Both the position numbers and the translations under genes were made by a program. Below, piece after piece: positions 1 to 64,000 of a stretch of DNA of 64,000 bases (position 1 is the first letter of the stretch; every line of letters starts with the position of its first letter). Source of the DNA: Aeoliella mucimassa (GTDB lineage Bacteria; Planctomycetota; Planctomycetia; Pirellulales; Lacipirellulaceae); contig NZ_CP036278.1 of the NCBI RefSeq assembly GCF_007748035.1, positions 6,262,001 to 6,326,000 on the forward strand, read 5' to 3'. The notes under the pieces were generated by a model. The model saw only the letters and a program-made list of their open reading frames with translations, was not told the DNA's origin and ran no database searches.

Positions 1-430
1 AATCGTCAATGAACGTGGTGATTGCATTGTAACTCGGTTGCATCGCCCGCAGCTTGGCAGCGACTTCGGGACTGTGGGTACCAGCCAGGCCGGCCGATGA
101 CTTGAGATCGCGAACCGCGAGATGGCCGTGCTCAAACTCTTCGAGCACGCTCGACAACACCTTGTTCCAGTAGTCCCAGTCGTTCGTGGCATTTTGCTCA
201 TTCGCCAGGCTCAAACCGACCGCCGCTTTGCCTAAGCGTTGGCTAAGCATCCCTTGTTGGCCAGCGAGACTAATGAGCGCCCCGTCAGAGTCCGATGTAT
301 GGATGGACGCTTCAAGGGTAAGCCACTTCACCACGGCCACCAGCAGTAGCGCAGCAAGTACGAACCCGCACCGCGACCACAGCGAGCTGATGCCTTGAAA
401 GTGATTCGATTTATCCATTGCCCCCGGCAT
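1..430 (-). CDS. Membrane sensor with PilJ-type N-terminal domain (partial)
   Basis: This gene runs off the left edge, so only its first 143 codons are present. The start at 430 follows a GGAGG seven bases upstream; a second ATG lies at 418. After a short basic cytoplasmic stretch there is one membrane segment (about residues 24-36, FVLAALLLVAVV). An extracytoplasmic region follows with the pattern ISLAGQQGMLSQRLGKAAV (slightly variant), which is typical of the type IV pili methyl-accepting chemotaxis transducer N-terminal (PilJ/NarX-like) domain. In that family the domain is joined to histidine-kinase, diguanylate-cyclase or chemoreceptor outputs. The output module lies outside the window, so the signalling class is unknown. 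The domain call is fairly safe; the function as a sensor is inferred from the family. Confidence 0.75.
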   Translation of the reverse strand, partial: MPGAMDKSNHFQGISSLWSRCGFVLAALLLVAVVKWLTLEASIHTSDSDGALISLAGQQGMLSQRLGKAAVGLSLANEQNATNDWDYWNKVLSSVLEEFEHGHLAVRDLKSSAGLAGTHSPEVAAKLRAMQPSYNAITTFIDD

Positions 431-1101
431 GTAACAGCCTCCAGTCCCCCTAAATTCAGTACCTACAAAAAAGAATAGGTCAGCCCGGAGGATCTGCAGA
501 TCGCTCGCACACCGGCACCTTTGCTTCACGCAATGCAATCACTCCAATCGCTCCAAGCCTCCCCGTTCGCGACAATCTCCGATACCCGGTGAATCGTCGG
601 CTGATCATCTTGTGTCCTGGCCTCCTAGCCCTTGATTGTGCCCCCACTCCAAAAGCCCCGAAAATCGATTGGTGGGGGCACTATTCATATCGCACCTGTC
701 ATCTAGCCATTTACAAGCCATTGATACAACACTGTTTACGTCGAATAACACCAATATGTCTCCCTTTGTTTTGCCCCCAAGGCAAACCGAGTACCTCATC
801 GATCATCCACTCGACAGCGGACGACCACGACACAACACAAATGAACATTTGTTCATTAACCTAATTAGAACAAGTTGCACCAGAGATGCAAGACTTATTT
901 TTGGCCACCTCGGAGCGACTCTACCTGCTGCTAACGCGGGAAACCGATTTTGCCTCCTTTTTTCTGGTGAACCTCTATCCATCGCATGGCCTCTCCCTTA
1001 CAGGAAGCGGTGGGGACTCGCCCCCCCTCCTTGGTAGCTTTCTGCTAGATGGCCGCTCCCACCAAATGGACGACTCGCATGACAACGGATGACGACCCTC
1101 G
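431..1101. other. Intergenic region, no supported gene
   Basis: This 671-base stretch separates the divergent sensor gene and the RNA-repair operon. It is more AT-rich than its surroundings. Several short ORFs exist on both strands, but none has a recognisable protein or a convincing ribosome binding site. It must hold the promoters of both neighbours. The only clear structure seen is the inverted repeat at 840-857, listed separately. Confidence 0.5.
840..857. promoter_or_regulatory. Inverted repeat, possible operator
   Basis: AATGAACA and TGTTCATT form a perfect 8-bp inverted repeat around a TT spacer, about 245 bases before the Hen1 start. A palindrome of this size suits a dimeric repressor. 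Nothing else links it to the RNA-repair operon, and it could equally serve the divergent sensor gene. Confidence 0.25.
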
Positions 1102-2574
1102 ATGCTGCTGACGATTTCGACGACTCACGCCCCGGCGACCGACCTGGGCTTTCTGCTGCAGAAGCATCCCGACCGCTGCCAAACCTTCGAGCTGGCAGTC
1201 GGCAAAGCCCACGTGTTCTATCCCGAAGCCTCCACGGAATGCTGCACCGCCTGCTTGCTGCTCGACATCGATCCGGTGGAACTCGTCCGCGGGCGGGGGA
1301 ACTGGAAAGGGGGCCTGCTCGATCAATACGTCAACGATCGTCCTTACGTCGCTTCGTCGCTGATGAGCGTCGCCATCGCACAGGTGTTTCGTTCGGCCTT
1401 GTCGGGCAAGGCTCCGCAGCGTGAGGAACTCGTTGACACCCCGCTTCCGCTCACCGCCCGACTTGAAGTGCTCCCCGTGCGAGGCACTGCGCAGACTTCG
1501 CCGCTGGAGTTGATTGAGAAGCTGTTCGCCCCGCTCGGCTACGAGATTCAGGCGACTCGACATCCGCTCGACGAGCAATTCCCCGAGTGGGGCGAAGGTC
1601 CCTACTTCACGATCGAGCTACAGCACACGATTCCGCTGGCCAAGTTGCTGCAGCACCTGTACGTACTGATTCCCGTGTTCGACAACAAGAAGCACTACTA
1701 CATCGGCAGCGACGAAGTCGACAAACTGCTGACCAAAGGAGAGTCGTGGTTGGCCGACCATCCCGAGCGAGCGACCATTACCCGCCGCTACCTCACCAAG
1801 CGGCACAGCCTGGTGCGCCAGGCGCTCGCCCGCTTGGTGGAGGAAGAAGCCACCGAGACGGACGACGACCTGACTGAAACACCCCCATCGGCAGAGACCA
1901 TTACTCCGGCTGAAGAGCGCGAGCTGAGCCTGCACGACCAGCGGCTCGGGGCGGTGCTGGCGGCGATCCGTTCCACCGGCGCGCGGCGAGTGCTCGACCT
2001 GGGATGCGGCGAAGGCAAACTGCTCCGCGAACTCTTGGCCGACTCGCAGTTCACCGAAATCCTCGGCATGGACGTCTCGGTCCGCGCGCTGGAGATTGCT
2101 CACCGGCGGCTGAAGCTCGACCGTTTGCCCGATCGGCAACGAGACCGCATCCGCTTGATTCATGGAGCGCTTACCTACCGCGACGCGCGGCTGGCCAACT
2201 TCGATGCGGCCGCGCTGGTGGAAGTGATCGAGCATCTCGACCCACCGCGACTGGCCGCCCTGGAGCGAGTAGTGTTCGAGCACGCCCGACCGCGGGCGGT
2301 GGTGCTCACGACGCCGAACCGGGAGTACAACACAATGTGGGAGTCGCTGCCCGCCGGCCAGATGCGACACAGCGACCACCGCTTCGAGTGGACCCGCGAG
2401 GAATTCGAAACGTGGGCCCGCCAACTCGCCACGCGGTTTGGCTACCAAGTACGCTTCCTACCAGTCGGCCCAGCGGAACCGGAGATCGGCGCCCCGTCGC
2501 AGATGGCGATTTTTGAATGGGAGGGAGGGGAATCGAGTAGTTCGGTCCCCTTGGAGATTGGAGATGGAAATTAG
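1102..2574 (+). CDS. hen1: 3'-terminal RNA ribose 2'-O-methyltransferase Hen1
   Basis: Bacterial Hen1 methylates the 2'-OH at the broken end of an RNA before it is sealed by its partner Pnkp, so that the repaired RNA cannot be cut again at that site. The 490-residue protein has the family layout. The N-terminal part (from MLLTISTTHAPATDLG) is the Pnkp-interacting, ligase-activating region. The C-terminal methyltransferase begins with the SAM loop LDLGCGEGK near residue 297. The metal-binding pattern EVIEH sits near 374-378, with a further histidine in MRHSDHRFEW near 421. An acidic linker (about 245-275) joins the halves. The stop is two bases before the GTG of pnkp, so the two are co-transcribed and probably translationally coupled. 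Identification is firm from motifs and partner. Confidence 0.95.
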   Translation: MLLTISTTHAPATDLGFLLQKHPDRCQTFELAVGKAHVFYPEASTECCTACLLLDIDPVELVRGRGNWKGGLLDQYVNDRPYVASSLMSVAIAQVFRSALSGKAPQREELVDTPLPLTARLEVLPVRGTAQTSPLELIEKLFAPLGYEIQATRHPLDEQFPEWGEGPYFTIELQHTIPLAKLLQHLYVLIPVFDNKKHYYIGSDEVDKLLTKGESWLADHPERATITRRYLTKRHSLVRQALARLVEEEATETDDDLTETPPSAETITPAEERELSLHDQRLGAVLAAIRSTGARRVLDLGCGEGKLLRELLADSQFTEILGMDVSVRALEIAHRRLKLDRLPDRQRDRIRLIHGALTYRDARLANFDAAALVEVIEHLDPPRLAALERVVFEHARPRAVVLTTPNREYNTMWESLPAGQMRHSDHRFEWTREEFETWARQLATRFGYQVRFLPVGPAEPEIGAPSQMAIFEWEGGESSSSVPLEIGDGN

Positions 2575-2576
2575 TC

Positions 2577-5177
2577 GTGGCGATTGAGATTCCAAACTTG
2601 TCCCTTGTCGTACTTATCGGCCCTAGTGGTTCGGGGAAGAGCACCTTTGCGCAGCGGCATTTTTTGCCGACCGAGGTGCTCTCGAGCGACTATTGTCGCG
2701 GGCTGGTGAGCGACGACCCGAACGATCAAGCCGCGACGACCGATGCGTTTGACGTGCTGCATTACATTGCCGGCAAGCGACTGGCCGCGGGGCGGTTGAC
2801 CGTGGTCGACGCGACCAACGTGCAGCGCGAGGCCCGTCAGCCGCTGGTGAAGCTTGCCCGGGAGCATCATGTGTTGCCGGTGGCCATCGTACTCGACGTC
2901 CGCGAAGAGATTTGCCGCGAGCGCAACAATCAGCGGAGCGATCGCCATTTCGGCGAGCATGTGATTCGGCAGCAGCGTTCGCAGCTTCGCAAGTCGCTTA
3001 AGCACCTTCGCCGCGAAGGATTCCGCCATGTGATCGTGCTCCGCTCGCCTGCAGAGATCGACGAGGTAACCATCGAGCGAGTGCCGCTGTGGAACGATAA
3101 GCGCGACGTGCGTGGCCCGTTCGACTTCATCGGCGACGTGCATGGCTGCTGCGACGAGTTGGAACAACTGCTCGCGCAACTCGGCTACCAGTCGCAACCG
3201 GTCCGTGAACCAGGCCCCGGCTGGGGATCGCTGTGCTACACGCATCCCGAGGGTCGCCAGGCGGTGTTCGTCGGCGACCTGGTCGATCGTGGTCCGCGCG
3301 TGCTCGACACGGTGAGTCTGGTCCGCAACATGATGCACGAGGGATCCGCGCTCTGCGTACCAGGCAACCACGACGTGAAGCTGCTTCGCAAACTCCGCGG
3401 CAAGAACGTGCAGCTCACGCACGGGCTGGCCGAGACCATGGCCGAGCTGCAAGCAATCGATGCGGCAGTGCGCGGCACGTTCGAACAAGAGCTGGCTGAC
3501 TTCCTCGACCGACTGGTGAGTCACTACGTGCTCGACGAGGGCAAGGTGGTGGTCGCCCACGCGGGCATGAAGCAATCGATGCAGGGCCGCGGCTCTGGGC
3601 GGGTGCGCGAGTTCGCCCTGTACGGCGAAACCACCGGCGAGACCGACGAGTTTGGCCTGCCGGTGCGGTACCAGTGGGCGGCCGACTACCGCGGCGACGC
3701 GATGGTGGTGTACGGCCACACGCCGGTTCCGGAGCCCGACTGGCTGAACAAAACGGTCAACATCGACACTGGCTGCGTGTTCGGCGGAGCGCTAACCGCG
3801 CTGCGCTACCCCGAGCTCGAAACCGTGTCGGTCGCGGCGAAGCACACCTACTGCGAGCCCGCCCGGCCGTTTCTCGGCGACCAGCAACCCGCGCCGGAAA
3901 ACCCAACCGCTGCGGAGCGCGACGACCTGCTCGATCTGGCCGACGTTACTGGCAAGCGAATCGTCTCGACTCGGCTGCGACACAACGTGACGATCCGCGA
4001 GGAGAATGGCACCGCTGCGCTCGAAGTAATGAGCCGGTTCGCGGCCAATCCGAAGTGGCTCGTTTACTTGCCGCCGACGATGTCGCCATCGGAAACCAGT
4101 TTGCTGCCAGGTTACCTCGAACACCCCGAGCAAGCGTTTGCCTATTATCGCAACCAAGGCGTGCCGACCGTGGTGTGCGAAGAGAAGCACATGGGCTCGC
4201 GGGCGGTGGTGGTGATTTGCCGCGACTCGCAGGTGGCCGCCAAACGTTTTGGCGTGCTGGAGGAAGCCGGCGTGATCGTCACCCGCACCGGGCGGCGGTT
4301 CTTCAGCGACACCCAGCTCGAAGCCGCGCTGCTCGAGCGTTTGCGGAGCGCGATGGACTCGGCTGGCTTCTGGGACGAGCTGAACACCGACTGGGCGGTG
4401 CTGGACTGCGAGTTGATGCCTTGGTCGGCCAAGGCTCAGGAGCTGCTGCGCACGCAGTACGCAGCGGTGGGAGCATCGGCCACGGCCGCGCTGCCAGCAG
4501 TTCAGGCTGCGCTGACTGCAACCACCGCCCGACTCGCTGGCGACGAAGCCGAGTTAGCCGCGGGGCTTGCCGAGCGTTTTGCGCGTCGCGAGCAAAGTGC
4601 CCACCAGTTCGTCGACGCGTATCGTCAGTACTGCTGGCCGGTCGCTTCGCTCGACGATTACAAGCTGGCTCCGTTTCACTTGCTAGCGACCGAAGCCCGC
4701 GTGCACGTGCAGCGCGATCACCAGTGGCACATGCAAACGCTGGCCGAGATCTGTCGGCACGATCCCGCGGTGCTGCTGGCCACGCAGTACCGTACGGTCG
4801 ACGTGACCGATCCCCAAGCGGTGGACGACGCCATCGGGTGGTGGCTCAAGCTTACCGCGCAAGGGGGCGAAGGGATGGTGGTCAAGCCGCTCGACTTCAT
4901 TGCGAAAGGGAAGAAGGGACTGCTGCAGCCGGCCCTCAAGTGCCGCGGCCGCGAGTACCTGAGGATCATCTACGGTCCCGACTACACCGAGCCGGCCAAC
5001 CTCGACCGCTTGCGGAAACGAGGGTTGGGCACCAAGCGTTCGCTCGCCTTGCGCGAATTCGCGCTGGGAGTCGAAGCCCTCGAACGATTCGCCCGCCGCG
5101 AGCCGTTGCATCGGGTGCACGAGTGCGTCTTCGGCGTGCTCGCCTTAGAGAGCGAACCGGTCGACCCCCGACTATAG
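2577..5177 (+). CDS. pnkp: Polynucleotide kinase-phosphatase-ligase Pnkp
   Basis: This 866-residue protein is the end-healing and sealing enzyme of the bacterial Pnkp/Hen1 RNA-repair complex. Three modules are visible in the expected order. A 5'-kinase has the P-loop GPSGSGKST at about residues 14-22. A 2',3'-phosphatase of the calcineurin-like fold has GDVHGC near 185, GDLVDRG, GNHD and a later GHTPV. An adenylyltransferase/ligase has motif I EKHMG, with the nucleophilic lysine at residue 537. The length matches the roughly 870 residues of characterised Pnkp. It starts with GTG two bases after the hen1 stop, with GGAGA-type sequence upstream. No module looks truncated or lacks its signature residues, so the system is probably active. 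Confidence 0.95.
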   Translation: MAIEIPNLSLVVLIGPSGSGKSTFAQRHFLPTEVLSSDYCRGLVSDDPNDQAATTDAFDVLHYIAGKRLAAGRLTVVDATNVQREARQPLVKLAREHHVLPVAIVLDVREEICRERNNQRSDRHFGEHVIRQQRSQLRKSLKHLRREGFRHVIVLRSPAEIDEVTIERVPLWNDKRDVRGPFDFIGDVHGCCDELEQLLAQLGYQSQPVREPGPGWGSLCYTHPEGRQAVFVGDLVDRGPRVLDTVSLVRNMMHEGSALCVPGNHDVKLLRKLRGKNVQLTHGLAETMAELQAIDAAVRGTFEQELADFLDRLVSHYVLDEGKVVVAHAGMKQSMQGRGSGRVREFALYGETTGETDEFGLPVRYQWAADYRGDAMVVYGHTPVPEPDWLNKTVNIDTGCVFGGALTALRYPELETVSVAAKHTYCEPARPFLGDQQPAPENPTAAERDDLLDLADVTGKRIVSTRLRHNVTIREENGTAALEVMSRFAANPKWLVYLPPTMSPSETSLLPGYLEHPEQAFAYYRNQGVPTVVCEEKHMGSRAVVVICRDSQVAAKRFGVLEEAGVIVTRTGRRFFSDTQLEAALLERLRSAMDSAGFWDELNTDWAVLDCELMPWSAKAQELLRTQYAAVGASATAALPAVQAALTATTARLAGDEAELAAGLAERFARREQSAHQFVDAYRQYCWPVASLDDYKLAPFHLLATEARVHVQRDHQWHMQTLAEICRHDPAVLLATQYRTVDVTDPQAVDDAIGWWLKLTAQGGEGMVVKPLDFIAKGKKGLLQPALKCRGREYLRIIYGPDYTEPANLDRLRKRGLGTKRSLALREFALGVEALERFARREPLHRVHECVFGVLALESEPVDPRL

Positions 5178-5222
5178 CCCGCGGGGGCGACTGGTTTTGC
5201 GAGCTGAGGGGGATCGAGCTTG

Positions 5223-6038
5223 TTAGCGCGGGGACTCGAGGAGCACGACGACTCGCGCATCGACGTTCAGCACTTGCGTTGTGTTCGTCAATTCGGCTAG
5301 CGGAACGTCCCAGTGAGCATGGCCTCGCACAATCAGCAGCGGGTCTGCTTGCTCAAGCGTGTGACGGATGCGGTGCGAACCAGCCAGGCCATGCTCGGCG
5401 ATGCCGGGTCCGTCGTGCAAAAGAAGTATCTCGGGAGCGTCGCAGAGCAGTAGCTCCAGCGCATCGAGATACGCCTGCTCGTCGCGCCGCCACGGTCGCC
5501 GGGGGTTGCCGGTGATGCCGCTCAATCCTGCGATGCGACGATCGCCTAGCTGAACGATGTCGCCATCGAGAAAGTGCATGCCGCTGGCAAGCCGGGGACG
5601 ATCGGCCGCGTCGCCAAACAGATCGTGATTCCCGGAGACTCCAACAACCCAGTCGAACTCATCCGCGAATGCTTGCCAGACCGACGTCACGTCGCCTGAT
5701 CCGCCTCGTTTGTCGAGCGCCGGCACGGTGTAGAAGTCGCCCGCCAGGAGCACTCCGATCTCTCCAGCTGGTAGTGTGAGAGCGCACAGCACCTGCTCCA
5801 CGAGCCAGCGAGGTAGCACCTCGCCGAGCAGTCGCAGGGGACTACCGGCCGACGTATCGAACGTCTCGCGGCCTTGCAGGTCGGCGGTCACGATCAGGGC
5901 CGAAGTCCCCTGGGGCAGAGTGTCGACGTACCCAAGGTGCACCGGCAGCCGGTCGCGGTAATACCCACCAGCTCCACGTCCGGCATTGAGAAATGGGATT
6001 TCCAGCAGCAGAACAGGCTCGATACCGGTGATACGCAT
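5223..6038 (-). CDS. Calcineurin-like metallophosphoesterase
   Basis: A 271-residue soluble protein with the metallophosphoesterase pattern: VTADLQG near the start, a GDF motif, GVSGNHDLFG, LLLHDGPG and RGHAH near the C-terminus. These supply the usual Asp/Asn/His metal ligands, although the first motif departs from the normal GDxH. The substrate cannot be told. The reading frame stays open upstream to 6293, but the ATG at 6038 (MRITGIEP) fits the start of the recognisable fold; no strong Shine-Dalgarno sequence supports either choice. It is convergent with pnkp and only 45 bases separate their ends, so a functional link with RNA repair is possible but unproven. Confidence 0.75.
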   Translation of the reverse strand: MRITGIEPVLLLEIPFLNAGRGAGGYYRDRLPVHLGYVDTLPQGTSALIVTADLQGRETFDTSAGSPLRLLGEVLPRWLVEQVLCALTLPAGEIGVLLAGDFYTVPALDKRGGSGDVTSVWQAFADEFDWVVGVSGNHDLFGDAADRPRLASGMHFLDGDIVQLGDRRIAGLSGITGNPRRPWRRDEQAYLDALELLLCDAPEILLLHDGPGIAEHGLAGSHRIRHTLEQADPLLIVRGHAHWDVPLAELTNTTQVLNVDARVVVLLESPR

Positions 6039-6278
6039 GGTGCAGCCAACGACACGCGAGGGCGCAGCGTGGTTCGCGCTATTGGTGTACTGCAATAGCA
6101 AATGAAATTGCGAGAACTTCGCCCGCTTCGCTTGGTCCCTCCCATACCAAAGCAGCCTTCCATGTCTCCAACGGCAGATTCCCCAAACAGTGGTCGTGTT
6201 CCTCGCCCCGCGGTTAGAATGGGGTTTGCTGTTTTCTCGTCCCTTACGATCGCGGATCCCCCAACCAGGGCATTCGCC

Positions 6279-6320
6279 CGAGGAACCATCCATGCGGTTT
6301 CTAAGTTTGTACGCGACAGT
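6279..6320 (+). repeat. 42-bp direct repeat, copy 1
   Basis: This copy contains the ATG and first ten codons (MRFLSLYATV) of the first PEP-CTERM gene plus 13 bases of leader. It is identical to 6995-7036. The match stops abruptly on both sides, which points to a recent duplication. Confidence 0.95.
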
Positions 6321-7020
6321 GCTACTTGCCGTCGGCGGTTGGCCGTCGCCGGCCCACGCGGCAGTGATCTATAGTCAAACGACGCCAGAGGAACCGTGGG
6401 CGTCCTATACTTCGTCAAATCTCCAAGATCGCCAGAAGATCGCAGACAATTTCTTGGTCGAAGGTACGGGGCAATACACGGTTCGTTCCATTCGATTTAT
6501 TGGAGGTTATGATGCAACAGGCATCCCACCATCCCCAATGCCAGACGACGATTTCAAGATCGTTATCCTGAATGACAACGCTGGCTCACCAACAACTCCA
6601 ACTGCAAGCGGAACTTTCTCTGTCAATTCCGCATCGACTTGGCAACCAACCAATGGCCAACTCCTCAATGGAATCGGTGCACCAATTGAGTTCGTTTTGA
6701 ATCTAGGGGATGGAGTTAAACTCAATCGCGGGACAACGTACTGGCTTTCCATCCTAAACAATCCAAGGCCGGGCAGTGGATGGGCATGGGCGAGAGCAAA
6801 TGGGCTGATCGATCAAGACCTTGCGGCTACGAATGACGACGTAGCAACAGGCCCTTGGAACGTTGGTACAAGCGGTGGCATGTGGTTCGAACTCAGTACC
6901 ACGGCCATTCCAGAACCCTCGGGGATCGCTCTGTTTTCCTTCGGCGGTGCTCTACTCGCAGCAATAACATGGCGACAAACGCGCGTCCATAATGCGAGGA
7001 ACCATCCATGCGGTTTCTAA
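6292..7020 (+). CDS. PEP-CTERM secreted protein, unknown function
   Basis: A 242-residue protein with a Sec signal peptide (MRFLSLYATVLLAVGGWPSP, cleavage after AHA) and a PEP-CTERM sorting tail near the end (IPEPSGIAL, hydrophobic stretch, then WRQTR). Such tails are recognised by an exosortase, and the product is expected at the cell envelope. The mature part resembles small beta-sandwich proteins, but no named domain is recognised. The frame is open further upstream (to 6190), yet the ATG at 6292 gives the signal peptide. After the PEP-CTERM arginine the protein runs on for about eleven residues (VHNARNHPCGF) into the second copy of the 42-bp repeat and stops inside it, so its original 3' end was probably replaced by the duplication. 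Confidence 0.8.
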   Translation: MRFLSLYATVLLAVGGWPSPAHAAVIYSQTTPEEPWASYTSSNLQDRQKIADNFLVEGTGQYTVRSIRFIGGYDATGIPPSPMPDDDFKIVILNDNAGSPTTPTASGTFSVNSASTWQPTNGQLLNGIGAPIEFVLNLGDGVKLNRGTTYWLSILNNPRPGSGWAWARANGLIDQDLAATNDDVATGPWNVGTSGGMWFELSTTAIPEPSGIALFSFGGALLAAITWRQTRVHNARNHPCGF

Positions 7021-7036
7021 GTTTGTACGCGACAGT
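6995..7036 (+). repeat. 42-bp direct repeat, copy 2
   Basis: Perfect copy of 6279-6320. It supplies both the stop codon of the upstream PEP-CTERM gene (in one frame) and the start codon and first ten codons of the downstream one (in another frame). Confidence 0.95.
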
Positions 7037-7748
7037 TCAAGATGCAACCAGTAGGCTGTTGAGAATAGCCCTTATCTTGGGGTTGTTTTCTTCTGCAGGA
7101 AGAGCGGAATTAATTTTGTTCGAAAGTGGGGCACTGGGGCGAACGGGAGTTACTTGGGACGAAGTTTTAGCCGGTAACGTACCTAGCTCCAGCATCAGTC
7201 CCGCTGTGTTCAGCGGAGTTAGATTTGAGCTAGCGCATACGGTTGCTACTTCCAAGATTGGTGTTCATCTCGTCGGCTCAAGCGTTTCTCTTGATACTTG
7301 TTTTGGAGCCATAGTAGCTCTGGAGGATCAAGCGGACTTCCCAGATTCAGAGAATTTATCCACCCCTGATGTGCTGGGCCACACGATAATTCCCTTTCCA
7401 GAGGTATCAAAGGAAGTCTTCGGCGAATTGGATTTAGTTCTAGCTCCTGGATGGTATGCAATCGTACTGGGAAGTGGACTGTTCGACACAACAGGAAATG
7501 GAGCGATGCCTCTGAATAACCCAGACCTTGGCAGTCCAGATTATGTTGCAAGGCAGCTTGGAGCGGGGTGGTTTGATCTATCTGACTTGTCAGATGTTCG
7601 ACAGTTTGATGATTATAGATTCACGCTTGTTGGACAAGCAATTCCAGAACCAAATACCCTACTCATGGGCCTGATCGGATTGGGGCTGATGCGGACGCTT
7701 CAGCGTAGCATCGGTCGCTCGGCCATCCCCTGCTCTATCGATCGCTAG
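7008..7748 (+). CDS. PEP-CTERM secreted protein, unknown function
   Basis: A 246-residue exported protein that overlaps the previous gene by 13 bases. Its first ten residues, MRFLSLYATV, are encoded by the duplicated 42-bp segment. A hydrophobic stretch (LLRIALILGLF) then gives a signal-peptide-like start ending near SAGRA. The C-terminus has IPEPNTLLMGLIGLGLM followed by basic residues, a standard PEP-CTERM anchor. The mature part is beta-rich and unlike its upstream neighbour, so the two are not tandem copies of one gene; only the start region is shared. Before the duplication this gene may have started elsewhere. Function unknown. Confidence 0.8.
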   Translation: MRFLSLYATVQDATSRLLRIALILGLFSSAGRAELILFESGALGRTGVTWDEVLAGNVPSSSISPAVFSGVRFELAHTVATSKIGVHLVGSSVSLDTCFGAIVALEDQADFPDSENLSTPDVLGHTIIPFPEVSKEVFGELDLVLAPGWYAIVLGSGLFDTTGNGAMPLNNPDLGSPDYVARQLGAGWFDLSDLSDVRQFDDYRFTLVGQAIPEPNTLLMGLIGLGLMRTLQRSIGRSAIPCSIDR

Positions 7749-7770
7749 CGACACGAAAGGAACCACATCC

Positions 7771-9042
7771 ATGCCACATCGTCTCGTCCTACCACTGGCG
7801 CTCATCGCCAGCTTGGCCTTGGTTGCCGAAGCGGCTTGGTCGCAGCAGGTTGCCTCAGAATCGGCTCCGCGAAGCGACCGCGATTATCAGTTCGACACCA
7901 CCATCTCGCGAAGCGTGCTTGAGAACTACCTCGATCGCTCCGTGACGATGGCCTACTTTCTGGTCACCGGCGACACCGAGGGCAATCGCGAGTACTTGTA
8001 CCGCGACGACGATGTGCGGCTCATCCAGAACATCGGTGCGAAGTTCATCGGGCGGGCGGTCTATCGCTGGAATGGCGAGGCACGCCTGGTGGACGATAGC
8101 TTCTGGCAAGAGGCGACACGCTTGATCGAGCAAGTGCATGCCGACGATGACGAAGTGATTTTCCAAGGCTGTTTGTTCGAAACGGTCAGCCCCGAGGTCA
8201 ATCAGGTGCCGATCCCGGCCTGGGTGTTCGAGGAGTTTGATCTGCCAGTTGAGCAGCGGAACTTTTCGTATGAAGCGATGCTCAATCCCCAGGGCCGCAT
8301 GGTCGGGCATTGGGGCCGCTCGAGCGTGCCCGACATCACGCAGCTCGAAACGCAGCTCTGGTTCTACTACCTGGCCGGCGCGTACATCGACCTCGGCTGC
8401 GAAGCCTTGCACCTTGGTCAGGTCGACCTGATCGGCATGGCCGATCCCGAGTATCGCACCTGGGCGACGCTCGTCGCCAGAATCCGAGCGTACGCCAAGC
8501 TGCATGCCCGGCGGCACCTGGTGCTGCTCGACGCCCACGTGCCGCAGGGGGGCATGGTGGTCGACGGCGTGAGCCTGCTCGATTTCAACTCGTTCCCGTT
8601 GCGAATCAAAGAGGTGCCTGACAAGCCGCAGCAGGCGGTGCTGGAAGTCGGCTTCCTCGACTCGATCTTCAAGCGCAGCAAAGGGTGCCAGACCCCGAGC
8701 GGATGGAGTTGCGACAGCCTGCCTTACCTGGTGGAGTTCGACAACTACGGGCCGGGCCCTCAACCGAACGTGGCCGACACGAACTCGGCCTTTGTGTGGG
8801 GGTGGGACGAAATCTCCTGGTACGCGCAGCAGCCCGAACCGTACCGCAAGCAATGGCTGACCTACGCCCACGATTGGGTCCGCCGCACCGACGCCAACGG
8901 GCACCTGCAGATGCCCGTGAGCCGATTGATCACCTGCCCGAACCAAACCGACAGCAGCTACCGCGCGAACACGAAAAGCAGCCGCTGCCCGATTGGGTAC
9001 TCGCAAGAAGAAACTATCAAGGCGCTCTGGTTGGGGGAGTGA
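7771..9042 (+). CDS. Secreted protein of unknown function
   Basis: A 423-residue protein with a clear signal peptide (residues about 1-25, ending AEAAWSQ) and no membrane anchor. The mature region is rich in aromatic and acidic residues (WFYYLAGAYIDLGCEALHLGQ, slightly longer in full; VLLDAHVPQGGM; FVWGWDEISWYA). This layout recalls TIM-barrel glycoside-hydrolase-like proteins, with acidic residues at strand ends, but I cannot assign a family. Four or more cysteines near the C-terminus (KGCQTPSGWSC, ITCPNQ, SRCPIG) could form disulfides. It starts 22 bases after the preceding PEP-CTERM gene, with AAAGGAA before the ATG, so it is likely co-transcribed with it. Confidence 0.75.
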   Translation: MPHRLVLPLALIASLALVAEAAWSQQVASESAPRSDRDYQFDTTISRSVLENYLDRSVTMAYFLVTGDTEGNREYLYRDDDVRLIQNIGAKFIGRAVYRWNGEARLVDDSFWQEATRLIEQVHADDDEVIFQGCLFETVSPEVNQVPIPAWVFEEFDLPVEQRNFSYEAMLNPQGRMVGHWGRSSVPDITQLETQLWFYYLAGAYIDLGCEALHLGQVDLIGMADPEYRTWATLVARIRAYAKLHARRHLVLLDAHVPQGGMVVDGVSLLDFNSFPLRIKEVPDKPQQAVLEVGFLDSIFKRSKGCQTPSGWSCDSLPYLVEFDNYGPGPQPNVADTNSAFVWGWDEISWYAQQPEPYRKQWLTYAHDWVRRTDANGHLQMPVSRLITCPNQTDSSYRANTKSSRCPIGYSQEETIKALWLGE

Positions 9043-9081
9043 GGCGGGGGTGAAACGCGACTCCCACACCCAGTCAAAACA

Positions 9082-9118
9082 ACAACGCCGAAGGAAGCAG
9101 TGCTTCCTTCGGCGTTGT
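9082..9118. terminator. Strong hairpin between convergent genes
   Basis: A 17-bp perfect stem (CAACGCCGAAGGAAGC and its complement) closes on a three-base loop between two converging genes. On the minus strand it is followed by a GTTGTTTTG tract, so it works best as the terminator of the phosphatase gene at 9149-11023; on the plus strand the U-tract is poor. It probably acts in both directions. Confidence 0.75.
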
Positions 9119-9148
9119 GCGTTTCACTCTGGTGGGGTGTTTGTCCGG

Positions 9149-11023
9149 CTAGGGTTGGCTCGGCGATTTGTCGATGGTCATCACGTCGAACAGTCGGCCT
9201 TCCAGATCGTAGGCCTTGAACTCCATGTGGCGGCCGTTGACCGACACCAGGCAGTAGTGATGCCCGTGCTTGACCATGTTCTGGAACCACGGCTTGATCG
9301 GGCCGGCGGTTTCGAGTCCGCCACCGCCGCCGCCGGTTACCACGTACACGGTGCCGCCGCGCTCGACGACTTGCTGCTTCTTCATCGGCCAGGTCCGTTC
9401 GTACGAGTGGATATGCCCGTTCCAGACGACGTCGACTTGGTGCTCGTCGTACAGGTCGATCAGGTGGCGCAGCCGTTGTTCGCCCCACGACGACTTCTCG
9501 CCCTTCCACAGATCGCCGTAGTCGTCTTCGTCCGACGAGAACGCGGGATGATGGTAGGTAACGAACTTCCAAGTAGCCTCCGATTCGGCCAACGCCTTCG
9601 CGAGCCACTTGTACTGCTCACTCTCGACATCGAGCCGCTGGTTCGAGTCGATCATGAAGAACTCCGCGTTGCCGTACTTGAACGAGTAGTAGAACTCGGG
9701 ATCCGGCAGCGACATGTACTGGTAGTAGAACTTCGCGTTGCGTTCGTGGTTGCCAAGCACCGGATAGAACGGCACCCGCGACGCAATCGGCTGCAGCCCA
9801 GGGAAAAAGTGCTCAGTCCAGTGACTCTTGTTGGTGCCGGTTTCGGTGAGGTCGCCAGCGATCACCATGAAGTTTGGCCGCTGCGCCCAGAGCAGGTCGG
9901 TGAGCTTCTGACTCACTTTGGGATTGCCTTGGGTGTCGCCGATCACGCCGAACGTGTAGGGCGTGCCGGGCAGCGAGGCGGTTTGGAACGTCGACAGCGG
10001 GGCCTCTAGCTGCTTGCCGTCGGCAGTCTCGACAAGCACCTGGTAGTGATGCCCCGCCTGGGGCTCGAGCCCATCGAGTTTCAGTTCGTGCAGCAGTACG
10101 TCGCTCTCTTCGCTCACCCGTCGGGTCGACTCGCCGAGGCCACCGAACAGCACGGTCATCTTGGCCGGCTCGGTGGTTTCGCACATCACGGTAATGCTCT
10201 CGGTGGTCGCGTACTGCAAGTACGGGCGGACCACGAAGCCAAACGGCTCGTCGGTCGTGGGAGCTTCAAGCTCCGCGAGTTCGCTGTTGTGATCGAACTC
10301 TTCGGCCACCCACTTGTCGGTCGCCGCGAGGTTGTAGATCGCGACGTCGCGAATCATGCCGCGGTGGAAGCGGGGCTCATCGTAATCGCTATCCATGCCG
10401 ATCGACAGCGACGAATGCCGCGGCCAGTAAATGTCGCCATGCTGATCGGCGGTGGTGGCTTCGAGCTTGCCATTCACGTACAAGCAGGCGGTCGCTCCAT
10501 CGTAGGTACCGACCACGTGATACAACTTGCCGGGCTGGTACTCGGTGGTGCCGAGCAGCGTGGTCGCGTGCCCGTCGCCATCGTCGGCGTCGCGAGTCGC
10601 GAGCATCAGCTTGAACACGCGATCGTTGTAGCCGAGGCTCCACCCTTTCTCGGCCTTGCCATCGGCTTCGGCCAACCCAACCAGCGTGCCATCAACGGCC
10701 GGCTGCTCGATGCTCGCCCACACCGCGACGGTTATGAACTTCGACGAAGCCCCTTCCACCCGTTTTTCGACCACCAACGCATCCTGCGAACCATCGAACC
10801 GCATGGCGGAGCCGAGTCGGTCGCTCACCAACTTCGGCGCGCCGCGCAAATCGGCATCGGGCCCCAAGCGACCAGTCACCACCGAGTCGCCGACGGTTTT
10901 GTCGGTGAAGTACCAATGAGCAATCGGATCGGGACCCGTATGCCCGCTAGCGACAGGAATTAGGGTCAAGCACATCATCAGCGTCAAAGCGCCGAGCATC
11001 GTCCGTTTCGCAGCACACACCAT
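9149..11023 (-). CDS. LamG plus purple-acid-phosphatase-like secreted phosphoesterase
   Basis: A 624-residue exported protein. The signal peptide covers about residues 1-27 (TLMMCLTLIPVASG). A LamG/concanavalin-like sandwich follows (about 30-240: IAHWYFTD, KFITVAVWAS, LYVNGKLEA). Next comes a short FN3-like domain as found in front of purple acid phosphatases (FVVRPYLQYATTESITVM), then a metallophosphoesterase core with GDTQGN, AGDLTETG, LGNHER, TYHHPAFS and WNGHIHSYERT. These are the full set of metal-ligand motifs of the PAP-like family. The combination suggests a surface phosphatase that binds a polymer through the LamG part; the substrate is unknown. GAGG lies eight bases before the ATG. 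Confidence 0.88.
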   Translation of the reverse strand: MVCAAKRTMLGALTLMMCLTLIPVASGHTGPDPIAHWYFTDKTVGDSVVTGRLGPDADLRGAPKLVSDRLGSAMRFDGSQDALVVEKRVEGASSKFITVAVWASIEQPAVDGTLVGLAEADGKAEKGWSLGYNDRVFKLMLATRDADDGDGHATTLLGTTEYQPGKLYHVVGTYDGATACLYVNGKLEATTADQHGDIYWPRHSSLSIGMDSDYDEPRFHRGMIRDVAIYNLAATDKWVAEEFDHNSELAELEAPTTDEPFGFVVRPYLQYATTESITVMCETTEPAKMTVLFGGLGESTRRVSEESDVLLHELKLDGLEPQAGHHYQVLVETADGKQLEAPLSTFQTASLPGTPYTFGVIGDTQGNPKVSQKLTDLLWAQRPNFMVIAGDLTETGTNKSHWTEHFFPGLQPIASRVPFYPVLGNHERNAKFYYQYMSLPDPEFYYSFKYGNAEFFMIDSNQRLDVESEQYKWLAKALAESEATWKFVTYHHPAFSSDEDDYGDLWKGEKSSWGEQRLRHLIDLYDEHQVDVVWNGHIHSYERTWPMKKQQVVERGGTVYVVTGGGGGGLETAGPIKPWFQNMVKHGHHYCLVSVNGRHMEFKAYDLEGRLFDVMTIDKSPSQP

Positions 11024-11403
11024 CGAAGCAACCTCGCGAGCGAAGGGGTTTGGAGAGTCAGATACAAGGCCAGCGATTATGGCGGATGCGTGTGAAGTTT
11101 GTAAGAAGCTACCGCGGCAAAACGCCCGCGAGGCACCCCGCAGAGGGCAAAACCCTAGCCACCAAGGGGCAACGCGACAGCTGAGGGCGAAAGAGTCAAA
11201 ACCTCTGCGCCCTGGAGGGTGGTGTGGGGAGTCGGTGGTTGGGGGGTCGTTGGGGAATGAAGGCCTTGCTTATTCGCTATAATGGCAACGTCCCGCATTA
11301 CGTCATAAAATCAAATACAGATGAACTCTCCGATGAATGGCTGTGCCAGTCCGACGATCCGCGATAATAAAGAGTCCCGTGTCAGGTAACAGGATTCGAA
11401 AAG
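11024..11403. other. Intergenic region
   Basis: 380 bases between two divergent genes. A good -10-like TATAAT lies at 11278-11283, without a convincing -35 at normal distance. No gene, hairpin or repeat could be supported. Confidence 0.4.
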
Positions 11404-11688
11404 ATGAAACGTTTCACTAATAGCCTGGGCATGGTTGCCATTTGCTTGGTAGCCTATGTAGTCTCTTACTTGGTTTGGGTACCGATTGCCCAAAAACGGT
11501 TTGATATTGGATCGTTGTCAAACACCTACTTCTTTGCAAACCCGCGCACGCAATTCGGCCGTGATTTCCATGTGACCTGTTGCTACTTTTACTACCCTTT
11601 GACCTCCGCTGAATCAATGTTGGGTAGTGACCGATCTCCCTCTCCATCCTTTCCGATCTTCTCCCTGGATCCGAACGAAGAGTTTTGA
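11404..11688 (+). CDS. Small membrane protein, hypothetical
   Basis: A 94-residue ORF with AGGA about nine bases before its ATG. One transmembrane segment occupies about residues 7-27 (LGMVAICLVAYVVSYLVWV), followed by a short polar tail ending PNEEF. No family is recognised. A second small ORF overlaps its stop. The TATAAT at 11278-11283 could serve it. I rate it as a possible real gene because of the ribosome binding site and membrane segment, but it could be a remnant in an accessory region. Confidence 0.45.
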   Translation: MKRFTNSLGMVAICLVAYVVSYLVWVPIAQKRFDIGSLSNTYFFANPRTQFGRDFHVTCCYFYYPLTSAESMLGSDRSPSPSFPIFSLDPNEEF

Positions 11689-11819
11689 GCCGCGCTGCTG
11701 ATATTGGTGGCAGGTTAGAGGAGAAAGTGCTGCTAGTCTTCTTGGGAGTTGTCCTTGGACTCTTTGTCGAAGTCGGCATTGGTTTGCAGCGGAAGAAGCG
11801 GAGACAACCATCGGAATGA
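11685..11819 (+). CDS. Very small membrane ORF, hypothetical
   Basis: A 44-codon ORF that would begin at TTG, with its first bases overlapping the TGA of the preceding ORF (TTGA), or at a GTG at 11727 preceded by GAGGAGAAA (30 codons). It encodes a single hydrophobic helix (VLLVFLGVVLGLFVEVGIGL) followed by a basic tail RKKRRQ. This is the layout of a one-pass micro-protein. The frame differs from that of the preceding ORF, so a frameshift in a once longer gene is an alternative. Confidence 0.3.
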   Translation: MSRAADIGGRLEEKVLLVFLGVVLGLFVEVGIGLQRKKRRQPSE

Positions 11820-11863
11820 GCGGGTTGCTGCACCTGTGGGTAGCGCTCGCGATAGCTGCCAAT

Positions 11864-12286
11864 TCAACGCTCGTCCCATGGATTGATCAGCATCACGCCG
11901 GTCGGCTCAAAGTCCGATACGTTCCTGGTCATTAAGTGTAAACCATGCCGTAATGCCGTCGCCGCGATCAGCCCGTCCACCGCCGGAATCGATCGACCTT
12001 TCTTCGCGCACTTGGCCGTAATCTCTCCCCAGATTATGGCGGTCTCGCAGTCAATAGGTAGCAAGCGATCCTTGGCCGTAAGTATTAGCTGCTCAAACCA
12101 TAGCGAGAGCGACTGTTTCCTAGCGCTGGCACGCAGTTTGTCGATCCCCTTCCGGAGTTCACCAAGCGTGAGCACACTGAGGTAGATGTCTTCGTCGGCA
12201 ATTGCCTCGAATCGCGTGCGCACTTGAAGACTGCCTTGCTTCCGCTGCACTTCCGATAGTACACATGTATCGACGAGTGTTCTCAC
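11864..12286 (-). CDS. vapC: Type II toxin, PIN-domain ribonuclease (VapC/FitB-like)
   Basis: A 140-residue PIN-domain protein. The acidic active-site pattern is complete: LVDTCVLSE at the N-terminus, LTLGELRKG in the middle and VDGLIAATALRHG then TRNVSDF near the C-terminus. Toxins of this family cleave RNA, commonly initiator tRNA or rRNA, when released from their antitoxin. It starts with GTG, and the first base of its start region overlaps the stop of the antitoxin (12283-12286), the usual coupling for such pairs. The length is normal for FitB-like VapC proteins. Confidence 0.9.
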   Translation of the reverse strand: MRTLVDTCVLSEVQRKQGSLQVRTRFEAIADEDIYLSVLTLGELRKGIDKLRASARKQSLSLWFEQLILTAKDRLLPIDCETAIIWGEITAKCAKKGRSIPAVDGLIAATALRHGLHLMTRNVSDFEPTGVMLINPWDER

Positions 12287-12528
12287 AGCTCTAGCTCTCT
12301 GCCAGGGGATTCGTCGCGATCAACATCCAAGCCATCTAGACTAGGCCCATTCAGGATGAGCCCCTTAAGACTTGGTCGCTCTCCGGTGAGCCGTCGATAT
12401 TCATCGCCGTCGAGCACGACGTACTGGCGATTGCGACGGGTAATGACCTGCGCTTGCTCTTCCGCCAAGTTCAGCACTTCGCTGAGCTTGCTCTTGGCGT
12501 CGGCGATGTTCCAGGGGGTTGTTGGCAT
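12283..12528 (-). CDS. Type II antitoxin, Phd/YefM family
   Basis: An 81-residue antitoxin. The N-terminus (WNIADAKSKLSEVLNLAEEQAQVITRR in part) is the Phd/YefM DNA-binding fold, with the characteristic ADAKSKLSEVL and a VVLDGDEYRRL segment. The C-terminal tail (about 50-81) is acidic and unstructured, as expected for the toxin-neutralising part. Pairing of Phd-type antitoxins with PIN toxins is common. The gene is first in the operon, with AAGGA before its ATG, and the palindromes immediately upstream are probably its own operator. Confidence 0.88.
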   Translation of the reverse strand: MPTTPWNIADAKSKLSEVLNLAEEQAQVITRRNRQYVVLDGDEYRRLTGERPSLKGLILNGPSLDGLDVDRDESPGRELEL

Positions 12529-12538
12529 GCGAGCTTCC

Positions 12539-12557
12539 TTGACTAGTCAAACTAGTT
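12539..12557. promoter_or_regulatory. Palindromic operator of the toxin-antitoxin operon
   Basis: Two perfect palindromes, TTGACTAGTCAA (12539-12550) and AACTAGTT (12550-12557), share the core CTAGT and abut ten bases upstream of the antitoxin ATG. Paired palindromes in this position are how Phd-family antitoxins repress their own operons. Confidence 0.6.
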
Positions 12558-12847
12558 AAATTATCGCCCGCGGAATGGCGAAAGTCAACAGAAATACAGC
12601 CGGTATGGCGACGCGTTTGATCCAGAAGTAGTCCCCGACTTGGTGTCGCTCATGGCAAGCCAAGGTGCGTTATTTCGGGCTCGGACGCACGCGTGTTGTC
12701 ATTGACGAGATATGCCGGTGACTGGTCGAGTCCGTGGCTATCGCGATTCGCTGCCCGCGACACTCTGCGTGAGAAGTCTGGTGGTCGCACTTGTTCCACA
12801 TCGCTAGCCATCGCCTTCGGCTGCGGGCTAAACGATTTTTCTGAATG

Positions 12848-13088
12848 CTCCACTTTTCGCTGGGAATTGGCCACCTGCAGTGTTCTAATGAATAGGTGGT
12901 TGTGGCTGTCGGCTTTCAGCTATCGGCTGTTGGCATTTTTAGTGATTGGAGGTTTGCGAGATGTGATGCTTGTTTTTACGTCCGACTTCTAGCGACACGC
13001 AGGCGAATGGTTGCCTGCGTGGGCGTTCGCTGCTGCGCGGGTGGGAAAAGCGGTGGTGGGGCTGCGTCGCTGGAAGCTCCTGGACCCA
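12848..13088 (+). repeat. Interspersed repeat, left part of composite element (copy 1)
   Basis: Two blocks recur inverted near 24.2-24.4 kb. The block 12848-12890 matches 24378-24420 with two mismatches in 43 bases. The block 13023-13088 matches 24163-24228 over the same 66-base length with scattered differences. Just before the second block a 9-bp hairpin, CACGCAGGC/GCCTGCGTG (about 12995-13020), takes the place of a different hairpin in copy 2 (24244-24258). The rest of 12558-12847 holds no recognisable gene. Confidence 0.8.
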
Positions 13089-13118
13089 CCCTTGTATCTT
13101 GCAGAGGTGGTGCTATCA

Positions 13119-13300
13119 ACGATTTCGCCGTCTTCTGCGGAGTGAGCGTAGCGAACGAAGTAGAAGACGGCGGCCGCCGGTAGATCGTCCCACCCTCGGT
13201 CCTCACGAGACCGATCTCGTAGCTGGATCGCCGGCCGGCCGCCTGTCGCATTAGCCCGAACAGTCGCCAGAGCTGTTTTAACAAGCTCGCATATGCAAGG
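13119..13300 (+). ncRNA. Candidate bridge RNA of the IS110 element
   Basis: The leader between the repeat boundary and the transposase start is strongly structured: a perfect 10-bp stem (13127-13136 with 13162-13171) enclosing a 25-base loop, alternative stems CGGTC/GACCG (13197-13213) and ACGAGA/TCTCGT (13205-13220), and GC palindromes at 13169-13178 and near 13231-13241. Members of the IS110 group encode a structured bridge RNA of about this size in the 5' non-coding end, whose loops pair with target and donor DNA. Sequence loops matching the insertion site were not established. Confidence 0.35.
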
Positions 13301-13311
13301 AAGGGTAATCG

Positions 13312-14265
13312 ATGGAAAACCATTTGCAAAGTACTTGGATTGGGATCGATGTTTCCAAATACCACTGGGACATCGTCGTTGCGGGGCAACCGCAGATGCA
13401 TCATTGGTCTGCCGGTCAAGAAGGATGCCAGCAACTTCGGCAGTTGTTAGTGCAGCATCAGGTGACCCACGCCTGCCTGGAAGCCACGGGAGGTTGTGAA
13501 CGCATGCTAGTCGACTTCCTTCGCGAGCAAGGGATTGCGGTGAGTGTCGTCAATCCACGTCAGATTCGCGACTTCGCCCGCGCGCAAGGTCAGCTCGCCA
13601 AGACCGATCGCCTCGACGCGCTGGTGATCGCCCGCTATGCCGTGTTGATGCAGCCCAAAGAAACCCAAAAACCCTCGGAAAACGAGCAAAAACTCCGCTC
13701 CCTCCGAACTCGTCGTCAGCAGGTGAGTGATGCTCTGACACGGGAAAAGAATCGGCGAGGCACGCAGCGAGATGAGCAGGTGCGTCAGTCGATCGAAGAA
13801 GCGATCGACTTCTACCAACGACAACTGGAGCAGCTCGACCAACAGATTCAACAGCTCATCAAAGCCGATCCTCAGTTTCAAGAACGCTCGTCGCTGCTAG
13901 TCACGGTGCCTGGCGTAGGAACGACGACGGCGGCGGCCTTGCTCGCCGATATGCCGGAGTTGGGCACTCTCAATCGTCGCGAAGTGGCACGCTTGGCAGG
14001 GCTGGCACCGATCAACCGCGACAGCGGAACCTTGCGTGGCAAGCGTATGATTGGCGGCGGTCGAGCGGCGGTGCGTCAGGGACTCTACATGGCCACTCTT
14101 GTGGCCACCCAGCACAACCCGATTATCCGCGAACACTACCAGCAACTTCTGCAGCGAGGCAAAGCCAAGATGACCGCTCTCACCGCCTGCATGCGAAAAC
14201 TACTGCTGATACTCAATGCCATGATCAAAACAAAAACGGACTGGAAATGCTCCAAAGAGACTTGA
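13312..14265 (+). CDS. IS110-family transposase (DEDD RuvC-like)
   Basis: A 317-residue recombinase. The N-terminal RuvC-like domain has the acidic set GIDVSK (Asp near residue 14), LEATGG, and KTDRLDA, i.e. the DEDD catalytic pattern. A coiled region (about 120-185) links to the Transposase_20 domain, VPGVGTTTAAALLADM, ARLAGLAPINRDSG and RGGRAAVRQ-like sequence, which carries the catalytic serine in this family. Enzymes of this type insert DNA guided by a bridge RNA. Full length with no frameshift, so the copy may be active. Confidence 0.93.
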   Translation: MENHLQSTWIGIDVSKYHWDIVVAGQPQMHHWSAGQEGCQQLRQLLVQHQVTHACLEATGGCERMLVDFLREQGIAVSVVNPRQIRDFARAQGQLAKTDRLDALVIARYAVLMQPKETQKPSENEQKLRSLRTRRQQVSDALTREKNRRGTQRDEQVRQSIEEAIDFYQRQLEQLDQQIQQLIKADPQFQERSSLLVTVPGVGTTTAAALLADMPELGTLNRREVARLAGLAPINRDSGTLRGKRMIGGGRAAVRQGLYMATLVATQHNPIIREHYQQLLQRGKAKMTALTACMRKLLLILNAMIKTKTDWKCSKET

Positions 14266-14337
14266 ACTTTAAGACAGTCGCTACTGCCCTTTCTAACTTC
14301 CAACTCCCAACATCCAACTCCCAACTCAAAATACTTT

Positions 14338-14576
14338 CCCATGGATGGGAATCTATTTTGGGCATCTATCGCGGAGGTGTTGATGCAACTCGCTGCTGAC
14401 AAACGACTTGCGATGGATTCCCACTGCGAAAATAGATTCCCATTCGATGCGTTTTGGGAAATGGGAATCTATTCGAGGCCGAAAACCACTGGTTTTGTAG
14501 AGTGGGCGGAGATTCAATTTTCCCATCGGTGGGAAAATTGGGAATCTATTTGCCCAGCGGTGGGAATCTATTCGCG
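14338..14576 (+). repeat. TGGGAATCTATT-rich repeat, copy A
   Basis: A block of about 240 bases homologous to the inverted copy at 23779-24039. It carries five exact copies of the 12-mer TGGGAATCTATT: at 14346, 14462, 14539 and 14561 on the plus strand and at 14431-14442 on the minus strand. The similarity to copy B is roughly 85% by eye, with both copies keeping the spacing and orientation of most motif units. It directly follows the IS110 transposase gene and abuts the end of the hydrolase gene on the other strand. Confidence 0.9.
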
Positions 14577-14603
14577 AGCACCTATGCAGAGTCGGTCGGG
14601 GCG

Positions 14604-16244
14604 CTACTTCTCCGGGCGGTAGCCGGGGATGTTTGGTCGGCGGTGTCCGGTGGCTTCGAGTTTCGATTGCTGAATTGTTTTGAGGGTTTCGTGCGTTTCG
14701 GCGAACTGCGCACGATACGTAGGCGAGTCGAGCTCCGCAGGATCGAACTCCGGAGCAAACCCGTGAATCACCGCGGCCGCCATCGCGCGATGCCCTGCGT
14801 CGTTGGGATGCACCGAGTCGGATTGCCAGGTGAACTGCGGGTCGCTCGCTCGGTTCGCATCGAGCTGGCGCTGCATCGCGAAGTGCAGGTCGATTACGTG
14901 CCAGCCTTGCTCATGGTGCTGAGCGATGAGCCAGCTCGCGTAGCAGTGCATCACCCCTTCGTACTCAAGCTGCTCCGCCTGCTGGTGGGCGTCGTACACC
15001 GGAGGAGTGAAGAACACGATGTTGACGGAACGTTCGTCGGCCGCCTGCTTTAGTTTGGTTAAACCCGCCTGGTAAGCCTGAAACCGCTCGGAGTCAAAAG
15101 ATTGATAGATACCATCGTTCATGCCGTAGCAGGCGAGAATCAGGTCGGGCTTGGTGTGGTCGAGCACCCGCGCGAGTCGTTCGTGCAGATCGGGCCGCGG
15201 GAACTTGCCCCCCGCATGGCCCGGCTCCGACAAACCGGAGACGGTTTCAGAAGGAACCCCGACGTTCAAAAACCGCTCGGCCGGCATCTGGTGCGTCTGC
15301 TTCGCCCAGGTCGCCAGGTGCGATACGTACTGCCCGCTGTAAGTAATAGAATCGCCAAGCACGAGGATCCGCTGCTTGGCGGTGAGCATCTCGAGCGGAA
15401 GCGGATCAAGCTCGTCACGCGGCGAGGCAATCAACAACTCATTCAGCAGAGGAGTCACCGGATGCAGTCCATGAGGATGATGGCCCTGGCCCGGCTTTCG
15501 CCAGGTGCGCACGGTGCCGCCGAGCGCTTGGTAGCGGCGGGCGAGTTCGAGGCCGTTCTGTTCGATCGGCACCACACGGTCGTCTTCGCCGAGCACCAGA
15601 TAGACCGGCACGTCGGCGTCGGCCAGCGGCTGCAAGCCATCGATCGGATTGCCTTGGAACTCGCTCGCTTGCGACTCGGTCAACTCGTAAGCCGCCAGGC
15701 ACCGCTTCCAGTCGTCGGGCGAGTACTTGGCTGGCCAGGTGCGAATGTCGCAAACCGGGTTGTCGCCATACACCGCGCTAACGCACTGCGGATTGGCCTT
15801 CGCCCAGTTAAACACGATGAGCCCCCCGCGCGACATCCCTTCAAGGATTGGCTTCGGGTGAAGCTGCAGCTTTTGAGCGACCGCGTAGAACTCGTTCCAT
15901 CGCGCAACCGCTTGAGGACTTCCAAACAAGTTTTGCACATCGCAGTAAGCGACCGCGTAGCCGCGTTTGAGCAAGGCGAGGTCGAGCTCTGGCTCATGTC
16001 CCCAGAACCGAGCGCGCCAGATCCATGGTTTGCCAGACGCCCACTCTTTGGGTTCCACCACGTACGCGGTAACACCATTTAGTTTGAATTGCACCCCGGA
16101 GAACTCATGAAACTCGAGCGGCTCCGTCTCGATGCCCAGTTGTTCGAAAGCGGTCGAGAGCGTTTCGGCTCGTAGCGGGGGAGCAACGAGGCAGCCGATC
16201 AGCAGCACCACCCATGACCGAGTAAATCGAATACCCATGTTCAT
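14604..16244 (-). CDS. Exported alpha/beta-hydrolase fused to SGNH esterase
   Basis: A 546-residue two-enzyme fusion with a signal peptide (about 1-26, VVLLIGCLVAPPLRA). The first half (about 40-275) is an alpha/beta-hydrolase with the nucleophile elbow GMSRGG, an Asp in LGEDDRVVP and a His in GHHPHG. The second half (about 290-510) is an SGNH/GDSL hydrolase with all four blocks: GDSITY (Ser), NVGVPSE (Gly), YGMND (Asn) and DSVHPND (Asp/His). Both parts therefore keep their catalytic residues. Such enzymes usually remove acetyl or other acyl groups from polysaccharides; the real substrate cannot be read from sequence. No strong ribosome binding site lies before the ATG. Confidence 0.88.
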   Translation of the reverse strand: MNMGIRFTRSWVVLLIGCLVAPPLRAETLSTAFEQLGIETEPLEFHEFSGVQFKLNGVTAYVVEPKEWASGKPWIWRARFWGHEPELDLALLKRGYAVAYCDVQNLFGSPQAVARWNEFYAVAQKLQLHPKPILEGMSRGGLIVFNWAKANPQCVSAVYGDNPVCDIRTWPAKYSPDDWKRCLAAYELTESQASEFQGNPIDGLQPLADADVPVYLVLGEDDRVVPIEQNGLELARRYQALGGTVRTWRKPGQGHHPHGLHPVTPLLNELLIASPRDELDPLPLEMLTAKQRILVLGDSITYSGQYVSHLATWAKQTHQMPAERFLNVGVPSETVSGLSEPGHAGGKFPRPDLHERLARVLDHTKPDLILACYGMNDGIYQSFDSERFQAYQAGLTKLKQAADERSVNIVFFTPPVYDAHQQAEQLEYEGVMHCYASWLIAQHHEQGWHVIDLHFAMQRQLDANRASDPQFTWQSDSVHPNDAGHRAMAAAVIHGFAPEFDPAELDSPTYRAQFAETHETLKTIQQSKLEATGHRRPNIPGYRPEK

Positions 16245-17072
16245 CCATTTCGCGAACGAGAAGAGTCATCGCATGTTGCGCAAAGCACGAAGCCACGATC
16301 TCCAGTACCACTGTAACGAGGCACCGGCACCAAACGAACAAGATAACGCATACTCCTTGGCTGTTGTATCTTTTTCTCCTTTTTCGCGTTTGGTGATCAT
16401 CCATCGAGTGCTTGATGCGAATCGACCAGAATTGCCATGGGATTTTTGTCCCAGATAAATAGCACTCTTAGCCCTAGTGCAAATGCATGTTCCCATGCGC
16501 GTACCCATGAATAATCCCTACGTCTTTTGCGGCCGAATCAACAGAATTAGAGTGGGAGTTCGATCCATATGCGGATTTACGCCGAATCGACGAAACATGC
16601 GGTCGGGCCTCCGGAGGCGACCGAAACTTACCTGTGGCGGGGCAGGGCTGCGCCGCCTTTCTTGAGTGAAACAGATCGCCGAAGTTGCGACCAAACGGGT
16701 CGCGCTGTTGTGGCTGCTGACGATGTTGTGCATGGCTGTAACCGCACAGTGGCACCGCATCGCTCGGCCACCTGGGGAGCGACTAGACTCCACTCGGACA
16801 TTCATCGCGAGCGTTCATTCACTTGCCCCTGGGATTGCTCGGCATCCTTACTTCGCACAGACATCGGTTGCTTGCTTCTGTGCGATTCGCGCCGAGCGAC
16901 TGTGCACGGTGTGCAAACAATGGCATGCACTGCTGTCATTGCTTGCGATGCTTGTCGCAACCAGGGTCGACTATCCCGGCTACCGTCAGTGACACTACTC
17001 GGCAACTGCTATAAAATAAGTACAGTAATCGCCGCTGGTCGTCTCGCTTCTTATTGCATCAGGAACCCACTC
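16245..17072. other. Intergenic region, no supported gene
   Basis: About 830 bases before the NifX-like operon. Overlapping ORFs of 90-110 codons occur on both strands. The best (16666-16992, GTG start, with one hydrophobic stretch LLWLLTMLCMAV) has no ribosome binding site and no recognisable family. A TATAAA at 17010-17015 with GTGACA at 16989-16994 may be part of the promoter of the operon at 17073, though the 15-base spacing is short. Confidence 0.4.
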
Positions 17073-17450
17073 GTGAAGATCGCTATTCCCACGGAGCAAG
17101 GGCAACTCTACGGTCACTTTGGCCATTGCCCGCAGGTCACGCTGTTTACTTTAAATGGGCTCGATGTGGTCGAGGTCGAGTTGCTCGATGCTCCGCCGCA
17201 CAAGCCGGGGGTGTTGCCAACCTGGTTGCGCGACAAAGGGGCGACAGTTGTGATCGCTGGCAGCATGGGACAGCACGCGCTCGCGCTACTTGCGAAGTTT
17301 GGTATACGCACGATTGTGGGAGCCCCCAAAGCAACGCCCGCTGAGTTGGTCGACGCTTACCTGGCAGGCACGTTACTCGAAGGAGAGAACGACTGCCATC
17401 ACGACCACCATCATCATGATCACGAGCATCATTGCGAATCGGAAAGGTAG
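17073..17450 (+). CDS. NifX/NifB-type iron-molybdenum cluster-binding protein
   Basis: A 125-residue cytosolic protein of the dinitrogenase iron-molybdenum cofactor (NifX/NafY-like) fold: MKIAIPTEQGQLYGHFGHCP at the start and the G-A-T-V-V-I-A-G-S-M-G turn in the middle. Small members outside nitrogen fixers are thought to carry metal clusters. The C-terminus is a histidine-rich tail (HHDHHHHDHEHHC), a likely metal-binding extension. A GTG start at 17073 with AGGAA upstream is chosen because the family begins there; the frame is open much further upstream. First gene of a tight three-gene run. Confidence 0.85.
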   Translation: MKIAIPTEQGQLYGHFGHCPQVTLFTLNGLDVVEVELLDAPPHKPGVLPTWLRDKGATVVIAGSMGQHALALLAKFGIRTIVGAPKATPAELVDAYLAGTLLEGENDCHHDHHHHDHEHHCESER

Positions 17451-17456
17451 CGTGCG

Positions 17457-17918
17457 GTGGGTTCCGAGACATCTCCTGACGAACTCCTTGAGCAAGCCCG
17501 GCAAGAGCAACACCCGCGATGCATAGTCTGCAGCGAGCAGCACACCTGTGGGTTGAAGGTCGAGTACGCTGCGACCGACGAGGGAGGGGTAGCCGCAACG
17601 TTCGAGTGCCTTGAGCAATGGCAAGGTTACTCGGGCCTGGTGCATGGGGGGGTGATTGCCTCGCTGCTGGATGGAGCGATGACCAACTGCTTATTTGCCG
17701 AAGGCATCGTCGCTTATACCGCCGATTTACAAGTGCGGTATAAGCGGCCGCTCCATGTTGGCACACCAGCACAGGTTGTTGCGACCGTCAGCCGGCGGAA
17801 CCCACCGCTATTTGTGTTGAAGTCGAAAATCGTGCAAGAAGGTCGCGTGCGTGCCATCGCTACCGGCATGTTCATGACCAACGACAACCAGTTAAAGCAG
17901 CTTTGGAATGGCGACTGA
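17457..17918 (+). CDS. PaaI-type hot-dog thioesterase
   Basis: A 153-residue hot-dog fold protein. The N-terminus has CIVCSEQHTCGLKV, a cysteine pattern found in a subgroup of PaaI-like thioesterases. The core GYSGLVHGGVIASLLDGAM carries the HGG-x6-D signature that binds and hydrolyses acyl-CoA. The start is GTG six bases after the preceding stop. The four-residue-spaced cysteines could bind a metal or cluster, which would suit the NifX-like neighbour, but that is a guess. Acyl substrate unknown. Confidence 0.85.
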   Translation: MGSETSPDELLEQARQEQHPRCIVCSEQHTCGLKVEYAATDEGGVAATFECLEQWQGYSGLVHGGVIASLLDGAMTNCLFAEGIVAYTADLQVRYKRPLHVGTPAQVVATVSRRNPPLFVLKSKIVQEGRVRAIATGMFMTNDNQLKQLWNGD

Positions 17919-17930
17919 AGCCCTCATCTC

Positions 17931-18773
17931 ATGACTCACATCGCAATCACAGCACTGGTAGAAAACACCGCGAATGGCCAACACGTTCGTGGCGAACATG
18001 GCTTGGCGTTCTGGATTGAAGTGGACGACCAGCGTCTGCTATTCGACACCGGACAAACTTCGGAGACGCTCTGCCATAACGCTGCCTGCTTGGGTATCGA
18101 CCTGCGAACGGTCAAGTCGGTCGTGCTGTCGCATGGCCATTACGATCACACCGGCGGTCTGAAAGAAGTGCTGCATCAGGCCACGCGACCGCGGCTGTTC
18201 CTGCACCCCGCGGCGTTGGAACCTCGCTACAGTCGTCGGAGCAACGGAACCACGTCGGCCATCGGCATTCGCGGCGGGCTCACTGAAGTCGACTGGCAGC
18301 GCCGGGCCGAGTTGGTGTGGACCGAGCAACCGACACAAATCCTGGACGGGGTGACGGTAACCGGCGGCGTGCCGCGCGCGACGGAGTTCGAAAACACCGG
18401 CGGCGACTTTTACCTCGACTCCGATTGCACCCGCATCGACACCATTCCCGACGATCAGGCGTTGTTCTTCGACACCGCAGAGGGAACCGTGGTGCTTCTC
18501 GGGTGCGCGCACGCGGGGGTGATCAACACGCTTGAGTATATTCAGCAACTCACCGATGGCAAACCACTGCACGCGGTGATCGGCGGTATGCATCTGCTAA
18601 ACGCTTCGAGCGATCGGATGGAGCGGACCATCCGGTCGCTCACTTCGTTGGGGGTGCAGATGATTGCCCCGGCCCACTGCTCGGGAGGTCGCTCGGCCGC
18701 GCGGTTGTGGGCCGAATTCCCCGATCGCTGGGTCCCTTGCCCGGTCGGCACACGATTCGAGTTCCGCGCTTAA
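17931..18773 (+). CDS. Metallo-beta-lactamase-fold hydrolase
   Basis: A 280-residue MBL-fold enzyme with the motif LSHGHYDHTGG (residues about 66-76) and later histidines in LLGCAHAGVIN, IGGMHLLNAS and PAHCSG. It resembles the group annotated as dihydropterin (RFA-P) synthase-like or archaeal-type MBL hydrolases, in which members often travel with NifX/NifB-type proteins. It starts 12 bases after the thioesterase, so the three genes form one operon. The set may handle a metal cofactor or a folate-like compound; the sequence does not decide which. Confidence 0.85.
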   Translation: MTHIAITALVENTANGQHVRGEHGLAFWIEVDDQRLLFDTGQTSETLCHNAACLGIDLRTVKSVVLSHGHYDHTGGLKEVLHQATRPRLFLHPAALEPRYSRRSNGTTSAIGIRGGLTEVDWQRRAELVWTEQPTQILDGVTVTGGVPRATEFENTGGDFYLDSDCTRIDTIPDDQALFFDTAEGTVVLLGCAHAGVINTLEYIQQLTDGKPLHAVIGGMHLLNASSDRMERTIRSLTSLGVQMIAPAHCSGGRSAARLWAEFPDRWVPCPVGTRFEFRA

Positions 18774-18956
18774 GGGGGGACTGAATCGCTGGTTTTCACC
18801 GCTAATCGCACGTCGGCGGCAATCTTTGGTTCCTCTCAGAAATATAAGGAAAACTATGCAACCGGCGGGTACAATGTTGCCCAATCGTGCGAACCGGCTC
18901 GGCCTGTTCGGCGATGGTTTGTCCCGCCCATTTCCTTCTCTCCCGTGATAGCCAGC

Positions 18957-20009
18957 ATGAAGTTTACCCACGCCGCTGCTGCCCTGCTGTTGTTCGTCCC
19001 AGGTTACGCCGTAGCCCACGAAGGGGTGCACACCCACCCGGTCGCCGCCGCAGCGGCGGCCGACTACGCCGAGGCCCTGGCCGAAGGTCGCCCGGTGATT
19101 ACCGGTGCCGGCGAGCATCGCTACCAACTCGACTACGACTGGCTTCGCAACGTCGAGGAGAGTTTCCACGGACCAACGCACGGCAGCGTGGTAGTGGATG
19201 CGGAGAATCGGGTATACGTGAGTACCGACGCCGAGCAAGGCATCTTCGTGCTCGACGCCGACGGCCAGCGGATCACCACGCTCGGTCCTGCGACGCAGTA
19301 TCTACACTCGATGGTGATGACCAAAGAGGGGGACAAGCAAGTGATCGTCGCTGCCAGTCCTGGGCAAAAGAAGGTGTTGAAGATCGCCCTCGACGGCACC
19401 GTGCTGCTGTCGATTCCCAACGAGAAGACCGGCGAGGTCGATGGGGGCTTCGACGGAGTGACCAGCGTGTGCTTGCTACCCAATGGGCAGATCGTCGCCT
19501 CGTGCGGTTACGGATCGAACAAGGTGCACTTCTTCGACGCCGAGGGCAAGCACCTGGCCACGTTCGGCGGCAAAGGACAGGATCCCGGCGCATTCAATTG
19601 CTGCCATGGCCTGGCGTACGACGACCGCTTCGACGAGCCGCGCCTGCTGATCGCCAATCGCGAAGCAAGCCAACTCGAACACTACACGCTCGAAGGAGAG
19701 TTTGTATCGGTCTATTCCACCGACGTGTCGCGTCCCTGCCTGCCGGTGCTGAAAGGGGATTGTTGCTACGTGGCCGAGTTGAACGGGCGGGTGACCGTGC
19801 TCGACCGCGAAGGCAAGCTGCTCGCCCGCTTGGGAGAGAACACCAACAAGTCGGAGCAGGCCAACTTTGGTGTCGACAAAGCTGCCTGGCAACCTGGCGT
19901 GTTCACCGCCCCGCATGGTTTGGGCTTCGACGCCGATGGCGGCTTGTACGTGCAGGACTGGAACAAAGCAGGCCGGGTCACCCGGTTGCTGCCGATCGCA
20001 AGTGAGTAA
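18957..20009 (+). CDS. Secreted NHL-repeat beta-propeller protein
   Basis: A 350-residue exported protein. The signal peptide covers about residues 1-19 (AAAALLLFVPGYAVA), followed by a histidine-containing stretch (HEGVHTHP). The rest consists of NHL/six-bladed propeller repeats, with recurring patterns such as GSVVVDAENRVYVST, GIFVLDADGQRI and GVTSVCLLPNGQIVASCG, and the last blade closing with GLGFDADGGLYVQDWN. The ATG at 18957 is preferred over the in-frame GTG at 18945. No catalytic residues are evident. It is followed six bases later by the LamG-like gene, so the two are probably expressed together at the cell surface. Confidence 0.82.
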   Translation: MKFTHAAAALLLFVPGYAVAHEGVHTHPVAAAAAADYAEALAEGRPVITGAGEHRYQLDYDWLRNVEESFHGPTHGSVVVDAENRVYVSTDAEQGIFVLDADGQRITTLGPATQYLHSMVMTKEGDKQVIVAASPGQKKVLKIALDGTVLLSIPNEKTGEVDGGFDGVTSVCLLPNGQIVASCGYGSNKVHFFDAEGKHLATFGGKGQDPGAFNCCHGLAYDDRFDEPRLLIANREASQLEHYTLEGEFVSVYSTDVSRPCLPVLKGDCCYVAELNGRVTVLDREGKLLARLGENTNKSEQANFGVDKAAWQPGVFTAPHGLGFDADGGLYVQDWNKAGRVTRLLPIASE

Positions 20010-20015
20010 CCCACC

Positions 20016-21311
20016 ATGTTCGACAATCACCGGCTCGCGTTCGCGTGGGTATGCCTGACCAATGCTTTGGCGGTCACGACTTTCGCGGCCGCTCCGGCGA
20101 GCCAGCGCGAGCGGGTGGAGCAGGTCACGCAGCTGTCAGGACTCGTTGCCTTCTGGGACTTCGTCGATCGCGAGCCGGACAGGCAGCGGCGTTTCGTCGC
20201 CCACGTGCCGGAGGGCGACGAGCGCTATCCCCTCGACGCAGCGAACTACGTCCGCGACTACTGGCAGCAGGGTCGCGAAGCAACGTACGACGACTTTCCG
20301 CTGCTCGGGCGTGGTCCGTTCGGGCAGGCGGTCCGCATCGTAAAAGAAAGCGAGCCCGACTTCCGCCCGTTCCTGTATGTTCCGCGAAGCCGACTGCACG
20401 ATACCCCGCTCGACATCAAAGGCGATGCTCGATCGGTCACCGTCGTGGTCTGGGCGATCCGCGAAAGCGGCAACCACGCCCTGGCGGGCATCTGGCACGA
20501 AGGAACCGACCTCAAGCAACGCGAGACGGCCGGCATCGCCAAGGTGGAGCGAGGCCAGCGACAGTACGCCCTGTTCGCGGGACTCAACTACTCCGGCAGC
20601 GCCTGTGGTCACGTGTCGGAGAACGGCGCCGGGTCGTTCCTCAACAAGTACGCGCTGCACAAGTGCAATTCGGCCGCGCAAGTGCCGGCCGTGTCGGCCG
20701 ACTCTCCAGCGGACGTGCTCGACCACTCCTGGCACTGCCTGGCGATGACGCTCGACCATTCCACCGAGCAGCTCACCGGCTGGGTCGACGGCAACTCGGA
20801 CGATCGCTGGCTGGAGCGTCCGAAACGCGATGGCCTGATCGGCTCGGCTTACCAAGCCTACATGCAAGGCTACTACGCCGGGGTGCCGGGCCTGCAGCAG
20901 GGCGAGGACCCGTCGTTTCCGGCCGATCAGTACTACAACCCGCCGGAGGACACGCCGGTAGCAACCAAGGTGCTAAGCGAGTCGCCGACCGAACGGACCG
21001 AACAACGCGAGTACGCCTACACCAAGGTGGAGCTCACGCTTCGCCGGAACGCTCAGGGAGCGTGGGACGAAACCGATCGCGAGCTCATTGCGTTGCGACT
21101 GAACCCCTGGTGGTATCCTCACAGCATCTATACCCCTGCCGACGACGATACCGGCGGACCCTTCACCATCGGGCGGGTGATCCATAGCGGTCGGAGCGTC
21201 GGCTTCACCGGCTGGATCGGCGGAGTCGCGGTGTTCGACCGGGCGCTGACTTCCACCGAGTTAGCGTTGCTCGCCGGCATCGCCAAGCAGCCGATGGTGT
21301 CAGCCCCTTAG
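20016..21311 (+). CDS. Secreted LamG/concanavalin-like protein
   Basis: A 431-residue protein with a signal peptide (about 1-24). The mature part begins with LSGLVAFWDFVDRE, a common opening of planctomycete concanavalin-like domains. It contains ARSVTVVVWAIRESG, HSWHCLAMTLDHSTEQLTG and a final WIGGVAVFDRALTSTELALL, which are the strands typical of LamG folds. Part of the middle (about 270-340) is an insertion. It has no enzymatic motif and could bind a polysaccharide. It overlaps the end of the convergent sulfotransferase-like gene by four bases. Confidence 0.8.
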   Translation: MFDNHRLAFAWVCLTNALAVTTFAAAPASQRERVEQVTQLSGLVAFWDFVDREPDRQRRFVAHVPEGDERYPLDAANYVRDYWQQGREATYDDFPLLGRGPFGQAVRIVKESEPDFRPFLYVPRSRLHDTPLDIKGDARSVTVVVWAIRESGNHALAGIWHEGTDLKQRETAGIAKVERGQRQYALFAGLNYSGSACGHVSENGAGSFLNKYALHKCNSAAQVPAVSADSPADVLDHSWHCLAMTLDHSTEQLTGWVDGNSDDRWLERPKRDGLIGSAYQAYMQGYYAGVPGLQQGEDPSFPADQYYNPPEDTPVATKVLSESPTERTEQREYAYTKVELTLRRNAQGAWDETDRELIALRLNPWWYPHSIYTPADDDTGGPFTIGRVIHSGRSVGFTGWIGGVAVFDRALTSTELALLAGIAKQPMVSAP

Positions 21312-22054
21312 AGAGCTTCATCGGCGACGATGCGGTGCTGGTGCATCTCTTCGTAGTAAGGCAAATGGTAATCGTAGTACTCTGCAAGCGTCGGATTGTT
21401 CTCGACGGTCTGCTCGTACTCGGTATTCTCGCGATGCAGCCCCTGGCTGTTGGCAACCTCCTCGTGCCAGCCTTGCCATTGCTGCCATTTGTCGTGCTGC
21501 CCAGCCGACCAGTTTAGCGACTTGGCATCGAACGCGATCTCGAGTCGCTGGCAAAGCTCTGAGAGCACGCTCGTCGGGTGGGCGACCAGCGTTTCGGCGC
21601 ACACCACGATCGGCATCGAACGCTGAACAGCCTGCACTTGGCGAAAGATGCTGGCCTGCTTCTCGTAGCCGATTTCCTCGAGCGTCACACAGGGGTTCTT
21701 CGCAAAGTGCGACGCGATCGTCGGCTTGGGATCGCGAACCAGGAACACATGCGTCATCCGCTGCAACAACGGCTGATCGGCCTTCAGATGGTCGTGGCAA
21801 TGGTAGCACATGTCCTTGAAAAACAGGTCTTCGTCCTGCACCAGCCCGAGCAGCCGATTGCGGATGGTTGCGTAGTCGCACGATTCCTCCGCGTCCAACG
21901 ACGACTTCACCGCGGCCGCGCGCTGTTCGTGCTGGTAGTAAAGCGCAGCGAACGGTTCGTGGAGCACATGAAAATCGCCTCGTTCGATGAACACACGCTC
22001 CAGCGCGGTAGAACGCGATCGTGGGTGCGCCCAGAGGGCGATGAGGTGGTTCAT
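21308..22054 (-). CDS. Sulfotransferase-like protein
   Basis: A 248-residue soluble protein whose N-terminus, IALWAHPRSRSTALERVF, is the PAPS 5'-phosphosulfate loop region of sulfotransferase-like proteins. The 3'-phosphate-binding part appears as HVFLVRDPKPTIASHF. Homologues in bacteria are often annotated only as sulfotransferase family or as hypothetical. The acceptor is unknown. It stands alone on the minus strand, convergent with the LamG-like gene, with GGGAGAAAGCC before the ATG. Confidence 0.75.
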   Translation of the reverse strand: MNHLIALWAHPRSRSTALERVFIERGDFHVLHEPFAALYYQHEQRAAAVKSSLDAEESCDYATIRNRLLGLVQDEDLFFKDMCYHCHDHLKADQPLLQRMTHVFLVRDPKPTIASHFAKNPCVTLEEIGYEKQASIFRQVQAVQRSMPIVVCAETLVAHPTSVLSELCQRLEIAFDAKSLNWSAGQHDKWQQWQGWHEEVANSQGLHRENTEYEQTVENNPTLAEYYDYHLPYYEEMHQHRIVADEAL

Positions 22055-22187
22055 GGCTTTCTCCCGTCTCGGCAGCTATCTGAAAGTTCGCGCGGTTCCG
22101 CAAGCAGTCGCCTGCTGCGGGTCGATCCGTTAGACTAACGGCAAACACCGGCCGATTGAACCGTTCCCCCGCAAAAACTAGAGGGTC

Positions 22188-23723
<1,536 letters not shown>

Positions 23724-23778
23724 CCCGAGAGACCAGGCTACCCCGCACAGGGGGGCCAAGCTTTCCACGCTCGGAGGG

Positions 23779-24039
23779 ATAGATTCCCAACGCACCGAAT
23801 AGATTCCCACTGTTGGGCAAATAGATTCCCAATTTACCCACCGATGGGAAAATTGAATCTGCGCGTACTCTACAAAACCAGTGGTTTTCGCACCCGAATA
23901 GATTCCCATTTCCCAAAACGCATCGAGTGGGAATCTATTTTTTCGCTGGGAATCTATCGCAAGTCTTTGATAGGTAACAAGTTGCATCAATACCTCCATC
24001 GAAAGTGCCCAAAATAGATTCCCATGGGTGGGTAACTAT
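23779..24039 (-). repeat. TGGGAATCTATT-rich repeat, copy B
   Basis: Inverted relative of 14338-14576. It carries TGGGAATCTATT-type units at 23779-23789, 23798, 23820, 23897 and 24013 (minus) and at 23928 and 23947 (plus), plus a degenerate unit at 24028. Copy B has one more unit at the outer end than copy A. The spacer between units is conserved too, including a run around GGTTTTGTAGAGT. Confidence 0.9.
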
Positions 24040-24162
24040 TTGTGGGGAGGATTCAGGATTCGGGGGACAGGGGGCAGGGAATGTCATCTTGAAGGAGCTT
24101 CCGGCGACTGAAAGATCTCAGCCCGCCATTTCGAACGCGTCACCAACGAGGGACTCGTAGGA

Positions 24163-24420
24163 TGGGACCAGGAGCGACAGCGACGCAGCCCCATCCCCTG
24201 CATTACCCACCCGCGCAGCAGCGAACGCAACACAAGTGCCATCGCGGTCAGAGACCGCTCCTACAGCACGCTTGCGTGGTAGATGGTTTCAGTGAATTTC
24301 ATGTTCACTCGGTTACATCTCTCCATCCTCCAACAACGGACTACTGACCACAAACAACGGATAGCACACCAACTGTCCATTAGAACACCACAGGTGGCCA
24401 ATTCCCAGCGAAAAGTGGAG
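24163..24420 (-). repeat. Interspersed repeat, left part of composite element (copy 2)
   Basis: Inverted copy of the blocks at 12848-12890 and 13023-13088 (here 24378-24420 and 24163-24228). A 6-bp hairpin, GCGGTC/GACCGC (24244-24258), of the kind common in planctomycete REP-like sequences, precedes the 66-base block on the minus strand. No transposase lies between this and copy B. Confidence 0.8.
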
Positions 24421-25086
24421 AGAATAGACGGGTCGCAGAAGAATGTAGCACCACTCTCCGAGTGGTATGCAGGACGCAGCGGCCCGCCATTCTGACGGGC
24501 ATTCGGTGCAATGGCGTTATCCAGTTCTTACGATTCGGAGAATCGTGCTACGATGGCTCCCGCCAGCATCTGACAGGCCTCCATGACGAAAGGTGGGCGA
24601 AGCCCAAGAGGCTATCCCATCCGTGACGATCCGTGTGTATCCGTGGCTAGAAGGAAACCGTTTCTCACGTCCCAGACTTCGCGCTAACGCCGATCCGTAG
24701 ACGGGGTTCGTTGGCTGCTCAGTTCTTCGAGGTCGCGACACCCCACACCAAGCATCCAGCCCACTGCTGGTCATTGGGTAACGTGGCGACTCATGATCAA
24801 GCCATTGCTACTGCCATGCGATCTCGAAAGGCAGTCCGCGACATGCCAGCAGTGGCACCGAAAAATGAATGGCTAACAGTGCCGGCCTGCTGTGGGCACC
24901 GCACTGGTACGGCTAATTGACTGTTGGGCAACTGAGCAAACGATCCTGGCCACGGAGGGCCACTTTTTTACCTGGCGATTCGGTCTTTATCGTTCAGCGG
25001 TTCTTCGCTTCTGATGACCTCGCCTTGGCGTGTTTCGGAACTTCAGTTTTTGCAGCAGTTTGTGGCTCGGACGAGCTTTTTGCACC
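24421..25086. other. Repeat-rich non-coding region
   Basis: About 660 bases without a supportable gene. It contains short palindromic or echo-like segments, for example GATTCGGAGAATC near 24533 and ATCCGTGTGTATCCGTGG near 24626, of a type that recurs between genes in this phylum. It looks like accumulated debris of interspersed repeats next to copy 2. Confidence 0.5.
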
Positions 25087-25584
25087 CTACGGAAGTTCGA
25101 CAACTGCGCAATTGTGACTCCGCAGTATTTCCGCCATTTCTTTTGCCCGTTCCGGGTTGAGATGAGACGGACTCGTCGTATATGTCGTATACAGATCGTT
25201 GGCAGCGAAATAGTAACCGGCTGCCAACGCATTCTCATTCCACTCGATGCATTTTTCCATATCGGTTGGTGCCCCTCCCCGTCCAACTTGAAAATAAACA
25301 GCAAGGTCATGCATGGCCTCGCCGTCACCGCTCATAGCCTCTTGAGTCAAATGTTTGAATGCTATTTGATGATACTCACTTGGACTCTTGATCGAAGTTA
25401 ACAGTGCCATCTTGTCTTCTTCCTCAGATAGTAGAATTGCAAAGTGAACTTCAGCAAGCTGCATCGCCGCTCGGCCATTTCCAGCTTCGACTAGCTCTTT
25501 GAGTATGTTGATATGCATCAGAATCGCTTCGGGCGTAGCAAGACTCATAACGTCTATGCTCAGCGATGGATGACAAGCGCTCAT
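25087..25584 (-). CDS. Sel1-like repeat protein
   Basis: A 165-residue soluble protein. The middle and C-terminal parts show Sel1/TPR-like helices: EAMHDLAVYFQVGRGGAPTD then CIEWNENALAAGYYFAANDL, following the A-x2-L-x2-Y/F-x-G-x-G rhythm. The N-terminal third is helical, with the same alternation but poorer matches. Such repeats bind other proteins; no enzymatic function is expected. The choice of start is uncertain (25584 or an internal Met about twelve codons later). It sits alone between repeat debris and the VOC-fold gene, and no partner is obvious. Confidence 0.7.
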   Translation of the reverse strand: MSACHPSLSIDVMSLATPEAILMHINILKELVEAGNGRAAMQLAEVHFAILLSEEEDKMALLTSIKSPSEYHQIAFKHLTQEAMSGDGEAMHDLAVYFQVGRGGAPTDMEKCIEWNENALAAGYYFAANDLYTTYTTSPSHLNPERAKEMAEILRSHNCAVVELP

Positions 25585-25878
25585 TTGCGTGATCCTTGGC
25601 GAACCTGAATAGTCTGACCCAAAATGTGTTACAATAGTAAGAGAAAAAACTCAATGCAATTGCTTACTTAATAACATCACCGGTATAGTTGGTCGGTGGG
25701 GGGGGTGTCATCATCGGCCCAAACACAGTCCTCGATTGTCGTCCATCCTGGAACTACACGTACTTTATCGACACAACCACCTTTTTGGTATCTCCAAACC
25801 GTGAGCAGCCGAAGGACCGCACTCTGCACCAACCTCGCTGACGCGCACTCGGTGGAGTCAACGATCACGACTCGCGGG

Positions 25879-26433
25879 CTATTCGCTTTTCGGCAGGTTC
25901 AGTTGCCAGGAGACGCCGAAGCGGTCGGAGACCCAGCCGAACTTTTGGCTGAACCCGTAGTCGCCGAGCGGCATCATCACCTTGCCCTCTTTCGAGAGTT
26001 CGGCGAAGAGCTTTTCGAGCTGCGGCTCGTCTTCGCAATCAACGAACAGCGACATCGACGGAGTGAACGTGAAGTCGTGATCGGCGGGGCTGTCGATGCA
26101 CATCACCCGCTGGCCGGCGAGCGTAAAGCTGGCGAGCTTCACCGTGCCTGGCTTGCCCATCTCGTCGGGCCCGTACTTCTCGACCGACTCGATGGCCGCA
26201 TCGGGAAAGAGCGACAGATAGAGTTTCATGGCCTCTTCCGCCTGACCTTCGAACATCAGGAACGGAGTAACGCGGGTCTTGCTGGGTTGCATCGCAGAAA
26301 CCTGATCGTTGGGAGCGGTTGGTGCAGAATTCGGCGTGTCGGAATCGGTCGGCGGCGCTGCAGTGGTTTGGGCGAGCACGTAGCCAGCGATCACTACCAT
26401 TCCAACGCAAACAAGAATATGGAGAGTCTTCAT
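25879..26433 (-). CDS. Exported VOC-fold (PhnB-like) protein
   Basis: A 184-residue protein with two parts. Residues about 5-21 form a signal peptide or membrane anchor (ILVCVGMVVIAGYVLAQ), followed by a proline/threonine-rich linker to about 47. The rest is a PhnB/glyoxalase-type VOC domain: VTPFLMFEGQAEEAMKLYL, ASFTLAGQRVMCID, PSMSLFVDCED and the closing GVSWQLNLPK. Normal PhnB-like proteins begin directly at the VOC core and are cytosolic, so the exported form is unusual. Its start abuts the stop of the Hcp-fold gene, so both are in one transcript. Metal ligands and function are not clear. Confidence 0.82.
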   Translation of the reverse strand: MKTLHILVCVGMVVIAGYVLAQTTAAPPTDSDTPNSAPTAPNDQVSAMQPSKTRVTPFLMFEGQAEEAMKLYLSLFPDAAIESVEKYGPDEMGKPGTVKLASFTLAGQRVMCIDSPADHDFTFTPSMSLFVDCEDEPQLEKLFAELSKEGKVMMPLGDYGFSQKFGWVSDRFGVSWQLNLPKSE

Positions 26434-27246
26434 TCAAACGACTCCTGCTCGTGAACGACGGATGCCGAGCACCACTGCGAGGCCCAGCGCACCGATTGCC
26501 AGCGACGCGGGTTCGGGCACCGATTGCGAAGCGATCGACGTCGCTAGCGAGCGGCCCAGGTTGTCGCGCCAGAGAGTGTAGTCGCCGAGGTCCACTTGCC
26601 CGTCGGCGTTGCCATCCGCGCCCGAACCAATCGGCACGGTGATTCCGCCGAACTGATCTTTCCACTTATCGTAGTCATCGAAGTCGACCACTCCGTCGAA
26701 GTTGTAGTCGCCGGGCAGGGTTCCTGCGGTGAGCGCGGAGACATTCGTGAAGTCGTAGTTCACCTCGATGGTCTCCACCAAAGCACCCGTGCGATCGTCG
26801 TACACAAAGTGATTCAATGTAAGTTCACGCGTGGCAATCGTGCCATTGATCCGGGCGGGGGCACCACCGGAGTAGAGCGTGGATAGCGAGGGGGTGATCG
26901 CTTGCTCAAACTCGTAGCGATCGACAAGCTGCCGGCCATCGAATTGCTCGATGGTGAGGGTGTCGTACGTCATGCCGCGCAGCAGGTTTTCGAATACGTA
27001 GGGATACGCGCTATCGGCCACCATGCTGAATTTCATCGAGGCCTCGACTCGCCCTAGTGCTCCTCCATCGAAGTTGCGCGAGATATCAATCTGAAAACTC
27101 GCGAGGTCCGACCAGCCCTGGTGCTCGGCATCGGTGCACTCTCCGTCGATTCCGTCGAACTTGATGTAACCTACTGCCTGAACGACTGGCGACCATACGA
27201 CTGTAAGCAACAAAGCGATCAGCAGCGTCGGACCGTAACTGCGCAT
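26434..27246 (-). CDS. Hcp-fold secreted protein with dockerin-like repeat and PEP-CTERM
   Basis: A 270-residue protein. The signal peptide is about residues 1-24 (LLIALLLTVVWSPVVQA). A domain of Hcp type follows (about 25-165): YIKFDGIDGECTDAEHQGW, then SFQIDISRNFDGG and YEFEQAITPSLS. This is the fold of the type VI secretion tube protein. A dockerin-like pair of calcium-loop repeats (GDYNFDGVVDFDDYDKWK and ADGNADGQVDLGDYTLWR) spans about 175-225, and PEP-CTERM (VPEPASLAIGALGL, ending RRSR) closes it. The ATG at 27246 has AAAGGAT upstream and gives the signal peptide; an upstream in-frame extension was rejected. No other type VI genes are nearby, so a role at the cell surface is likelier than in injection. 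Confidence 0.85.
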   Translation of the reverse strand: MRSYGPTLLIALLLTVVWSPVVQAVGYIKFDGIDGECTDAEHQGWSDLASFQIDISRNFDGGALGRVEASMKFSMVADSAYPYVFENLLRGMTYDTLTIEQFDGRQLVDRYEFEQAITPSLSTLYSGGAPARINGTIATRELTLNHFVYDDRTGALVETIEVNYDFTNVSALTAGTLPGDYNFDGVVDFDDYDKWKDQFGGITVPIGSGADGNADGQVDLGDYTLWRDNLGRSLATSIASQSVPEPASLAIGALGLAVVLGIRRSRAGVV

Positions 27247-27386
27247 AATGCTTATCCTTTTACTCGTGATTCCGAGAGAACAACCAGGCACGCTGCCAGA
27301 TAGTGAGACGGGCCTAAGAGTATAAGCGCCCTGGTGATGGGCGTTAAGCACAAATTTTCGTGGCGGCGAAACTTCGCCCGCAAACA

Positions 27387-30300
27387 CTAAGCCTGGTCGA
27401 GCCAGTCGAAATTAACCGCCAACGCCCCGCGGCGAGCGCGTGCGGTGGTTGACTCAGTTGGTTGGTGCTGATGCGTTGCCTGCTGCAATTGAGTTGAGGT
27501 CGCTGCTGGGCGAGTGTCGAATTGGTGCCGACGGAGTAGTAGCAGGTTCTGTTGCTCGTAGTCGGCAAACGCCTGATCGAGCGAGTTCTCGGTCGAAGCA
27601 TTGCTCGAACGATGCGAAGCAACGCTTTGCTTCGCATTCAGATACATCAGCGGTTTGGCGATCGGAGTTGTTTCTATCGACGCAACATCCTCCGCAGCGG
27701 TGCTGTTGGTAGCGATAGTGGGTGCTGCAGTGGTTGAGGAGTCCGGCGCTTCGGTGCTAGGGGTCGCTGCGATGCTAGCAATTGCTGCCTCGGTAGCGTC
27801 GGTGCTGGGGGACGCGATCGGTTGCACCACCGGTGCGACTGCCGCCCCCAGGTTGTCGCGCCAGAGGGTGTAGTCGGCCAGGCTCACCGTTCCATCGGCG
27901 TTGCCATCGGCGCCGAACCCGGGAGCCACCTGGCGGCCGAATTGCGACTTCCACATTGCATAGTCGTCCATGTCGACCAATCCGTTGCGATCGAAATCGC
28001 CGACGATGGTCGTGACGGAGAGTGCGCCGGGGGTGCCATTGACCTCGGTGCTCGCCCGCCAGTTCGCGGGATCGTCGAGACTCGCCAAGGGGTCGATGAC
28101 CTCGAGCGAATAGCCACCTGCAGCGTTGGGCCAGGGACTCATGACCTCGTAGGCGAAGTCGGCGATCACGCTTCCATCGGCAGCCAGCAGCCGCACTTGT
28201 TCGCCATCGCCGGAGAGGTTGCCGGTGAACTCGCCAGCCAAAGCAGCGGAGTCGCCATAGCGAGACCGGAACAAGTCGGCATTGCTCGCGACCACGATCG
28301 TTTGCCCCGCCGCCAGCGAACTTTGCCACGGGAAGGCGAAGTCGATGCCGTCGTCGAACACCAGCCCGCTGAGGTCGATGGTCTCGTTGCCAAAATTGGT
28401 AAGCTCGATGAACTCGAACGACTTGCCGGTGCCGCCGACTTCGCCAACGGTGGTGTCGCCGCCGGTGGGGTCGAAATGCAACTCGGTAATGCGAAGCGTT
28501 GCTGCCGAGGCAGGCGTGTAGTCGGAGAGTTGCACCCCGCCGATCTCCGAACCATTGGGGCCGGTGCCGATGGCTGGGGAGCCAGGCAGCAGCGACAGGT
28601 CGTCGATCGCAACGTTGCTGAACCGCGGGTCGTCTGTCGTCAGATTGCCGGTGCCGTAGCCAGTGAGTTCGGCCGGCACGATCGAATGGTCGATCGTCAG
28701 CTCGGTACTCGCGACGATTCCCTCGATAGCGATGGGATTGTCCCAGAAGAGGACTCCGTCGAGCGCTGCTCCCCGCCCTGGGCCGAGCACGCTGGTTCCA
28801 CCGGGTTCTTCCAGATGAATGCCGCTGTAGGTCGATTGATAGAGCGTGTTGTTGATCAGCGTAGCGTACGAGAGATCCTTGATCAGCAGGTGGTGATCGT
28901 TGTTAATGAACACGTTGCCAATCAACGTCAGGTTACTCGACACCGCTTGCCCTGAGACCGACATGTACCCGGTCGAGACCGCGTTCGAAGTGGTATTGCG
29001 ACTGGTGTTCAAGTGGAAGTTCATGAACGTGTTGTTTTCGAGTAATACCGGGAAGCCATCGGTATCGACCCCATCGTCGTAGCCGCCGAGGAAGGTGTTG
29101 CCACGGAAGATGATAGTCGCTGGGGTGAGGGTACTATGGCCAAGGTCGAGCACGTCGTCGCCGCTGCTATTAAAGCCGAACGTGTTATTCTCGAATACGA
29201 GTTGCTCACCTTGATCGAGCCCGAGTAGATGGACGGTTTCGTTGCCACCGATGCCTGGCAGGTTCGAGTTGGTGACCACCAGCGTGGGGTGTACCAAGTC
29301 GAGAATTTGCTCATTGATGTTGAGCCAATTCATGTGGTCGATCGTCAACCGGCCATGATCGATATCGATTGCCTGACCGGTGCCGCCGCCGGCGTGCTGG
29401 TCGACGTAGGTAAGGCGATTGTCGAGCTGAGTGTCTTCGAACGTCAGGCCGTTCCAATTGCTTCCATTTTGGTTAGGATTCGTTGCAAAAGTAATGTGGG
29501 CGTCGGCAGTTCCTTCGGCAATCAGCTGCCCATCTGCGGCTACGGTGAGCCCGGTATTATCGCCGAGAAACACGCTCACGCCGGGATCGATGGTCAGTAC
29601 TCCACCATCCCGAATCACCAGATCGCTCGTGACGAAATAGGGACTATTCGCCGCGGTCCAATGTTGCGGGGTGGTGATATCGCCGCCGACGGTCTGCCCG
29701 CTCGCGTTGTCGTACCAAACATCGACCCACGTGGTGTCAAGCAAATTGCCGGTGCCATTGGGGCCATCGAAAGCTTGTACCTCGATGCGGTTCACCCCCA
29801 CGACTAGCGGCACTCCGTCGGTGGAGGTCGGCGAGCCTTTGACGCCGGTCAGTTCGACATCCATTCCGATATCGCTGCTATTCAGATCGTCCTGATGGAT
29901 CTCCACCGCCAGCACGTTCTGTCCTTCGACGAGCAGCGAGGGATCGATGCTGTACTCAAAGAAGGTCTCTTCTTCCCCACCATTCACGTTGCTATTCGCG
30001 AACGTGGTTGAGGTGATCTCGCCGGCCGGCATGTTCGATCGAATGACCTCCACTCCATTCAAGTAGACCACGGCACCGTCGTCGCGGAGCAGTTGCAGCG
30101 TGAGCGAAGAGTAAGAGGTCGCTTCCGCGACATCGAACGTGGTTTGAAAATAGGTGGTCGTGTTCTTCTGCGTGCCGGAGGTATTGGGGTCGATGTCGAC
30201 ATACGGAACCACCGTGGTTTGGGTGTCGCCGTAGCCAAGCTGCGAAGGGCCGGAGTTCGGCCAGTGGAGGTTGTCGGTGCGCCAGTCGTTGCCCGGCGAG

Positions 30301-33092
30301 GTGGGAGCGACCTGTCCTGGATTGAGATAGTGCCAGATATCGCCGCTGGCGATGAACTGATCGATGGAGCCGGTCGAGTTACCGACGGTCCAGCTGCCAG
30401 TGGTTGCGTTGTACTGGGCAACCACACCATTAGCGGTTACCGACTGGGTGGCAGACAGCGGCGCGGTGCCATAGATGGCGACGTTGTCGAACGTGGTGTG
30501 AGCCAGGCCTCCCTGAGTAACCAGCGGTGCTTGGGCGGTGAGCGGCTGTGTGATGAGGTCGAGAATGTACTCGCGGCGAGTAGCCATGAACGACTTCATC
30601 TCCGCAATGCGATTGGATGGAGCAAAGCCGGTGAGGATGTCGTCGAGCAGCGGGTCGAAGTTATGCTTGGCAAACGTGGTGGTCAGCAACTGCTCTAGCT
30701 TCGCGTGATAGGCCGGCAAGATCTGAGGATCGTGCAGAAAACGGCTGACCACCGGCAAGTTGGCCGCCCGATAGATGCTGCTGGTCGGCGAGCCCGAGGT
30801 GTCGCCTTGCCCGAGGATGGTATCGAAGTCGTGAGGAATCAACCGAAACCGCGGATCGCTTTCGCCGCGGTACATGATGAAGTCGTCGCCGACGCCGGTA
30901 GCGAGCGAGGTTTCTTCGGAACTGAGAATAGCGACCGTGGCGAAGTAATTGAGCCAGGAGTCGATATCCACGAGCTGCGAAACGCGGGCGTAGTAGGTTT
31001 CGTCAGGCTCGTAGTTAAGCACCTTGATCAATTCAATGATGTCGCTGTAGTCGGCCTCCGAAGCGTTGGTTTCCTTCTGATAGAACGCCGCGTAGTCGAG
31101 GGGGTCGTCGCCGAGATCGCGAAAATCAGCGTGGGCTGATCCGCTACTGTCGCGCACTGCTTTATAAAGGTTGCCCCCATCGTCGTCGGGATAATGATTG
31201 GCCACCAGTACCGAGTCGGTCGCTTCGAGCTGAACGTAGACTCCATACGAAGGGGAGCCTGCGTACGACAGGTCAGTACCATTCACGCGCACTTCGACCG
31301 CCTGCGAGTCTTCGGCCACTCCGCCGGTGGCTTGGAATAGCTTGAGTCCCGCCAGTTGCGAATGGGTGTATTGGGTGTTCAGGTTAAACGCTTCGAGACC
31401 ATACCAAAGGTTATCGCGGGGAATGTCGACATGGTAACTGTTGGGTTGGGCCAGCGCGCTCGACTCGCCTCGATTGCGAATACCGACCTGATAGCGATAC
31501 TCCACTCCACTCGGAGTAACGGAGATCAGTGTGCCATTCATCCTGGCGTGGCTGCGACGGTCGCTCGAGGTCGAACCAATCTGGGCGAGCTCGGCCCGCT
31601 CGGCCTCGGTCATGATCAATCGATAGGTCGAGCGATCTCCTTCGCTTGGCAGATTGCTCGGGTCGAAGCTATCGTCTACTTGATAGAGCAAATTGGTTAG
31701 TTGCTCGCCACTCGGCTGCGTCGCGGCGGGATACATCCGCGTGTTGCCCGCCTGGTCGGTCGCTGCAACGTAGAACTCGATGATCGTGCCATCGCTCATC
31801 GCGGGGATTTGGGCGGTAAACACAAGATCGCTGGCGGCAACGTCGGGCCCGAGTCCGTTGTCGGCCATGGCCAGCACCTGGAAACTCGTGTCGCCATCGA
31901 CGCGCCAGTAAAGGTTGGCCGAAAGTCCCGTATTGAGTTCATCCACCAATCGGGCGGTGATGCTTACGTCCTGTGTCGAACTAGGTATCACTGGGTAGTG
32001 GGCGACGTCGAGCACCAGCGGGGCTGTGTTATTATCGGTATCGTTCACGGAGTTCACACTGCCAGGCGTGCCGCCGACATCCAGGCTAGCTTGCCAGTTT
32101 TGCCCCGAGTCGTTCCCCAGAGCAAAACTCACTAACTCAAGCGAGCTGCCATTGCCATCGTGGGCATCGCTCCAGACCCAGCCGGTGTGATTGTAGTCGA
32201 GCGGTCCCTCTTCGCGAGCCGCCCAATCGCCCTGGTCGGTATAGCTCACGCTATCAACGACTATACCGGCAGCATTAGCGACCGAAATCGTTTCGCCCCG
32301 GTTCGAGAGATGTCCCTGCCAGCCACCGACGACGTTGGTGACCGTGGGATACAATTCGGCAAACGCCGTGGGATTGGCGGCCACCACCAGGTAGTCGCCC
32401 GCTGTGAGCGTGATGTCAGGCAACGTGTACTTTACCCCGCTATCGATGGCCCAGTTAGCGAGGTTCATGGACGACGCACTGGTATTCACCAGCTCGATGT
32501 ACTCGTGGTCGGTCAACTCCGACGACGGATGGTACATAATTTCGCTGATGAGAATCGTAGCTGGGACCACCGAAGTGTAATCGTTCGCGCTGCCTGGCGT
32601 GGGGTTCGTAAAGTAAGCGGTTCCTCCACCACCGTCGAGTCCGTACGACACGTCAGCCGACTGCTGGGGATAGCTGGGAGCGAACTCCGAAACCACTTTG
32701 CCCGCGGCATCAGTAAGCGCCAGGTACTCGCCACCGGCCGAAAGGGCGAACGTGGTATGGCGATAGCCCAGCGGATCGATGAAACCCGTGGCCGTTTGGT
32801 TCGAAGCAAATACCAACAGGTAAGCCTGCGGAGCTAGCTCGGTATCGGGGAAGGTCCACTTGGTGGGATTCGAATTGCTGTCGGTCAGGTGCCAGCCACC
32901 AAGATCGATGGTGTCGTTCGTTGGATTGTGAATCTCAATCCAGTCGGAGCTAGCTCCCAAACCATCGAGAATCGTCGAGGAGTTCGAAGCCATGAACTCA
33001 GTAATCAGCGGCTGCGTCGAGAGCACGCAACGTTGTTCAAGTGTTTCATGGCGCAGCGTCCGACGACGTTGGTTGCCTTTTCGAAGTTCCAT
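27387..33092 (-). CDS. Giant secreted CotH/lamin-tail-domain protein
   Basis: About 1901 residues from the ATG at 33092, where the LEPR-XLL-type start sits (RRTLRHETLEQRCVLS); the frame is open to 33206. The order of domains is: lamin-tail domains (about 29-150 and 180-340, with the patterns DWIEIHNPTNDTIDLGGW and HEYIELVNTSASSMNL), a CotH kinase-like region (about 490-860: STYRLIMTEAERAEL, RLIPHDFDTILGQ), a beta-sandwich part, right-handed beta-helix repeats (about 1080-1500), a third lamin-tail domain near 1530, a dockerin-like pair near 1700, and a long Ser/Thr/Ala-rich linker with a short conserved-looking end (ALAVNFDWLDQA). CotH-like kinases phosphorylate secreted proteins in spore formers; activity here is unproven. 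No PEP-CTERM tail is present. Confidence 0.85.
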   Translation of the reverse strand: MELRKGNQRRRTLRHETLEQRCVLSTQPLITEFMASNSSTILDGLGASSDWIEIHNPTNDTIDLGGWHLTDSNSNPTKWTFPDTELAPQAYLLVFASNQTATGFIDPLGYRHTTFALSAGGEYLALTDAAGKVVSEFAPSYPQQSADVSYGLDGGGGTAYFTNPTPGSANDYTSVVPATILISEIMYHPSSELTDHEYIELVNTSASSMNLANWAIDSGVKYTLPDITLTAGDYLVVAANPTAFAELYPTVTNVVGGWQGHLSNRGETISVANAAGIVVDSVSYTDQGDWAAREEGPLDYNHTGWVWSDAHDGNGSSLELVSFALGNDSGQNWQASLDVGGTPGSVNSVNDTDNNTAPLVLDVAHYPVIPSSTQDVSITARLVDELNTGLSANLYWRVDGDTSFQVLAMADNGLGPDVAASDLVFTAQIPAMSDGTIIEFYVAATDQAGNTRMYPAATQPSGEQLTNLLYQVDDSFDPSNLPSEGDRSTYRLIMTEAERAELAQIGSTSSDRRSHARMNGTLISVTPSGVEYRYQVGIRNRGESSALAQPNSYHVDIPRDNLWYGLEAFNLNTQYTHSQLAGLKLFQATGGVAEDSQAVEVRVNGTDLSYAGSPSYGVYVQLEATDSVLVANHYPDDDGGNLYKAVRDSSGSAHADFRDLGDDPLDYAAFYQKETNASEADYSDIIELIKVLNYEPDETYYARVSQLVDIDSWLNYFATVAILSSEETSLATGVGDDFIMYRGESDPRFRLIPHDFDTILGQGDTSGSPTSSIYRAANLPVVSRFLHDPQILPAYHAKLEQLLTTTFAKHNFDPLLDDILTGFAPSNRIAEMKSFMATRREYILDLITQPLTAQAPLVTQGGLAHTTFDNVAIYGTAPLSATQSVTANGVVAQYNATTGSWTVGNSTGSIDQFIASGDIWHYLNPGQVAPTSPGNDWRTDNLHWPNSGPSQLGYGDTQTTVVPYVDIDPNTSGTQKNTTTYFQTTFDVAEATSYSSLTLQLLRDDGAVVYLNGVEVIRSNMPAGEITSTTFANSNVNGGEEETFFEYSIDPSLLVEGQNVLAVEIHQDDLNSSDIGMDVELTGVKGSPTSTDGVPLVVGVNRIEVQAFDGPNGTGNLLDTTWVDVWYDNASGQTVGGDITTPQHWTAANSPYFVTSDLVIRDGGVLTIDPGVSVFLGDNTGLTVAADGQLIAEGTADAHITFATNPNQNGSNWNGLTFEDTQLDNRLTYVDQHAGGGTGQAIDIDHGRLTIDHMNWLNINEQILDLVHPTLVVTNSNLPGIGGNETVHLLGLDQGEQLVFENNTFGFNSSGDDVLDLGHSTLTPATIIFRGNTFLGGYDDGVDTDGFPVLLENNTFMNFHLNTSRNTTSNAVSTGYMSVSGQAVSSNLTLIGNVFINNDHHLLIKDLSYATLINNTLYQSTYSGIHLEEPGGTSVLGPGRGAALDGVLFWDNPIAIEGIVASTELTIDHSIVPAELTGYGTGNLTTDDPRFSNVAIDDLSLLPGSPAIGTGPNGSEIGGVQLSDYTPASAATLRITELHFDPTGGDTTVGEVGGTGKSFEFIELTNFGNETIDLSGLVFDDGIDFAFPWQSSLAAGQTIVVASNADLFRSRYGDSAALAGEFTGNLSGDGEQVRLLAADGSVIADFAYEVMSPWPNAAGGYSLEVIDPLASLDDPANWRASTEVNGTPGALSVTTIVGDFDRNGLVDMDDYAMWKSQFGRQVAPGFGADGNADGTVSLADYTLWRDNLGAAVAPVVQPIASPSTDATEAAIASIAATPSTEAPDSSTTAAPTIATNSTAAEDVASIETTPIAKPLMYLNAKQSVASHRSSNASTENSLDQAFADYEQQNLLLLRRHQFDTRPAATSTQLQQATHQHQPTESTTARARRGALAVNFDWLDQA

Positions 33093-33487
33093 TCCGGTTA
33101 CCAGTAGGTTCGATCTTAGGTGCAATGAGTGCACGTCCATGCGTAGGATGAGCTGCCGTGGCGTACAGAGAAGAGAAGGGCAGTTTCTTCGACGCACGTG
33201 TCGCAACTTCCCATTATGCCGACGGGGTGAAATCGGTGCAATTCGTCGGCGCTCGCAATGCTGGCTATCGGAGACAAGCTGCCTTTCGCCGCAAAGATGA
33301 TAGGCAGTCTCAATTTGGCAGCGCCCGCGAAGTCGCGTTTCTCCACTCTCTTAGCATGCTTACAGCAAGCTCAATACCCTCAGAAAAAAGTGGTAACTAA
33401 CCGTATCGCTGACTCTGCTGGCGGTAAGCACGTACAACATCGCCATAGCTGCTAAATCAAAGAAGACCAGCTGCAATACTTTGCAGA
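33093..33487. other. Intergenic region between the two giant genes
   Basis: 395 bases. It must hold the promoter of the CotH gene on the minus strand. No hairpin or promoter-like pair was clear, and it lacks the TGTAACC-N14-TGGTAT motif. Short ORFs on both strands have no support. Confidence 0.4.
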
Positions 33488-33844
33488 TCAACGAAAGCAT
33501 GAGTAGCGGAAATTCGCCAGATCGGTTGGTTCACAGTCGTTTAGCTTTGACGCTTCGTCGGCAAGCCCCTCGAAAGCTTCGTCGCGAGCCAGCACAAGTG
33601 GACTCGAAACGCTGTGACGCATTTCAGGTACTATCGGTACGACGGGTGGGGAGAGGGGTGTGCCAACCAATGGCGTTCCGACCGCATGGGTCGACAGTGA
33701 AACAGCAGTCGAGTCTTTGGAAGAAGTCGTACTTTTGATGCTGTCAAAGGCCGCGATGTTGAAACTGGCAGCCAGTCTACTCGCTTCATCATTCACTTGT
33801 TGAACCGACTCACTGGCAAGCAAACTGGCAAGCGAAGCAGGTGG
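33488..33844 (-). pseudogene. In-frame tail after the stop of the giant discoidin protein
   Basis: The frame of the giant gene continues without interruption for 118 codons past its TAG (33845-33847), to a stop at 33488. The tail is Ser/Thr/Pro-rich (STTSSKDSTAVSLST, VGTPLSPPVVPIVPE), followed by LARDEAFEGLADEASKL and a short end. This matches the tail organisation of the CotH protein (a Ser/Thr/Ala linker, then SLDQAFADYEQQ). It looks like a former C-terminus cut off by a nonsense mutation, or a readthrough extension. Confidence 0.5.
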
Positions 33845-36800
33845 CTAATCGGATATCGAGAAGTTGTCCCAGGTCGCTACGGATGAGAATGCTCGAAGTC
33901 CTGTCGTACCACTGCCGTACGTCGCATCGACCACCGCGAAGCAAGGAGTGGTCATGTCGTCGAGATAGACTTCAATCAAGTCGCCCTCGGCAATTACTTT
34001 AAGATGGTAATTTTGCCCGGCGACAATCGGCATAGTTGCCGATGCCAGCAAGGCCCAGCTCCCTTGATCCATCCTCCCAAGCACCACGCCGGTGCCAGGC
34101 TGGATGCCAGCATAGTAGCCCGCGAACTGATCGGTTCCAGTGTGGTATTCGCTGCCCCGGAATAACAACCCTGCGTCTCCCCCGCTGGCGGTCACGTCGA
34201 CTTCGACGCAGGTCGTCTCGTTCACCACACCGAGAGCCACCGCTTTGGCCGAGCTTCCAAATGCTGCTTCCACGCTCCAAGCACCATTGTCCGATGACCA
34301 ATCGCCATCGTACGTTATCCACTCCACCGGGTCGCCATCGGTAAACGAATCGACGTACTCGTGCGTCGTGTAGGGAGAGAGGTCGAGGAGATTGGGCGTG
34401 AGGATGTACTGAATGTTGTAGAAGGTTTGGTCTTTGCCTGGACGATTCGACAGATACATGCCATCGCCGTCGGCGCCCGAGGGACCAATGTCGGAGAAGC
34501 CGACGCTGTAAACACCATTTTGCACTGTGTCTTTGTGCAAGTACGGCATATAGTAGTAGGCGGTTTCGGCTTCAAAGTCGATCGGAGGATAGCCAATCAC
34601 ATTGGCTTCTGGTTTGGTCCAAGGTCCGGTCGGCGACGACGCGAACGACGCTCGCCAACTGCTGCCGACAAAGCCTGAGGAAATGGCCACATAGTTCTCG
34701 GGACCAATTCGGGCGACCGACCACATGCCATCGAGGTTGGCAAGCTCGACGGCCGCGTTGCGGTTCGTGCTCCAAGTGGAACCGGTCCAGTACCGCCAGA
34801 GGGCGAAGTTGCTGAAGCTCCCTTTCGGCACCCGGGCAAGCTTGTGATCGCCTGAACCGCTGGTACCGCCAAACACATACAGGTACCCATCCCCTGCGTC
34901 GAGCACTTTGTTCATGTTCCACACCGTGTTCGCTGTGTAGCTTTGCACGGTAAGGTCGGGCAGCGACAAAGTCGCGATCACACTGCGGACGAACGTCAGC
35001 CCGCTGACTTCATGCAGCACGACCTGGAGACGATCGCCTTCGACGAACGCATCGTTGGGCCAGTAGAAGTTGCCGCCAGAAGGAGGCACAAGCGACGTTT
35101 GCCCCGGTGTCCAGGGAGTGAGGGTGTCGCCGTCCTGGATGATCAGGAAGTTACGCACAAAGCCTTCGGTGCCACCGCTATTGTCATACGGATTGTAGTG
35201 GCCGGTGTAGGTGTCGTTGTAGAGCCAGACAACGCGACCATCGGGCAGGGGGACCGAAATGTTATTGTCGGTGTTCATCAGCTGCCCCGACGCCCCGGCC
35301 GTCTGGCCCCAGCGCCAGAGATAATAGCGTTCGGGGTCGATGCGAGTACCAGTATGGTCGGGACCGCTATGCGTATCGTAGATCTGCAGTTCGTCCAGCG
35401 CGTAGACGGCCTTCTCGTCGAACGAGATGGTGACCGTCGTCAGCCCCTCGGCCTTGAACGCAAAGTGGTACCCCTCCCATCCATTCGACGAAGGGTCGAA
35501 CGAGGCCGGTTCGTACTGAATCCCTTCGCTGGTTACCTGAATGGTCATGCCAGCTCTGTTGACATCAGTCTGGGCAAACCACCGCAGCACGTACGTTTCC
35601 TTTGCATCGGCATAAAACGTGGTACTCAGGTTCGGCGACGTGGTCCTGCCGGCCGAGGCGACGGAGATGCGCGCGTAGCGGGCGCCGACGTATGCATCGC
35701 TAGTTGGCAAGTTCGTCGAAGTGGTCGGCGTTGCAAACGCGGCTGATCCAGAACCTTGCGAAGTGCCCCATCCTGTAAATCCAGATTCGAAGCCATCGTT
35801 TGGATGCAAGTCGGCCGAGGAAACCGAGAATGACAGCCCCGCATTCGTGGCCATGGTCGCCGTACCATAAGCACCGATGGCGGTCACGCGAAGATAATAT
35901 TCGCCATTGGAAAGAATGGTCGACAGTCCGTAAGAAAGTGCGGTGGTCGTACTGCTCTCGACCAGATTTATGAATTCCGGATCTGCTGCGATCTCAATTT
36001 CGTAGGAGAGAGCGTTCAGCGACTGCTCCCATCTGATAGTCGGTGTGTTATCGGAGCTTACACCCGATGGACTGGTGATCGAAAAATCACTGGGGGGCAA
36101 ATAGCGGTCGTCGACCGCTCCCAAATTGTCGCGCCAGGGGGTATAGTCGGCCAAATTGACCACCCCGTCCCAGTTGCTATCGGCGGCCAACTGCTGCGTC
36201 GAACCAAAGGTCGCTTTCCACACCGCGTAGTCGTCGCTGTCGACCACTCCATCAAAGTCGTAGTCGCCGACCAACCCGTACGCTTCACGCGCTAGCGACG
36301 TAAAGTCGGGCGTTAGTTGCTCGGGCGAGCCATAGTAGGTGCTGCCAGTTGCAGAAATCCAAAGATCGAGCCGCTCGCCGGCCGCCAGCTGCATTGCAGG
36401 CAGATAGACAACATGGCGGAGTCCATCGGACTCGTAAATCACCTGATCGGTCTCTGGCAGCACAAGGTCGGTGGCTCCCGATTCCACCACCACTCGGACG
36501 TTGGCAAACGCTTCGAGTCCCACGTAGTCGGTCGCGACATTGCCCACCAAAGAACTGCCAGCCAACTGCATATGCAATTCACCGGTAGCCACTTGTTCGA
36601 TCCGCAAGCTTGCGCTCGTGCTGGTATCCCGATCCAACGCATAGAACTCTAAGTCGCCTATCTGCAACGAGTCACTGCCCGCTTCGCGGAGCGTCGGGAA
36701 CACGATGCGATAAGTACTAAACGACAGCGAGTTGTCGACTTCGATGAGGGAACCTTCCGTCGAGCGCTCGCTCGGCAAACTTAGCGTTCCTGAATCGATG

Positions 36801-37786
36801 TAGGTCCACGATTCGTCGGTGCCCGCGCTATGTTCTTGCGAAACGATGGTTTGATGGGTGCCGTAGAGCACCCAGGACGAGGGATCGCTGCCAGGTGAGT
36901 CGCTGCTGGTGGTAACGCGAAACGCGGCTACGACAGATGGACCTGCCGAAGGGGTCACAATCAGCCCCGCGTATTCGGCTCCGCTATTCGAGTACGAAGT
37001 GCCCGCGTCACCATCCACTGCATTAGCGGCCGAGTCGGTCGAAGGAGAACTACTGGTACTGGTGCCGGTGACATCCTGAATCGCCAGCAGCGTTGTCGCG
37101 GATGGCAACAGATTCGCGCCGGAACCGTCACTACTACTGAAGAGCTGCATTTCTGCCAGTTGCATCTCGTTGTACAAAATCCCATTCTTGATGGTGGGAA
37201 ACACCATTTTGTACGAATGGTAGCTCGTCGAGTTTCCTATCGCGACCACCGCCGAGTCCGTATTGCGAGCATCCGGCAGTGACAGATCGCCCGACGAGAT
37301 CTCGATCCACTGTTCACTTCGTCCATTGCTGTGCAGACTGGTGGTAATCGGATCGTTGGTTCCATAGATCACGTACGACGCCGGATCGCGCCCGGCATTG
37401 TCGTTCGCCGTGGTCAGGCGGAAGCTCTTCACCGCGGTAGGCGAAGCGAGGGTCGCGATGAACCCGGTGTTCGTTTCACCAAAGTTCAAGTACTTGGTAC
37501 TGGGATTCTCATCGGCGAGATTTGCGACTTGCTCGCCATCCGGCGAGCGGCTATCGGTGACCACATCGAAGTCGATGGCCAACACGTCAGCCCCTTGCGA
37601 CAGTAGACCCCCGCTCGCTGGCAGGTCGACCGATACGTTATAGAGATCACTCCACTCGGGTGCCGGCGACGCCGCAAGGTCGCTCAACTGCAACGCAAAG
37701 CTAGTATCGCCTGCTAGTAGTTGTCGGGCTTCGAGGTACTCGAATATCAGCTTTCTCGCCCTTGCAGACGTAGTATCTCTCGACAT
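33845..37786 (-). CDS. Giant secreted discoidin/beta-propeller/LamG protein
   Basis: A 1313-residue protein. It begins with a LEPR-XLL-type motif (RKLIFEYLEARQLLAGD) rather than a normal signal peptide. Two discoidin-like (F5/8) sugar-binding domains follow (about 60-205 and 225-375; both contain the AFRVTT/FRLTT and DPSSWVLYG/DPASYVIYG patterns). A dockerin-like pair lies near 505-560 (GDYDFDGVVDSDDYAVWK), then an FN3-like stretch and a carbohydrate-binding-like sandwich (650-780). A five-bladed propeller domain of the DUF4185/DUF5005 type (about 795-1120: GRVVWLYNDTYTGHY, YWPNDAFVEGDRLQVVLH) and a C-terminal LamG/keto-disaccharide-like domain (1150-1313) complete it. It is likely an adhesin or glycoside-active surface protein. 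It ends with TAG, but an open tail follows (see 33488-33844). Confidence 0.85.
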   Translation of the reverse strand: MSRDTTSARARKLIFEYLEARQLLAGDTSFALQLSDLAASPAPEWSDLYNVSVDLPASGGLLSQGADVLAIDFDVVTDSRSPDGEQVANLADENPSTKYLNFGETNTGFIATLASPTAVKSFRLTTANDNAGRDPASYVIYGTNDPITTSLHSNGRSEQWIEISSGDLSLPDARNTDSAVVAIGNSTSYHSYKMVFPTIKNGILYNEMQLAEMQLFSSSDGSGANLLPSATTLLAIQDVTGTSTSSSPSTDSAANAVDGDAGTSYSNSGAEYAGLIVTPSAGPSVVAAFRVTTSSDSPGSDPSSWVLYGTHQTIVSQEHSAGTDESWTYIDSGTLSLPSERSTEGSLIEVDNSLSFSTYRIVFPTLREAGSDSLQIGDLEFYALDRDTSTSASLRIEQVATGELHMQLAGSSLVGNVATDYVGLEAFANVRVVVESGATDLVLPETDQVIYESDGLRHVVYLPAMQLAAGERLDLWISATGSTYYGSPEQLTPDFTSLAREAYGLVGDYDFDGVVDSDDYAVWKATFGSTQQLAADSNWDGVVNLADYTPWRDNLGAVDDRYLPPSDFSITSPSGVSSDNTPTIRWEQSLNALSYEIEIAADPEFINLVESSTTTALSYGLSTILSNGEYYLRVTAIGAYGTATMATNAGLSFSVSSADLHPNDGFESGFTGWGTSQGSGSAAFATPTTSTNLPTSDAYVGARYARISVASAGRTTSPNLSTTFYADAKETYVLRWFAQTDVNRAGMTIQVTSEGIQYEPASFDPSSNGWEGYHFAFKAEGLTTVTISFDEKAVYALDELQIYDTHSGPDHTGTRIDPERYYLWRWGQTAGASGQLMNTDNNISVPLPDGRVVWLYNDTYTGHYNPYDNSGGTEGFVRNFLIIQDGDTLTPWTPGQTSLVPPSGGNFYWPNDAFVEGDRLQVVLHEVSGLTFVRSVIATLSLPDLTVQSYTANTVWNMNKVLDAGDGYLYVFGGTSGSGDHKLARVPKGSFSNFALWRYWTGSTWSTNRNAAVELANLDGMWSVARIGPENYVAISSGFVGSSWRASFASSPTGPWTKPEANVIGYPPIDFEAETAYYYMPYLHKDTVQNGVYSVGFSDIGPSGADGDGMYLSNRPGKDQTFYNIQYILTPNLLDLSPYTTHEYVDSFTDGDPVEWITYDGDWSSDNGAWSVEAAFGSSAKAVALGVVNETTCVEVDVTASGGDAGLLFRGSEYHTGTDQFAGYYAGIQPGTGVVLGRMDQGSWALLASATMPIVAGQNYHLKVIAEGDLIEVYLDDMTTPCFAVVDATYGSGTTGLRAFSSVATWDNFSISD

Positions 37787-37951
37787 GCCATTCTGTTCCG
37801 AAAAGAGTCAGACACTGCGCACATGGGTGCCATCGTGAGTACGAGGCAGACAGCGGGTGACAAGCACAACGAACAATCGCTACGCCTCAGCGGCAATCCG
37901 AGTCGTCGCGACGCGCGGTGTGTTAGGTTATGAAGGAAGGGGGCCGACGAC

Positions 37952-39502
37952 TCAGTTCTCGAACCATCTGGCGTGAACTTGGATGTCGTTCCAGTCGACC
38001 CCCATCGGTCCCTCAGGGCTATCTTCGAACCCGATGCACTCCCAATGGTCGTCTTCGCCGTTTAAGCGATATGGCATTTCGACCCAGGTATCGGTCTCAT
38101 CGTACCGCCCCGCATGGATGGCGTAGCGTTTGACGGTCGAGGTATTGTTCTTGATGACGTAGATGCCTCGCATAGAGGTCTCGTTTGGCGAATCCAACGG
38201 CAACGACTCTTTGCCGACTGCGTCGTCGCGCCAGATAATGGACTGCGTATCCTGTTCGACGATCAACGCCGAACTGGGGATGCGTGCCGAGTCGCTCACC
38301 AGCAGCATGACTTCTTGACCTGGCTTCACATGGAAGGGATGCCCAGGCTCGGCGCCGGTGAAGGTTGGCAGGTTCGCTGTTAACGCAGGCAAGTAAAAGA
38401 CACTGGAGTCCATCGTTTGCCGGGTGCTTGAAAACGGGGCGAAGTGCAGCACCGCGCACACGTCGTTAAAGTCCTGGTCGCGTCTAGTCTCGTCGACCTC
38501 CTCGCCGAGATAGCCGCTGTCGTCCCAACCCAGCACAAGAAAATCGGAGGATTCGTGCAGCAGCTTGTAATCGCTTTGTTTCCAGCCAGCCGAGGGATTG
38601 CCAAGGTTCACATGCGAACCAGCGAAGAGGAAGTAGCGAGATTGGGCCCGCTTGTTCTCCAGGGTAATAGCCCCAATGTTGCCGTAGCGTCGCCAGGAGG
38701 TGTCGGATTCGGTCGGCAGATTGTTGAACGAGAACGTATCGCCTGTCATCCGGCCGCGGGAGTCGAGTTCGACGATGCCGAGTGCATTCTGGTTGCCCGC
38801 GTCGGCATCCACTCGAACATCCATGCGATATCCTGAAGCCAGTTCGACCACGTATCCCCGCTCGCGTCCTCCTGGTGAGCGATCGATCCAGGCATTGCCA
38901 CCGACCAGTCGTTGCACGGAAGCTTGGCGAGAGTTCGTCGTACTGCCTGGCAGCATGACGCGAGTGATCATCTCAGTCTTCGTGATCCGGCTTAACGTTG
39001 CAAGCTGCTGGGGATCGTTCACCAGCAACGTTTCGGAAGACTGACCGTGGGCGCCAGGCGTCTCGCCAGCCGCGTGAGCCAGCGAACGATCACTGGGGGC
39101 GTGCTGCGAACCACCTGGCGAAAGAACAGAATACACTCCCACGGCTATCAGCAGCGAAGCGGCAAGCGTCGCCACCCAGAAGGCAATCGACTTCCAATTT
39201 GTCACACCGGAAGTCGCCTGACTGGTACCTTGCGGGGTTGCGGCGTCCGCTTCGACTAACTGCTGGATGAGCGTTGTTGTATCGACAGGTTCCGAAGCAA
39301 CCAGCGGGGTTGCATGATGCAGGCCGCCGCTCAGTTCGTACCGCATGAGCGTGTTGAGCTTCAGTGCATCGGTGTAATAGGCTTGCAGTTCGGGATTGTC
39401 GAGTAACAGGTCCTCTAATTCCGCCATGCGCTCGGCCGACAGTCCTTCGTCGAGGACCTCGGTGATCACTTGGTTCAAACGTTCTTTGTCAGATTTGGCC
39501 AT
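37952..39502 (-). CDS. Membrane anti-sigma-factor-like protein
   Basis: A 516-residue protein encoded after the ECF sigma gene on the same strand. Its N-terminal 50 residues (LSAERMAELEDLLLDNPELQAYYTD) match the cytoplasmic domain of planctomycete FecR-type anti-sigma proteins. One membrane helix (about residues 106-128, SIAFWVATLAASLLIAVGVY) leads to a large extracytoplasmic beta-sandwich rich in aromatic and acidic residues, which would be the sensing part. The arrangement (soluble sigma-binding head, helix, outer domain) fits a cell-surface signalling anti-sigma factor. Which ligand it senses is unknown; a glycan is plausible given the genes the motif at 40262-40387 precedes. Confidence 0.8.
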   Translation of the reverse strand: MAKSDKERLNQVITEVLDEGLSAERMAELEDLLLDNPELQAYYTDALKLNTLMRYELSGGLHHATPLVASEPVDTTTLIQQLVEADAATPQGTSQATSGVTNWKSIAFWVATLAASLLIAVGVYSVLSPGGSQHAPSDRSLAHAAGETPGAHGQSSETLLVNDPQQLATLSRITKTEMITRVMLPGSTTNSRQASVQRLVGGNAWIDRSPGGRERGYVVELASGYRMDVRVDADAGNQNALGIVELDSRGRMTGDTFSFNNLPTESDTSWRRYGNIGAITLENKRAQSRYFLFAGSHVNLGNPSAGWKQSDYKLLHESSDFLVLGWDDSGYLGEEVDETRRDQDFNDVCAVLHFAPFSSTRQTMDSSVFYLPALTANLPTFTGAEPGHPFHVKPGQEVMLLVSDSARIPSSALIVEQDTQSIIWRDDAVGKESLPLDSPNETSMRGIYVIKNNTSTVKRYAIHAGRYDETDTWVEMPYRLNGEDDHWECIGFEDSPEGPMGVDWNDIQVHARWFEN

Positions 39503-39583
39503 GAATGGAGGAGTTTATGTTTGCCAGCTGCACTCGCTGTAGGATCGCCTGTTCCGATCGGAGTGATGGTTTAACGGAGCAAA

Positions 39584-40135
39584 TTAAGAGGGTTCAGTAA
39601 GGTTGTCCTGAATGCATTCTTGTAGTGCTTGACGGATTCGCATGAAACGCACTTTAACAGCCGATACTTTCTTGCCAAGTTGTTGGGCAATCGCCGCCAG
39701 GGTAAGTCCCGACTCGTACCGCAAACGAAGCATTTCCAAATTGGGCTGACTCACCCCCTTCAGGCAATGCCTGAGGGCGACCTGAGCTTCGGTTTCGTCG
39801 CGTTCTTGTCGCCGCTGAGTCGCCAGTTGGTCAATTAGCTCCTTGCTAAAGCAATGTCGGTCCCGCGCCCGATCGCGGATGAATGCCTGCACTTGCCAGT
39901 AAGCTACCTTTTTCGCCCAAGCGGTAAAACAGGTACCTGGCTCGAATTCATCGGCCTTTCGCCAAAGCACCAAATTGGTTTCTTGCAACACGTTGCTAGC
40001 AGCATCGGGATCGGCCAACAGCGCGGTAATGTAATTCAATAGCGTCAGCTGCTCGCCTACGAGCAACTGGACAAAGGCCTCGTCTTTGCGGCCTACTACA
40101 TTGTCATCGGTACCGCCCGTTGACATCGTTGCCAT
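39584..40135 (-). CDS. ECF-type RNA polymerase sigma factor
   Basis: A 183-residue sigma-70 family protein. Region 2 is visible (LTLLNYITALLADPDAASN, LVLWRKADEFEPGTCFTAWA, KKVAYWQVQAFIRDRAR), as is region 4 with its helix-turn-helix (LRYESGLTLAAIAQQLGKKV, SAVKVRFMRIRQAL). The form is that of the Rhodopirellula/Verrucomicrobium ECF group. It lies 81 bases ahead of the anti-sigma gene and is preceded by a copy of the TGTAACC-N14-TGGTAT motif on its own strand (40262-40288), so it probably drives its own operon. The divergent copy on the other strand faces the DUF1559 gene. Confidence 0.92.
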   Translation of the reverse strand: MATMSTGGTDDNVVGRKDEAFVQLLVGEQLTLLNYITALLADPDAASNVLQETNLVLWRKADEFEPGTCFTAWAKKVAYWQVQAFIRDRARDRHCFSKELIDQLATQRRQERDETEAQVALRHCLKGVSQPNLEMLRLRYESGLTLAAIAQQLGKKVSAVKVRFMRIRQALQECIQDNLTEPS

Positions 40136-40261
40136 CCTGCATTGTCTGATTCTAGTTTTGCAAAAACTGCTTGTTTTCTAGCTGATTCCACAAGCATTCG
40201 CCCACCCACCGGCCGACAATGCTGAATCCTGCAGAAAAGACGGGGGGATGGACTGCATAAG

Positions 40262-40289
40262 ATACCACGAGCAGCCCTAAGGGTTACAT
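40262..40289 (-). promoter_or_regulatory. ECF-type promoter motif for the sigma operon
   Basis: On the minus strand, TGTAACC (40288-40282), 14 bases, then TGGTAT (40267-40262). The separation is the same in all four copies found. The -10-like part ends about 127 bases before the sigma gene start. The AAC in the -35-like box is typical of ECF promoters. Confidence 0.7.
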
Positions 40290-40359
40290 TCTCGCAGCTC
40301 AGCGACCATCGGTTCGGCGATAGATGGGAATAGCCGATTTCGGGAATGCGCGGGGCCGC

Positions 40360-40387
40360 ATGTAACCCTTCTCCGCCCGAGTGGTAT
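40360..40387 (+). promoter_or_regulatory. ECF-type promoter motif for the DUF1559/mannosidase genes
   Basis: TGTAACC (40361-40367), 14 bases, TGGTAT (40382-40387), with an A before the first box and a G before the second, as in the copies at 40262 and 54977. It faces the DUF1559 gene 275 bases downstream. Confidence 0.7.
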
Positions 40388-40662
40388 TTGATCACCGAAA
40401 GGCGGAAGCTTCCTTCTGGGAAACTCTCCTCAGTGACGATGTGAGGCCCACAGAATGCGGGCGAATTCTGCGGGACTTGCCTACCTAATTCCAATACTTG
40501 TCCGGTTGTCCTCAGTACGCGCTCCAGGCGGTAGCACGTTTAAGTGAAAATGCGTGGCGTTCGACACGAGTCGATCTGCCAAACGCATGTCTCTTCTACG
40601 ATACGAAAGCGTGCACGCGTGCGAGAGGAGCGCTAGGTGGAGTCAAGAAAGGAACCAATGAC

Positions 40663-41703
40663 ATGACTTGCTTCACACCCAAGAAGCCTAGGGGATTTAC
40701 CCTCGTCGAACTGCTCGTAGTAATTGCGATTATTGGCATTCTCGTCGCACTCTTGCTTCCCGCTGTGCAAGCAGCTCGCGAAGCAGCTCGCAGATCGGCA
40801 TGCACCAACAATTTGAAGAACCTCGCACTGGCGATGGTTAACCATGAATCGGCCTACGGATCCCTTCCCTCGTCGGGCTGGGGTGGTCACTGGTCGGGGG
40901 ACCCCGATCGTGGTCATGGCAAAAACCAACCTGGCAACTGGCTCTATAGCATCCTCCCGTTTATCGAGCAGCAGCAGCTCTACGATATGGGACACGGACA
41001 AACTGGCCAGCTCCGCAAGGACCAACTAGCGGCCCGCGATGGCACCACCCTGTCGGTGGCCAATTGCCCCTCGCGCCGTAACGGAGGACCTTACCCGTCG
41101 GGCGCCAGCTTGATTTCGGGCGACGGCACCGGCCAAGCCTCCTACTACACCAGTCCGCAGGCAGCCCGGGCCGACTACGCGGTGAACGTCGGCGATGAGA
41201 CCTTGTTCGACGACCGCTGCTTGTCGATCACGGCGGATCAATACGACGACGCCGTACTGCCAAACTTCCCTCCCAAGGCTAGCCAGTACTCGGGTATTTC
41301 GTTTTGCGGTACGGCGGTTAAGCTGCGCCAAATCACCGACGGGTTGAGCAAGACGATTGCCCTCGGCGAGAAGTTCGTACCTTCGACCGTTTACGAAAAC
41401 GGCGACTACTTTGCCGCCGACGATTGGAACATGTATGCCGGGTTCCAAGACGATATGGTTCGCAGCACGTTTTATAACGCCCGCGAACCTTCGCATACGC
41501 CGGTTCAAGATGATACGAACCTGAGTTCCATTGATGGTAGCGTTGCCCGCGAGCTGTTCGGCAGCCCTCACCCGGGTGGATGCCTGATGGCGATGTGCGA
41601 TGGCTCGGTAACCGTTGTGAACTTCGACGTCGATGCGGAGATGTTCCGTCAGATGGGCGATCGCGCCGACGGGGGAACGATCAAGGTGATCGAGCGACGT
41701 TAA
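40663..41703 (+). CDS. DUF1559 pseudopilin-like protein
   Basis: A 346-residue protein starting with a type IV prepilin signal: [21 protein letters not shown] with the conserved glutamate after the cleavage site, followed by the DUF1559 hallmark [21 protein letters not shown]. The C-terminal signature [16 protein letters not shown] closes the domain. Such proteins are extremely numerous in Planctomycetes and lie next to ECF sigma genes or secretion genes; they are thought to form pseudopilus-like fibres at the surface. The ATG at 40663 follows AAAGGA. An upstream frame extension was rejected because it lacks this signal. It leads the glycoside hydrolase genes, with a terminator-like hairpin 150 bases after its stop. 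Confidence 0.9.
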
Positions 41704-41851
41704 CACAAACGAACAGGGGGGGTCGCGACATTCGCGTGTGCCCTGGCAAATGACATGCGATAAGGCATCGACCAATCCAATGTGGTCTCGCCGAATTGCT
41801 GCTGGATGGGCAGTACGGTGCGTTACCGTGTCTGGCAGCAAACGCGGCATC

Positions 41852-41890
41852 GGCGCTCAGTCCGACCCAGTGTCGGCTGGGCGCCTTTAT
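41852..41890 (+). terminator. Hairpin with short T tail after the DUF1559 gene
   Basis: A 14-bp stem with one bulge (GGCGCTCAG and CCGAC with their partners) closes on a CCAGT loop and is followed by TTTAT. It lies 150 bases past the DUF1559 stop and 105 bases before the GH2 gene. It may terminate or partly attenuate transcription, so that the pseudopilin is made in larger amounts than the enzymes. Confidence 0.6.
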
Positions 41891-41995
41891 CCTGCCGCGC
41901 ACCCCCCCACCATCCACGGCATGGTCGAACATGTCCGCCACACCTCCCCTCAGGGAGTTGCTTGAACGCCTCCTTTCTGAACCAAAAGCGAACCG

Positions 41996-44494
41996 ATGAG
42001 AACCCCCATTGTCGCAGCGGTGCTACTGCTGGTCGCCTCCACCTGTGTACCACTGACCGCAAAGGTTGATACCTACGACCTAAGCGGTCAGTGGGTCTTA
42101 TCTCAGGTTGGTGAGTCATTGACTCTGCCAGCTCAGGTTCCCGGCAATGTGCAACTCGACCTGCTCCGCGAAGGCAAGCTGCCCGATCCGTTCTATCGCG
42201 AGAATGCCGACGAGTACGAATGGATCTATAGCGAGTCGTGGTGTTACGAGCGTGAGTTCGAGTTGCCCACCGATTGGCTGCAACGCAAGGTCGTGCTGCT
42301 GCGTTGCGAAGGACTCGACACAGTCGCTCGCATCGAAATCAATGGCGAGCTACTGGCGAACACCGACAACATGTATCGCACCTGGGAGTTCGATGTTAAG
42401 CCGCTTCTCAAGTCGGGAACCAACACGATTCGAGTGACGTTCTCTCCCATCCAACCTTACATCGAAGCGTTTCAACAGCGGGCGCCGAAGGTGCCAAATG
42501 CTACCGGCAAAGAGATCGCCAATATCCGCAAATCTCCCTACAGCAATGGATGGGACTTCTGTGCGCGCTTCCTACCCTACGGAATCTACAAGCCAATCTC
42601 GCTGATGGCCTACGACGAAACGCGGGTTCGCTATGTTCGCGTCATCACCGATCTCCAAGCAGCCGAACACGCCGAACTCACGGTCGATGTGGTTGCCGAT
42701 GTGGTCGAACCGGCTGCATTGCACAGCGAAATCGAAATCGAGTACGACGGCAACGTGATCGATCGCTGTGAGTGCAAGCTCGATTCCGGCTCCGCCCAAG
42801 GGAAACTGACCGTCGACCATCCCCAGCTCTGGTGGCCTAACGGCATGGGCGGGCAGCCGCTCTATACCGTGCGGGTGCGGGTGCTTGATGTCGACAACCA
42901 GGTGGTCGACGAGACAACTCGCCGAATTGGCCTGCGCGACATTCAGCTTCTTAAGCCAACCAAAGATCGCCCGCTGCGACTCGCCGTCAATGGACAGGAA
43001 ATCTACGCCAAGGGAGCCAACTGGATTCCTGACGATGTATTCCCCGCTTCGGTTACCGACGAAAACCTTCGCCAGCGTGTCGCCGACGCGGCCGCGGTGA
43101 ATATGAACATGCTGCGAGTGTGGGGAGGAGGATACTACCCCGAGGATGCGTTCTTCGACGCCTGCGACGAGTTCGGAATCCTGGTGTGGTCCGACTTCAT
43201 GTTCGCGTGCGCCCCGTATCCCGGCAACAACCCCGAGTTTCACGCCAACGTGCGGGCAGAGCTGACCGATCAGGTTCGCCGCCTACGGCATCATCCCTGC
43301 ATGGCAGTCTGGTGCGGCAACAACGAAGTAACCGCGATCATCACCAATTACAAGATGATTACCCAGGAAGAATACGATCGCCTGTTCCACGAAGTGATCG
43401 GCACCAAAGTAAAAGAACTTCATCCTCAGGCCAACTACGTAGGGGGCAGCCCCGAGGCAGGCGACGAGCACAACTGGTGGGTATGGCACGTCGGGGCCGA
43501 TTTCGAAAACTACCGCGATTCGCATGGCTGGATGACAGAGTTTGGTTTCCAGTCGTTCCCGCATCCCGCCACGGTGCGTAGCTACACCGATCCGGCCGAT
43601 CGCGACTCGGTCCTCAGTCCAGTGAATCGGTACCATCAGAAAAACGGCATCGGCAAAGGCAACGAGATTATTCTCGATAAGATGCATGGCTACTTCCGCG
43701 AGCCGAAGGACTTCGAGTCGACTTTGTGGCTCAGCCAAATCCTGCAAGCGTATGGCATGTCGGTCGGCATCGAACACTGGCGCACCGAATGGCCGCTATC
43801 AAGTGGATCACTCGTGTGGCAGTACAACGATTGCTGGCCAGGTCCAACCTGGTCGAGCGTCGATTACTACGGGCGGTGGAAGGCCGCGCACTACGCCTAT
43901 CGCCGAGTCTACGCCCCGGTGCTTGTCGCAGGCATGGCGGACTATAAAACGGGCACGGTACAAGTGAAAGTCGCCAGCGACCTCACGACCCCAGCCAACG
44001 CTACCCTGAGTTGGCGACTGGCCGATGTCGATGGCAACACGCTACTCACCGACGAAACCGAGTTGCAATTATCGGCAGGCACCACCTCGGCCGAAGGACC
44101 AAAGCTCGAATTGCAGCAAACACTCCAACGAGTTGGCCCCGAACGAGCCATCCTGTGGCTCGAAATCCAGGTCGATCAGCAGACTTATCGCAACATGGTA
44201 TGTTTGGTACGTCCTAAGCAACTTGAGTTGCAGCAACCCGACATCCAAGCCCAGGTATCTCAGCAAGGCGAAGCGTTTCGTGTGGAGCTTACCGCTGCCA
44301 AGCCAGCATTGTGGACCTGGCTGGAATGCGACGATCCCGACGCACGCTATTCCGATAATTTCGTGCACCTCGAGTCGGGGCGGCCTGTCACGATCGACGT
44401 TAAGCCGTCCCGCACGATGACCCTCGAAGAGTTCCAACAATCGCTTAAAGTACGAAGCTTACATGACACGTATACCACCACTCCATCGCAGTAG
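41996..44494 (+). CDS. Exported GH2 beta-mannosidase-like enzyme
   Basis: An 832-residue protein with a signal peptide (about 1-22, ending LTAKV). The layout is that of GH2 beta-mannosidases: an N-terminal jelly roll (SWCYEREFELP, LRCEGLDTVARIEINGELL), an immunoglobulin-like part (IGLRDIQLL), a TIM barrel, and C-terminal sandwiches. The acid/base is Glu444 in WCGNNE and the nucleophile is Glu515 in TEFGFQS. Beta-mannosidases of this type remove the beta-linked mannose from the N-glycan core or from manno-oligosaccharides. It overlaps the next gene by 32 bases, so the set is translationally coupled. Confidence 0.92.
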   Translation: MRTPIVAAVLLLVASTCVPLTAKVDTYDLSGQWVLSQVGESLTLPAQVPGNVQLDLLREGKLPDPFYRENADEYEWIYSESWCYEREFELPTDWLQRKVVLLRCEGLDTVARIEINGELLANTDNMYRTWEFDVKPLLKSGTNTIRVTFSPIQPYIEAFQQRAPKVPNATGKEIANIRKSPYSNGWDFCARFLPYGIYKPISLMAYDETRVRYVRVITDLQAAEHAELTVDVVADVVEPAALHSEIEIEYDGNVIDRCECKLDSGSAQGKLTVDHPQLWWPNGMGGQPLYTVRVRVLDVDNQVVDETTRRIGLRDIQLLKPTKDRPLRLAVNGQEIYAKGANWIPDDVFPASVTDENLRQRVADAAAVNMNMLRVWGGGYYPEDAFFDACDEFGILVWSDFMFACAPYPGNNPEFHANVRAELTDQVRRLRHHPCMAVWCGNNEVTAIITNYKMITQEEYDRLFHEVIGTKVKELHPQANYVGGSPEAGDEHNWWVWHVGADFENYRDSHGWMTEFGFQSFPHPATVRSYTDPADRDSVLSPVNRYHQKNGIGKGNEIILDKMHGYFREPKDFESTLWLSQILQAYGMSVGIEHWRTEWPLSSGSLVWQYNDCWPGPTWSSVDYYGRWKAAHYAYRRVYAPVLVAGMADYKTGTVQVKVASDLTTPANATLSWRLADVDGNTLLTDETELQLSAGTTSAEGPKLELQQTLQRVGPERAILWLEIQVDQQTYRNMVCLVRPKQLELQQPDIQAQVSQQGEAFRVELTAAKPALWTWLECDDPDARYSDNFVHLESGRPVTIDVKPSRTMTLEEFQQSLKVRSLHDTYTTTPSQ

Positions 44495-46373
44495 TCGCCA
44501 GGTGCAAGTTGCCCTGGTTGCTGCGGCCTGCTTACTGGCCACGGGTCTCTCCGCTCAGGCGAGTGCCGACGAGGGGCTGAAGTTCGCTTCGCCATTCTCT
44601 AGTGGCATGGTGCTGCAGCGAGACCAACCGATCACCGTCGCTGGTCGGGCGGCGGCTGGGGCCGACGTCGCACTTCAGCTCGGCGAGCAGCATCGCACGG
44701 CTAAAGTCAATAGTACTGGCAACTGGCAAGTGGTGTTCGACTCCTTGCCCGCCGGCGGCCCCTACGAGCTAACCGCCAAGCAAGGGGACCACCAACAAAC
44801 GCTCTCCGACGTACTCATCGGCGACGTCTGGCTATTCTCTGGTCAGTCGAATATGCAAATGCCGGTGCGTGAAGCTGAGGGGGGCGCCGACGAAATCTCC
44901 AATGCGGATGCCAACCTGTCGATTCGCTTGCTGATGGTCCCCAAATCGGGCGCCGACCAGCCACGCGACGAACTCAACGCCAGCTGGCAGCATTGCACTC
45001 CGGATGCGGTTCGACAGTTTTCGGCCGTCGGCTGGTTCTTCGCGAAGCATCTGCGTAGTTCTGCGATCTCGCCCGACGTGCCACTGGGATTGATCGACAG
45101 CAGCTTCGGCGGAACTACCGTCGAAGGATGGACCCCCGCCGGCCAGCTGCCCGACATCCCAGAGCAGAAGATTCGCGTATCGATGTTCGATATGCCAGCC
45201 TCTCATTTGTTTAATGGCATGATAGCCCCGTTGCAGTCCTACCGTCTCAAGGGAGCCGTCTGGTACCAAGGAGAATCGAACGCCGGCGCACCAGACGTTT
45301 ACGCGACACTTCTAAGTAACATGATGCAGCAATGGCGAAAGTCGTTCCACGATGCCAAGCTGCCTTTCTTCGTCGTGCAGCTTCCTGCCTACGAAGGACG
45401 AATGGAAGGGCTCGACTATAGTTGGCTTCGTGAAGCCGAGCAGCAAGCTTGCCTAGCGACCGACCGAGCCTGGCTGGCGGTGACTTACGACACGAATCCG
45501 GGTTTCGATTTGCATCCTCGCAAGAAAGCCGAAATCGGCCGCCGACTCGCCTTGCTAGCCGGACGCGAGGTCTACGGTCAGAGGGTGGTCGCCCATAGTC
45601 CTCAAGTCGAATCGGTGGAGTACCGTGGGAATCAGGTCGTCGTCACGTTCGACCAGCAAATATCCACGCCCGCAGGGGAACCTGTGGAAGGTTGCTGGAT
45701 CGCCAGCGATCCGGGAGATTACTTCACGGCCGAGGGGTCGATCGAAGGCCGCCAGTTGGTACTGCAAACCACGAAGGTTTCCCAACCGACTGCGGTACGC
45801 ATCGCCTGGGGAAGCATGCCGACCACCAATCTGTATAACGAGGCGAGATTGCCAGTCGTGCCCTATCGCAGCGACCAGAGAGCGGCCGATTCGCTGGCCT
45901 TCCAGCCGCTTCCGACCAGTTATCGCATCGAGACCTCGACGTACGCACTAGAACTTGGGCGGGGAGGATCGATCACGAGTCTCATCGCTGGCGGGCATCA
46001 GTGGATGTCGAACGAACCGGGCGGCGGCACCAGCATTCCCAATATGTTCGGTCCTCGCAATCTCGCCTACGTAAAGGAACTGGGGCCAGGACGCCTGCTG
46101 GCGGAAGACGACGCGGTACATCTCGAACTAGTCGCCCGCGAACAGACGATGGAATGGAACGTTGGCCACCATGGACAAGAAGACCTGGAGTTTCGTATGG
46201 CTCTCTCGCCTGCGGTGCAGGTGGAACTCCAAGGGTCGACCGCGGTGCTCACCCGCGATGGCTTCCAGATTCGGATCGAAGGGGTCGAGCGGTGCGATGG
46301 CTCGCACACACTGGTTGCCAAGATCCCAGCCCGCGATACAAACACGCTTCGCCTTACCTTCGCTAAACCCTGA
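44463..46373 (+). CDS. Sialate O-acetylesterase-like enzyme
   Basis: A 636-residue exported protein (signal peptide about 1-34). The SGNH catalytic blocks are present: FSGQSNMQMPV with Ser129, WYQGESN near 267, and a DLHPRKK segment (His) later. The first part of the mature protein (MVLQRDQPITVAG) and the overall shape are those of the SIAE family, which removes O-acetyl groups from sialic acid or other sugars. A C-terminal beta-rich part (about 480-636) is not part of the usual SIAE core. It is embedded in a mannosidase operon, so O-acetylated mannose-containing glycans may be its target. It overlaps the GH2 gene, and the next gene starts 18 bases later. Confidence 0.88.
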   Translation: MTRIPPLHRSSRQVQVALVAAACLLATGLSAQASADEGLKFASPFSSGMVLQRDQPITVAGRAAAGADVALQLGEQHRTAKVNSTGNWQVVFDSLPAGGPYELTAKQGDHQQTLSDVLIGDVWLFSGQSNMQMPVREAEGGADEISNADANLSIRLLMVPKSGADQPRDELNASWQHCTPDAVRQFSAVGWFFAKHLRSSAISPDVPLGLIDSSFGGTTVEGWTPAGQLPDIPEQKIRVSMFDMPASHLFNGMIAPLQSYRLKGAVWYQGESNAGAPDVYATLLSNMMQQWRKSFHDAKLPFFVVQLPAYEGRMEGLDYSWLREAEQQACLATDRAWLAVTYDTNPGFDLHPRKKAEIGRRLALLAGREVYGQRVVAHSPQVESVEYRGNQVVVTFDQQISTPAGEPVEGCWIASDPGDYFTAEGSIEGRQLVLQTTKVSQPTAVRIAWGSMPTTNLYNEARLPVVPYRSDQRAADSLAFQPLPTSYRIETSTYALELGRGGSITSLIAGGHQWMSNEPGGGTSIPNMFGPRNLAYVKELGPGRLLAEDDAVHLELVAREQTMEWNVGHHGQEDLEFRMALSPAVQVELQGSTAVLTRDGFQIRIEGVERCDGSHTLVAKIPARDTNTLRLTFAKP

Positions 46374-46390
46374 GTTGTTGGAGTGTTGCC

Positions 46391-48631
46391 TTGAAGAACT
46401 TGCTAACTGCATTGATGGTAATGGCGCTCGGTGCCAACATAAGCTGGTCGGCTGCCCCGTTGGTGGGAGATCCGGTCGACTGCGTAAATCCATTATCCGG
46501 CACCAATGGCGACGCTGAATTCTCGCGTGGCAACACCGTAGCGGCCATCGTTGCTCCGTTTGGGATGACCACCTGGGCGCCGCAGACCGACGAGCAAGCG
46601 TCGCCGTTCTACCAAATGAAGCACGACAAGTTCGAGGGCATCCGCGCCACGCATCAGCCGAGCATTTGGGTGCGTGACTATGGCAACTTCCTCATCACCC
46701 CCATCGTCGGCGAGGTATCGCCAAGCGTTGCCGAGCGGGCCAGCCCGTTCAGTCACGACCAAGAAATCGCCCGGCCGTATTACTATTCGGTCGAGATGTT
46801 CCGTTACGACACCACGCTGGAACTAACGCCGACCGAGCGTTGTGCGATGTTCCAAGTGCAGTACCCCACGACCGACCAGGCGAGCCTTGTACTTTCGCTG
46901 GAGGGAGATGTCGAAGCCACCAGCGATGCTTCCCGCACGCGCGTTCGCGGCAAGGCCACCCACGTTACGTTCGGTGCGCCGGGAGGATTTGCCAAGTACT
47001 TCGTGCTGGAATTCGAACAACCGTACCAGTCGCTGGAAGTAGCAAAAGACGACAAGCAAACCACCGCGACCATTCAGTTGCCGCAAGTTCAAAGCGATCA
47101 GCCAGTACGATTCAAAGTGGGCACTTCGTTCATCAGCTACGAGCAAGCCGAACTGAACCTCAAGCGTGAACTCGCAACCTGGGACTTCGATCAAGCGAAG
47201 GCCAGCTCCCGCGAGGCCTGGGAGAAGCAACTCGCTCGCGTCGAGATCAAAGGAGCCAGCGACCAACAGCGGGCAACGTTCTACACCGCGCTCTACCGAT
47301 CGTTGCAGTTTCCAAGGATGTTCCACGAGCCCGACACTGATGGAAACATGCGGCACTACAGTCCGTTTGCCAATGGCAAGGTGTTCGACGGGCCACTCTA
47401 TACCGACAACGGACTGTGGGACACCTATCGCACCGCGTTTCCGTTCTTTGTGCTGTACTATCCCGAACACAGCTCGCAGATTCTCGAAGGTTGGTTGAAC
47501 GCGTACCGCGAAGGAGGTCGCTTGCCGAACTGGCCGAGCCCGGGGAATCGTCCCTGCATGATTGGTTCGCACAGCGACTCGATTTTTGCCGACGCCTGGG
47601 TAAAAGGACTGCGGACGTTCGATCTCAAGGACGCCTACGCGGCGGTGAAGAAGAATGCCATGGAGGACGACGCCTGGGGGTGGGCGGGGCGGGACCATCT
47701 GAACGAGTACCACGAACTGGGCTACGTGCCGGTGGATGCTCGTAAGGACGCAGCGACTTCGTGCACCTTGGAATATGCCTACGACGACTACTGCGTCGCC
47801 CAGTTGGCCAAGGCCATCGGTCGGCAAGAAGACTACGAACTGCTGATGCAACGTGCAAAGAACTACCGGAACGTGTGGGACGAACAAACCGAGTTCATGC
47901 GCGGTAAGCAGTCCAATGGAGCATGGCAAGAACCGTTCGATCCCCTGGCCTGGGGTGGAGCCTACGTGGAAGGCAACGCCTGGCAATGGATGTGGTCGGT
48001 TCAGCACGATCCATATGGCTTGATGCAACTGCTCGGCGGCCGCGAGGCCATGGCTCGCAAGCTCGATGAGTTTCTCAGCATGCCATCGACGACCGTGGTC
48101 GGCAGCTACGGGCATGTGATTCACGAAATGCGAGAAGTGGAACATGCCAAGATGGGGCAGTACGCCCACATCAACGAGCCGAACCATCACGTGCTCTATT
48201 TCTATCACTTCGTCCGCGAGCCATGGAAAACGCAACACGCGGTCCGCCGGGTGATGGACGAACTGTACGACCCCGATGGCATGGTCGGCGATGAGGACAC
48301 CGGGCAGATGTCGGCCTGGTACGTTTTCAATGCGGCCGGCTTTTACCCGTTCTGCCCTGGCACGCCCTACTACCTAATCGGCAGCCCGCTGTTCGCAGAG
48401 ACGACCATCGCGCTACCCCAAGGTAAGTCGTTCGTCGTGCGAGCAGCGAACAACTCCGCCGAGAACTGCTACATTCAATCGGCACGCTTGAACGGCAAAC
48501 CACTCACCCGTACCTGGCTCACACACAACGAGATCGTAGCCGGCGGCACCCTGGAATTCGAGATGGGCCCCGAGCCAAATCGCCAGTGGGGAACCGGCGA
48601 GGCCGACGCTCCCCCGAATACGTTTCGCTGA
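46391..48631 (+). CDS. Exported GH92 alpha-mannosidase (first copy)
   Basis: A 746-residue protein with a signal peptide (MVMALGANISWSAA). It starts with TTG, with GGAG eight bases before. GH92 enzymes are calcium-dependent exo-alpha-mannosidases acting on high-mannose N-glycans. Family marks: YVNPLSGTN-like opening (DCVNPLSGTNGDAEFSRG), RDYGNFLITP, HINEPNHHVLYFYHF (acid region) and VGDEDTGQMSAWYVFNAAGF near the end. It is only distantly similar to the second GH92 in this locus, so linkage preference may differ. No truncation seen. Confidence 0.92.
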   Translation: MKNLLTALMVMALGANISWSAAPLVGDPVDCVNPLSGTNGDAEFSRGNTVAAIVAPFGMTTWAPQTDEQASPFYQMKHDKFEGIRATHQPSIWVRDYGNFLITPIVGEVSPSVAERASPFSHDQEIARPYYYSVEMFRYDTTLELTPTERCAMFQVQYPTTDQASLVLSLEGDVEATSDASRTRVRGKATHVTFGAPGGFAKYFVLEFEQPYQSLEVAKDDKQTTATIQLPQVQSDQPVRFKVGTSFISYEQAELNLKRELATWDFDQAKASSREAWEKQLARVEIKGASDQQRATFYTALYRSLQFPRMFHEPDTDGNMRHYSPFANGKVFDGPLYTDNGLWDTYRTAFPFFVLYYPEHSSQILEGWLNAYREGGRLPNWPSPGNRPCMIGSHSDSIFADAWVKGLRTFDLKDAYAAVKKNAMEDDAWGWAGRDHLNEYHELGYVPVDARKDAATSCTLEYAYDDYCVAQLAKAIGRQEDYELLMQRAKNYRNVWDEQTEFMRGKQSNGAWQEPFDPLAWGGAYVEGNAWQWMWSVQHDPYGLMQLLGGREAMARKLDEFLSMPSTTVVGSYGHVIHEMREVEHAKMGQYAHINEPNHHVLYFYHFVREPWKTQHAVRRVMDELYDPDGMVGDEDTGQMSAWYVFNAAGFYPFCPGTPYYLIGSPLFAETTIALPQGKSFVVRAANNSAENCYIQSARLNGKPLTRTWLTHNEIVAGGTLEFEMGPEPNRQWGTGEADAPPNTFR

Positions 48632-48730
48632 GCGCAACCGCTTGCGATACAATGAACCCTCGTTGTTTCGCAAACCAGTGCGAACCACGACTCGGAAGTC
48701 ACCTCACGCTTTCCAGGTAGTCTGAATCAC

Positions 48731-51304
48731 ATGAAACGTTACTACGCCTTGCTGTTGGTCGCCTGCGCCTGCTTCGCGCCCTGCTTGTCGAGTGCCGAGG
48801 AGCCCACCCAAGCGTATTTCGTCGATGGCTATCACGGCGGTGTCTACGGGCATTACCCCCCTGGCTACACGCAGTTTCTCGTCGATCGGCTCGAAGCCCA
48901 TCCCGAGTGGAAGATCAATCTCGAGATCGAACCCTCGACGTGGGACGTCGCCCAGCATTCCGAACCGGCCGCCTACGAGCGGTTGAAGGAGTTGCTGCGC
49001 GATCAGTCTTCTGCGGGGCGGATCGAAATGGTGAATCCCACCTTTGCCCAGAGCTACTTTTTCCAAAGCTCCGGCGAAAGCGTTGTGCGTCAATTCCAGT
49101 ACGGCATTCGTCACCTACGGCAACACTTTCCAGACGTTGAACTCACAACCTACTCGTCGGAAGAACCTTGCTTCACCAGTTGTTTGCCAACCGTACTATC
49201 TCAGTTGGGCTACGAGTACGCGGTGCTCAAAAACCCGAACACCTGCTGGGGTGGGTACACTTCGGCCCACGGCGGCGAACTCGTCCACTGGGTCGGCCCC
49301 AACGGCACCAAGCTGCTCACAGTGCCTCGCTACGAATGTGAATCGCTTCACTCGCGAGATTGCTGGCAAACGATCGCGTCGACCAACTCGCCGGAGTACA
49401 TCGCGAGGTGCCTTGAGCAAGGCATCGCCAACCCGGTCGGCATGTGCTTGCAAGACGCCGGATGGCGCGGAGGTCCCTGGCTCGGTTATTCAGCGGGCAA
49501 ACACTACACACCTTCCCGTTACGTGACCTGGCGCGAGTACTTTCGCGAGGTCGCAACCGCAACGCCCAAGGACTGGCGTTTTTCGCAGGAAGACGTAAAG
49601 CCCGGACTGATGTGGGGTGCTCAGGTGCTGCAGCGCATCGCCCAGCAAAGTCGCGAAGCCGAGCATCGATTGTTGGTCGCGGAGAAACTGGCCGCTATGG
49701 CCTACATCGAAACGGGGCACCCGCGGATGACCGGCGCACTCGACGATGCCTGGCACAATGTGCTCCTCTCGCAACACCACGATTGCTGGATCGTTCCCTA
49801 CAACGGCCGCCCGGGCAACACCTGGGCCGATCAGGTGCAGCGCTGGACCAGCATGGCCAACTCGATTAGCGATCTCATTGCGGCCAACGCCCTGGAAGCA
49901 CTCGTTCGCCAGGGCCGCTCCCGCCAGCAAGGGGTGCGGATCTTTAATCCCACGGCCACGGCCATCGACGCGGTGGTCGCTGTGCCGCTGTCTGATGAAG
50001 GACCACGCGACTCCGACTGGCAATCGCGCGACGCATCAGGAGGAACCTATCCCACGCAAGTCGTCCACAACCAAGCGACCGGCGAGCGCGAACTATTGGT
50101 CCGCGCCCATCTGCCGTCGCTCGGTTACACGACCGTGTCTCTTAGCAATCGCGGCCAATCCACCTCGGTGGTCACTGCGGCGACCGAAGGCGATCAGGTG
50201 GTACTCGAAAGCGATCTCTATCGAATAGTACTGAACCCCACTGCTGGTGGAACCATCGCGAGTCTGGTAGCGAAGTCGCTCGATAACCACGAGTTTGTGG
50301 ATTCCAACGGCGAGTGGCGTTTCAACGAATTGCGTGGGCACTTCTACAACCTGGGGGGATTCCGCTCAAGCGCCGACCAGCCCGCCGAGGTTCGCATCGT
50401 AGAACAGGGGCCGCTGCGTGCTACCGTAGAAGTAGTAGGCACCATTGCCGAACATCCGTTCGTGCAGCGCATTTCGCTGGTGCAGGGCTCGCCGATGATT
50501 GAATGCCAGGTGCGGATCGACTGGCAATCGCAGCCTCGGATCGGTGAGTTTGAAGAACGCGATGGATGGGGCAATCACCGCCGCGCGGCTTACGACGATC
50601 GTTACAAGCTGCTAGTTCAGTTCCCGAGCACTCTCTCCAGTCCAAAGCTAGTGAAGAACGCCCCGTTCGACGTATGCGAAAGCCAACTCGACGATTCCTT
50701 TTATAACTCATGGGAACAGATCAAACACAACGTGATTCTCGATTGGGTCGATCTCGAAGACCAGCAAGCCGGCTACGGACTGGCGATGTTTAGCGACCAT
50801 ACCACTTCGTACGCTTATGGACCGCAAGATCCGCTGGGTCTGACGCTGCAGTACGCTGGCAAAGGTTTGTGGGCTCGCGACTATCGCGTCGATGGCCCGA
50901 CCAGGGTCCGCTATGCGTTGGTACCGCACTCCGGCGATTGGCAATCGGCCGGCATTCCCCACCTGGCTGCCAGTTGGCAAGAGCCACCAGTGGGGGCCTT
51001 CGCCAGAAGCGGCCGCCCTGAGACTCGCTCGCTCGTTGATGTCGGCGAGTCGGGCTGGCAGGTTTGTTCGATGGTCGAACATCACGGCGATTTGTACGTT
51101 CGCTTATTCAATGCAACCGGCACCGATCAACCACAGTCGCTCCGTATGTCGTTCACTGCCGAGACGACCGAACTTGTCGATCTTTCTGGTAACGTGCAGC
51201 AAGTGCTGGAACCTTCGCTCCAGGAAGGACAATCGGTAGTGGATTTGAGTATACCCAAGTACGGTATCCGAACCCTGCGTTTTCGACGACTCAAGCGAGA
51301 CTGA
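48731..51304 (+). CDS. GH38-like alpha-mannosidase, divergent
   Basis: An 857-residue exported protein (signal peptide about 1-21). The order of regions is that of GH38: an N-terminal catalytic barrel with the metal-binding His-containing opening YFVDGYHGGVYGHYPP, a three-helix part with LLSQHHDCWIVPYNG, then beta-sandwiches at the C-terminus. The nucleophile region is altered: the classic DPFG motif reads EEPCFTS here, so the usual aspartate is replaced by glutamate. Two reads are possible: a true hydrolase with a variant nucleophile, or a non-catalytic relative. It starts 99 bases after the GH92 gene. Confidence 0.78.
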   Translation: MKRYYALLLVACACFAPCLSSAEEPTQAYFVDGYHGGVYGHYPPGYTQFLVDRLEAHPEWKINLEIEPSTWDVAQHSEPAAYERLKELLRDQSSAGRIEMVNPTFAQSYFFQSSGESVVRQFQYGIRHLRQHFPDVELTTYSSEEPCFTSCLPTVLSQLGYEYAVLKNPNTCWGGYTSAHGGELVHWVGPNGTKLLTVPRYECESLHSRDCWQTIASTNSPEYIARCLEQGIANPVGMCLQDAGWRGGPWLGYSAGKHYTPSRYVTWREYFREVATATPKDWRFSQEDVKPGLMWGAQVLQRIAQQSREAEHRLLVAEKLAAMAYIETGHPRMTGALDDAWHNVLLSQHHDCWIVPYNGRPGNTWADQVQRWTSMANSISDLIAANALEALVRQGRSRQQGVRIFNPTATAIDAVVAVPLSDEGPRDSDWQSRDASGGTYPTQVVHNQATGERELLVRAHLPSLGYTTVSLSNRGQSTSVVTAATEGDQVVLESDLYRIVLNPTAGGTIASLVAKSLDNHEFVDSNGEWRFNELRGHFYNLGGFRSSADQPAEVRIVEQGPLRATVEVVGTIAEHPFVQRISLVQGSPMIECQVRIDWQSQPRIGEFEERDGWGNHRRAAYDDRYKLLVQFPSTLSSPKLVKNAPFDVCESQLDDSFYNSWEQIKHNVILDWVDLEDQQAGYGLAMFSDHTTSYAYGPQDPLGLTLQYAGKGLWARDYRVDGPTRVRYALVPHSGDWQSAGIPHLAASWQEPPVGAFARSGRPETRSLVDVGESGWQVCSMVEHHGDLYVRLFNATGTDQPQSLRMSFTAETTELVDLSGNVQQVLEPSLQEGQSVVDLSIPKYGIRTLRFRRLKRD

Positions 51305-51628
51305 CGGATAGACGACTGATACCACCCAGCTAGAAGTCTGATTATTCGGATCATCGGTTCCGGCAATTGCGACTCGCTGAGCGATGGCGATGAGAAAGCT
51401 AGGAAAATCGGCACACGTGTAACCCAAGTGGTAGCATATGGTATACCAGTGTGTGTGGCGGTACCTTGCCCCGATCGGGAAGCGAAGACTTATCGAACGA
51501 ACATCCAGTCGCTGTGCGACTGGCAGGCAGCATGAGGAGCGGTCTTCTGCGTCGCCTGCTCGATGCCAGCCCGCTGCACTTGCATACCACCTAATTATCC
51601 AAGCCCAATCTTTACCCCCTATCCACCG
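51305..51628. other. Intergenic region with ECF-type promoter motif
   Basis: 324 bases before the second GH92 gene. It contains the motif at 51417-51444; the rest shows no supportable gene. Confidence 0.6.
51417..51444 (+). promoter_or_regulatory. ECF-type promoter motif for the second GH92 gene
   Basis: TGTAACC (51418-51424), 14 bases, TGGTAT (51439-51444). The bases just outside the boxes differ from the other copies, but the two boxes and the spacing are exact. It ends 184 bases before the GH92 start. Confidence 0.65.
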
Positions 51629-53965
51629 ATGATTCTCCCCCCAGCGGCTGCTCGGCTTCTAGTTTTTGGTTTCGCAACTTGGTGTAGCCTGGTAGTAGCT
51701 CCGGCGTGGTCGCAGGAGCCACCCCCCAAGTCGCCGGCCGACTACGTAAATCCCTTCATCGGGGCCAGCACCAGCGCCGATCAGGCGGGCATCTATCATG
51801 GACTTGGCAAGACCTTCCCCGGGGCAATCACCCCGTACGGCATGGTTCAACTCAGTCCCAACACTATCACCGGCGGCGACAACGGACCGGGTTACAGCTA
51901 CGAGATGCCTTACATCGAAGGTTTCGCCTTCACCCAGATGAGTGGTATCGGCTGGTTTGGCGACCTGGGTAATTTTCTGGTCACGCCGACCACCGGGCCG
52001 CTACAGGTGGTCGCGGGACGCCATCCCGAGGTCGCCCGCGGGTATCGATCGCGCTACGACAAAGACACCGAACAGGCGAAGGCCGGTTACTATTCGGCCA
52101 CGTTGACCGACTACGACGTACGTGTCGAAGCAACGGCCACGCCGCGCACTGGCATGCTACGCATGACCTTTCCCCAAAACGAACAATCGCGAGTGCAGAT
52201 TGACCTCGCGCGTCGCGTCGGCGGCACCTCGACCAAGCAAATGGTGCGAGTTTGCGACAAGCAAACCATCGAAGGATGGATGGAGTGCACGCCCGAAGGC
52301 GGCGGTTGGGGCAACGGGGCAGGGCAGGCCCGCTACACGGTTTATTTCTACGCGCAGTTCGATAAGCCGCTCGAGAAATACGGAGTCTGGAGCGCCGACA
52401 TTCCCGATGGCCAGCGCCGCAATCGCGAAGCGATCGAAAGCGAGGAATACGACAAACTGATTGCCGCGGCCAAGATCATCGACCAACCGACCGAGGTCGA
52501 AGGCGAGCACCTTGGCTTCTTCACCGAGTTTGCCACCAGCCAAGGCGAGCAGGTACAGATGAAAGTCGGCATCTCGTTCACCAGCTTGGAAGGTGCCCGC
52601 GCGAACCTCGAGGCCGAAAACACCGGGTGGCACTTCGACGCGATTCGCGAAGCAACCAAACAGCAATGGAACGATGCCTTATCGCGCATCACGATTAAGT
52701 CTAGCGACGAAGATCAGCTCGCGATCTTCTACACCGCGATGTATCACACGATGATCGATCCTCGAGCGATTTCCGATGTGGATGGTCGCTACCCAGGCGG
52801 CAACGGCAAGATTCACGAGCCGAAAGGCTTTACCAAGCGGACGATTTTCAGCGGTTGGGACGTTTTCCGTAGCCAGTTCCCCTTGCAGAGCATTATCAAT
52901 CCCACCCTGGTGACCGACACCATTAACTCGCTTATCGAACTGGCCGACGATACTGATAGCGACTACCTCGAACGTTGGGAGATGTTCAACGCTTATAGTG
53001 GGTGCATGCTGGGGAATCCAGCCGTGGTGATCATCACTGATGCCTACGTGAAGGGCTTGCGAGATTTCGACGTCGAGCGTGCATACGCGTTATCGAAAAG
53101 CTCGGTCGAGCGGTTCGGCAACGGCACCCGCGGCCATGCTGGCGACATCTCGCGGACGCTCGAATATGCGTACAACGAATGGTGTGTTTCGCAACTTGCC
53201 ACCGCCTTGCACCATGATCGCGATGCGAGACTTTACGCTACGCGAGCGAAGAGCTATCGCAATATTTTCGATCGCGACAAAGGCTGGTTCCGCCCGAAGA
53301 ACGGCGACGGCTCCTGGCAAAAATGGCCCGCCCAGGGACGTTTGCAACAAGGGTATGGATCGGTCGAGAGCAATCCTTACCAGCAAGGCTGGTTCGTTCC
53401 CCATGACCTCGACGGACTGGTCGACCTGCTAGGTGGGCGCGAAAAAACGCTGCTCGACTTGGAGCACTTCTTTAACAACACGCCGGAAGACTTCCGCTGG
53501 AACGACTATTACAACCACGCCAACGAACCAGTGCATCACGTTGCTTTCTTGTTCAATCAACTCGGCAGTCCGTGGCTTACCCAGAAGTGGACTCGCACGA
53601 TCTGTGCGAACGCGTACCGCAACGACGTGGAAGGTTTGGTCGGTAACGAAGACGTTGGACAGATGTCGGCCTGGTACGTGCTGGCCTCTTGCGGAATCCA
53701 CCCTGTCACTCCTGGCACAACCCGCTACGAGATCACCAGCCCCATGTGGCAACGCGTCGAAATGAATGTGGGCGAAGGCAAGGTGTTTACGATCAACGTT
53801 CGCAATCAGTCTCCGAAGAATCTCTACATTCAATCGGCAACCCTGAACGGCAAGCCGTACAACAAGACTTGGATCGACTATCCGCACATCATGTCGGGCG
53901 CGACGCTCGAACTCACGCTCGGCCCGGTTCCGAACAAGCGTTGGGCGGTGCCCGCACAGAACTAG
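51629..53965 (+). CDS. Exported GH92 alpha-mannosidase (second copy)
   Basis: A 778-residue protein, signal peptide about 1-29 (LLVFGFATWCSLVVAPAWS). GH92 marks are strong: ADYVNPFIGASTSADQAG, SYEMPYIEGFAFTQMSG, SGWDVFRSQFP, NHANEPVHHVAFLFNQL and VGNEDVGQMSAWYVLASCGI. It therefore matches the GH92 consensus more closely than the copy at 46391, for example in the FSGWD and PFIGA segments. The start at 51629 is chosen for the signal peptide; the frame is open to 51563, and no clear ribosome binding site favours either. Its own promoter motif separates it from the operon before it. Confidence 0.93.
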   Translation: MILPPAAARLLVFGFATWCSLVVAPAWSQEPPPKSPADYVNPFIGASTSADQAGIYHGLGKTFPGAITPYGMVQLSPNTITGGDNGPGYSYEMPYIEGFAFTQMSGIGWFGDLGNFLVTPTTGPLQVVAGRHPEVARGYRSRYDKDTEQAKAGYYSATLTDYDVRVEATATPRTGMLRMTFPQNEQSRVQIDLARRVGGTSTKQMVRVCDKQTIEGWMECTPEGGGWGNGAGQARYTVYFYAQFDKPLEKYGVWSADIPDGQRRNREAIESEEYDKLIAAAKIIDQPTEVEGEHLGFFTEFATSQGEQVQMKVGISFTSLEGARANLEAENTGWHFDAIREATKQQWNDALSRITIKSSDEDQLAIFYTAMYHTMIDPRAISDVDGRYPGGNGKIHEPKGFTKRTIFSGWDVFRSQFPLQSIINPTLVTDTINSLIELADDTDSDYLERWEMFNAYSGCMLGNPAVVIITDAYVKGLRDFDVERAYALSKSSVERFGNGTRGHAGDISRTLEYAYNEWCVSQLATALHHDRDARLYATRAKSYRNIFDRDKGWFRPKNGDGSWQKWPAQGRLQQGYGSVESNPYQQGWFVPHDLDGLVDLLGGREKTLLDLEHFFNNTPEDFRWNDYYNHANEPVHHVAFLFNQLGSPWLTQKWTRTICANAYRNDVEGLVGNEDVGQMSAWYVLASCGIHPVTPGTTRYEITSPMWQRVEMNVGEGKVFTINVRNQSPKNLYIQSATLNGKPYNKTWIDYPHIMSGATLELTLGPVPNKRWAVPAQN

Positions 53966-53995
53966 TAACCCAGTTATTGGCAAAGGCAGTAGGCG

Positions 53996-54880
53996 ATGAC
54001 GTCGCAACCGCTGACAGTACAAGTTGCGAGTCCCCAACAACAATTGCGGGCGTGGCCTTTATTTGCCTCGCAGTTTGAACAGCCTGCAGCGAATGCCCAG
54101 TACCTGATTGCCATCAAGTCGCGGCCTGTCGAGCGAATCGTAGCAGCCCTAGCCTGGTGGCAAGAACCCGATGCCATTCGCTTCCTGTTGGCTCACCAGC
54201 CAGGCATCACCATCGAAGCCGCTGCCGAGGCATTGGTCCCCCGACTCCAGTCGCTACCCGACTTGCCGCCGCTCGACCTGAAGTACGCGTTCTTGCTCCA
54301 ACAAGACCAACCTCCAGCACCCTGGCTGGCCGCCCATGGCTACGAGCCTCGCCATGCGGAGCGAGCGTTCGAAGCACCGAGCACCACCGTGTACGAACGC
54401 GTGCAAAAGTTCCTCACCCGCCATCACAACGATATCCCCGAAACATGGCACAGCGAGTCGATTCGCGATCACTCGCCCGAGACCGTGTGGCCACTCATCG
54501 AGCCTTACCGGTTGATCCACCCCGAAGCGCTGCGTCGCTTCTGGAACACTCCCGGCGAGCAAGGATACGATCCCGATTTCTCCAACATCCTGTTCGACGG
54601 CGACCAGCCCTTAGGCACGCTGCTGCTACGCAATAATCATGTTTGCCTGGCGGTCGACATCCGGGTGGTGATCGATATCGCTCCTCGCTTGCGGTCGCTG
54701 GCGAACCTGGCATTGTTCGCCCACATCAGTCGCGTGGCCTCGCCAGAGAGTACCGGCATCCGCACTCTGGCTTTTCGCGCCGATGAGCGCGAGCACCGCG
54801 AAACGGCCAACCTGGCGAAGCGAATGGGGGGTCGCGAGGTTGCGGCTCGCCACATCTACACTCGCGAGTTCTCTGCTTAG
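53996..54880 (+). CDS. GNAT-acetyltransferase-like protein, hypothetical
   Basis: A 294-residue cytosolic protein 30 bases after the GH92 gene, with GGCAGTAGGCG before the ATG. The C-terminal half (about 150-290) has the feel of a GNAT fold: a segment with LGTLLLRNNHVCLAVDIRVVI, then helices, and a final NLAKRMGGREVAARHIYTREF typical of acyl-CoA-binding ends. The N-terminal half has a similar size and pattern (VERIVAALAWW, LAAHGYEPRHAERAFEAP), so it may be a tandem GNAT. No partner or substrate is apparent. It is probably a passenger of the mannosidase transcript. Confidence 0.6.
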   Translation: MTSQPLTVQVASPQQQLRAWPLFASQFEQPAANAQYLIAIKSRPVERIVAALAWWQEPDAIRFLLAHQPGITIEAAAEALVPRLQSLPDLPPLDLKYAFLLQQDQPPAPWLAAHGYEPRHAERAFEAPSTTVYERVQKFLTRHHNDIPETWHSESIRDHSPETVWPLIEPYRLIHPEALRRFWNTPGEQGYDPDFSNILFDGDQPLGTLLLRNNHVCLAVDIRVVIDIAPRLRSLANLALFAHISRVASPESTGIRTLAFRADEREHRETANLAKRMGGREVAARHIYTREFSA

Positions 54881-55288
54881 GCTTCCCCTGTTTGGGCACT
54901 CCCCCCTCACGGTTGGGGGGGCGAATCTCTGGCGAAACAAGTTTCCCCAAATCATTCGCAACTCGGTCTCTCCAGAATGTAACCATCTGAGCGGCCAGTG
55001 GTATTTAGTCCCCAGATGCCACGGCACCGTCTGCTCCTCGCGCTCTACAACCAGGGCGGAAAACTTGGTTGCAGGGGGCGATGCGAAGGCTTGGTATCTT
55101 GCGCTCTCCGCGTTGCAGACGGTTTCCTAGCATTCTGGCGGCTATTCCAAAAACAAACCTCTTCGAAGTTCTATCTCAGCAACAGCATTAGCGTTCCCCC
55201 TTCTCTCGTAGTCGATAGGCGGCTAGCGACTTGGGCTTGCGCGTTGCGGGTGCTGGTATGGCTCAGCTTGTCTTCTAGGAGAGCTTAG
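54881..55288. other. Intergenic region with ECF-type promoter motif
   Basis: 408 bases before the LamG/PEP-CTERM gene. Apart from the motif at 54977-55004 no gene or hairpin is supported. The leader between motif and ATG is about 285 bases, like that of the DUF1559 gene. Confidence 0.6.
54977..55004 (+). promoter_or_regulatory. ECF-type promoter motif for the PEP-CTERM genes
   Basis: ATGTAACC (54977-54984) and GTGGTAT (54998-55004), separated by 13 bases; this includes the outer A and G shared with the two sites near the sigma gene. Confidence 0.7.
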
Positions 55289-56851
55289 ATGAGACACCTA
55301 ACTTTTTGGTCGTTTTCTACTGCGGTCACCACCGCGCTGCTGTTCGTCTGGTTGGCGTCACCTAGTGAGGCGGTGCTGCGTCACAAGTACACGTTCAACG
55401 ACGGCACCGCGGCCGATCCGGTGGCCGACGTTTCCGGCTCCGGCGTCGAGATCAATGCCACGTTCGTGAATCAAGGAAACCTGGGACAGATCGCCGGCGG
55501 CTATGCCGACCTGTCGAACAACAACGGATTGATTTCAGGCCAAGACTTCGTCAACGGCAACGGAATCGGTAGCTACATCGAAATCCCCAGCATTTACGAC
55601 GAAGTCAACAACGACTATCAGCTCCCCTTCTCCGACGCTGCGTACAACTCGCCTGACGGCGAGGCCTCCATCGAAATGTGGGTGACTGTCGACGAACAAC
55701 GCGACTTCGCCCGCATCTGGGATATGGGTCGTAGCGCGGCTGGCCAGGGGCAATCGGGTCTCGCGTTCAACGGCGAGTACGTTTACGGCGTCGCCCAAGC
55801 AGGGGCACTTCAAGGCTACTCCATCATGGCCGGCACCCACTCCACCGCCCAAACCGAAACCAACATCTCCCCTGCGTCGCCAGCGGTGCTGTCGCCCGGC
55901 GTCGAGTACCACATCGCATTCACCTTGGACGCGAACGACACCTCGGCAGGTCCCAACGGTACCGTCAAGCTCTACCTCGATGGTAGCCAGGTCGCCAGCG
56001 GAGCTATCGACAATGGCAACTCCGGAGTCGACGCAATCGATATCACCTTCTTGCAGGAACTCAATAGCTGGTTCGGCCGTTCGCAATGGGGAAGCGATTA
56101 CCTGTTCGACGGACTGTACAACGAGATTCGCATTTACAGTCATGAACTCACTCCTACCGAAGTCATGGCGAACTACAACGCGGGCCCCGATGACGGTTCC
56201 GCTTTGCCGACGGTCAACATCGATCGTGCTACCGGAGAGATCACCATTTCCAACAACAATGCGAGCAGCGTAAATCTGGTTTCGCTCTCCTTGCTTTCCT
56301 CAGCCGGGGCGCTCGATACCGCTGAGTTCCAGTCGATTGATGGCACCTGGGGCAACCAGGCGTTGACCGCTACCGAAATCACCGAGTCGGGTTCTACCTC
56401 GATTCCTGGTTCGACAACCAATGCTGCGAACCTCGGCAATACCTGGATTCGTTCCAGCATCGAAGACCTGCAGGTGGTGGTTGAACTGTCCGATGGAACG
56501 CACACGGGTGCCTTCGTCACTTATTCCGGTACCTCCTACTCGCCGATCGACCTGAACACCGATGGGGTCATTTCGGTGGAAGACTACTTGGACGTCTTCG
56601 CTCCCAACGGCGAAAGCGATCTCAGCAGCGAAACTTTGGTCGCCGCCGCTCTCAAAGGCGACTTGGATGGTGATTACGACAACGACTACGACGATTGGGT
56701 GTTGTTCAAGAGTCTTTACAACGCCGCAAATGGTCCAGGAGCTTTGGAACAAGCGATCGCCAACTACACGGCGGTGCCCGAACCTTCGACTCTCTGGCTA
56801 ATCGGCTTGGCTGGTGTGGTGCTGTGGACCCGTCGGCCTTCGGCTCGCTAA
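55289..56851 (+). CDS. LamG PEP-CTERM surface protein
   Basis: A 520-residue exported protein (signal peptide about 1-28). A LamG/concanavalin domain covers about 30-300 (LRHKYTFNDGTAADPVADVS, ASIEMWVTVDEQRDFARIWD, FDGLYNEIRIYSHELTPTEV). Next is a module of about 100 residues that recurs in the next PEP-CTERM genes (VNIDRATGEITISNNNASSV), then a dockerin-like segment (DLNTDGVISVEDYLDVFA, GDLDGDYDNDYDDWVLFK) and the PEP-CTERM tail (VPEPSTLWLIGLAGVVLW then TRR). The protein is thus a polymer-binding, cell-surface anchored protein. GGAGAGC lies before the ATG. First gene after the promoter motif at 54977. Confidence 0.87.
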   Translation: MRHLTFWSFSTAVTTALLFVWLASPSEAVLRHKYTFNDGTAADPVADVSGSGVEINATFVNQGNLGQIAGGYADLSNNNGLISGQDFVNGNGIGSYIEIPSIYDEVNNDYQLPFSDAAYNSPDGEASIEMWVTVDEQRDFARIWDMGRSAAGQGQSGLAFNGEYVYGVAQAGALQGYSIMAGTHSTAQTETNISPASPAVLSPGVEYHIAFTLDANDTSAGPNGTVKLYLDGSQVASGAIDNGNSGVDAIDITFLQELNSWFGRSQWGSDYLFDGLYNEIRIYSHELTPTEVMANYNAGPDDGSALPTVNIDRATGEITISNNNASSVNLVSLSLLSSAGALDTAEFQSIDGTWGNQALTATEITESGSTSIPGSTTNAANLGNTWIRSSIEDLQVVVELSDGTHTGAFVTYSGTSYSPIDLNTDGVISVEDYLDVFAPNGESDLSSETLVAAALKGDLDGDYDNDYDDWVLFKSLYNAANGPGALEQAIANYTAVPEPSTLWLIGLAGVVLWTRRPSAR

Positions 56852-56915
56852 CCCGGCTTGGCTCCACGAAATCCCCATCCCCTGACTCACTCTACTCTTT
56901 AGGCGCGATCCACTC

Positions 56916-58199
56916 ATGAATACTTCACGTTCTCGATACTTCAAAGTCTCTCTCGCCGCGGCGGCATCTGGTTTGACGATGGGCTCCGCCCACGCTGTGG
57001 TGGTCACCACCGTGCACGACTCGACCTCGCCATGGAACGCGGCTGATTCCCCCGAGATCGACTTCGACATCACCGCCGACGGGGTCGACGACTATCAACT
57101 TCTGTTCGCTGGCAACAATGCCCAGAAACCACAGATCACCACCTTGGGCTTCAATGGTGACGGGCAGAATCAAATCTTTCTTCCGAATGCCGACGAAAAC
57201 GTGCGTACGCTCGAAGTGCTCTCCACCGGAGCCACCATCGATAGCTCGATGTACAGCGGTACGATGCTCAACGAAGCGTTCTTCTATCTCAACTGGAACA
57301 ATAACCACTACGGCAACTGGGGAGGCCCTGGCGGCGCCACGGCTCCCGATCCGATTCAAGGACCCGTGGAAGGCTACGTGGGCCTGGCCGTGGCAGCAGG
57401 CGACGGCAATTTCAACTATGGCTACGCCCATGTCGGTATCGACGTTCGCAATGCCATGGCCGCGCTGGCAGGAGCTTCGATTAGCTTGTATGAAACCGGC
57501 TACGAAACCGAAGTGAATACGGCGATCACCATTGCCGAGCCACCTCCACGCTTGACCATCGAAGTCAACACCACCACCGGCGAAGTATCGATGCAGAACG
57601 TCGACACCAACGACGTGACGTTCGACTACTATCGCATCACCAGCTCCGGCGGAGCGCTCCGCGAGCAGGATGGCTTCTGGCTTAGCCTCGACGATCAAAA
57701 CATCGGTGCAGGTGGCAACGCCGCTGGCGACTTCAACGACGATGGCACCGTGAATCTCGCCGACTACACGGTGTGGCGCGACAACCTCGGCAGCACCGGC
57801 GGTTTGCCCAACGACGATACACTCGACGGAGTGGTCGACCACGACTACTACCAGCTTTGGAAAGACAATTTTGGCACCACCGCTGGCGAAGGTGGACCGC
57901 TCGGCTGGATTGAACAAGGTGGCTCCGATTCCACCATTCTCGCCGAGACCTTCCTCGACGAAGCGGGGTCGACACTCACCGCGGGCAGCTCCTACTCGTT
58001 GGGCAATGCCTTCGCGACCGGCGGCGCCCAAGACCTGGTGTTCCGTTACGCCCAGGATGGCAAGCTGCTGATCGGCAGCGTTGTCTACACTTCCTCGGCC
58101 AGCTCGGTCGGGGCCTCGCAAGTTCCTGAACCAGGCACACTCACGCTGCTCGTTGCCGCGGGACTTACCCTCGCTGGCACCTGCCGGATGCGACGTTAG
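56916..58199 (+). CDS. PEP-CTERM surface protein with dockerin-like repeat
   Basis: A 427-residue exported protein (signal peptide about 1-27, ending SAHA). The first 200 residues are paralogous to the whole mature part of the protein at 60180 (both have [17 protein letters not shown]-type openings and [24 protein letters not shown]). The recurring module follows ([18 protein letters not shown]), then a dockerin-like pair ([18 protein letters not shown]) and a PEP-CTERM tail ([15 protein letters not shown], ending CRMRR). No enzyme motif. 64 bases after the previous stop, so likely in the same transcript. Confidence 0.83.
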
Positions 58200-58292
58200 A
58201 CAAACGCTATTCGTAAACACATTTTTGCAAGTTCTTAGAGTCGATAGCGCACTCGTCGCCGATCGTGTGTGCATGAAGGGATCTGTTGGAAG

Positions 58293-59978
58293 ATGAAGAT
58301 GCTTGAGGAAACGAGGGGATGGCGAAAGGTTAGTTGCCAATGGCTTGCCATAGGGATGTTGGGGGTCGCGTCCTTTGCCTGGGGGGGCATGGCAACAGCC
58401 GCTGAGTTCAGTGTGTTGCCGCTCGGCGATTCGATCACTGCCGGCAACGGCTTTGGCGGCTATCGGGCTCAGCTCGGCACCGACCTCACTAGCCAGGGAC
58501 ATACCTTTCATTTGCTCGGCAGTCAGGTCATGCAGGATGGCGGCGAAACATCCGCTGCGTTGCGTGCTCCTTACGATGGGCTGCATCACGAAGGGCACGG
58601 CGGATGGCGCATCGATCAGCTGGATGCCAATCTCAATGGCAATACCAATGCCGATGCCAGCACCAACGGCGGTTACTATATCACCGGCGGCAATGGCACC
58701 GGCCGCGACCCCATCTACCCCAACTACGCATTGGTCCTGGCCGGCATCAACGACGTGAACCAGTACTTCGGGCAGAAGTCCGATGCCGGACAGCAGATGG
58801 ATGCCGACGAGCTGCTGCCAATTCTGCAAGGTCGTGTCACTTCGCTGGTCGATAACCTGTCGACCTTGCGACCCGACACCCGCATTATGCTCAGCAACGT
58901 GATTCCTTATGCCAATGGTCTGCTGAACGACCAAGTCACCGGAGCCACCACCGCCCAGCGACAGATTTGGGCAGCCGAAGACGGAGTTAGCGCCGAGCAG
59001 GAGCATGGCGTGAACCATTACGTGATCCTCTATAACAAATGGCTCGCCAACGAGTTTGTTCCCGCCCAGCAAGCCGCTGGTGTGAATATCGAGCTGGTCG
59101 ACCAGTACCAAAACTTCCTCATGCCCGACGGGTCCGTTCGTGGTTGGGGTCCCGACGAACCGAACGGCTATGCCGACTATGGGTTGCATCCCAATCAATT
59201 TGGATACGATCTGATGGGCGCTACCTGGGCCGCTGCGATTAATCAGCATCTGATTGCCCAGACCGTTTGCGAAGCGACCATCAATCGTGCGGATGGCTCG
59301 ATCACGCTGACCAACACCTCCGACGCACCAATTGCGATTCAGTCGCTCTCGCTCATCTCGACCGCTGGAGCCATCTCCGTTGCCGATCTGACTCCGATCA
59401 CCGGCAACTACGACAGCAACGGCAACCAACAGGTCGACGACCAGCCGTGGGTTATCACCGAACAATCGGCCACCAACTTTCGCGAAGCCAGCACCGGCGA
59501 CGCCGGTTCGATTGCGGTCGGCGGTTCGGTGCAGCTTTCGCTCGCCGGCGGCTGGACCGCTACCCCCTACGAAGAGTTGCAGGTCAACATTCAACTCGGC
59601 GATGGAAGCTCCGCTTACACCAACGTGGTTTACACCGGCACACCGATCGTGGTCGGCGACCTCGACGGAAACGGCACCATCGACCGTACCGACTACAACC
59701 TGCTCACCGCATCGGGCGAGACCGACCTTTCGGCGCTGCTCAAAGTGCAAGCGTACCGCCAAGGCGATCTGAATGGCGACGGCTCGAACGACTACGAGGA
59801 CTTCCGATTGTTTAAAAACGCCTACATCGCCGAGCATGGCGATGCAGCTTTCGCTGCCATGGTAGCGGTGCCAGAACCAACGGCCATGCCTTTGGCTCTC
59901 GGCATGGCATTGCTGTTGTTCGGAGCCATCGTGAAACGGCAAGCCAGTACCAGCCGGCTGATTTGTCGCGTGTCGTAA
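58293..59978 (+). CDS. SGNH hydrolase with dockerin-like repeat and PEP-CTERM
   Basis: A 561-residue exported protein (signal peptide ends near GGMATAA). The SGNH enzyme domain (about 40-330) has PLGDSITAG (Ser), a GYRAQLG block, LAGINDVNQYFG (Asn) and YADYGLHPNQFGYDLM (Asp/His), so it should be catalytic, most likely an esterase. The recurring module follows (TINRADGSITLTNTSDAPIA), then dockerin-like repeats (GDLDGNGTIDRTDYNLLT, GDLNGDGSNDYEDFRLFK) and PEP-CTERM (VPEPTAMPLALGMALLL then a basic end). Starts at 58269 (GTG) and 58299 are alternatives; GAAGGGA lies eleven bases before 58293. Confidence 0.85.
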   Translation: MKMLEETRGWRKVSCQWLAIGMLGVASFAWGGMATAAEFSVLPLGDSITAGNGFGGYRAQLGTDLTSQGHTFHLLGSQVMQDGGETSAALRAPYDGLHHEGHGGWRIDQLDANLNGNTNADASTNGGYYITGGNGTGRDPIYPNYALVLAGINDVNQYFGQKSDAGQQMDADELLPILQGRVTSLVDNLSTLRPDTRIMLSNVIPYANGLLNDQVTGATTAQRQIWAAEDGVSAEQEHGVNHYVILYNKWLANEFVPAQQAAGVNIELVDQYQNFLMPDGSVRGWGPDEPNGYADYGLHPNQFGYDLMGATWAAAINQHLIAQTVCEATINRADGSITLTNTSDAPIAIQSLSLISTAGAISVADLTPITGNYDSNGNQQVDDQPWVITEQSATNFREASTGDAGSIAVGGSVQLSLAGGWTATPYEELQVNIQLGDGSSAYTNVVYTGTPIVVGDLDGNGTIDRTDYNLLTASGETDLSALLKVQAYRQGDLNGDGSNDYEDFRLFKNAYIAEHGDAAFAAMVAVPEPTAMPLALGMALLLFGAIVKRQASTSRLICRVS

Positions 59979-60179
59979 GCGAGGCAGTCGCCACTGGCGA
60001 CGATACCTCTCTATTGTTTGTTTCCTCCTTCCTTCCTGTAACCTGTTTTCGCAAGGCACTACATCGAGAGACCCCATCCGTTGCCTCTTGGTCGTGTTCC
60101 CTACCACCTGGGGCCAAGCAACTGTTTCGTTCTTTGATACTCGCAATCAAGAACCCTCTTTTCGTAAAGGTAAAGTCTA

Positions 60180-60875
60180 GTGAATAAGCATCATTTGAAT
60201 TACTTCAAGGCTTCCGTGGCCTTAGCCGCCAGCGGCTTGACCGCTGGAGCAGCCAATGCGGCCGTGATCGAAACCACCCATAACGAAACCTTGACTTTCA
60301 GTTCGGGAGGCGAGCTCGCGTTCGATATCACCGGCGATGGCGTCGACGACTATCGTTTTCTGTTCGCCAACAATAGCTCGCGCAAACCTCAAATCACCAC
60401 AACCAATTTCGACGCCGGCGGCACCAATCTGGTGGCCATGCCCGACTCGCAAGAGGACGTTCGCGTGCTGCCAGTGATTGCCGCTGGCGACACCGTGGTA
60501 CTGTCGAACTACGATTTGCTCGACGAGTCGTACTTCTTCCAAAACTGGAATCAAACCGCGTATGGCGACTGGGGTGGACCTGGTGGAACCGAGGAACCGG
60601 ATCCCATCGTAGGCCCCGTAGAGGGTTACGTCGCCCTGGCCATGCCGGCCGACACCGGCGGATACAACTATGGCTACCTGCACGTCGCAGCCGACATGCG
60701 GGAAAGCGGCGACGGAACCGGCGAGGCCACCATCACGCTGTTGGATAGTGCCTACGAAACAGTGGCCAAAGCCCACCTCGTCGGCGACATCACCGTGGTG
60801 CCCGAGCCATCTACCTGGATGCTGTTGGTATCCGGCGCCGCCGGCGTGGCTGCCTTGCGACGCTGGAACTCCTAA
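60180..60875 (+). CDS. PEP-CTERM surface protein
   Basis: A 231-residue exported protein, GTG start (GTGAATAAGCATC), signal peptide ending AANA. It is a shorter paralogue of the first part of the protein at 56916, sharing the same beta-strand landmarks (ELAFDITGDGVDDYRFLF, YGDWGGPGGTEEPDPIVGP), but without the module and dockerin-like repeats. It ends with PEP-CTERM (VPEPSTWMLLVSGAAGV then RRW). The spacing of conserved segments suggests duplication followed by fusion or loss of the second half. Function unknown; probably binds a surface polymer. Confidence 0.83.
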   Translation: MNKHHLNYFKASVALAASGLTAGAANAAVIETTHNETLTFSSGGELAFDITGDGVDDYRFLFANNSSRKPQITTTNFDAGGTNLVAMPDSQEDVRVLPVIAAGDTVVLSNYDLLDESYFFQNWNQTAYGDWGGPGGTEEPDPIVGPVEGYVALAMPADTGGYNYGYLHVAADMRESGDGTGEATITLLDSAYETVAKAHLVGDITVVPEPSTWMLLVSGAAGVAALRRWNS

Positions 60876-60890
60876 AGCTAGGCGCGACGG

Positions 60891-62720
60891 ATGTGCGAGA
60901 GTCAAACTCGCCTGCTGTGGGTCAGTTGGGAGCTTGCCGATTGGCAACTGCTTCATCCGCTGATCGATGCCGGCGAGATGCCAACGCTGGAGAAGCTGAT
61001 CGACACAGGGGGTAGCGGTACGCTCTATGCACCGCCGCCCCCTGTGAATGCTGCTATTTGCACCACGATGGCCACCGGCAAACGCCCCTGGCAGCACCGC
61101 ATCTGCTTGTCGCATCAAGCCACCGTGCCCAACGTTAAACCGGTGGAAGCCAAGTACCGCGCGGCCGGCACGCTGTGGGAAATCCTCAGCGACCAAGGCC
61201 TGCCGACGATCGCTGTCGGCTGGCCCGCCACGCATGGCTCGATCACCACGTCCCGCGTGGTTTCGGATCGCTACGCGTTTCCCACCGGACCACCCGGCCA
61301 CGCCTGGCCCCCCGCCGAGCGCGGCACTTATCACCCGAGTGAGCTGGCCAAGCAGTTCGACCCGCTCCGTGTGCAGCCCGAACAAATCGATGCGGCCACG
61401 CTCGAGCAGTTTGTGCCCGACTGGCAACAAGTCGACCAAACGCGCGACCCGCGTTTGTCGCGTCTCTGCATCTCCCTCGCGACCGATGCTTCGTACCATG
61501 CAGCTGCGACCAAGCTGATTGCCAGCGTGTCGTGGAAGCTTGCCGCGGTTCGCTTGCCAGGCATCGGCGAACTCTGCCGCATGTTTGTGCGGCACCACTT
61601 GCTCGCCGACACGCCGGCCGCCAAGCCAGAGCCGCTCTACCGCCAGGTGGTGCCGGCCGCTTTTCGCATGCTCGATGCCATGCTGGCTCGCCTGATGGAA
61701 CTCGTCGGTCCCGACACCGCGGTGGTGCTCACCTCGCCTTCGGGCGTATCGGGGGCGATGCTCGGACAGCCGGACTCTTGGAAGCAATCCGGCGGTGTCT
61801 TTGTCGCAGCGGGTCCAGGATTCACCACCGATCAACTGGTGCATGGCATCAATGCCCTCGACGTCGTACCGACTCTGCTCTCGTGGTTCGGACTCCCCAC
61901 GGCCGGCGACATGGAGGGCCGCATCCGCAGCGAATGTCTCATCACCGCTAATACGAATACTCCCCGTGACTCGTACGAAGTCGACACTGCTGCTTCCGAT
62001 GAGTGCACCGCCGAGCAGCGCACCGCCGAACTGCGATCGACGTTGTCGACAGCCGACGCGTGGAACTACGACTGGTATCGCGCTCAGTCGTTGCTTGACG
62101 CCGATCGCCAGCAGCAGGCGTTGCCGTTGCTCGAGTCGTTGTTTCGTGAATTTCCAGAGCATGCTCTATTCAGTCAAACCCTTTTCCAAACGCAGTTGTC
62201 GTTGGGACTCGTCGCCGAGGCCGAGGAAACGCTAGAAGTGCTGCTCGATGCGGTACCGCCGAGCATGGCACCGCTGCTGCGAGCCGAGCTGGCCTACGCT
62301 GCCGGCGATCGGCAGCTAGCTCGGCAACAGGTCGACCTGTTACTGCAGCACCCGCCAGAGAGTTCGCTGGTGTGGTACCGCGTTGGCTTGTTGTTGATGG
62401 CACTTCGGGAATGGACCAAGCTCGAGTCGTGCGCCCGCGCGGTGCTCGCTCAATCGGAGGACGAAGAGATCGCCTGGCTCGGGCTGGCTGAGGCCACGCT
62501 TCGCCGAGGCGATGCCCAAACAGCCGAGCAAGCCGCTCAGCGGGCGATCTCGTTGCAGTTCTACCTGCCCGACGCCCACCTGGCACTCGCCCGCGCGCTG
62601 GTCGCGCAAGGTCGCATTCTCGCGGCCACGCAGGCGCTCGACCGCTTGCTGCAGATCGACCCGCACAACCACCGCGCCCAAGCTTATCGGCGACGCATCG
62701 GCGGTGCTCTGGTGGAGTAA
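60891..62720 (+). CDS. Alkaline-phosphatase-fold protein with TPRs, catalytic residues lost
   Basis: A 609-residue cytosolic protein starting 15 bases after the PEP-CTERM gene. Residues about 8-360 match the type I phosphodiesterase/alkaline-phosphatase fold of planctomycete proteins that normally begin with WDAADW; here it reads VSWELADW, so the first metal-binding aspartate is glutamate. The threonine of the TTMATGKRP segment is kept. The usual SDHG-type metal site appears as LTSPSGVSG, without Asp and His. The C-terminal 230 residues are TPR helices (LLDADRQQQALPLLESLF, LRAELAYAAGDRQLARQQ). It is most likely a non-catalytic scaffold. Confidence 0.82.
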   Translation: MCESQTRLLWVSWELADWQLLHPLIDAGEMPTLEKLIDTGGSGTLYAPPPPVNAAICTTMATGKRPWQHRICLSHQATVPNVKPVEAKYRAAGTLWEILSDQGLPTIAVGWPATHGSITTSRVVSDRYAFPTGPPGHAWPPAERGTYHPSELAKQFDPLRVQPEQIDAATLEQFVPDWQQVDQTRDPRLSRLCISLATDASYHAAATKLIASVSWKLAAVRLPGIGELCRMFVRHHLLADTPAAKPEPLYRQVVPAAFRMLDAMLARLMELVGPDTAVVLTSPSGVSGAMLGQPDSWKQSGGVFVAAGPGFTTDQLVHGINALDVVPTLLSWFGLPTAGDMEGRIRSECLITANTNTPRDSYEVDTAASDECTAEQRTAELRSTLSTADAWNYDWYRAQSLLDADRQQQALPLLESLFREFPEHALFSQTLFQTQLSLGLVAEAEETLEVLLDAVPPSMAPLLRAELAYAAGDRQLARQQVDLLLQHPPESSLVWYRVGLLLMALREWTKLESCARAVLAQSEDEEIAWLGLAEATLRRGDAQTAEQAAQRAISLQFYLPDAHLALARALVAQGRILAATQALDRLLQIDPHNHRAQAYRRRIGGALVE

Positions 62721-62883
62721 TCGGGTTGCATTGCAGCAAAGCGGACCTCCAGTCGACACAGTCGGCATAACCCTTTCCTCCGTTCTGCGAATCATGAGCT
62801 ACGCTTGTGAGATACCGGGCGCTACGCACACGTGCGTGGCGGAAACAGGCAACCTCACCAGCTGTCAGCGAGTAATACGAATC

Positions 62884-63945
62884 ATGGGTCAGCAACTCAG
62901 CGGAACTATCGTGTTTGCCAGTGGCAAAACAGGCGACTACGACATTTGGACTTGCGACCTCGAGTCGGGCACAATGACCCAACTCACTTTCGGCACCGGC
63001 TGGAACGACAAGCCAAACTTCTCGCCCGACGGTCAGTGGGTGGTTTACGTGAGCGACCAAACCGGCAACCGCGAACTGTTCAAGGTTCCCACGACCGGCG
63101 GCGACCCGATTCAACTCACCAACCTCGGCAATCGCTGGGCCGACTCGCCGTCGTTCAGCCCCGACGGCAAAGCCATTGCCTACGTGTCGAACGAAACCGG
63201 TAACAACGAACTCTGGGTAATGGATGCCGAGGGTAACGAGCGCAAGCAAGTAACCGTGCACGAAGGCTCCGACGACACCGTGTCGTGGACTCCCGACGGC
63301 CACGGGCTGCTCTGGTCGAGCGACCGCGGCGACGACGCCGATATTTGGCACTACGATCTCCTTTCCGATACCAAGACCCAGCTCAACGAAGACCGCGGCG
63401 GCGACTATTCGCCAAAGCCGAGTCCCGATGGGTCGGTCATCGTGTTTGTTTCGAATCGCCAGGAAACGCCCGATCCCAGCCAACCTTACAAGGATCGCGA
63501 TAAAGACCTGTGGATGATGACCAGCCAGGGTGAACTGCTCGTGAAGCTCACCGAGAACCAGGGCGCCGACTACTCGCCGGCCTGGTCGCCGTGTGGCAAC
63601 TATCTGCTCTACACTGCCGACGATCACCGCAGCGATTGTCACCTGCGTGTGCTCGATGTCTCGCAGTTGGTCGAAGCGTACCAGTCGGGCGATCAGGCGA
63701 CCGTCGAGCAGGCGGCCAGTCGCTTGCGGACCGAAGCAGTGCAGCTCGACCGCGATCCCCTCAAGGCCGAAGTCAACGCCACCCGGCACGCCACGTTCCT
63801 CACCAGCTTGCTTCCGGATAGCTGGATGAAGTCGTGCTACCCAGCTGGTTACTTTGGACTCGAACGCAACCCCGACTGGACCGGCGTGCAAGTCGGCGCC
63901 GGCACTCTTGCAACCGACTCCAGCACCAGCGACTACGCCGGCTAA
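62884..63945 (+). CDS. PD40 (TolB-type) beta-propeller protein
   Basis: A 353-residue protein made of PD40 repeats of the kind found in TolB and prolyl oligopeptidases. At least five blades are visible: KPNFSPDGQWVVYVS, SPSFSPDGKAIAYVS, VSWTPDGHGLLWSS, PKPSPDGSVIVFVS and PAWSPCGNYLLYTA. It has no signal peptide from this start (62884); the frame is open upstream to 62512, without a good alternative. No hydrolase domain is attached. The C-terminal 60 residues form a separate short domain. It may bind a peptide or protein; the partner is unknown. Confidence 0.8.
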   Translation: MGQQLSGTIVFASGKTGDYDIWTCDLESGTMTQLTFGTGWNDKPNFSPDGQWVVYVSDQTGNRELFKVPTTGGDPIQLTNLGNRWADSPSFSPDGKAIAYVSNETGNNELWVMDAEGNERKQVTVHEGSDDTVSWTPDGHGLLWSSDRGDDADIWHYDLLSDTKTQLNEDRGGDYSPKPSPDGSVIVFVSNRQETPDPSQPYKDRDKDLWMMTSQGELLVKLTENQGADYSPAWSPCGNYLLYTADDHRSDCHLRVLDVSQLVEAYQSGDQATVEQAASRLRTEAVQLDRDPLKAEVNATRHATFLTSLLPDSWMKSCYPAGYFGLERNPDWTGVQVGAGTLATDSSTSDYAG

Positions 63946-63990
63946 CCCTCGCAGCCGACGCTCGACCAAGCCTGCAAACCTGCGCTGGAC

Positions 63991-64000
63991 AATAGATTCC
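63991..64000 (+). repeat. Start of a third TGGGAATCTATT repeat copy (cut by window end)
   Basis: The last ten bases are AATAGATTCC, the beginning of the inverted 12-mer AATAGATTCCCA that marks copies A and B. A 10-base match has some chance of being accidental; its position after a gene end, like copy B, makes it a likely further copy. Confidence 0.5.

Follow-up and report, generated by a model that had tools for sequence, protein, structure and literature searches.

The window analyzed here is a stretch of 64,000 nucleotides from Aeoliella mucimassa (contig NZ_CP036278.1, positions 6,262,001 to 6,326,000). It encodes an ECF sigma factor, a putative anti-sigma protein and, divergently, a DUF1559 protein followed by predicted glycan-degrading enzymes. 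The features are listed in window positions.

37952..39502, minus strand: putative anti-sigma protein, assigned from its position and its similarity to the clade
39584..40135, minus strand: ECF sigma factor of the Rhodopirellula/Verrucomicrobium (gvs1) family (TIGR02989, 147.5 bits, cut-off 124.55; Sigma70_r2 and r4_2)
40262..40288, minus strand: TGTAACC-N14-TGGTAT promoter candidate before the sigma gene, exact match; TGTAAC promoter before sigma in the four closest orthologues found
40361..40387, plus strand: divergent promoter candidate before the DUF1559 and GH2-esterase-GH92-GH38 genes, exact match; counterpart in G005, G040, and G041
40663..41703, plus strand: DUF1559 protein with prepilin-type N terminus and H-X9-DG C terminus, conserved divergent partner of sigma
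41996..44494, plus strand: GH2 beta-mannosidase-like protein (Ig_mannosidase and Mannosidase_ig domains)
44463..46373, plus strand: SASA-type carbohydrate esterase (domain match)
46391..48631, plus strand: GH92 alpha-mannosidase family protein (domain match)
48731..51304, plus strand: GH38 alpha-mannosidase-like protein (domain match)
51418..51444, plus strand: promoter candidate before the second GH92 gene, exact match; same motif before a GH92 gene of G041
51563..53965 (start possibly 51629), plus strand: second GH92 alpha-mannosidase family protein (domain match)
53996..54880, plus strand: 294-aa protein downstream of the second GH92 gene, no Pfam/NCBIfam match at E≤0.001
54978..55004, plus strand: promoter candidate before the LamG/PEP-CTERM gene, exact match
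55289..56851, plus strand: secreted LamG (Laminin_G_3) protein with PEP-CTERM sorting signal (domain match)

The minus-strand site at 40262-40288 precedes the sigma gene and then the anti-sigma gene, while the site at 40361-40387 is followed by the closely spaced genes for the DUF1559 protein, GH2, the SASA esterase, GH92, and GH38, in this order. By our own reading of the start codons, the genes beside the sites begin at 40135 (sigma), probably at the ATG at 40663 (DUF1559), at the ATG at 51563 or 51629 (GH92), and at 55289 (LamG/PEP-CTERM). Three of the five window enzymes belong to families that include alpha-mannosidases (GH92 twice and GH38), and the GH2 protein carries mannosidase-type domains. 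Given these families, the cluster looks built for mannose-rich glycans, as far as predicted activities go. No TonB-dependent transporter was found among the 11 window proteins scanned. The anti-sigma gene is also adjoined by a gene for a 1,313-aa protein (33845-37786, minus strand) matching DUF4185 and the 3-keto-disaccharide-hydrolase domain. A protein of about 1,350 aa occupies the same place in G005, G040, and G041, with a GSDH match in G005.

Distribution of the TGTAACC-N14-TGGTAT motif

A sequence-only reading of this DNA had reported four exact copies of the motif, each pointing at a gene. Sequence matching returned the same coordinates and strands, and the sigma, DUF1559, second GH92, and LamG/PEP-CTERM genes were confirmed as the genes that they precede. 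The search of the whole 6,608,792-base single-contig genome revealed exactly four exact matches, all inside the window, and none for the reversed control pattern. The scatter across the genome that would speak against a regulon was thus not seen: the exact motif is confined to the window. The earlier figure of 0.002 assumed equal base use; with the base composition of the window (58.6% GC), chance predicts 0.0009 matches per window and 0.097 per genome. The four sites have little sequence in common outside the boxes, either in the spacers or in the flanks, so recent duplication is not the explanation.

When up to two mismatches were allowed, the genome gave 85 matches, including the four exact ones, versus 76 for the control. 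Loose matching of the whole genome thus reveals no wider regulon, and these matches were not counted as regulon members. Only one of the six single-mismatch sites lies ahead of a recognizable gene: 2510279 (TGTAACT-N14-TGGTAT), about 200 bases before a GH97 gene. Two frames, of 137 and 177 codons, overlap it, but its place before GH97 kept it among the candidates, and the regulon probably reaches outside the window. The other single-mismatch sites were rejected, four because they lie within frames of 918, 399, 215, and 354 codons (2905223, 3070545, 3604385, and 3876432, respectively) and one, at 728634, because it overlaps 148- and 173-codon frames and has no clear gene downstream. Two further sites were dropped because their −10 box differs: the one at 578554 reads TGTAACC-N13-GGGTAT and is followed by a protein whose start resembles a signal peptide, and the one at 5248769 falls within a 194-codon frame. 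Two repeats were observed in passing. Several GGGAATCTATT-type short repeats lie ahead of the GH97 leader (L006, reverse strand, less than about 400 bases before the 2510279 site). A 27-base sequence (TGTGACC...GTGGTTT) is found unchanged at four positions, all on the minus strand (652756, 1925913, 2537445, and 2968735), and probably belongs to a repetitive or mobile element.

We then compared 43 genomes of the family (Lacipirellulaceae, Planctomycetota). The source genome (G000) groups with G003-G005 in one genus, and the closest sigma orthologues found in the family are those of G005 (70% identity), G040 (59%), G027 (58%), and G041 (57%); a contig scan for more orthologues gave only two, both already among these. 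The same type of promoter, TGTAAC-N13/14-[TC]GGT[AG]T, lies upstream of the sigma gene in four of four; the sequence-only reading had proposed such a search of related genomes. A divergent copy before the DUF1559 gene is present in G005, G040, and G041, and the candidate of G027 (AGGTGT) is weaker. The spacing of exactly 14 bases is a property of the exact matches in this genome and does not extend across species: 19 tabulated sites from four genomes have spacers of 13 (11 sites) or 14 bases (8 sites), and the G005 sigma orthologue has both. A paralogous sigma gene of the source genome, at 6010017 (53% identical), is preceded by GTAACC-N13-TGGTAT, with TGTAACC-N13-TGGTAT on the divergent side. 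In the source genome, the exact N13 form occurs only at this paralogue and the exact N14 form only in the window.

In the five sigma-bearing genomes (31.6 Mb), the pattern TGTAACC-N13/14-YGGTRT had 18 matches, compared with 5 for the reversed control; the 38 genomes without the sigma (186.6 Mb) gave 9, compared with 13 for the control. Its density is thus about 12 times higher where the sigma is present, a comparison that is descriptive, as the genomes were grouped after the sigma loci had been seen. Half of the 18 matches (2 in G005, 2 in G027, 2 in G040, and 3 in G041) lie away from the sigma loci, where the rate of the sigma-less genomes predicts 1.5 matches in all. The nine matches in the sigma-less genomes were set aside as chance-like: eight fall on frames of 300 codons or more, one of these touching just the end of the frame, and the remaining one falls on a frame of 120 codons.

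Among the distal matches, TGTAACC-N14-TGGTAT itself precedes a GH92 gene in G041, and in both G040 and G041 the promoter is found before two common pairs of orthologous secreted proteins. The first pair is a BSP peptidase with a 3-keto-disaccharide-hydrolase domain, the second a metallopeptidase-like secreted protein, for which Pfam support is weak and limited to G040. Within the two pairs, the compared parts of the proteins show identities of 70% and 62%. Their leaders have diverged and have little in common except the boxes, which is the strongest single argument that the predicted promoter boxes are under selection. The G040 and G041 loci are GC-rich (66-68%), and long opposite-strand frames cover some of the sites. 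The frame covering the metallopeptidase sites is that of a PhyH protein, and its conserved part starts 104 and 61 bases ahead of the respective site. The one at the G040 BSP site encodes MdoG, with a Pfam domain beginning at residue 170, upstream of the site, and the 243-codon frame at the G041 BSP site has no Pfam match or conserved counterpart. In all three cases that could be judged, the conserved portion of the divergent gene stops short of the site, and these sites were therefore treated as intergenic. In G005, additional sites precede a PEP-CTERM-like protein and one with a Lamin-tail domain; the match at G005:C60:14605 has no clear target gene. One of the two distal matches of G027 lies inside frames and the other before an unrelated-looking frame, so this genome adds little beyond its sigma promoter.

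Sigma clades and the conserved module

The genome encodes 26 sigma factors of the gvs1 family above the cut-off. We compared 52 gvs1 loci: the window, 27 others from this genome, and 24 from relatives. The generic pair AAC-N15/16-GGTAT was present upstream of the sigma gene in 11 of the 52, at 0.545 per kb in the 600 upstream bases versus 0.035 per kb in the rest of these loci. The pairs that this generic type of search gave at other gvs1 genes were mostly chance-like and were not used, except for a GCAACC group. Two clades carry distinct boxes. Clade A, the TGTAACC group, comprises five loci and forms one moderately supported group among the labelled rows of the maximum-likelihood tree (79/83; recovered in 84% of bootstrap trees). 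Clade B, with GCAACC and GGTAT or GGTGT, includes loci of G006, G008, G025_C93, G024_C12, and G004_C30 and a paralogue in G005_C29, and is one group with support of 100/96; at the G005_C29 and G004 loci, the divergent copy alone convinces. The region-4 helix has the sequence KG[AS]LLRAR in all six members of clade B versus [KR]V[RG][LF][ML]R[IL]R in all five of clade A. The −35 type of these predicted promoters thus follows the sigma phylogeny and the recognition helix. Variant boxes were seen at four more loci (6010017, 2756787, G005_C87, and G025_C219), and no acceptable promoter copy was found in 9 of the 24 loci of the enclosing sigma clade, so the rule linking helix and box is incomplete.

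Three observations concern other gvs1 loci. Sigma matches within frames of 1,129 and 811 codons (G000:C1:3735317-3735787, L033, and 3717401-3717754, L059, respectively) may represent sigma factors that carry long additional domains by fusion. Another gvs1 sigma gene (L128, G000:C1:4650798 locus) has an inverted repeat, AGGAACTCC...GGAGTTCCT, some 200 to 230 bases upstream. In G005, two modules of sigma, anti-sigma, and DUF1559 genes of the same clade lie no more than about 20 kb apart (L094/L095, G005:C12 173616-182230).

The genes around the sigma factor are conserved as well. A DUF1559 gene lies divergently beside sigma in 18 of the 24 clade loci. Proteins similar to the window anti-sigma protein (phmmer, E≤1e−5) were found in 22 of these 24 loci and in 0 of the 28 others, some of them just 3.5 kb in length. 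Downstream of DUF1559, eight of nine genes scanned in six loci matched PEP-CTERM or dockerin models (E≤0.01), several of them below the curated cut-off. No regulator other than sigma and anti-sigma was seen in the conserved module, whose third member is DUF1559.

An outer region with predicted lectin-like domains

The window has the layout of an ECF sigma factor with a membrane anti-sigma, namely, a protein with sigma2 and sigma4 domains adjoining a protein with one predicted helix. The latter comprises a short N-terminal part, one probable transmembrane helix at about residues 103-127, and an outer region of about 350 residues; the single hydrophobic helix was judged by eye and its limits come from a low-confidence model. 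From its position and clade similarity, we infer that it acts as the anti-sigma of this sigma factor.

The outer region carries motifs at residues 325-347 and 491-506, in two predicted DUF4114-like or LecB-like domains. The loops GWDDSG...D-x-D-F-N-D and GFEDS...D-W-N-D recur with variation across an alignment of 21 clade members, and this region has DxD[FY]ND-like loops in common with DUF4114 domains. Presumably, they also resemble the calcium/sugar loop of LecB. The Pfam model of DUF4114 (PF13448) matches 14 of the 21 members at E≤0.1 (best, 8.8e−6). Its match in the window protein, at residues 283-349, scores 21.8 bits, below the curated cut-off of 27. The second repeat, at residues 443-511, was aligned with a profile of 18 DUF4114 domains (hhalign, 85%; E = 6e−6); the profile used 18 of 25 matches, the other seven being left out for convenience as weaker or near contig ends. 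No match of the DUF4114 model in this genome passes the curated cut-off, and the single one at E≤0.01 falls in the anti-sigma protein of another member of the clade.

The full-length model of the anti-sigma protein was poor (pLDDT 50.1), so the outer region was modeled alone. In Foldseek, this model matched LecB/PA-IIL, RS-IIL with methyl-mannoside, CV2L, and BC2L-C with a probability of 1.00 and a TMt of 0.57-0.68, at an rmsd of 4.5-6.2 and on a model of mean pLDDT 63.4 built from three sequences. The two best matches by E-value are GH101 enzymes, not lectins, with TM≤0.18, and matches with E-values better than or similar to those of the lectins include other proteins at much lower TM-score. 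A search of the sequences of solved structures with the anti-sigma profile gave nothing meaningful. Taken together, the predicted outer region weakly resembles mannose/fucose lectins of the LecB type. In excerpts of two reports on DUF4114, the domain of an Acanthamoeba protein bound mannose-agarose (PMC11934332), and that of PilY1.1 was described as a Ca2+ site for which sugar binding is proposed (PMC9109919). A putative mannose/fucose-type lectin on the anti-sigma of a mannosidase regulon would make a coherent picture.

A predicted switch for mannoside degradation and its known relatives

The evidence makes a strong case, from conservation, for TGTAACC-N14-TGGTAT as the promoter of the gvs1 sigma factor encoded at 39584-40135. 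Taken as a whole, we favor with fair confidence a lectin-gated ECF switch for mannoside degradation as the best explanation. The neighboring membrane protein would hold sigma as its anti-sigma, and its two predicted calcium-type DUF4114/LecB-like domains may bind a mannose-containing glycan or the fragments released by the enzymes. This binding would free sigma, probably through proteolysis or a conformational change, and the freed sigma would transcribe its own operon and the divergent DUF1559 gene with the GH2-esterase-GH92-GH38 genes, as well as the second GH92 gene and the gene of the LamG/PEP-CTERM surface protein, and probably GH97 elsewhere. That sigma reads these boxes, that a sugar is the signal, and how sigma is released are what we infer from the features described above. 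The sequence-only reading had anticipated much of this. Its proposal of autoregulation agrees with the TGTAAC promoter kept before the sigma orthologues. A regulon of glycan degradation and surface proteins is supported by the same predicted promoter before orthologous targets with diverged leaders, and the anti-sigma outer domain as sensor is made plausible by its modeled lectin-like fold.

The alternative that survives best keeps the sigma promoter and changes the signal to another sugar, calcium, or the state of the envelope, with the mannosidases recruited in this lineage only. No mannosidases were recognized among the listed frames around the G005, G040, and G041 sigma orthologues, of which a minority was scanned for domains, so the link to mannose rests on this genome and the one GH92 site of G041. 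The G040 and G041 targets are, besides that GH92, the BSP peptidase with its 3-keto-disaccharide-hydrolase domain and the metallopeptidase-like protein, and the excerpt on PilY1.1 treats DUF4114 as a Ca2+ site (PMC9109919). Against this, GH92 genes are predicted targets in two genera and a GH97 gene is probably another in this genome. Moreover, the LecB-type relatives and, reportedly, the Acanthamoeba DUF4114 domain (PMC11934332) bind mannose or fucose. We therefore give this alternative some, limited, credence. It is unlikely that several paralogous sigma factors of overlapping specificity jointly drive these promoters. Cross-talk with the paralogue at 6010017 is possible, because both sides of its locus carry nearly the same boxes with N13, and the G005 orthologue with both spacings indicates that spacing alone need not discriminate; however, each exact form of the motif is restricted to its own locus.

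Quite improbable, in our view, is that the motif is a two-part operator of another transcription factor, an activator or repressor, with ordinary promoters nearby. A bipartite box of 13 bases could bind a dimer, one operator could serve the DUF1559 and sigma genes, which are close to each other, and the promoter activity of the motif is predicted from sequence. On inspection, however, the boxes show no palindromic or directly repeated structure. Both the four window sites and their conserved counterparts in relatives are oriented toward their genes, TGTAACC and its spacing fit ECF geometry (tGTAACc-N16-CGAA for ECF16, in an excerpt of PMC3420878), the box type tracks sigma phylogeny and recognition helix, and the conserved module lacks a further visible regulator. 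Chance or sequence duplication can be practically dismissed: although the two-mismatch sites are not enriched over the control, four clustered exact sites contrast with 0.097 expected per genome, their flanks and spacers share little, and the motif is conserved in other genera.

The lectin-gated switch for mannoside degradation may be one case of a broader arrangement. In an extension that we find about evenly balanced between true and false, this planctomycete ECF clade would be a lectin-gated switchboard with paired LecB/DUF4114-like domains on each anti-sigma, −35 boxes specific to subgroups (TGTAACC, GCAACC, and others), and a common GGT[AG]T −10 box, each sigma driving a divergent DUF1559 gene and its own regulon of glycan-related and surface proteins. 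Planctomycetes are rich in ECF sigma factors, as illustrated by the gvs1 members of this genome alone, and in glycan-degrading enzymes. For the gvs1 sigma, the finding supplies a concrete candidate promoter and a likely class of ligands (mannosides). The relation between sigma helix and −35 box offers a route to predicting the targets of other members, and the abundant, poorly understood DUF1559 prepilin-like proteins become linked to such a switch. An excerpt of a Rhodopirellula study counts 74 DUF1559 genes and suggests that an ECF factor regulates a neighboring gene (PMC2754498).

The window sigma is a clear member of TIGR02989 (Sig-70_gvs1; Planctomycetes and Verrucomicrobia), above its curated cut-off. 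Among the papers listed by our literature searches, none was seen to give a promoter or sensor for this family or a GGTAT −10 box with a gvs1 sigma, although the 2021 ECF reclassification could contain a group-specific promoter. The sites show what is typical of ECF promoters, an AAC-type −35 box at a fixed spacing from the −10 box, upstream of sigma itself. The sequence-only reading had not seen this promoter described; our searches likewise found no precedent for the −35/−10 pair, but they did for the −35 box: excerpts quote tGTAACc as the proposed −35 of ECF16, with N16 and a CGAA −10 (PMC3420878), and TGTAAC in two promoters of Sinorhizobium RpoE7 (PMC6180224), so this box is not new. The likeness to ECF16 (EcfF, Bradyrhizobium) lies in the tGTAACc box and the ECF spacing. 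The −10 box differs, being CGAA or (c,t)CG(t,a) there, according to the same excerpt, and [TC]GGTAT here, with TGGTAT at all four window sites. EcfF has been described with a response to reactive oxygen, whereas the sigma here belongs to the gvs1 family.

The closest functional analogue, used only as such, is SigI/RsgI of Clostridium thermocellum. In an excerpt on cellulosome regulation, several paralogous sigma/anti-sigma pairs sense polysaccharides outside the cell and switch on genes for glycan degradation as well as their own (PMC4711584), so that a carbohydrate-sensing anti-sigma controls glycan enzymes, as proposed here. SigI belongs to another sigma family, and its sigma-I6 promoter is CNNAAA/CGAA (excerpt of PMC4711584). 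The sensor domains and the phylum also differ, and the divergent partner here is a DUF1559 prepilin-like protein. Bacteroides ECF sigma/anti-sigma pairs provide glycan-responsive switching of SusCD-type degradation loci, with a TonB-dependent transporter taking part in sensing. The window shares with them the proposed glycan-responsive ECF switch and differs in that none of its 11 scanned proteins is such a transporter. The predicted outer domain weakly resembles LecB/PA-IIL lectins in its modeled fold and DUF4114 domains in its DxD[FY]ND-like loops, and the difference is that two such predicted domains, with putative sugar binding, sit on a membrane anti-sigma. By this analogy, the working principle is already known from SigI/RsgI, and what appears to be new is the sigma family, the promoter, and the sensor.
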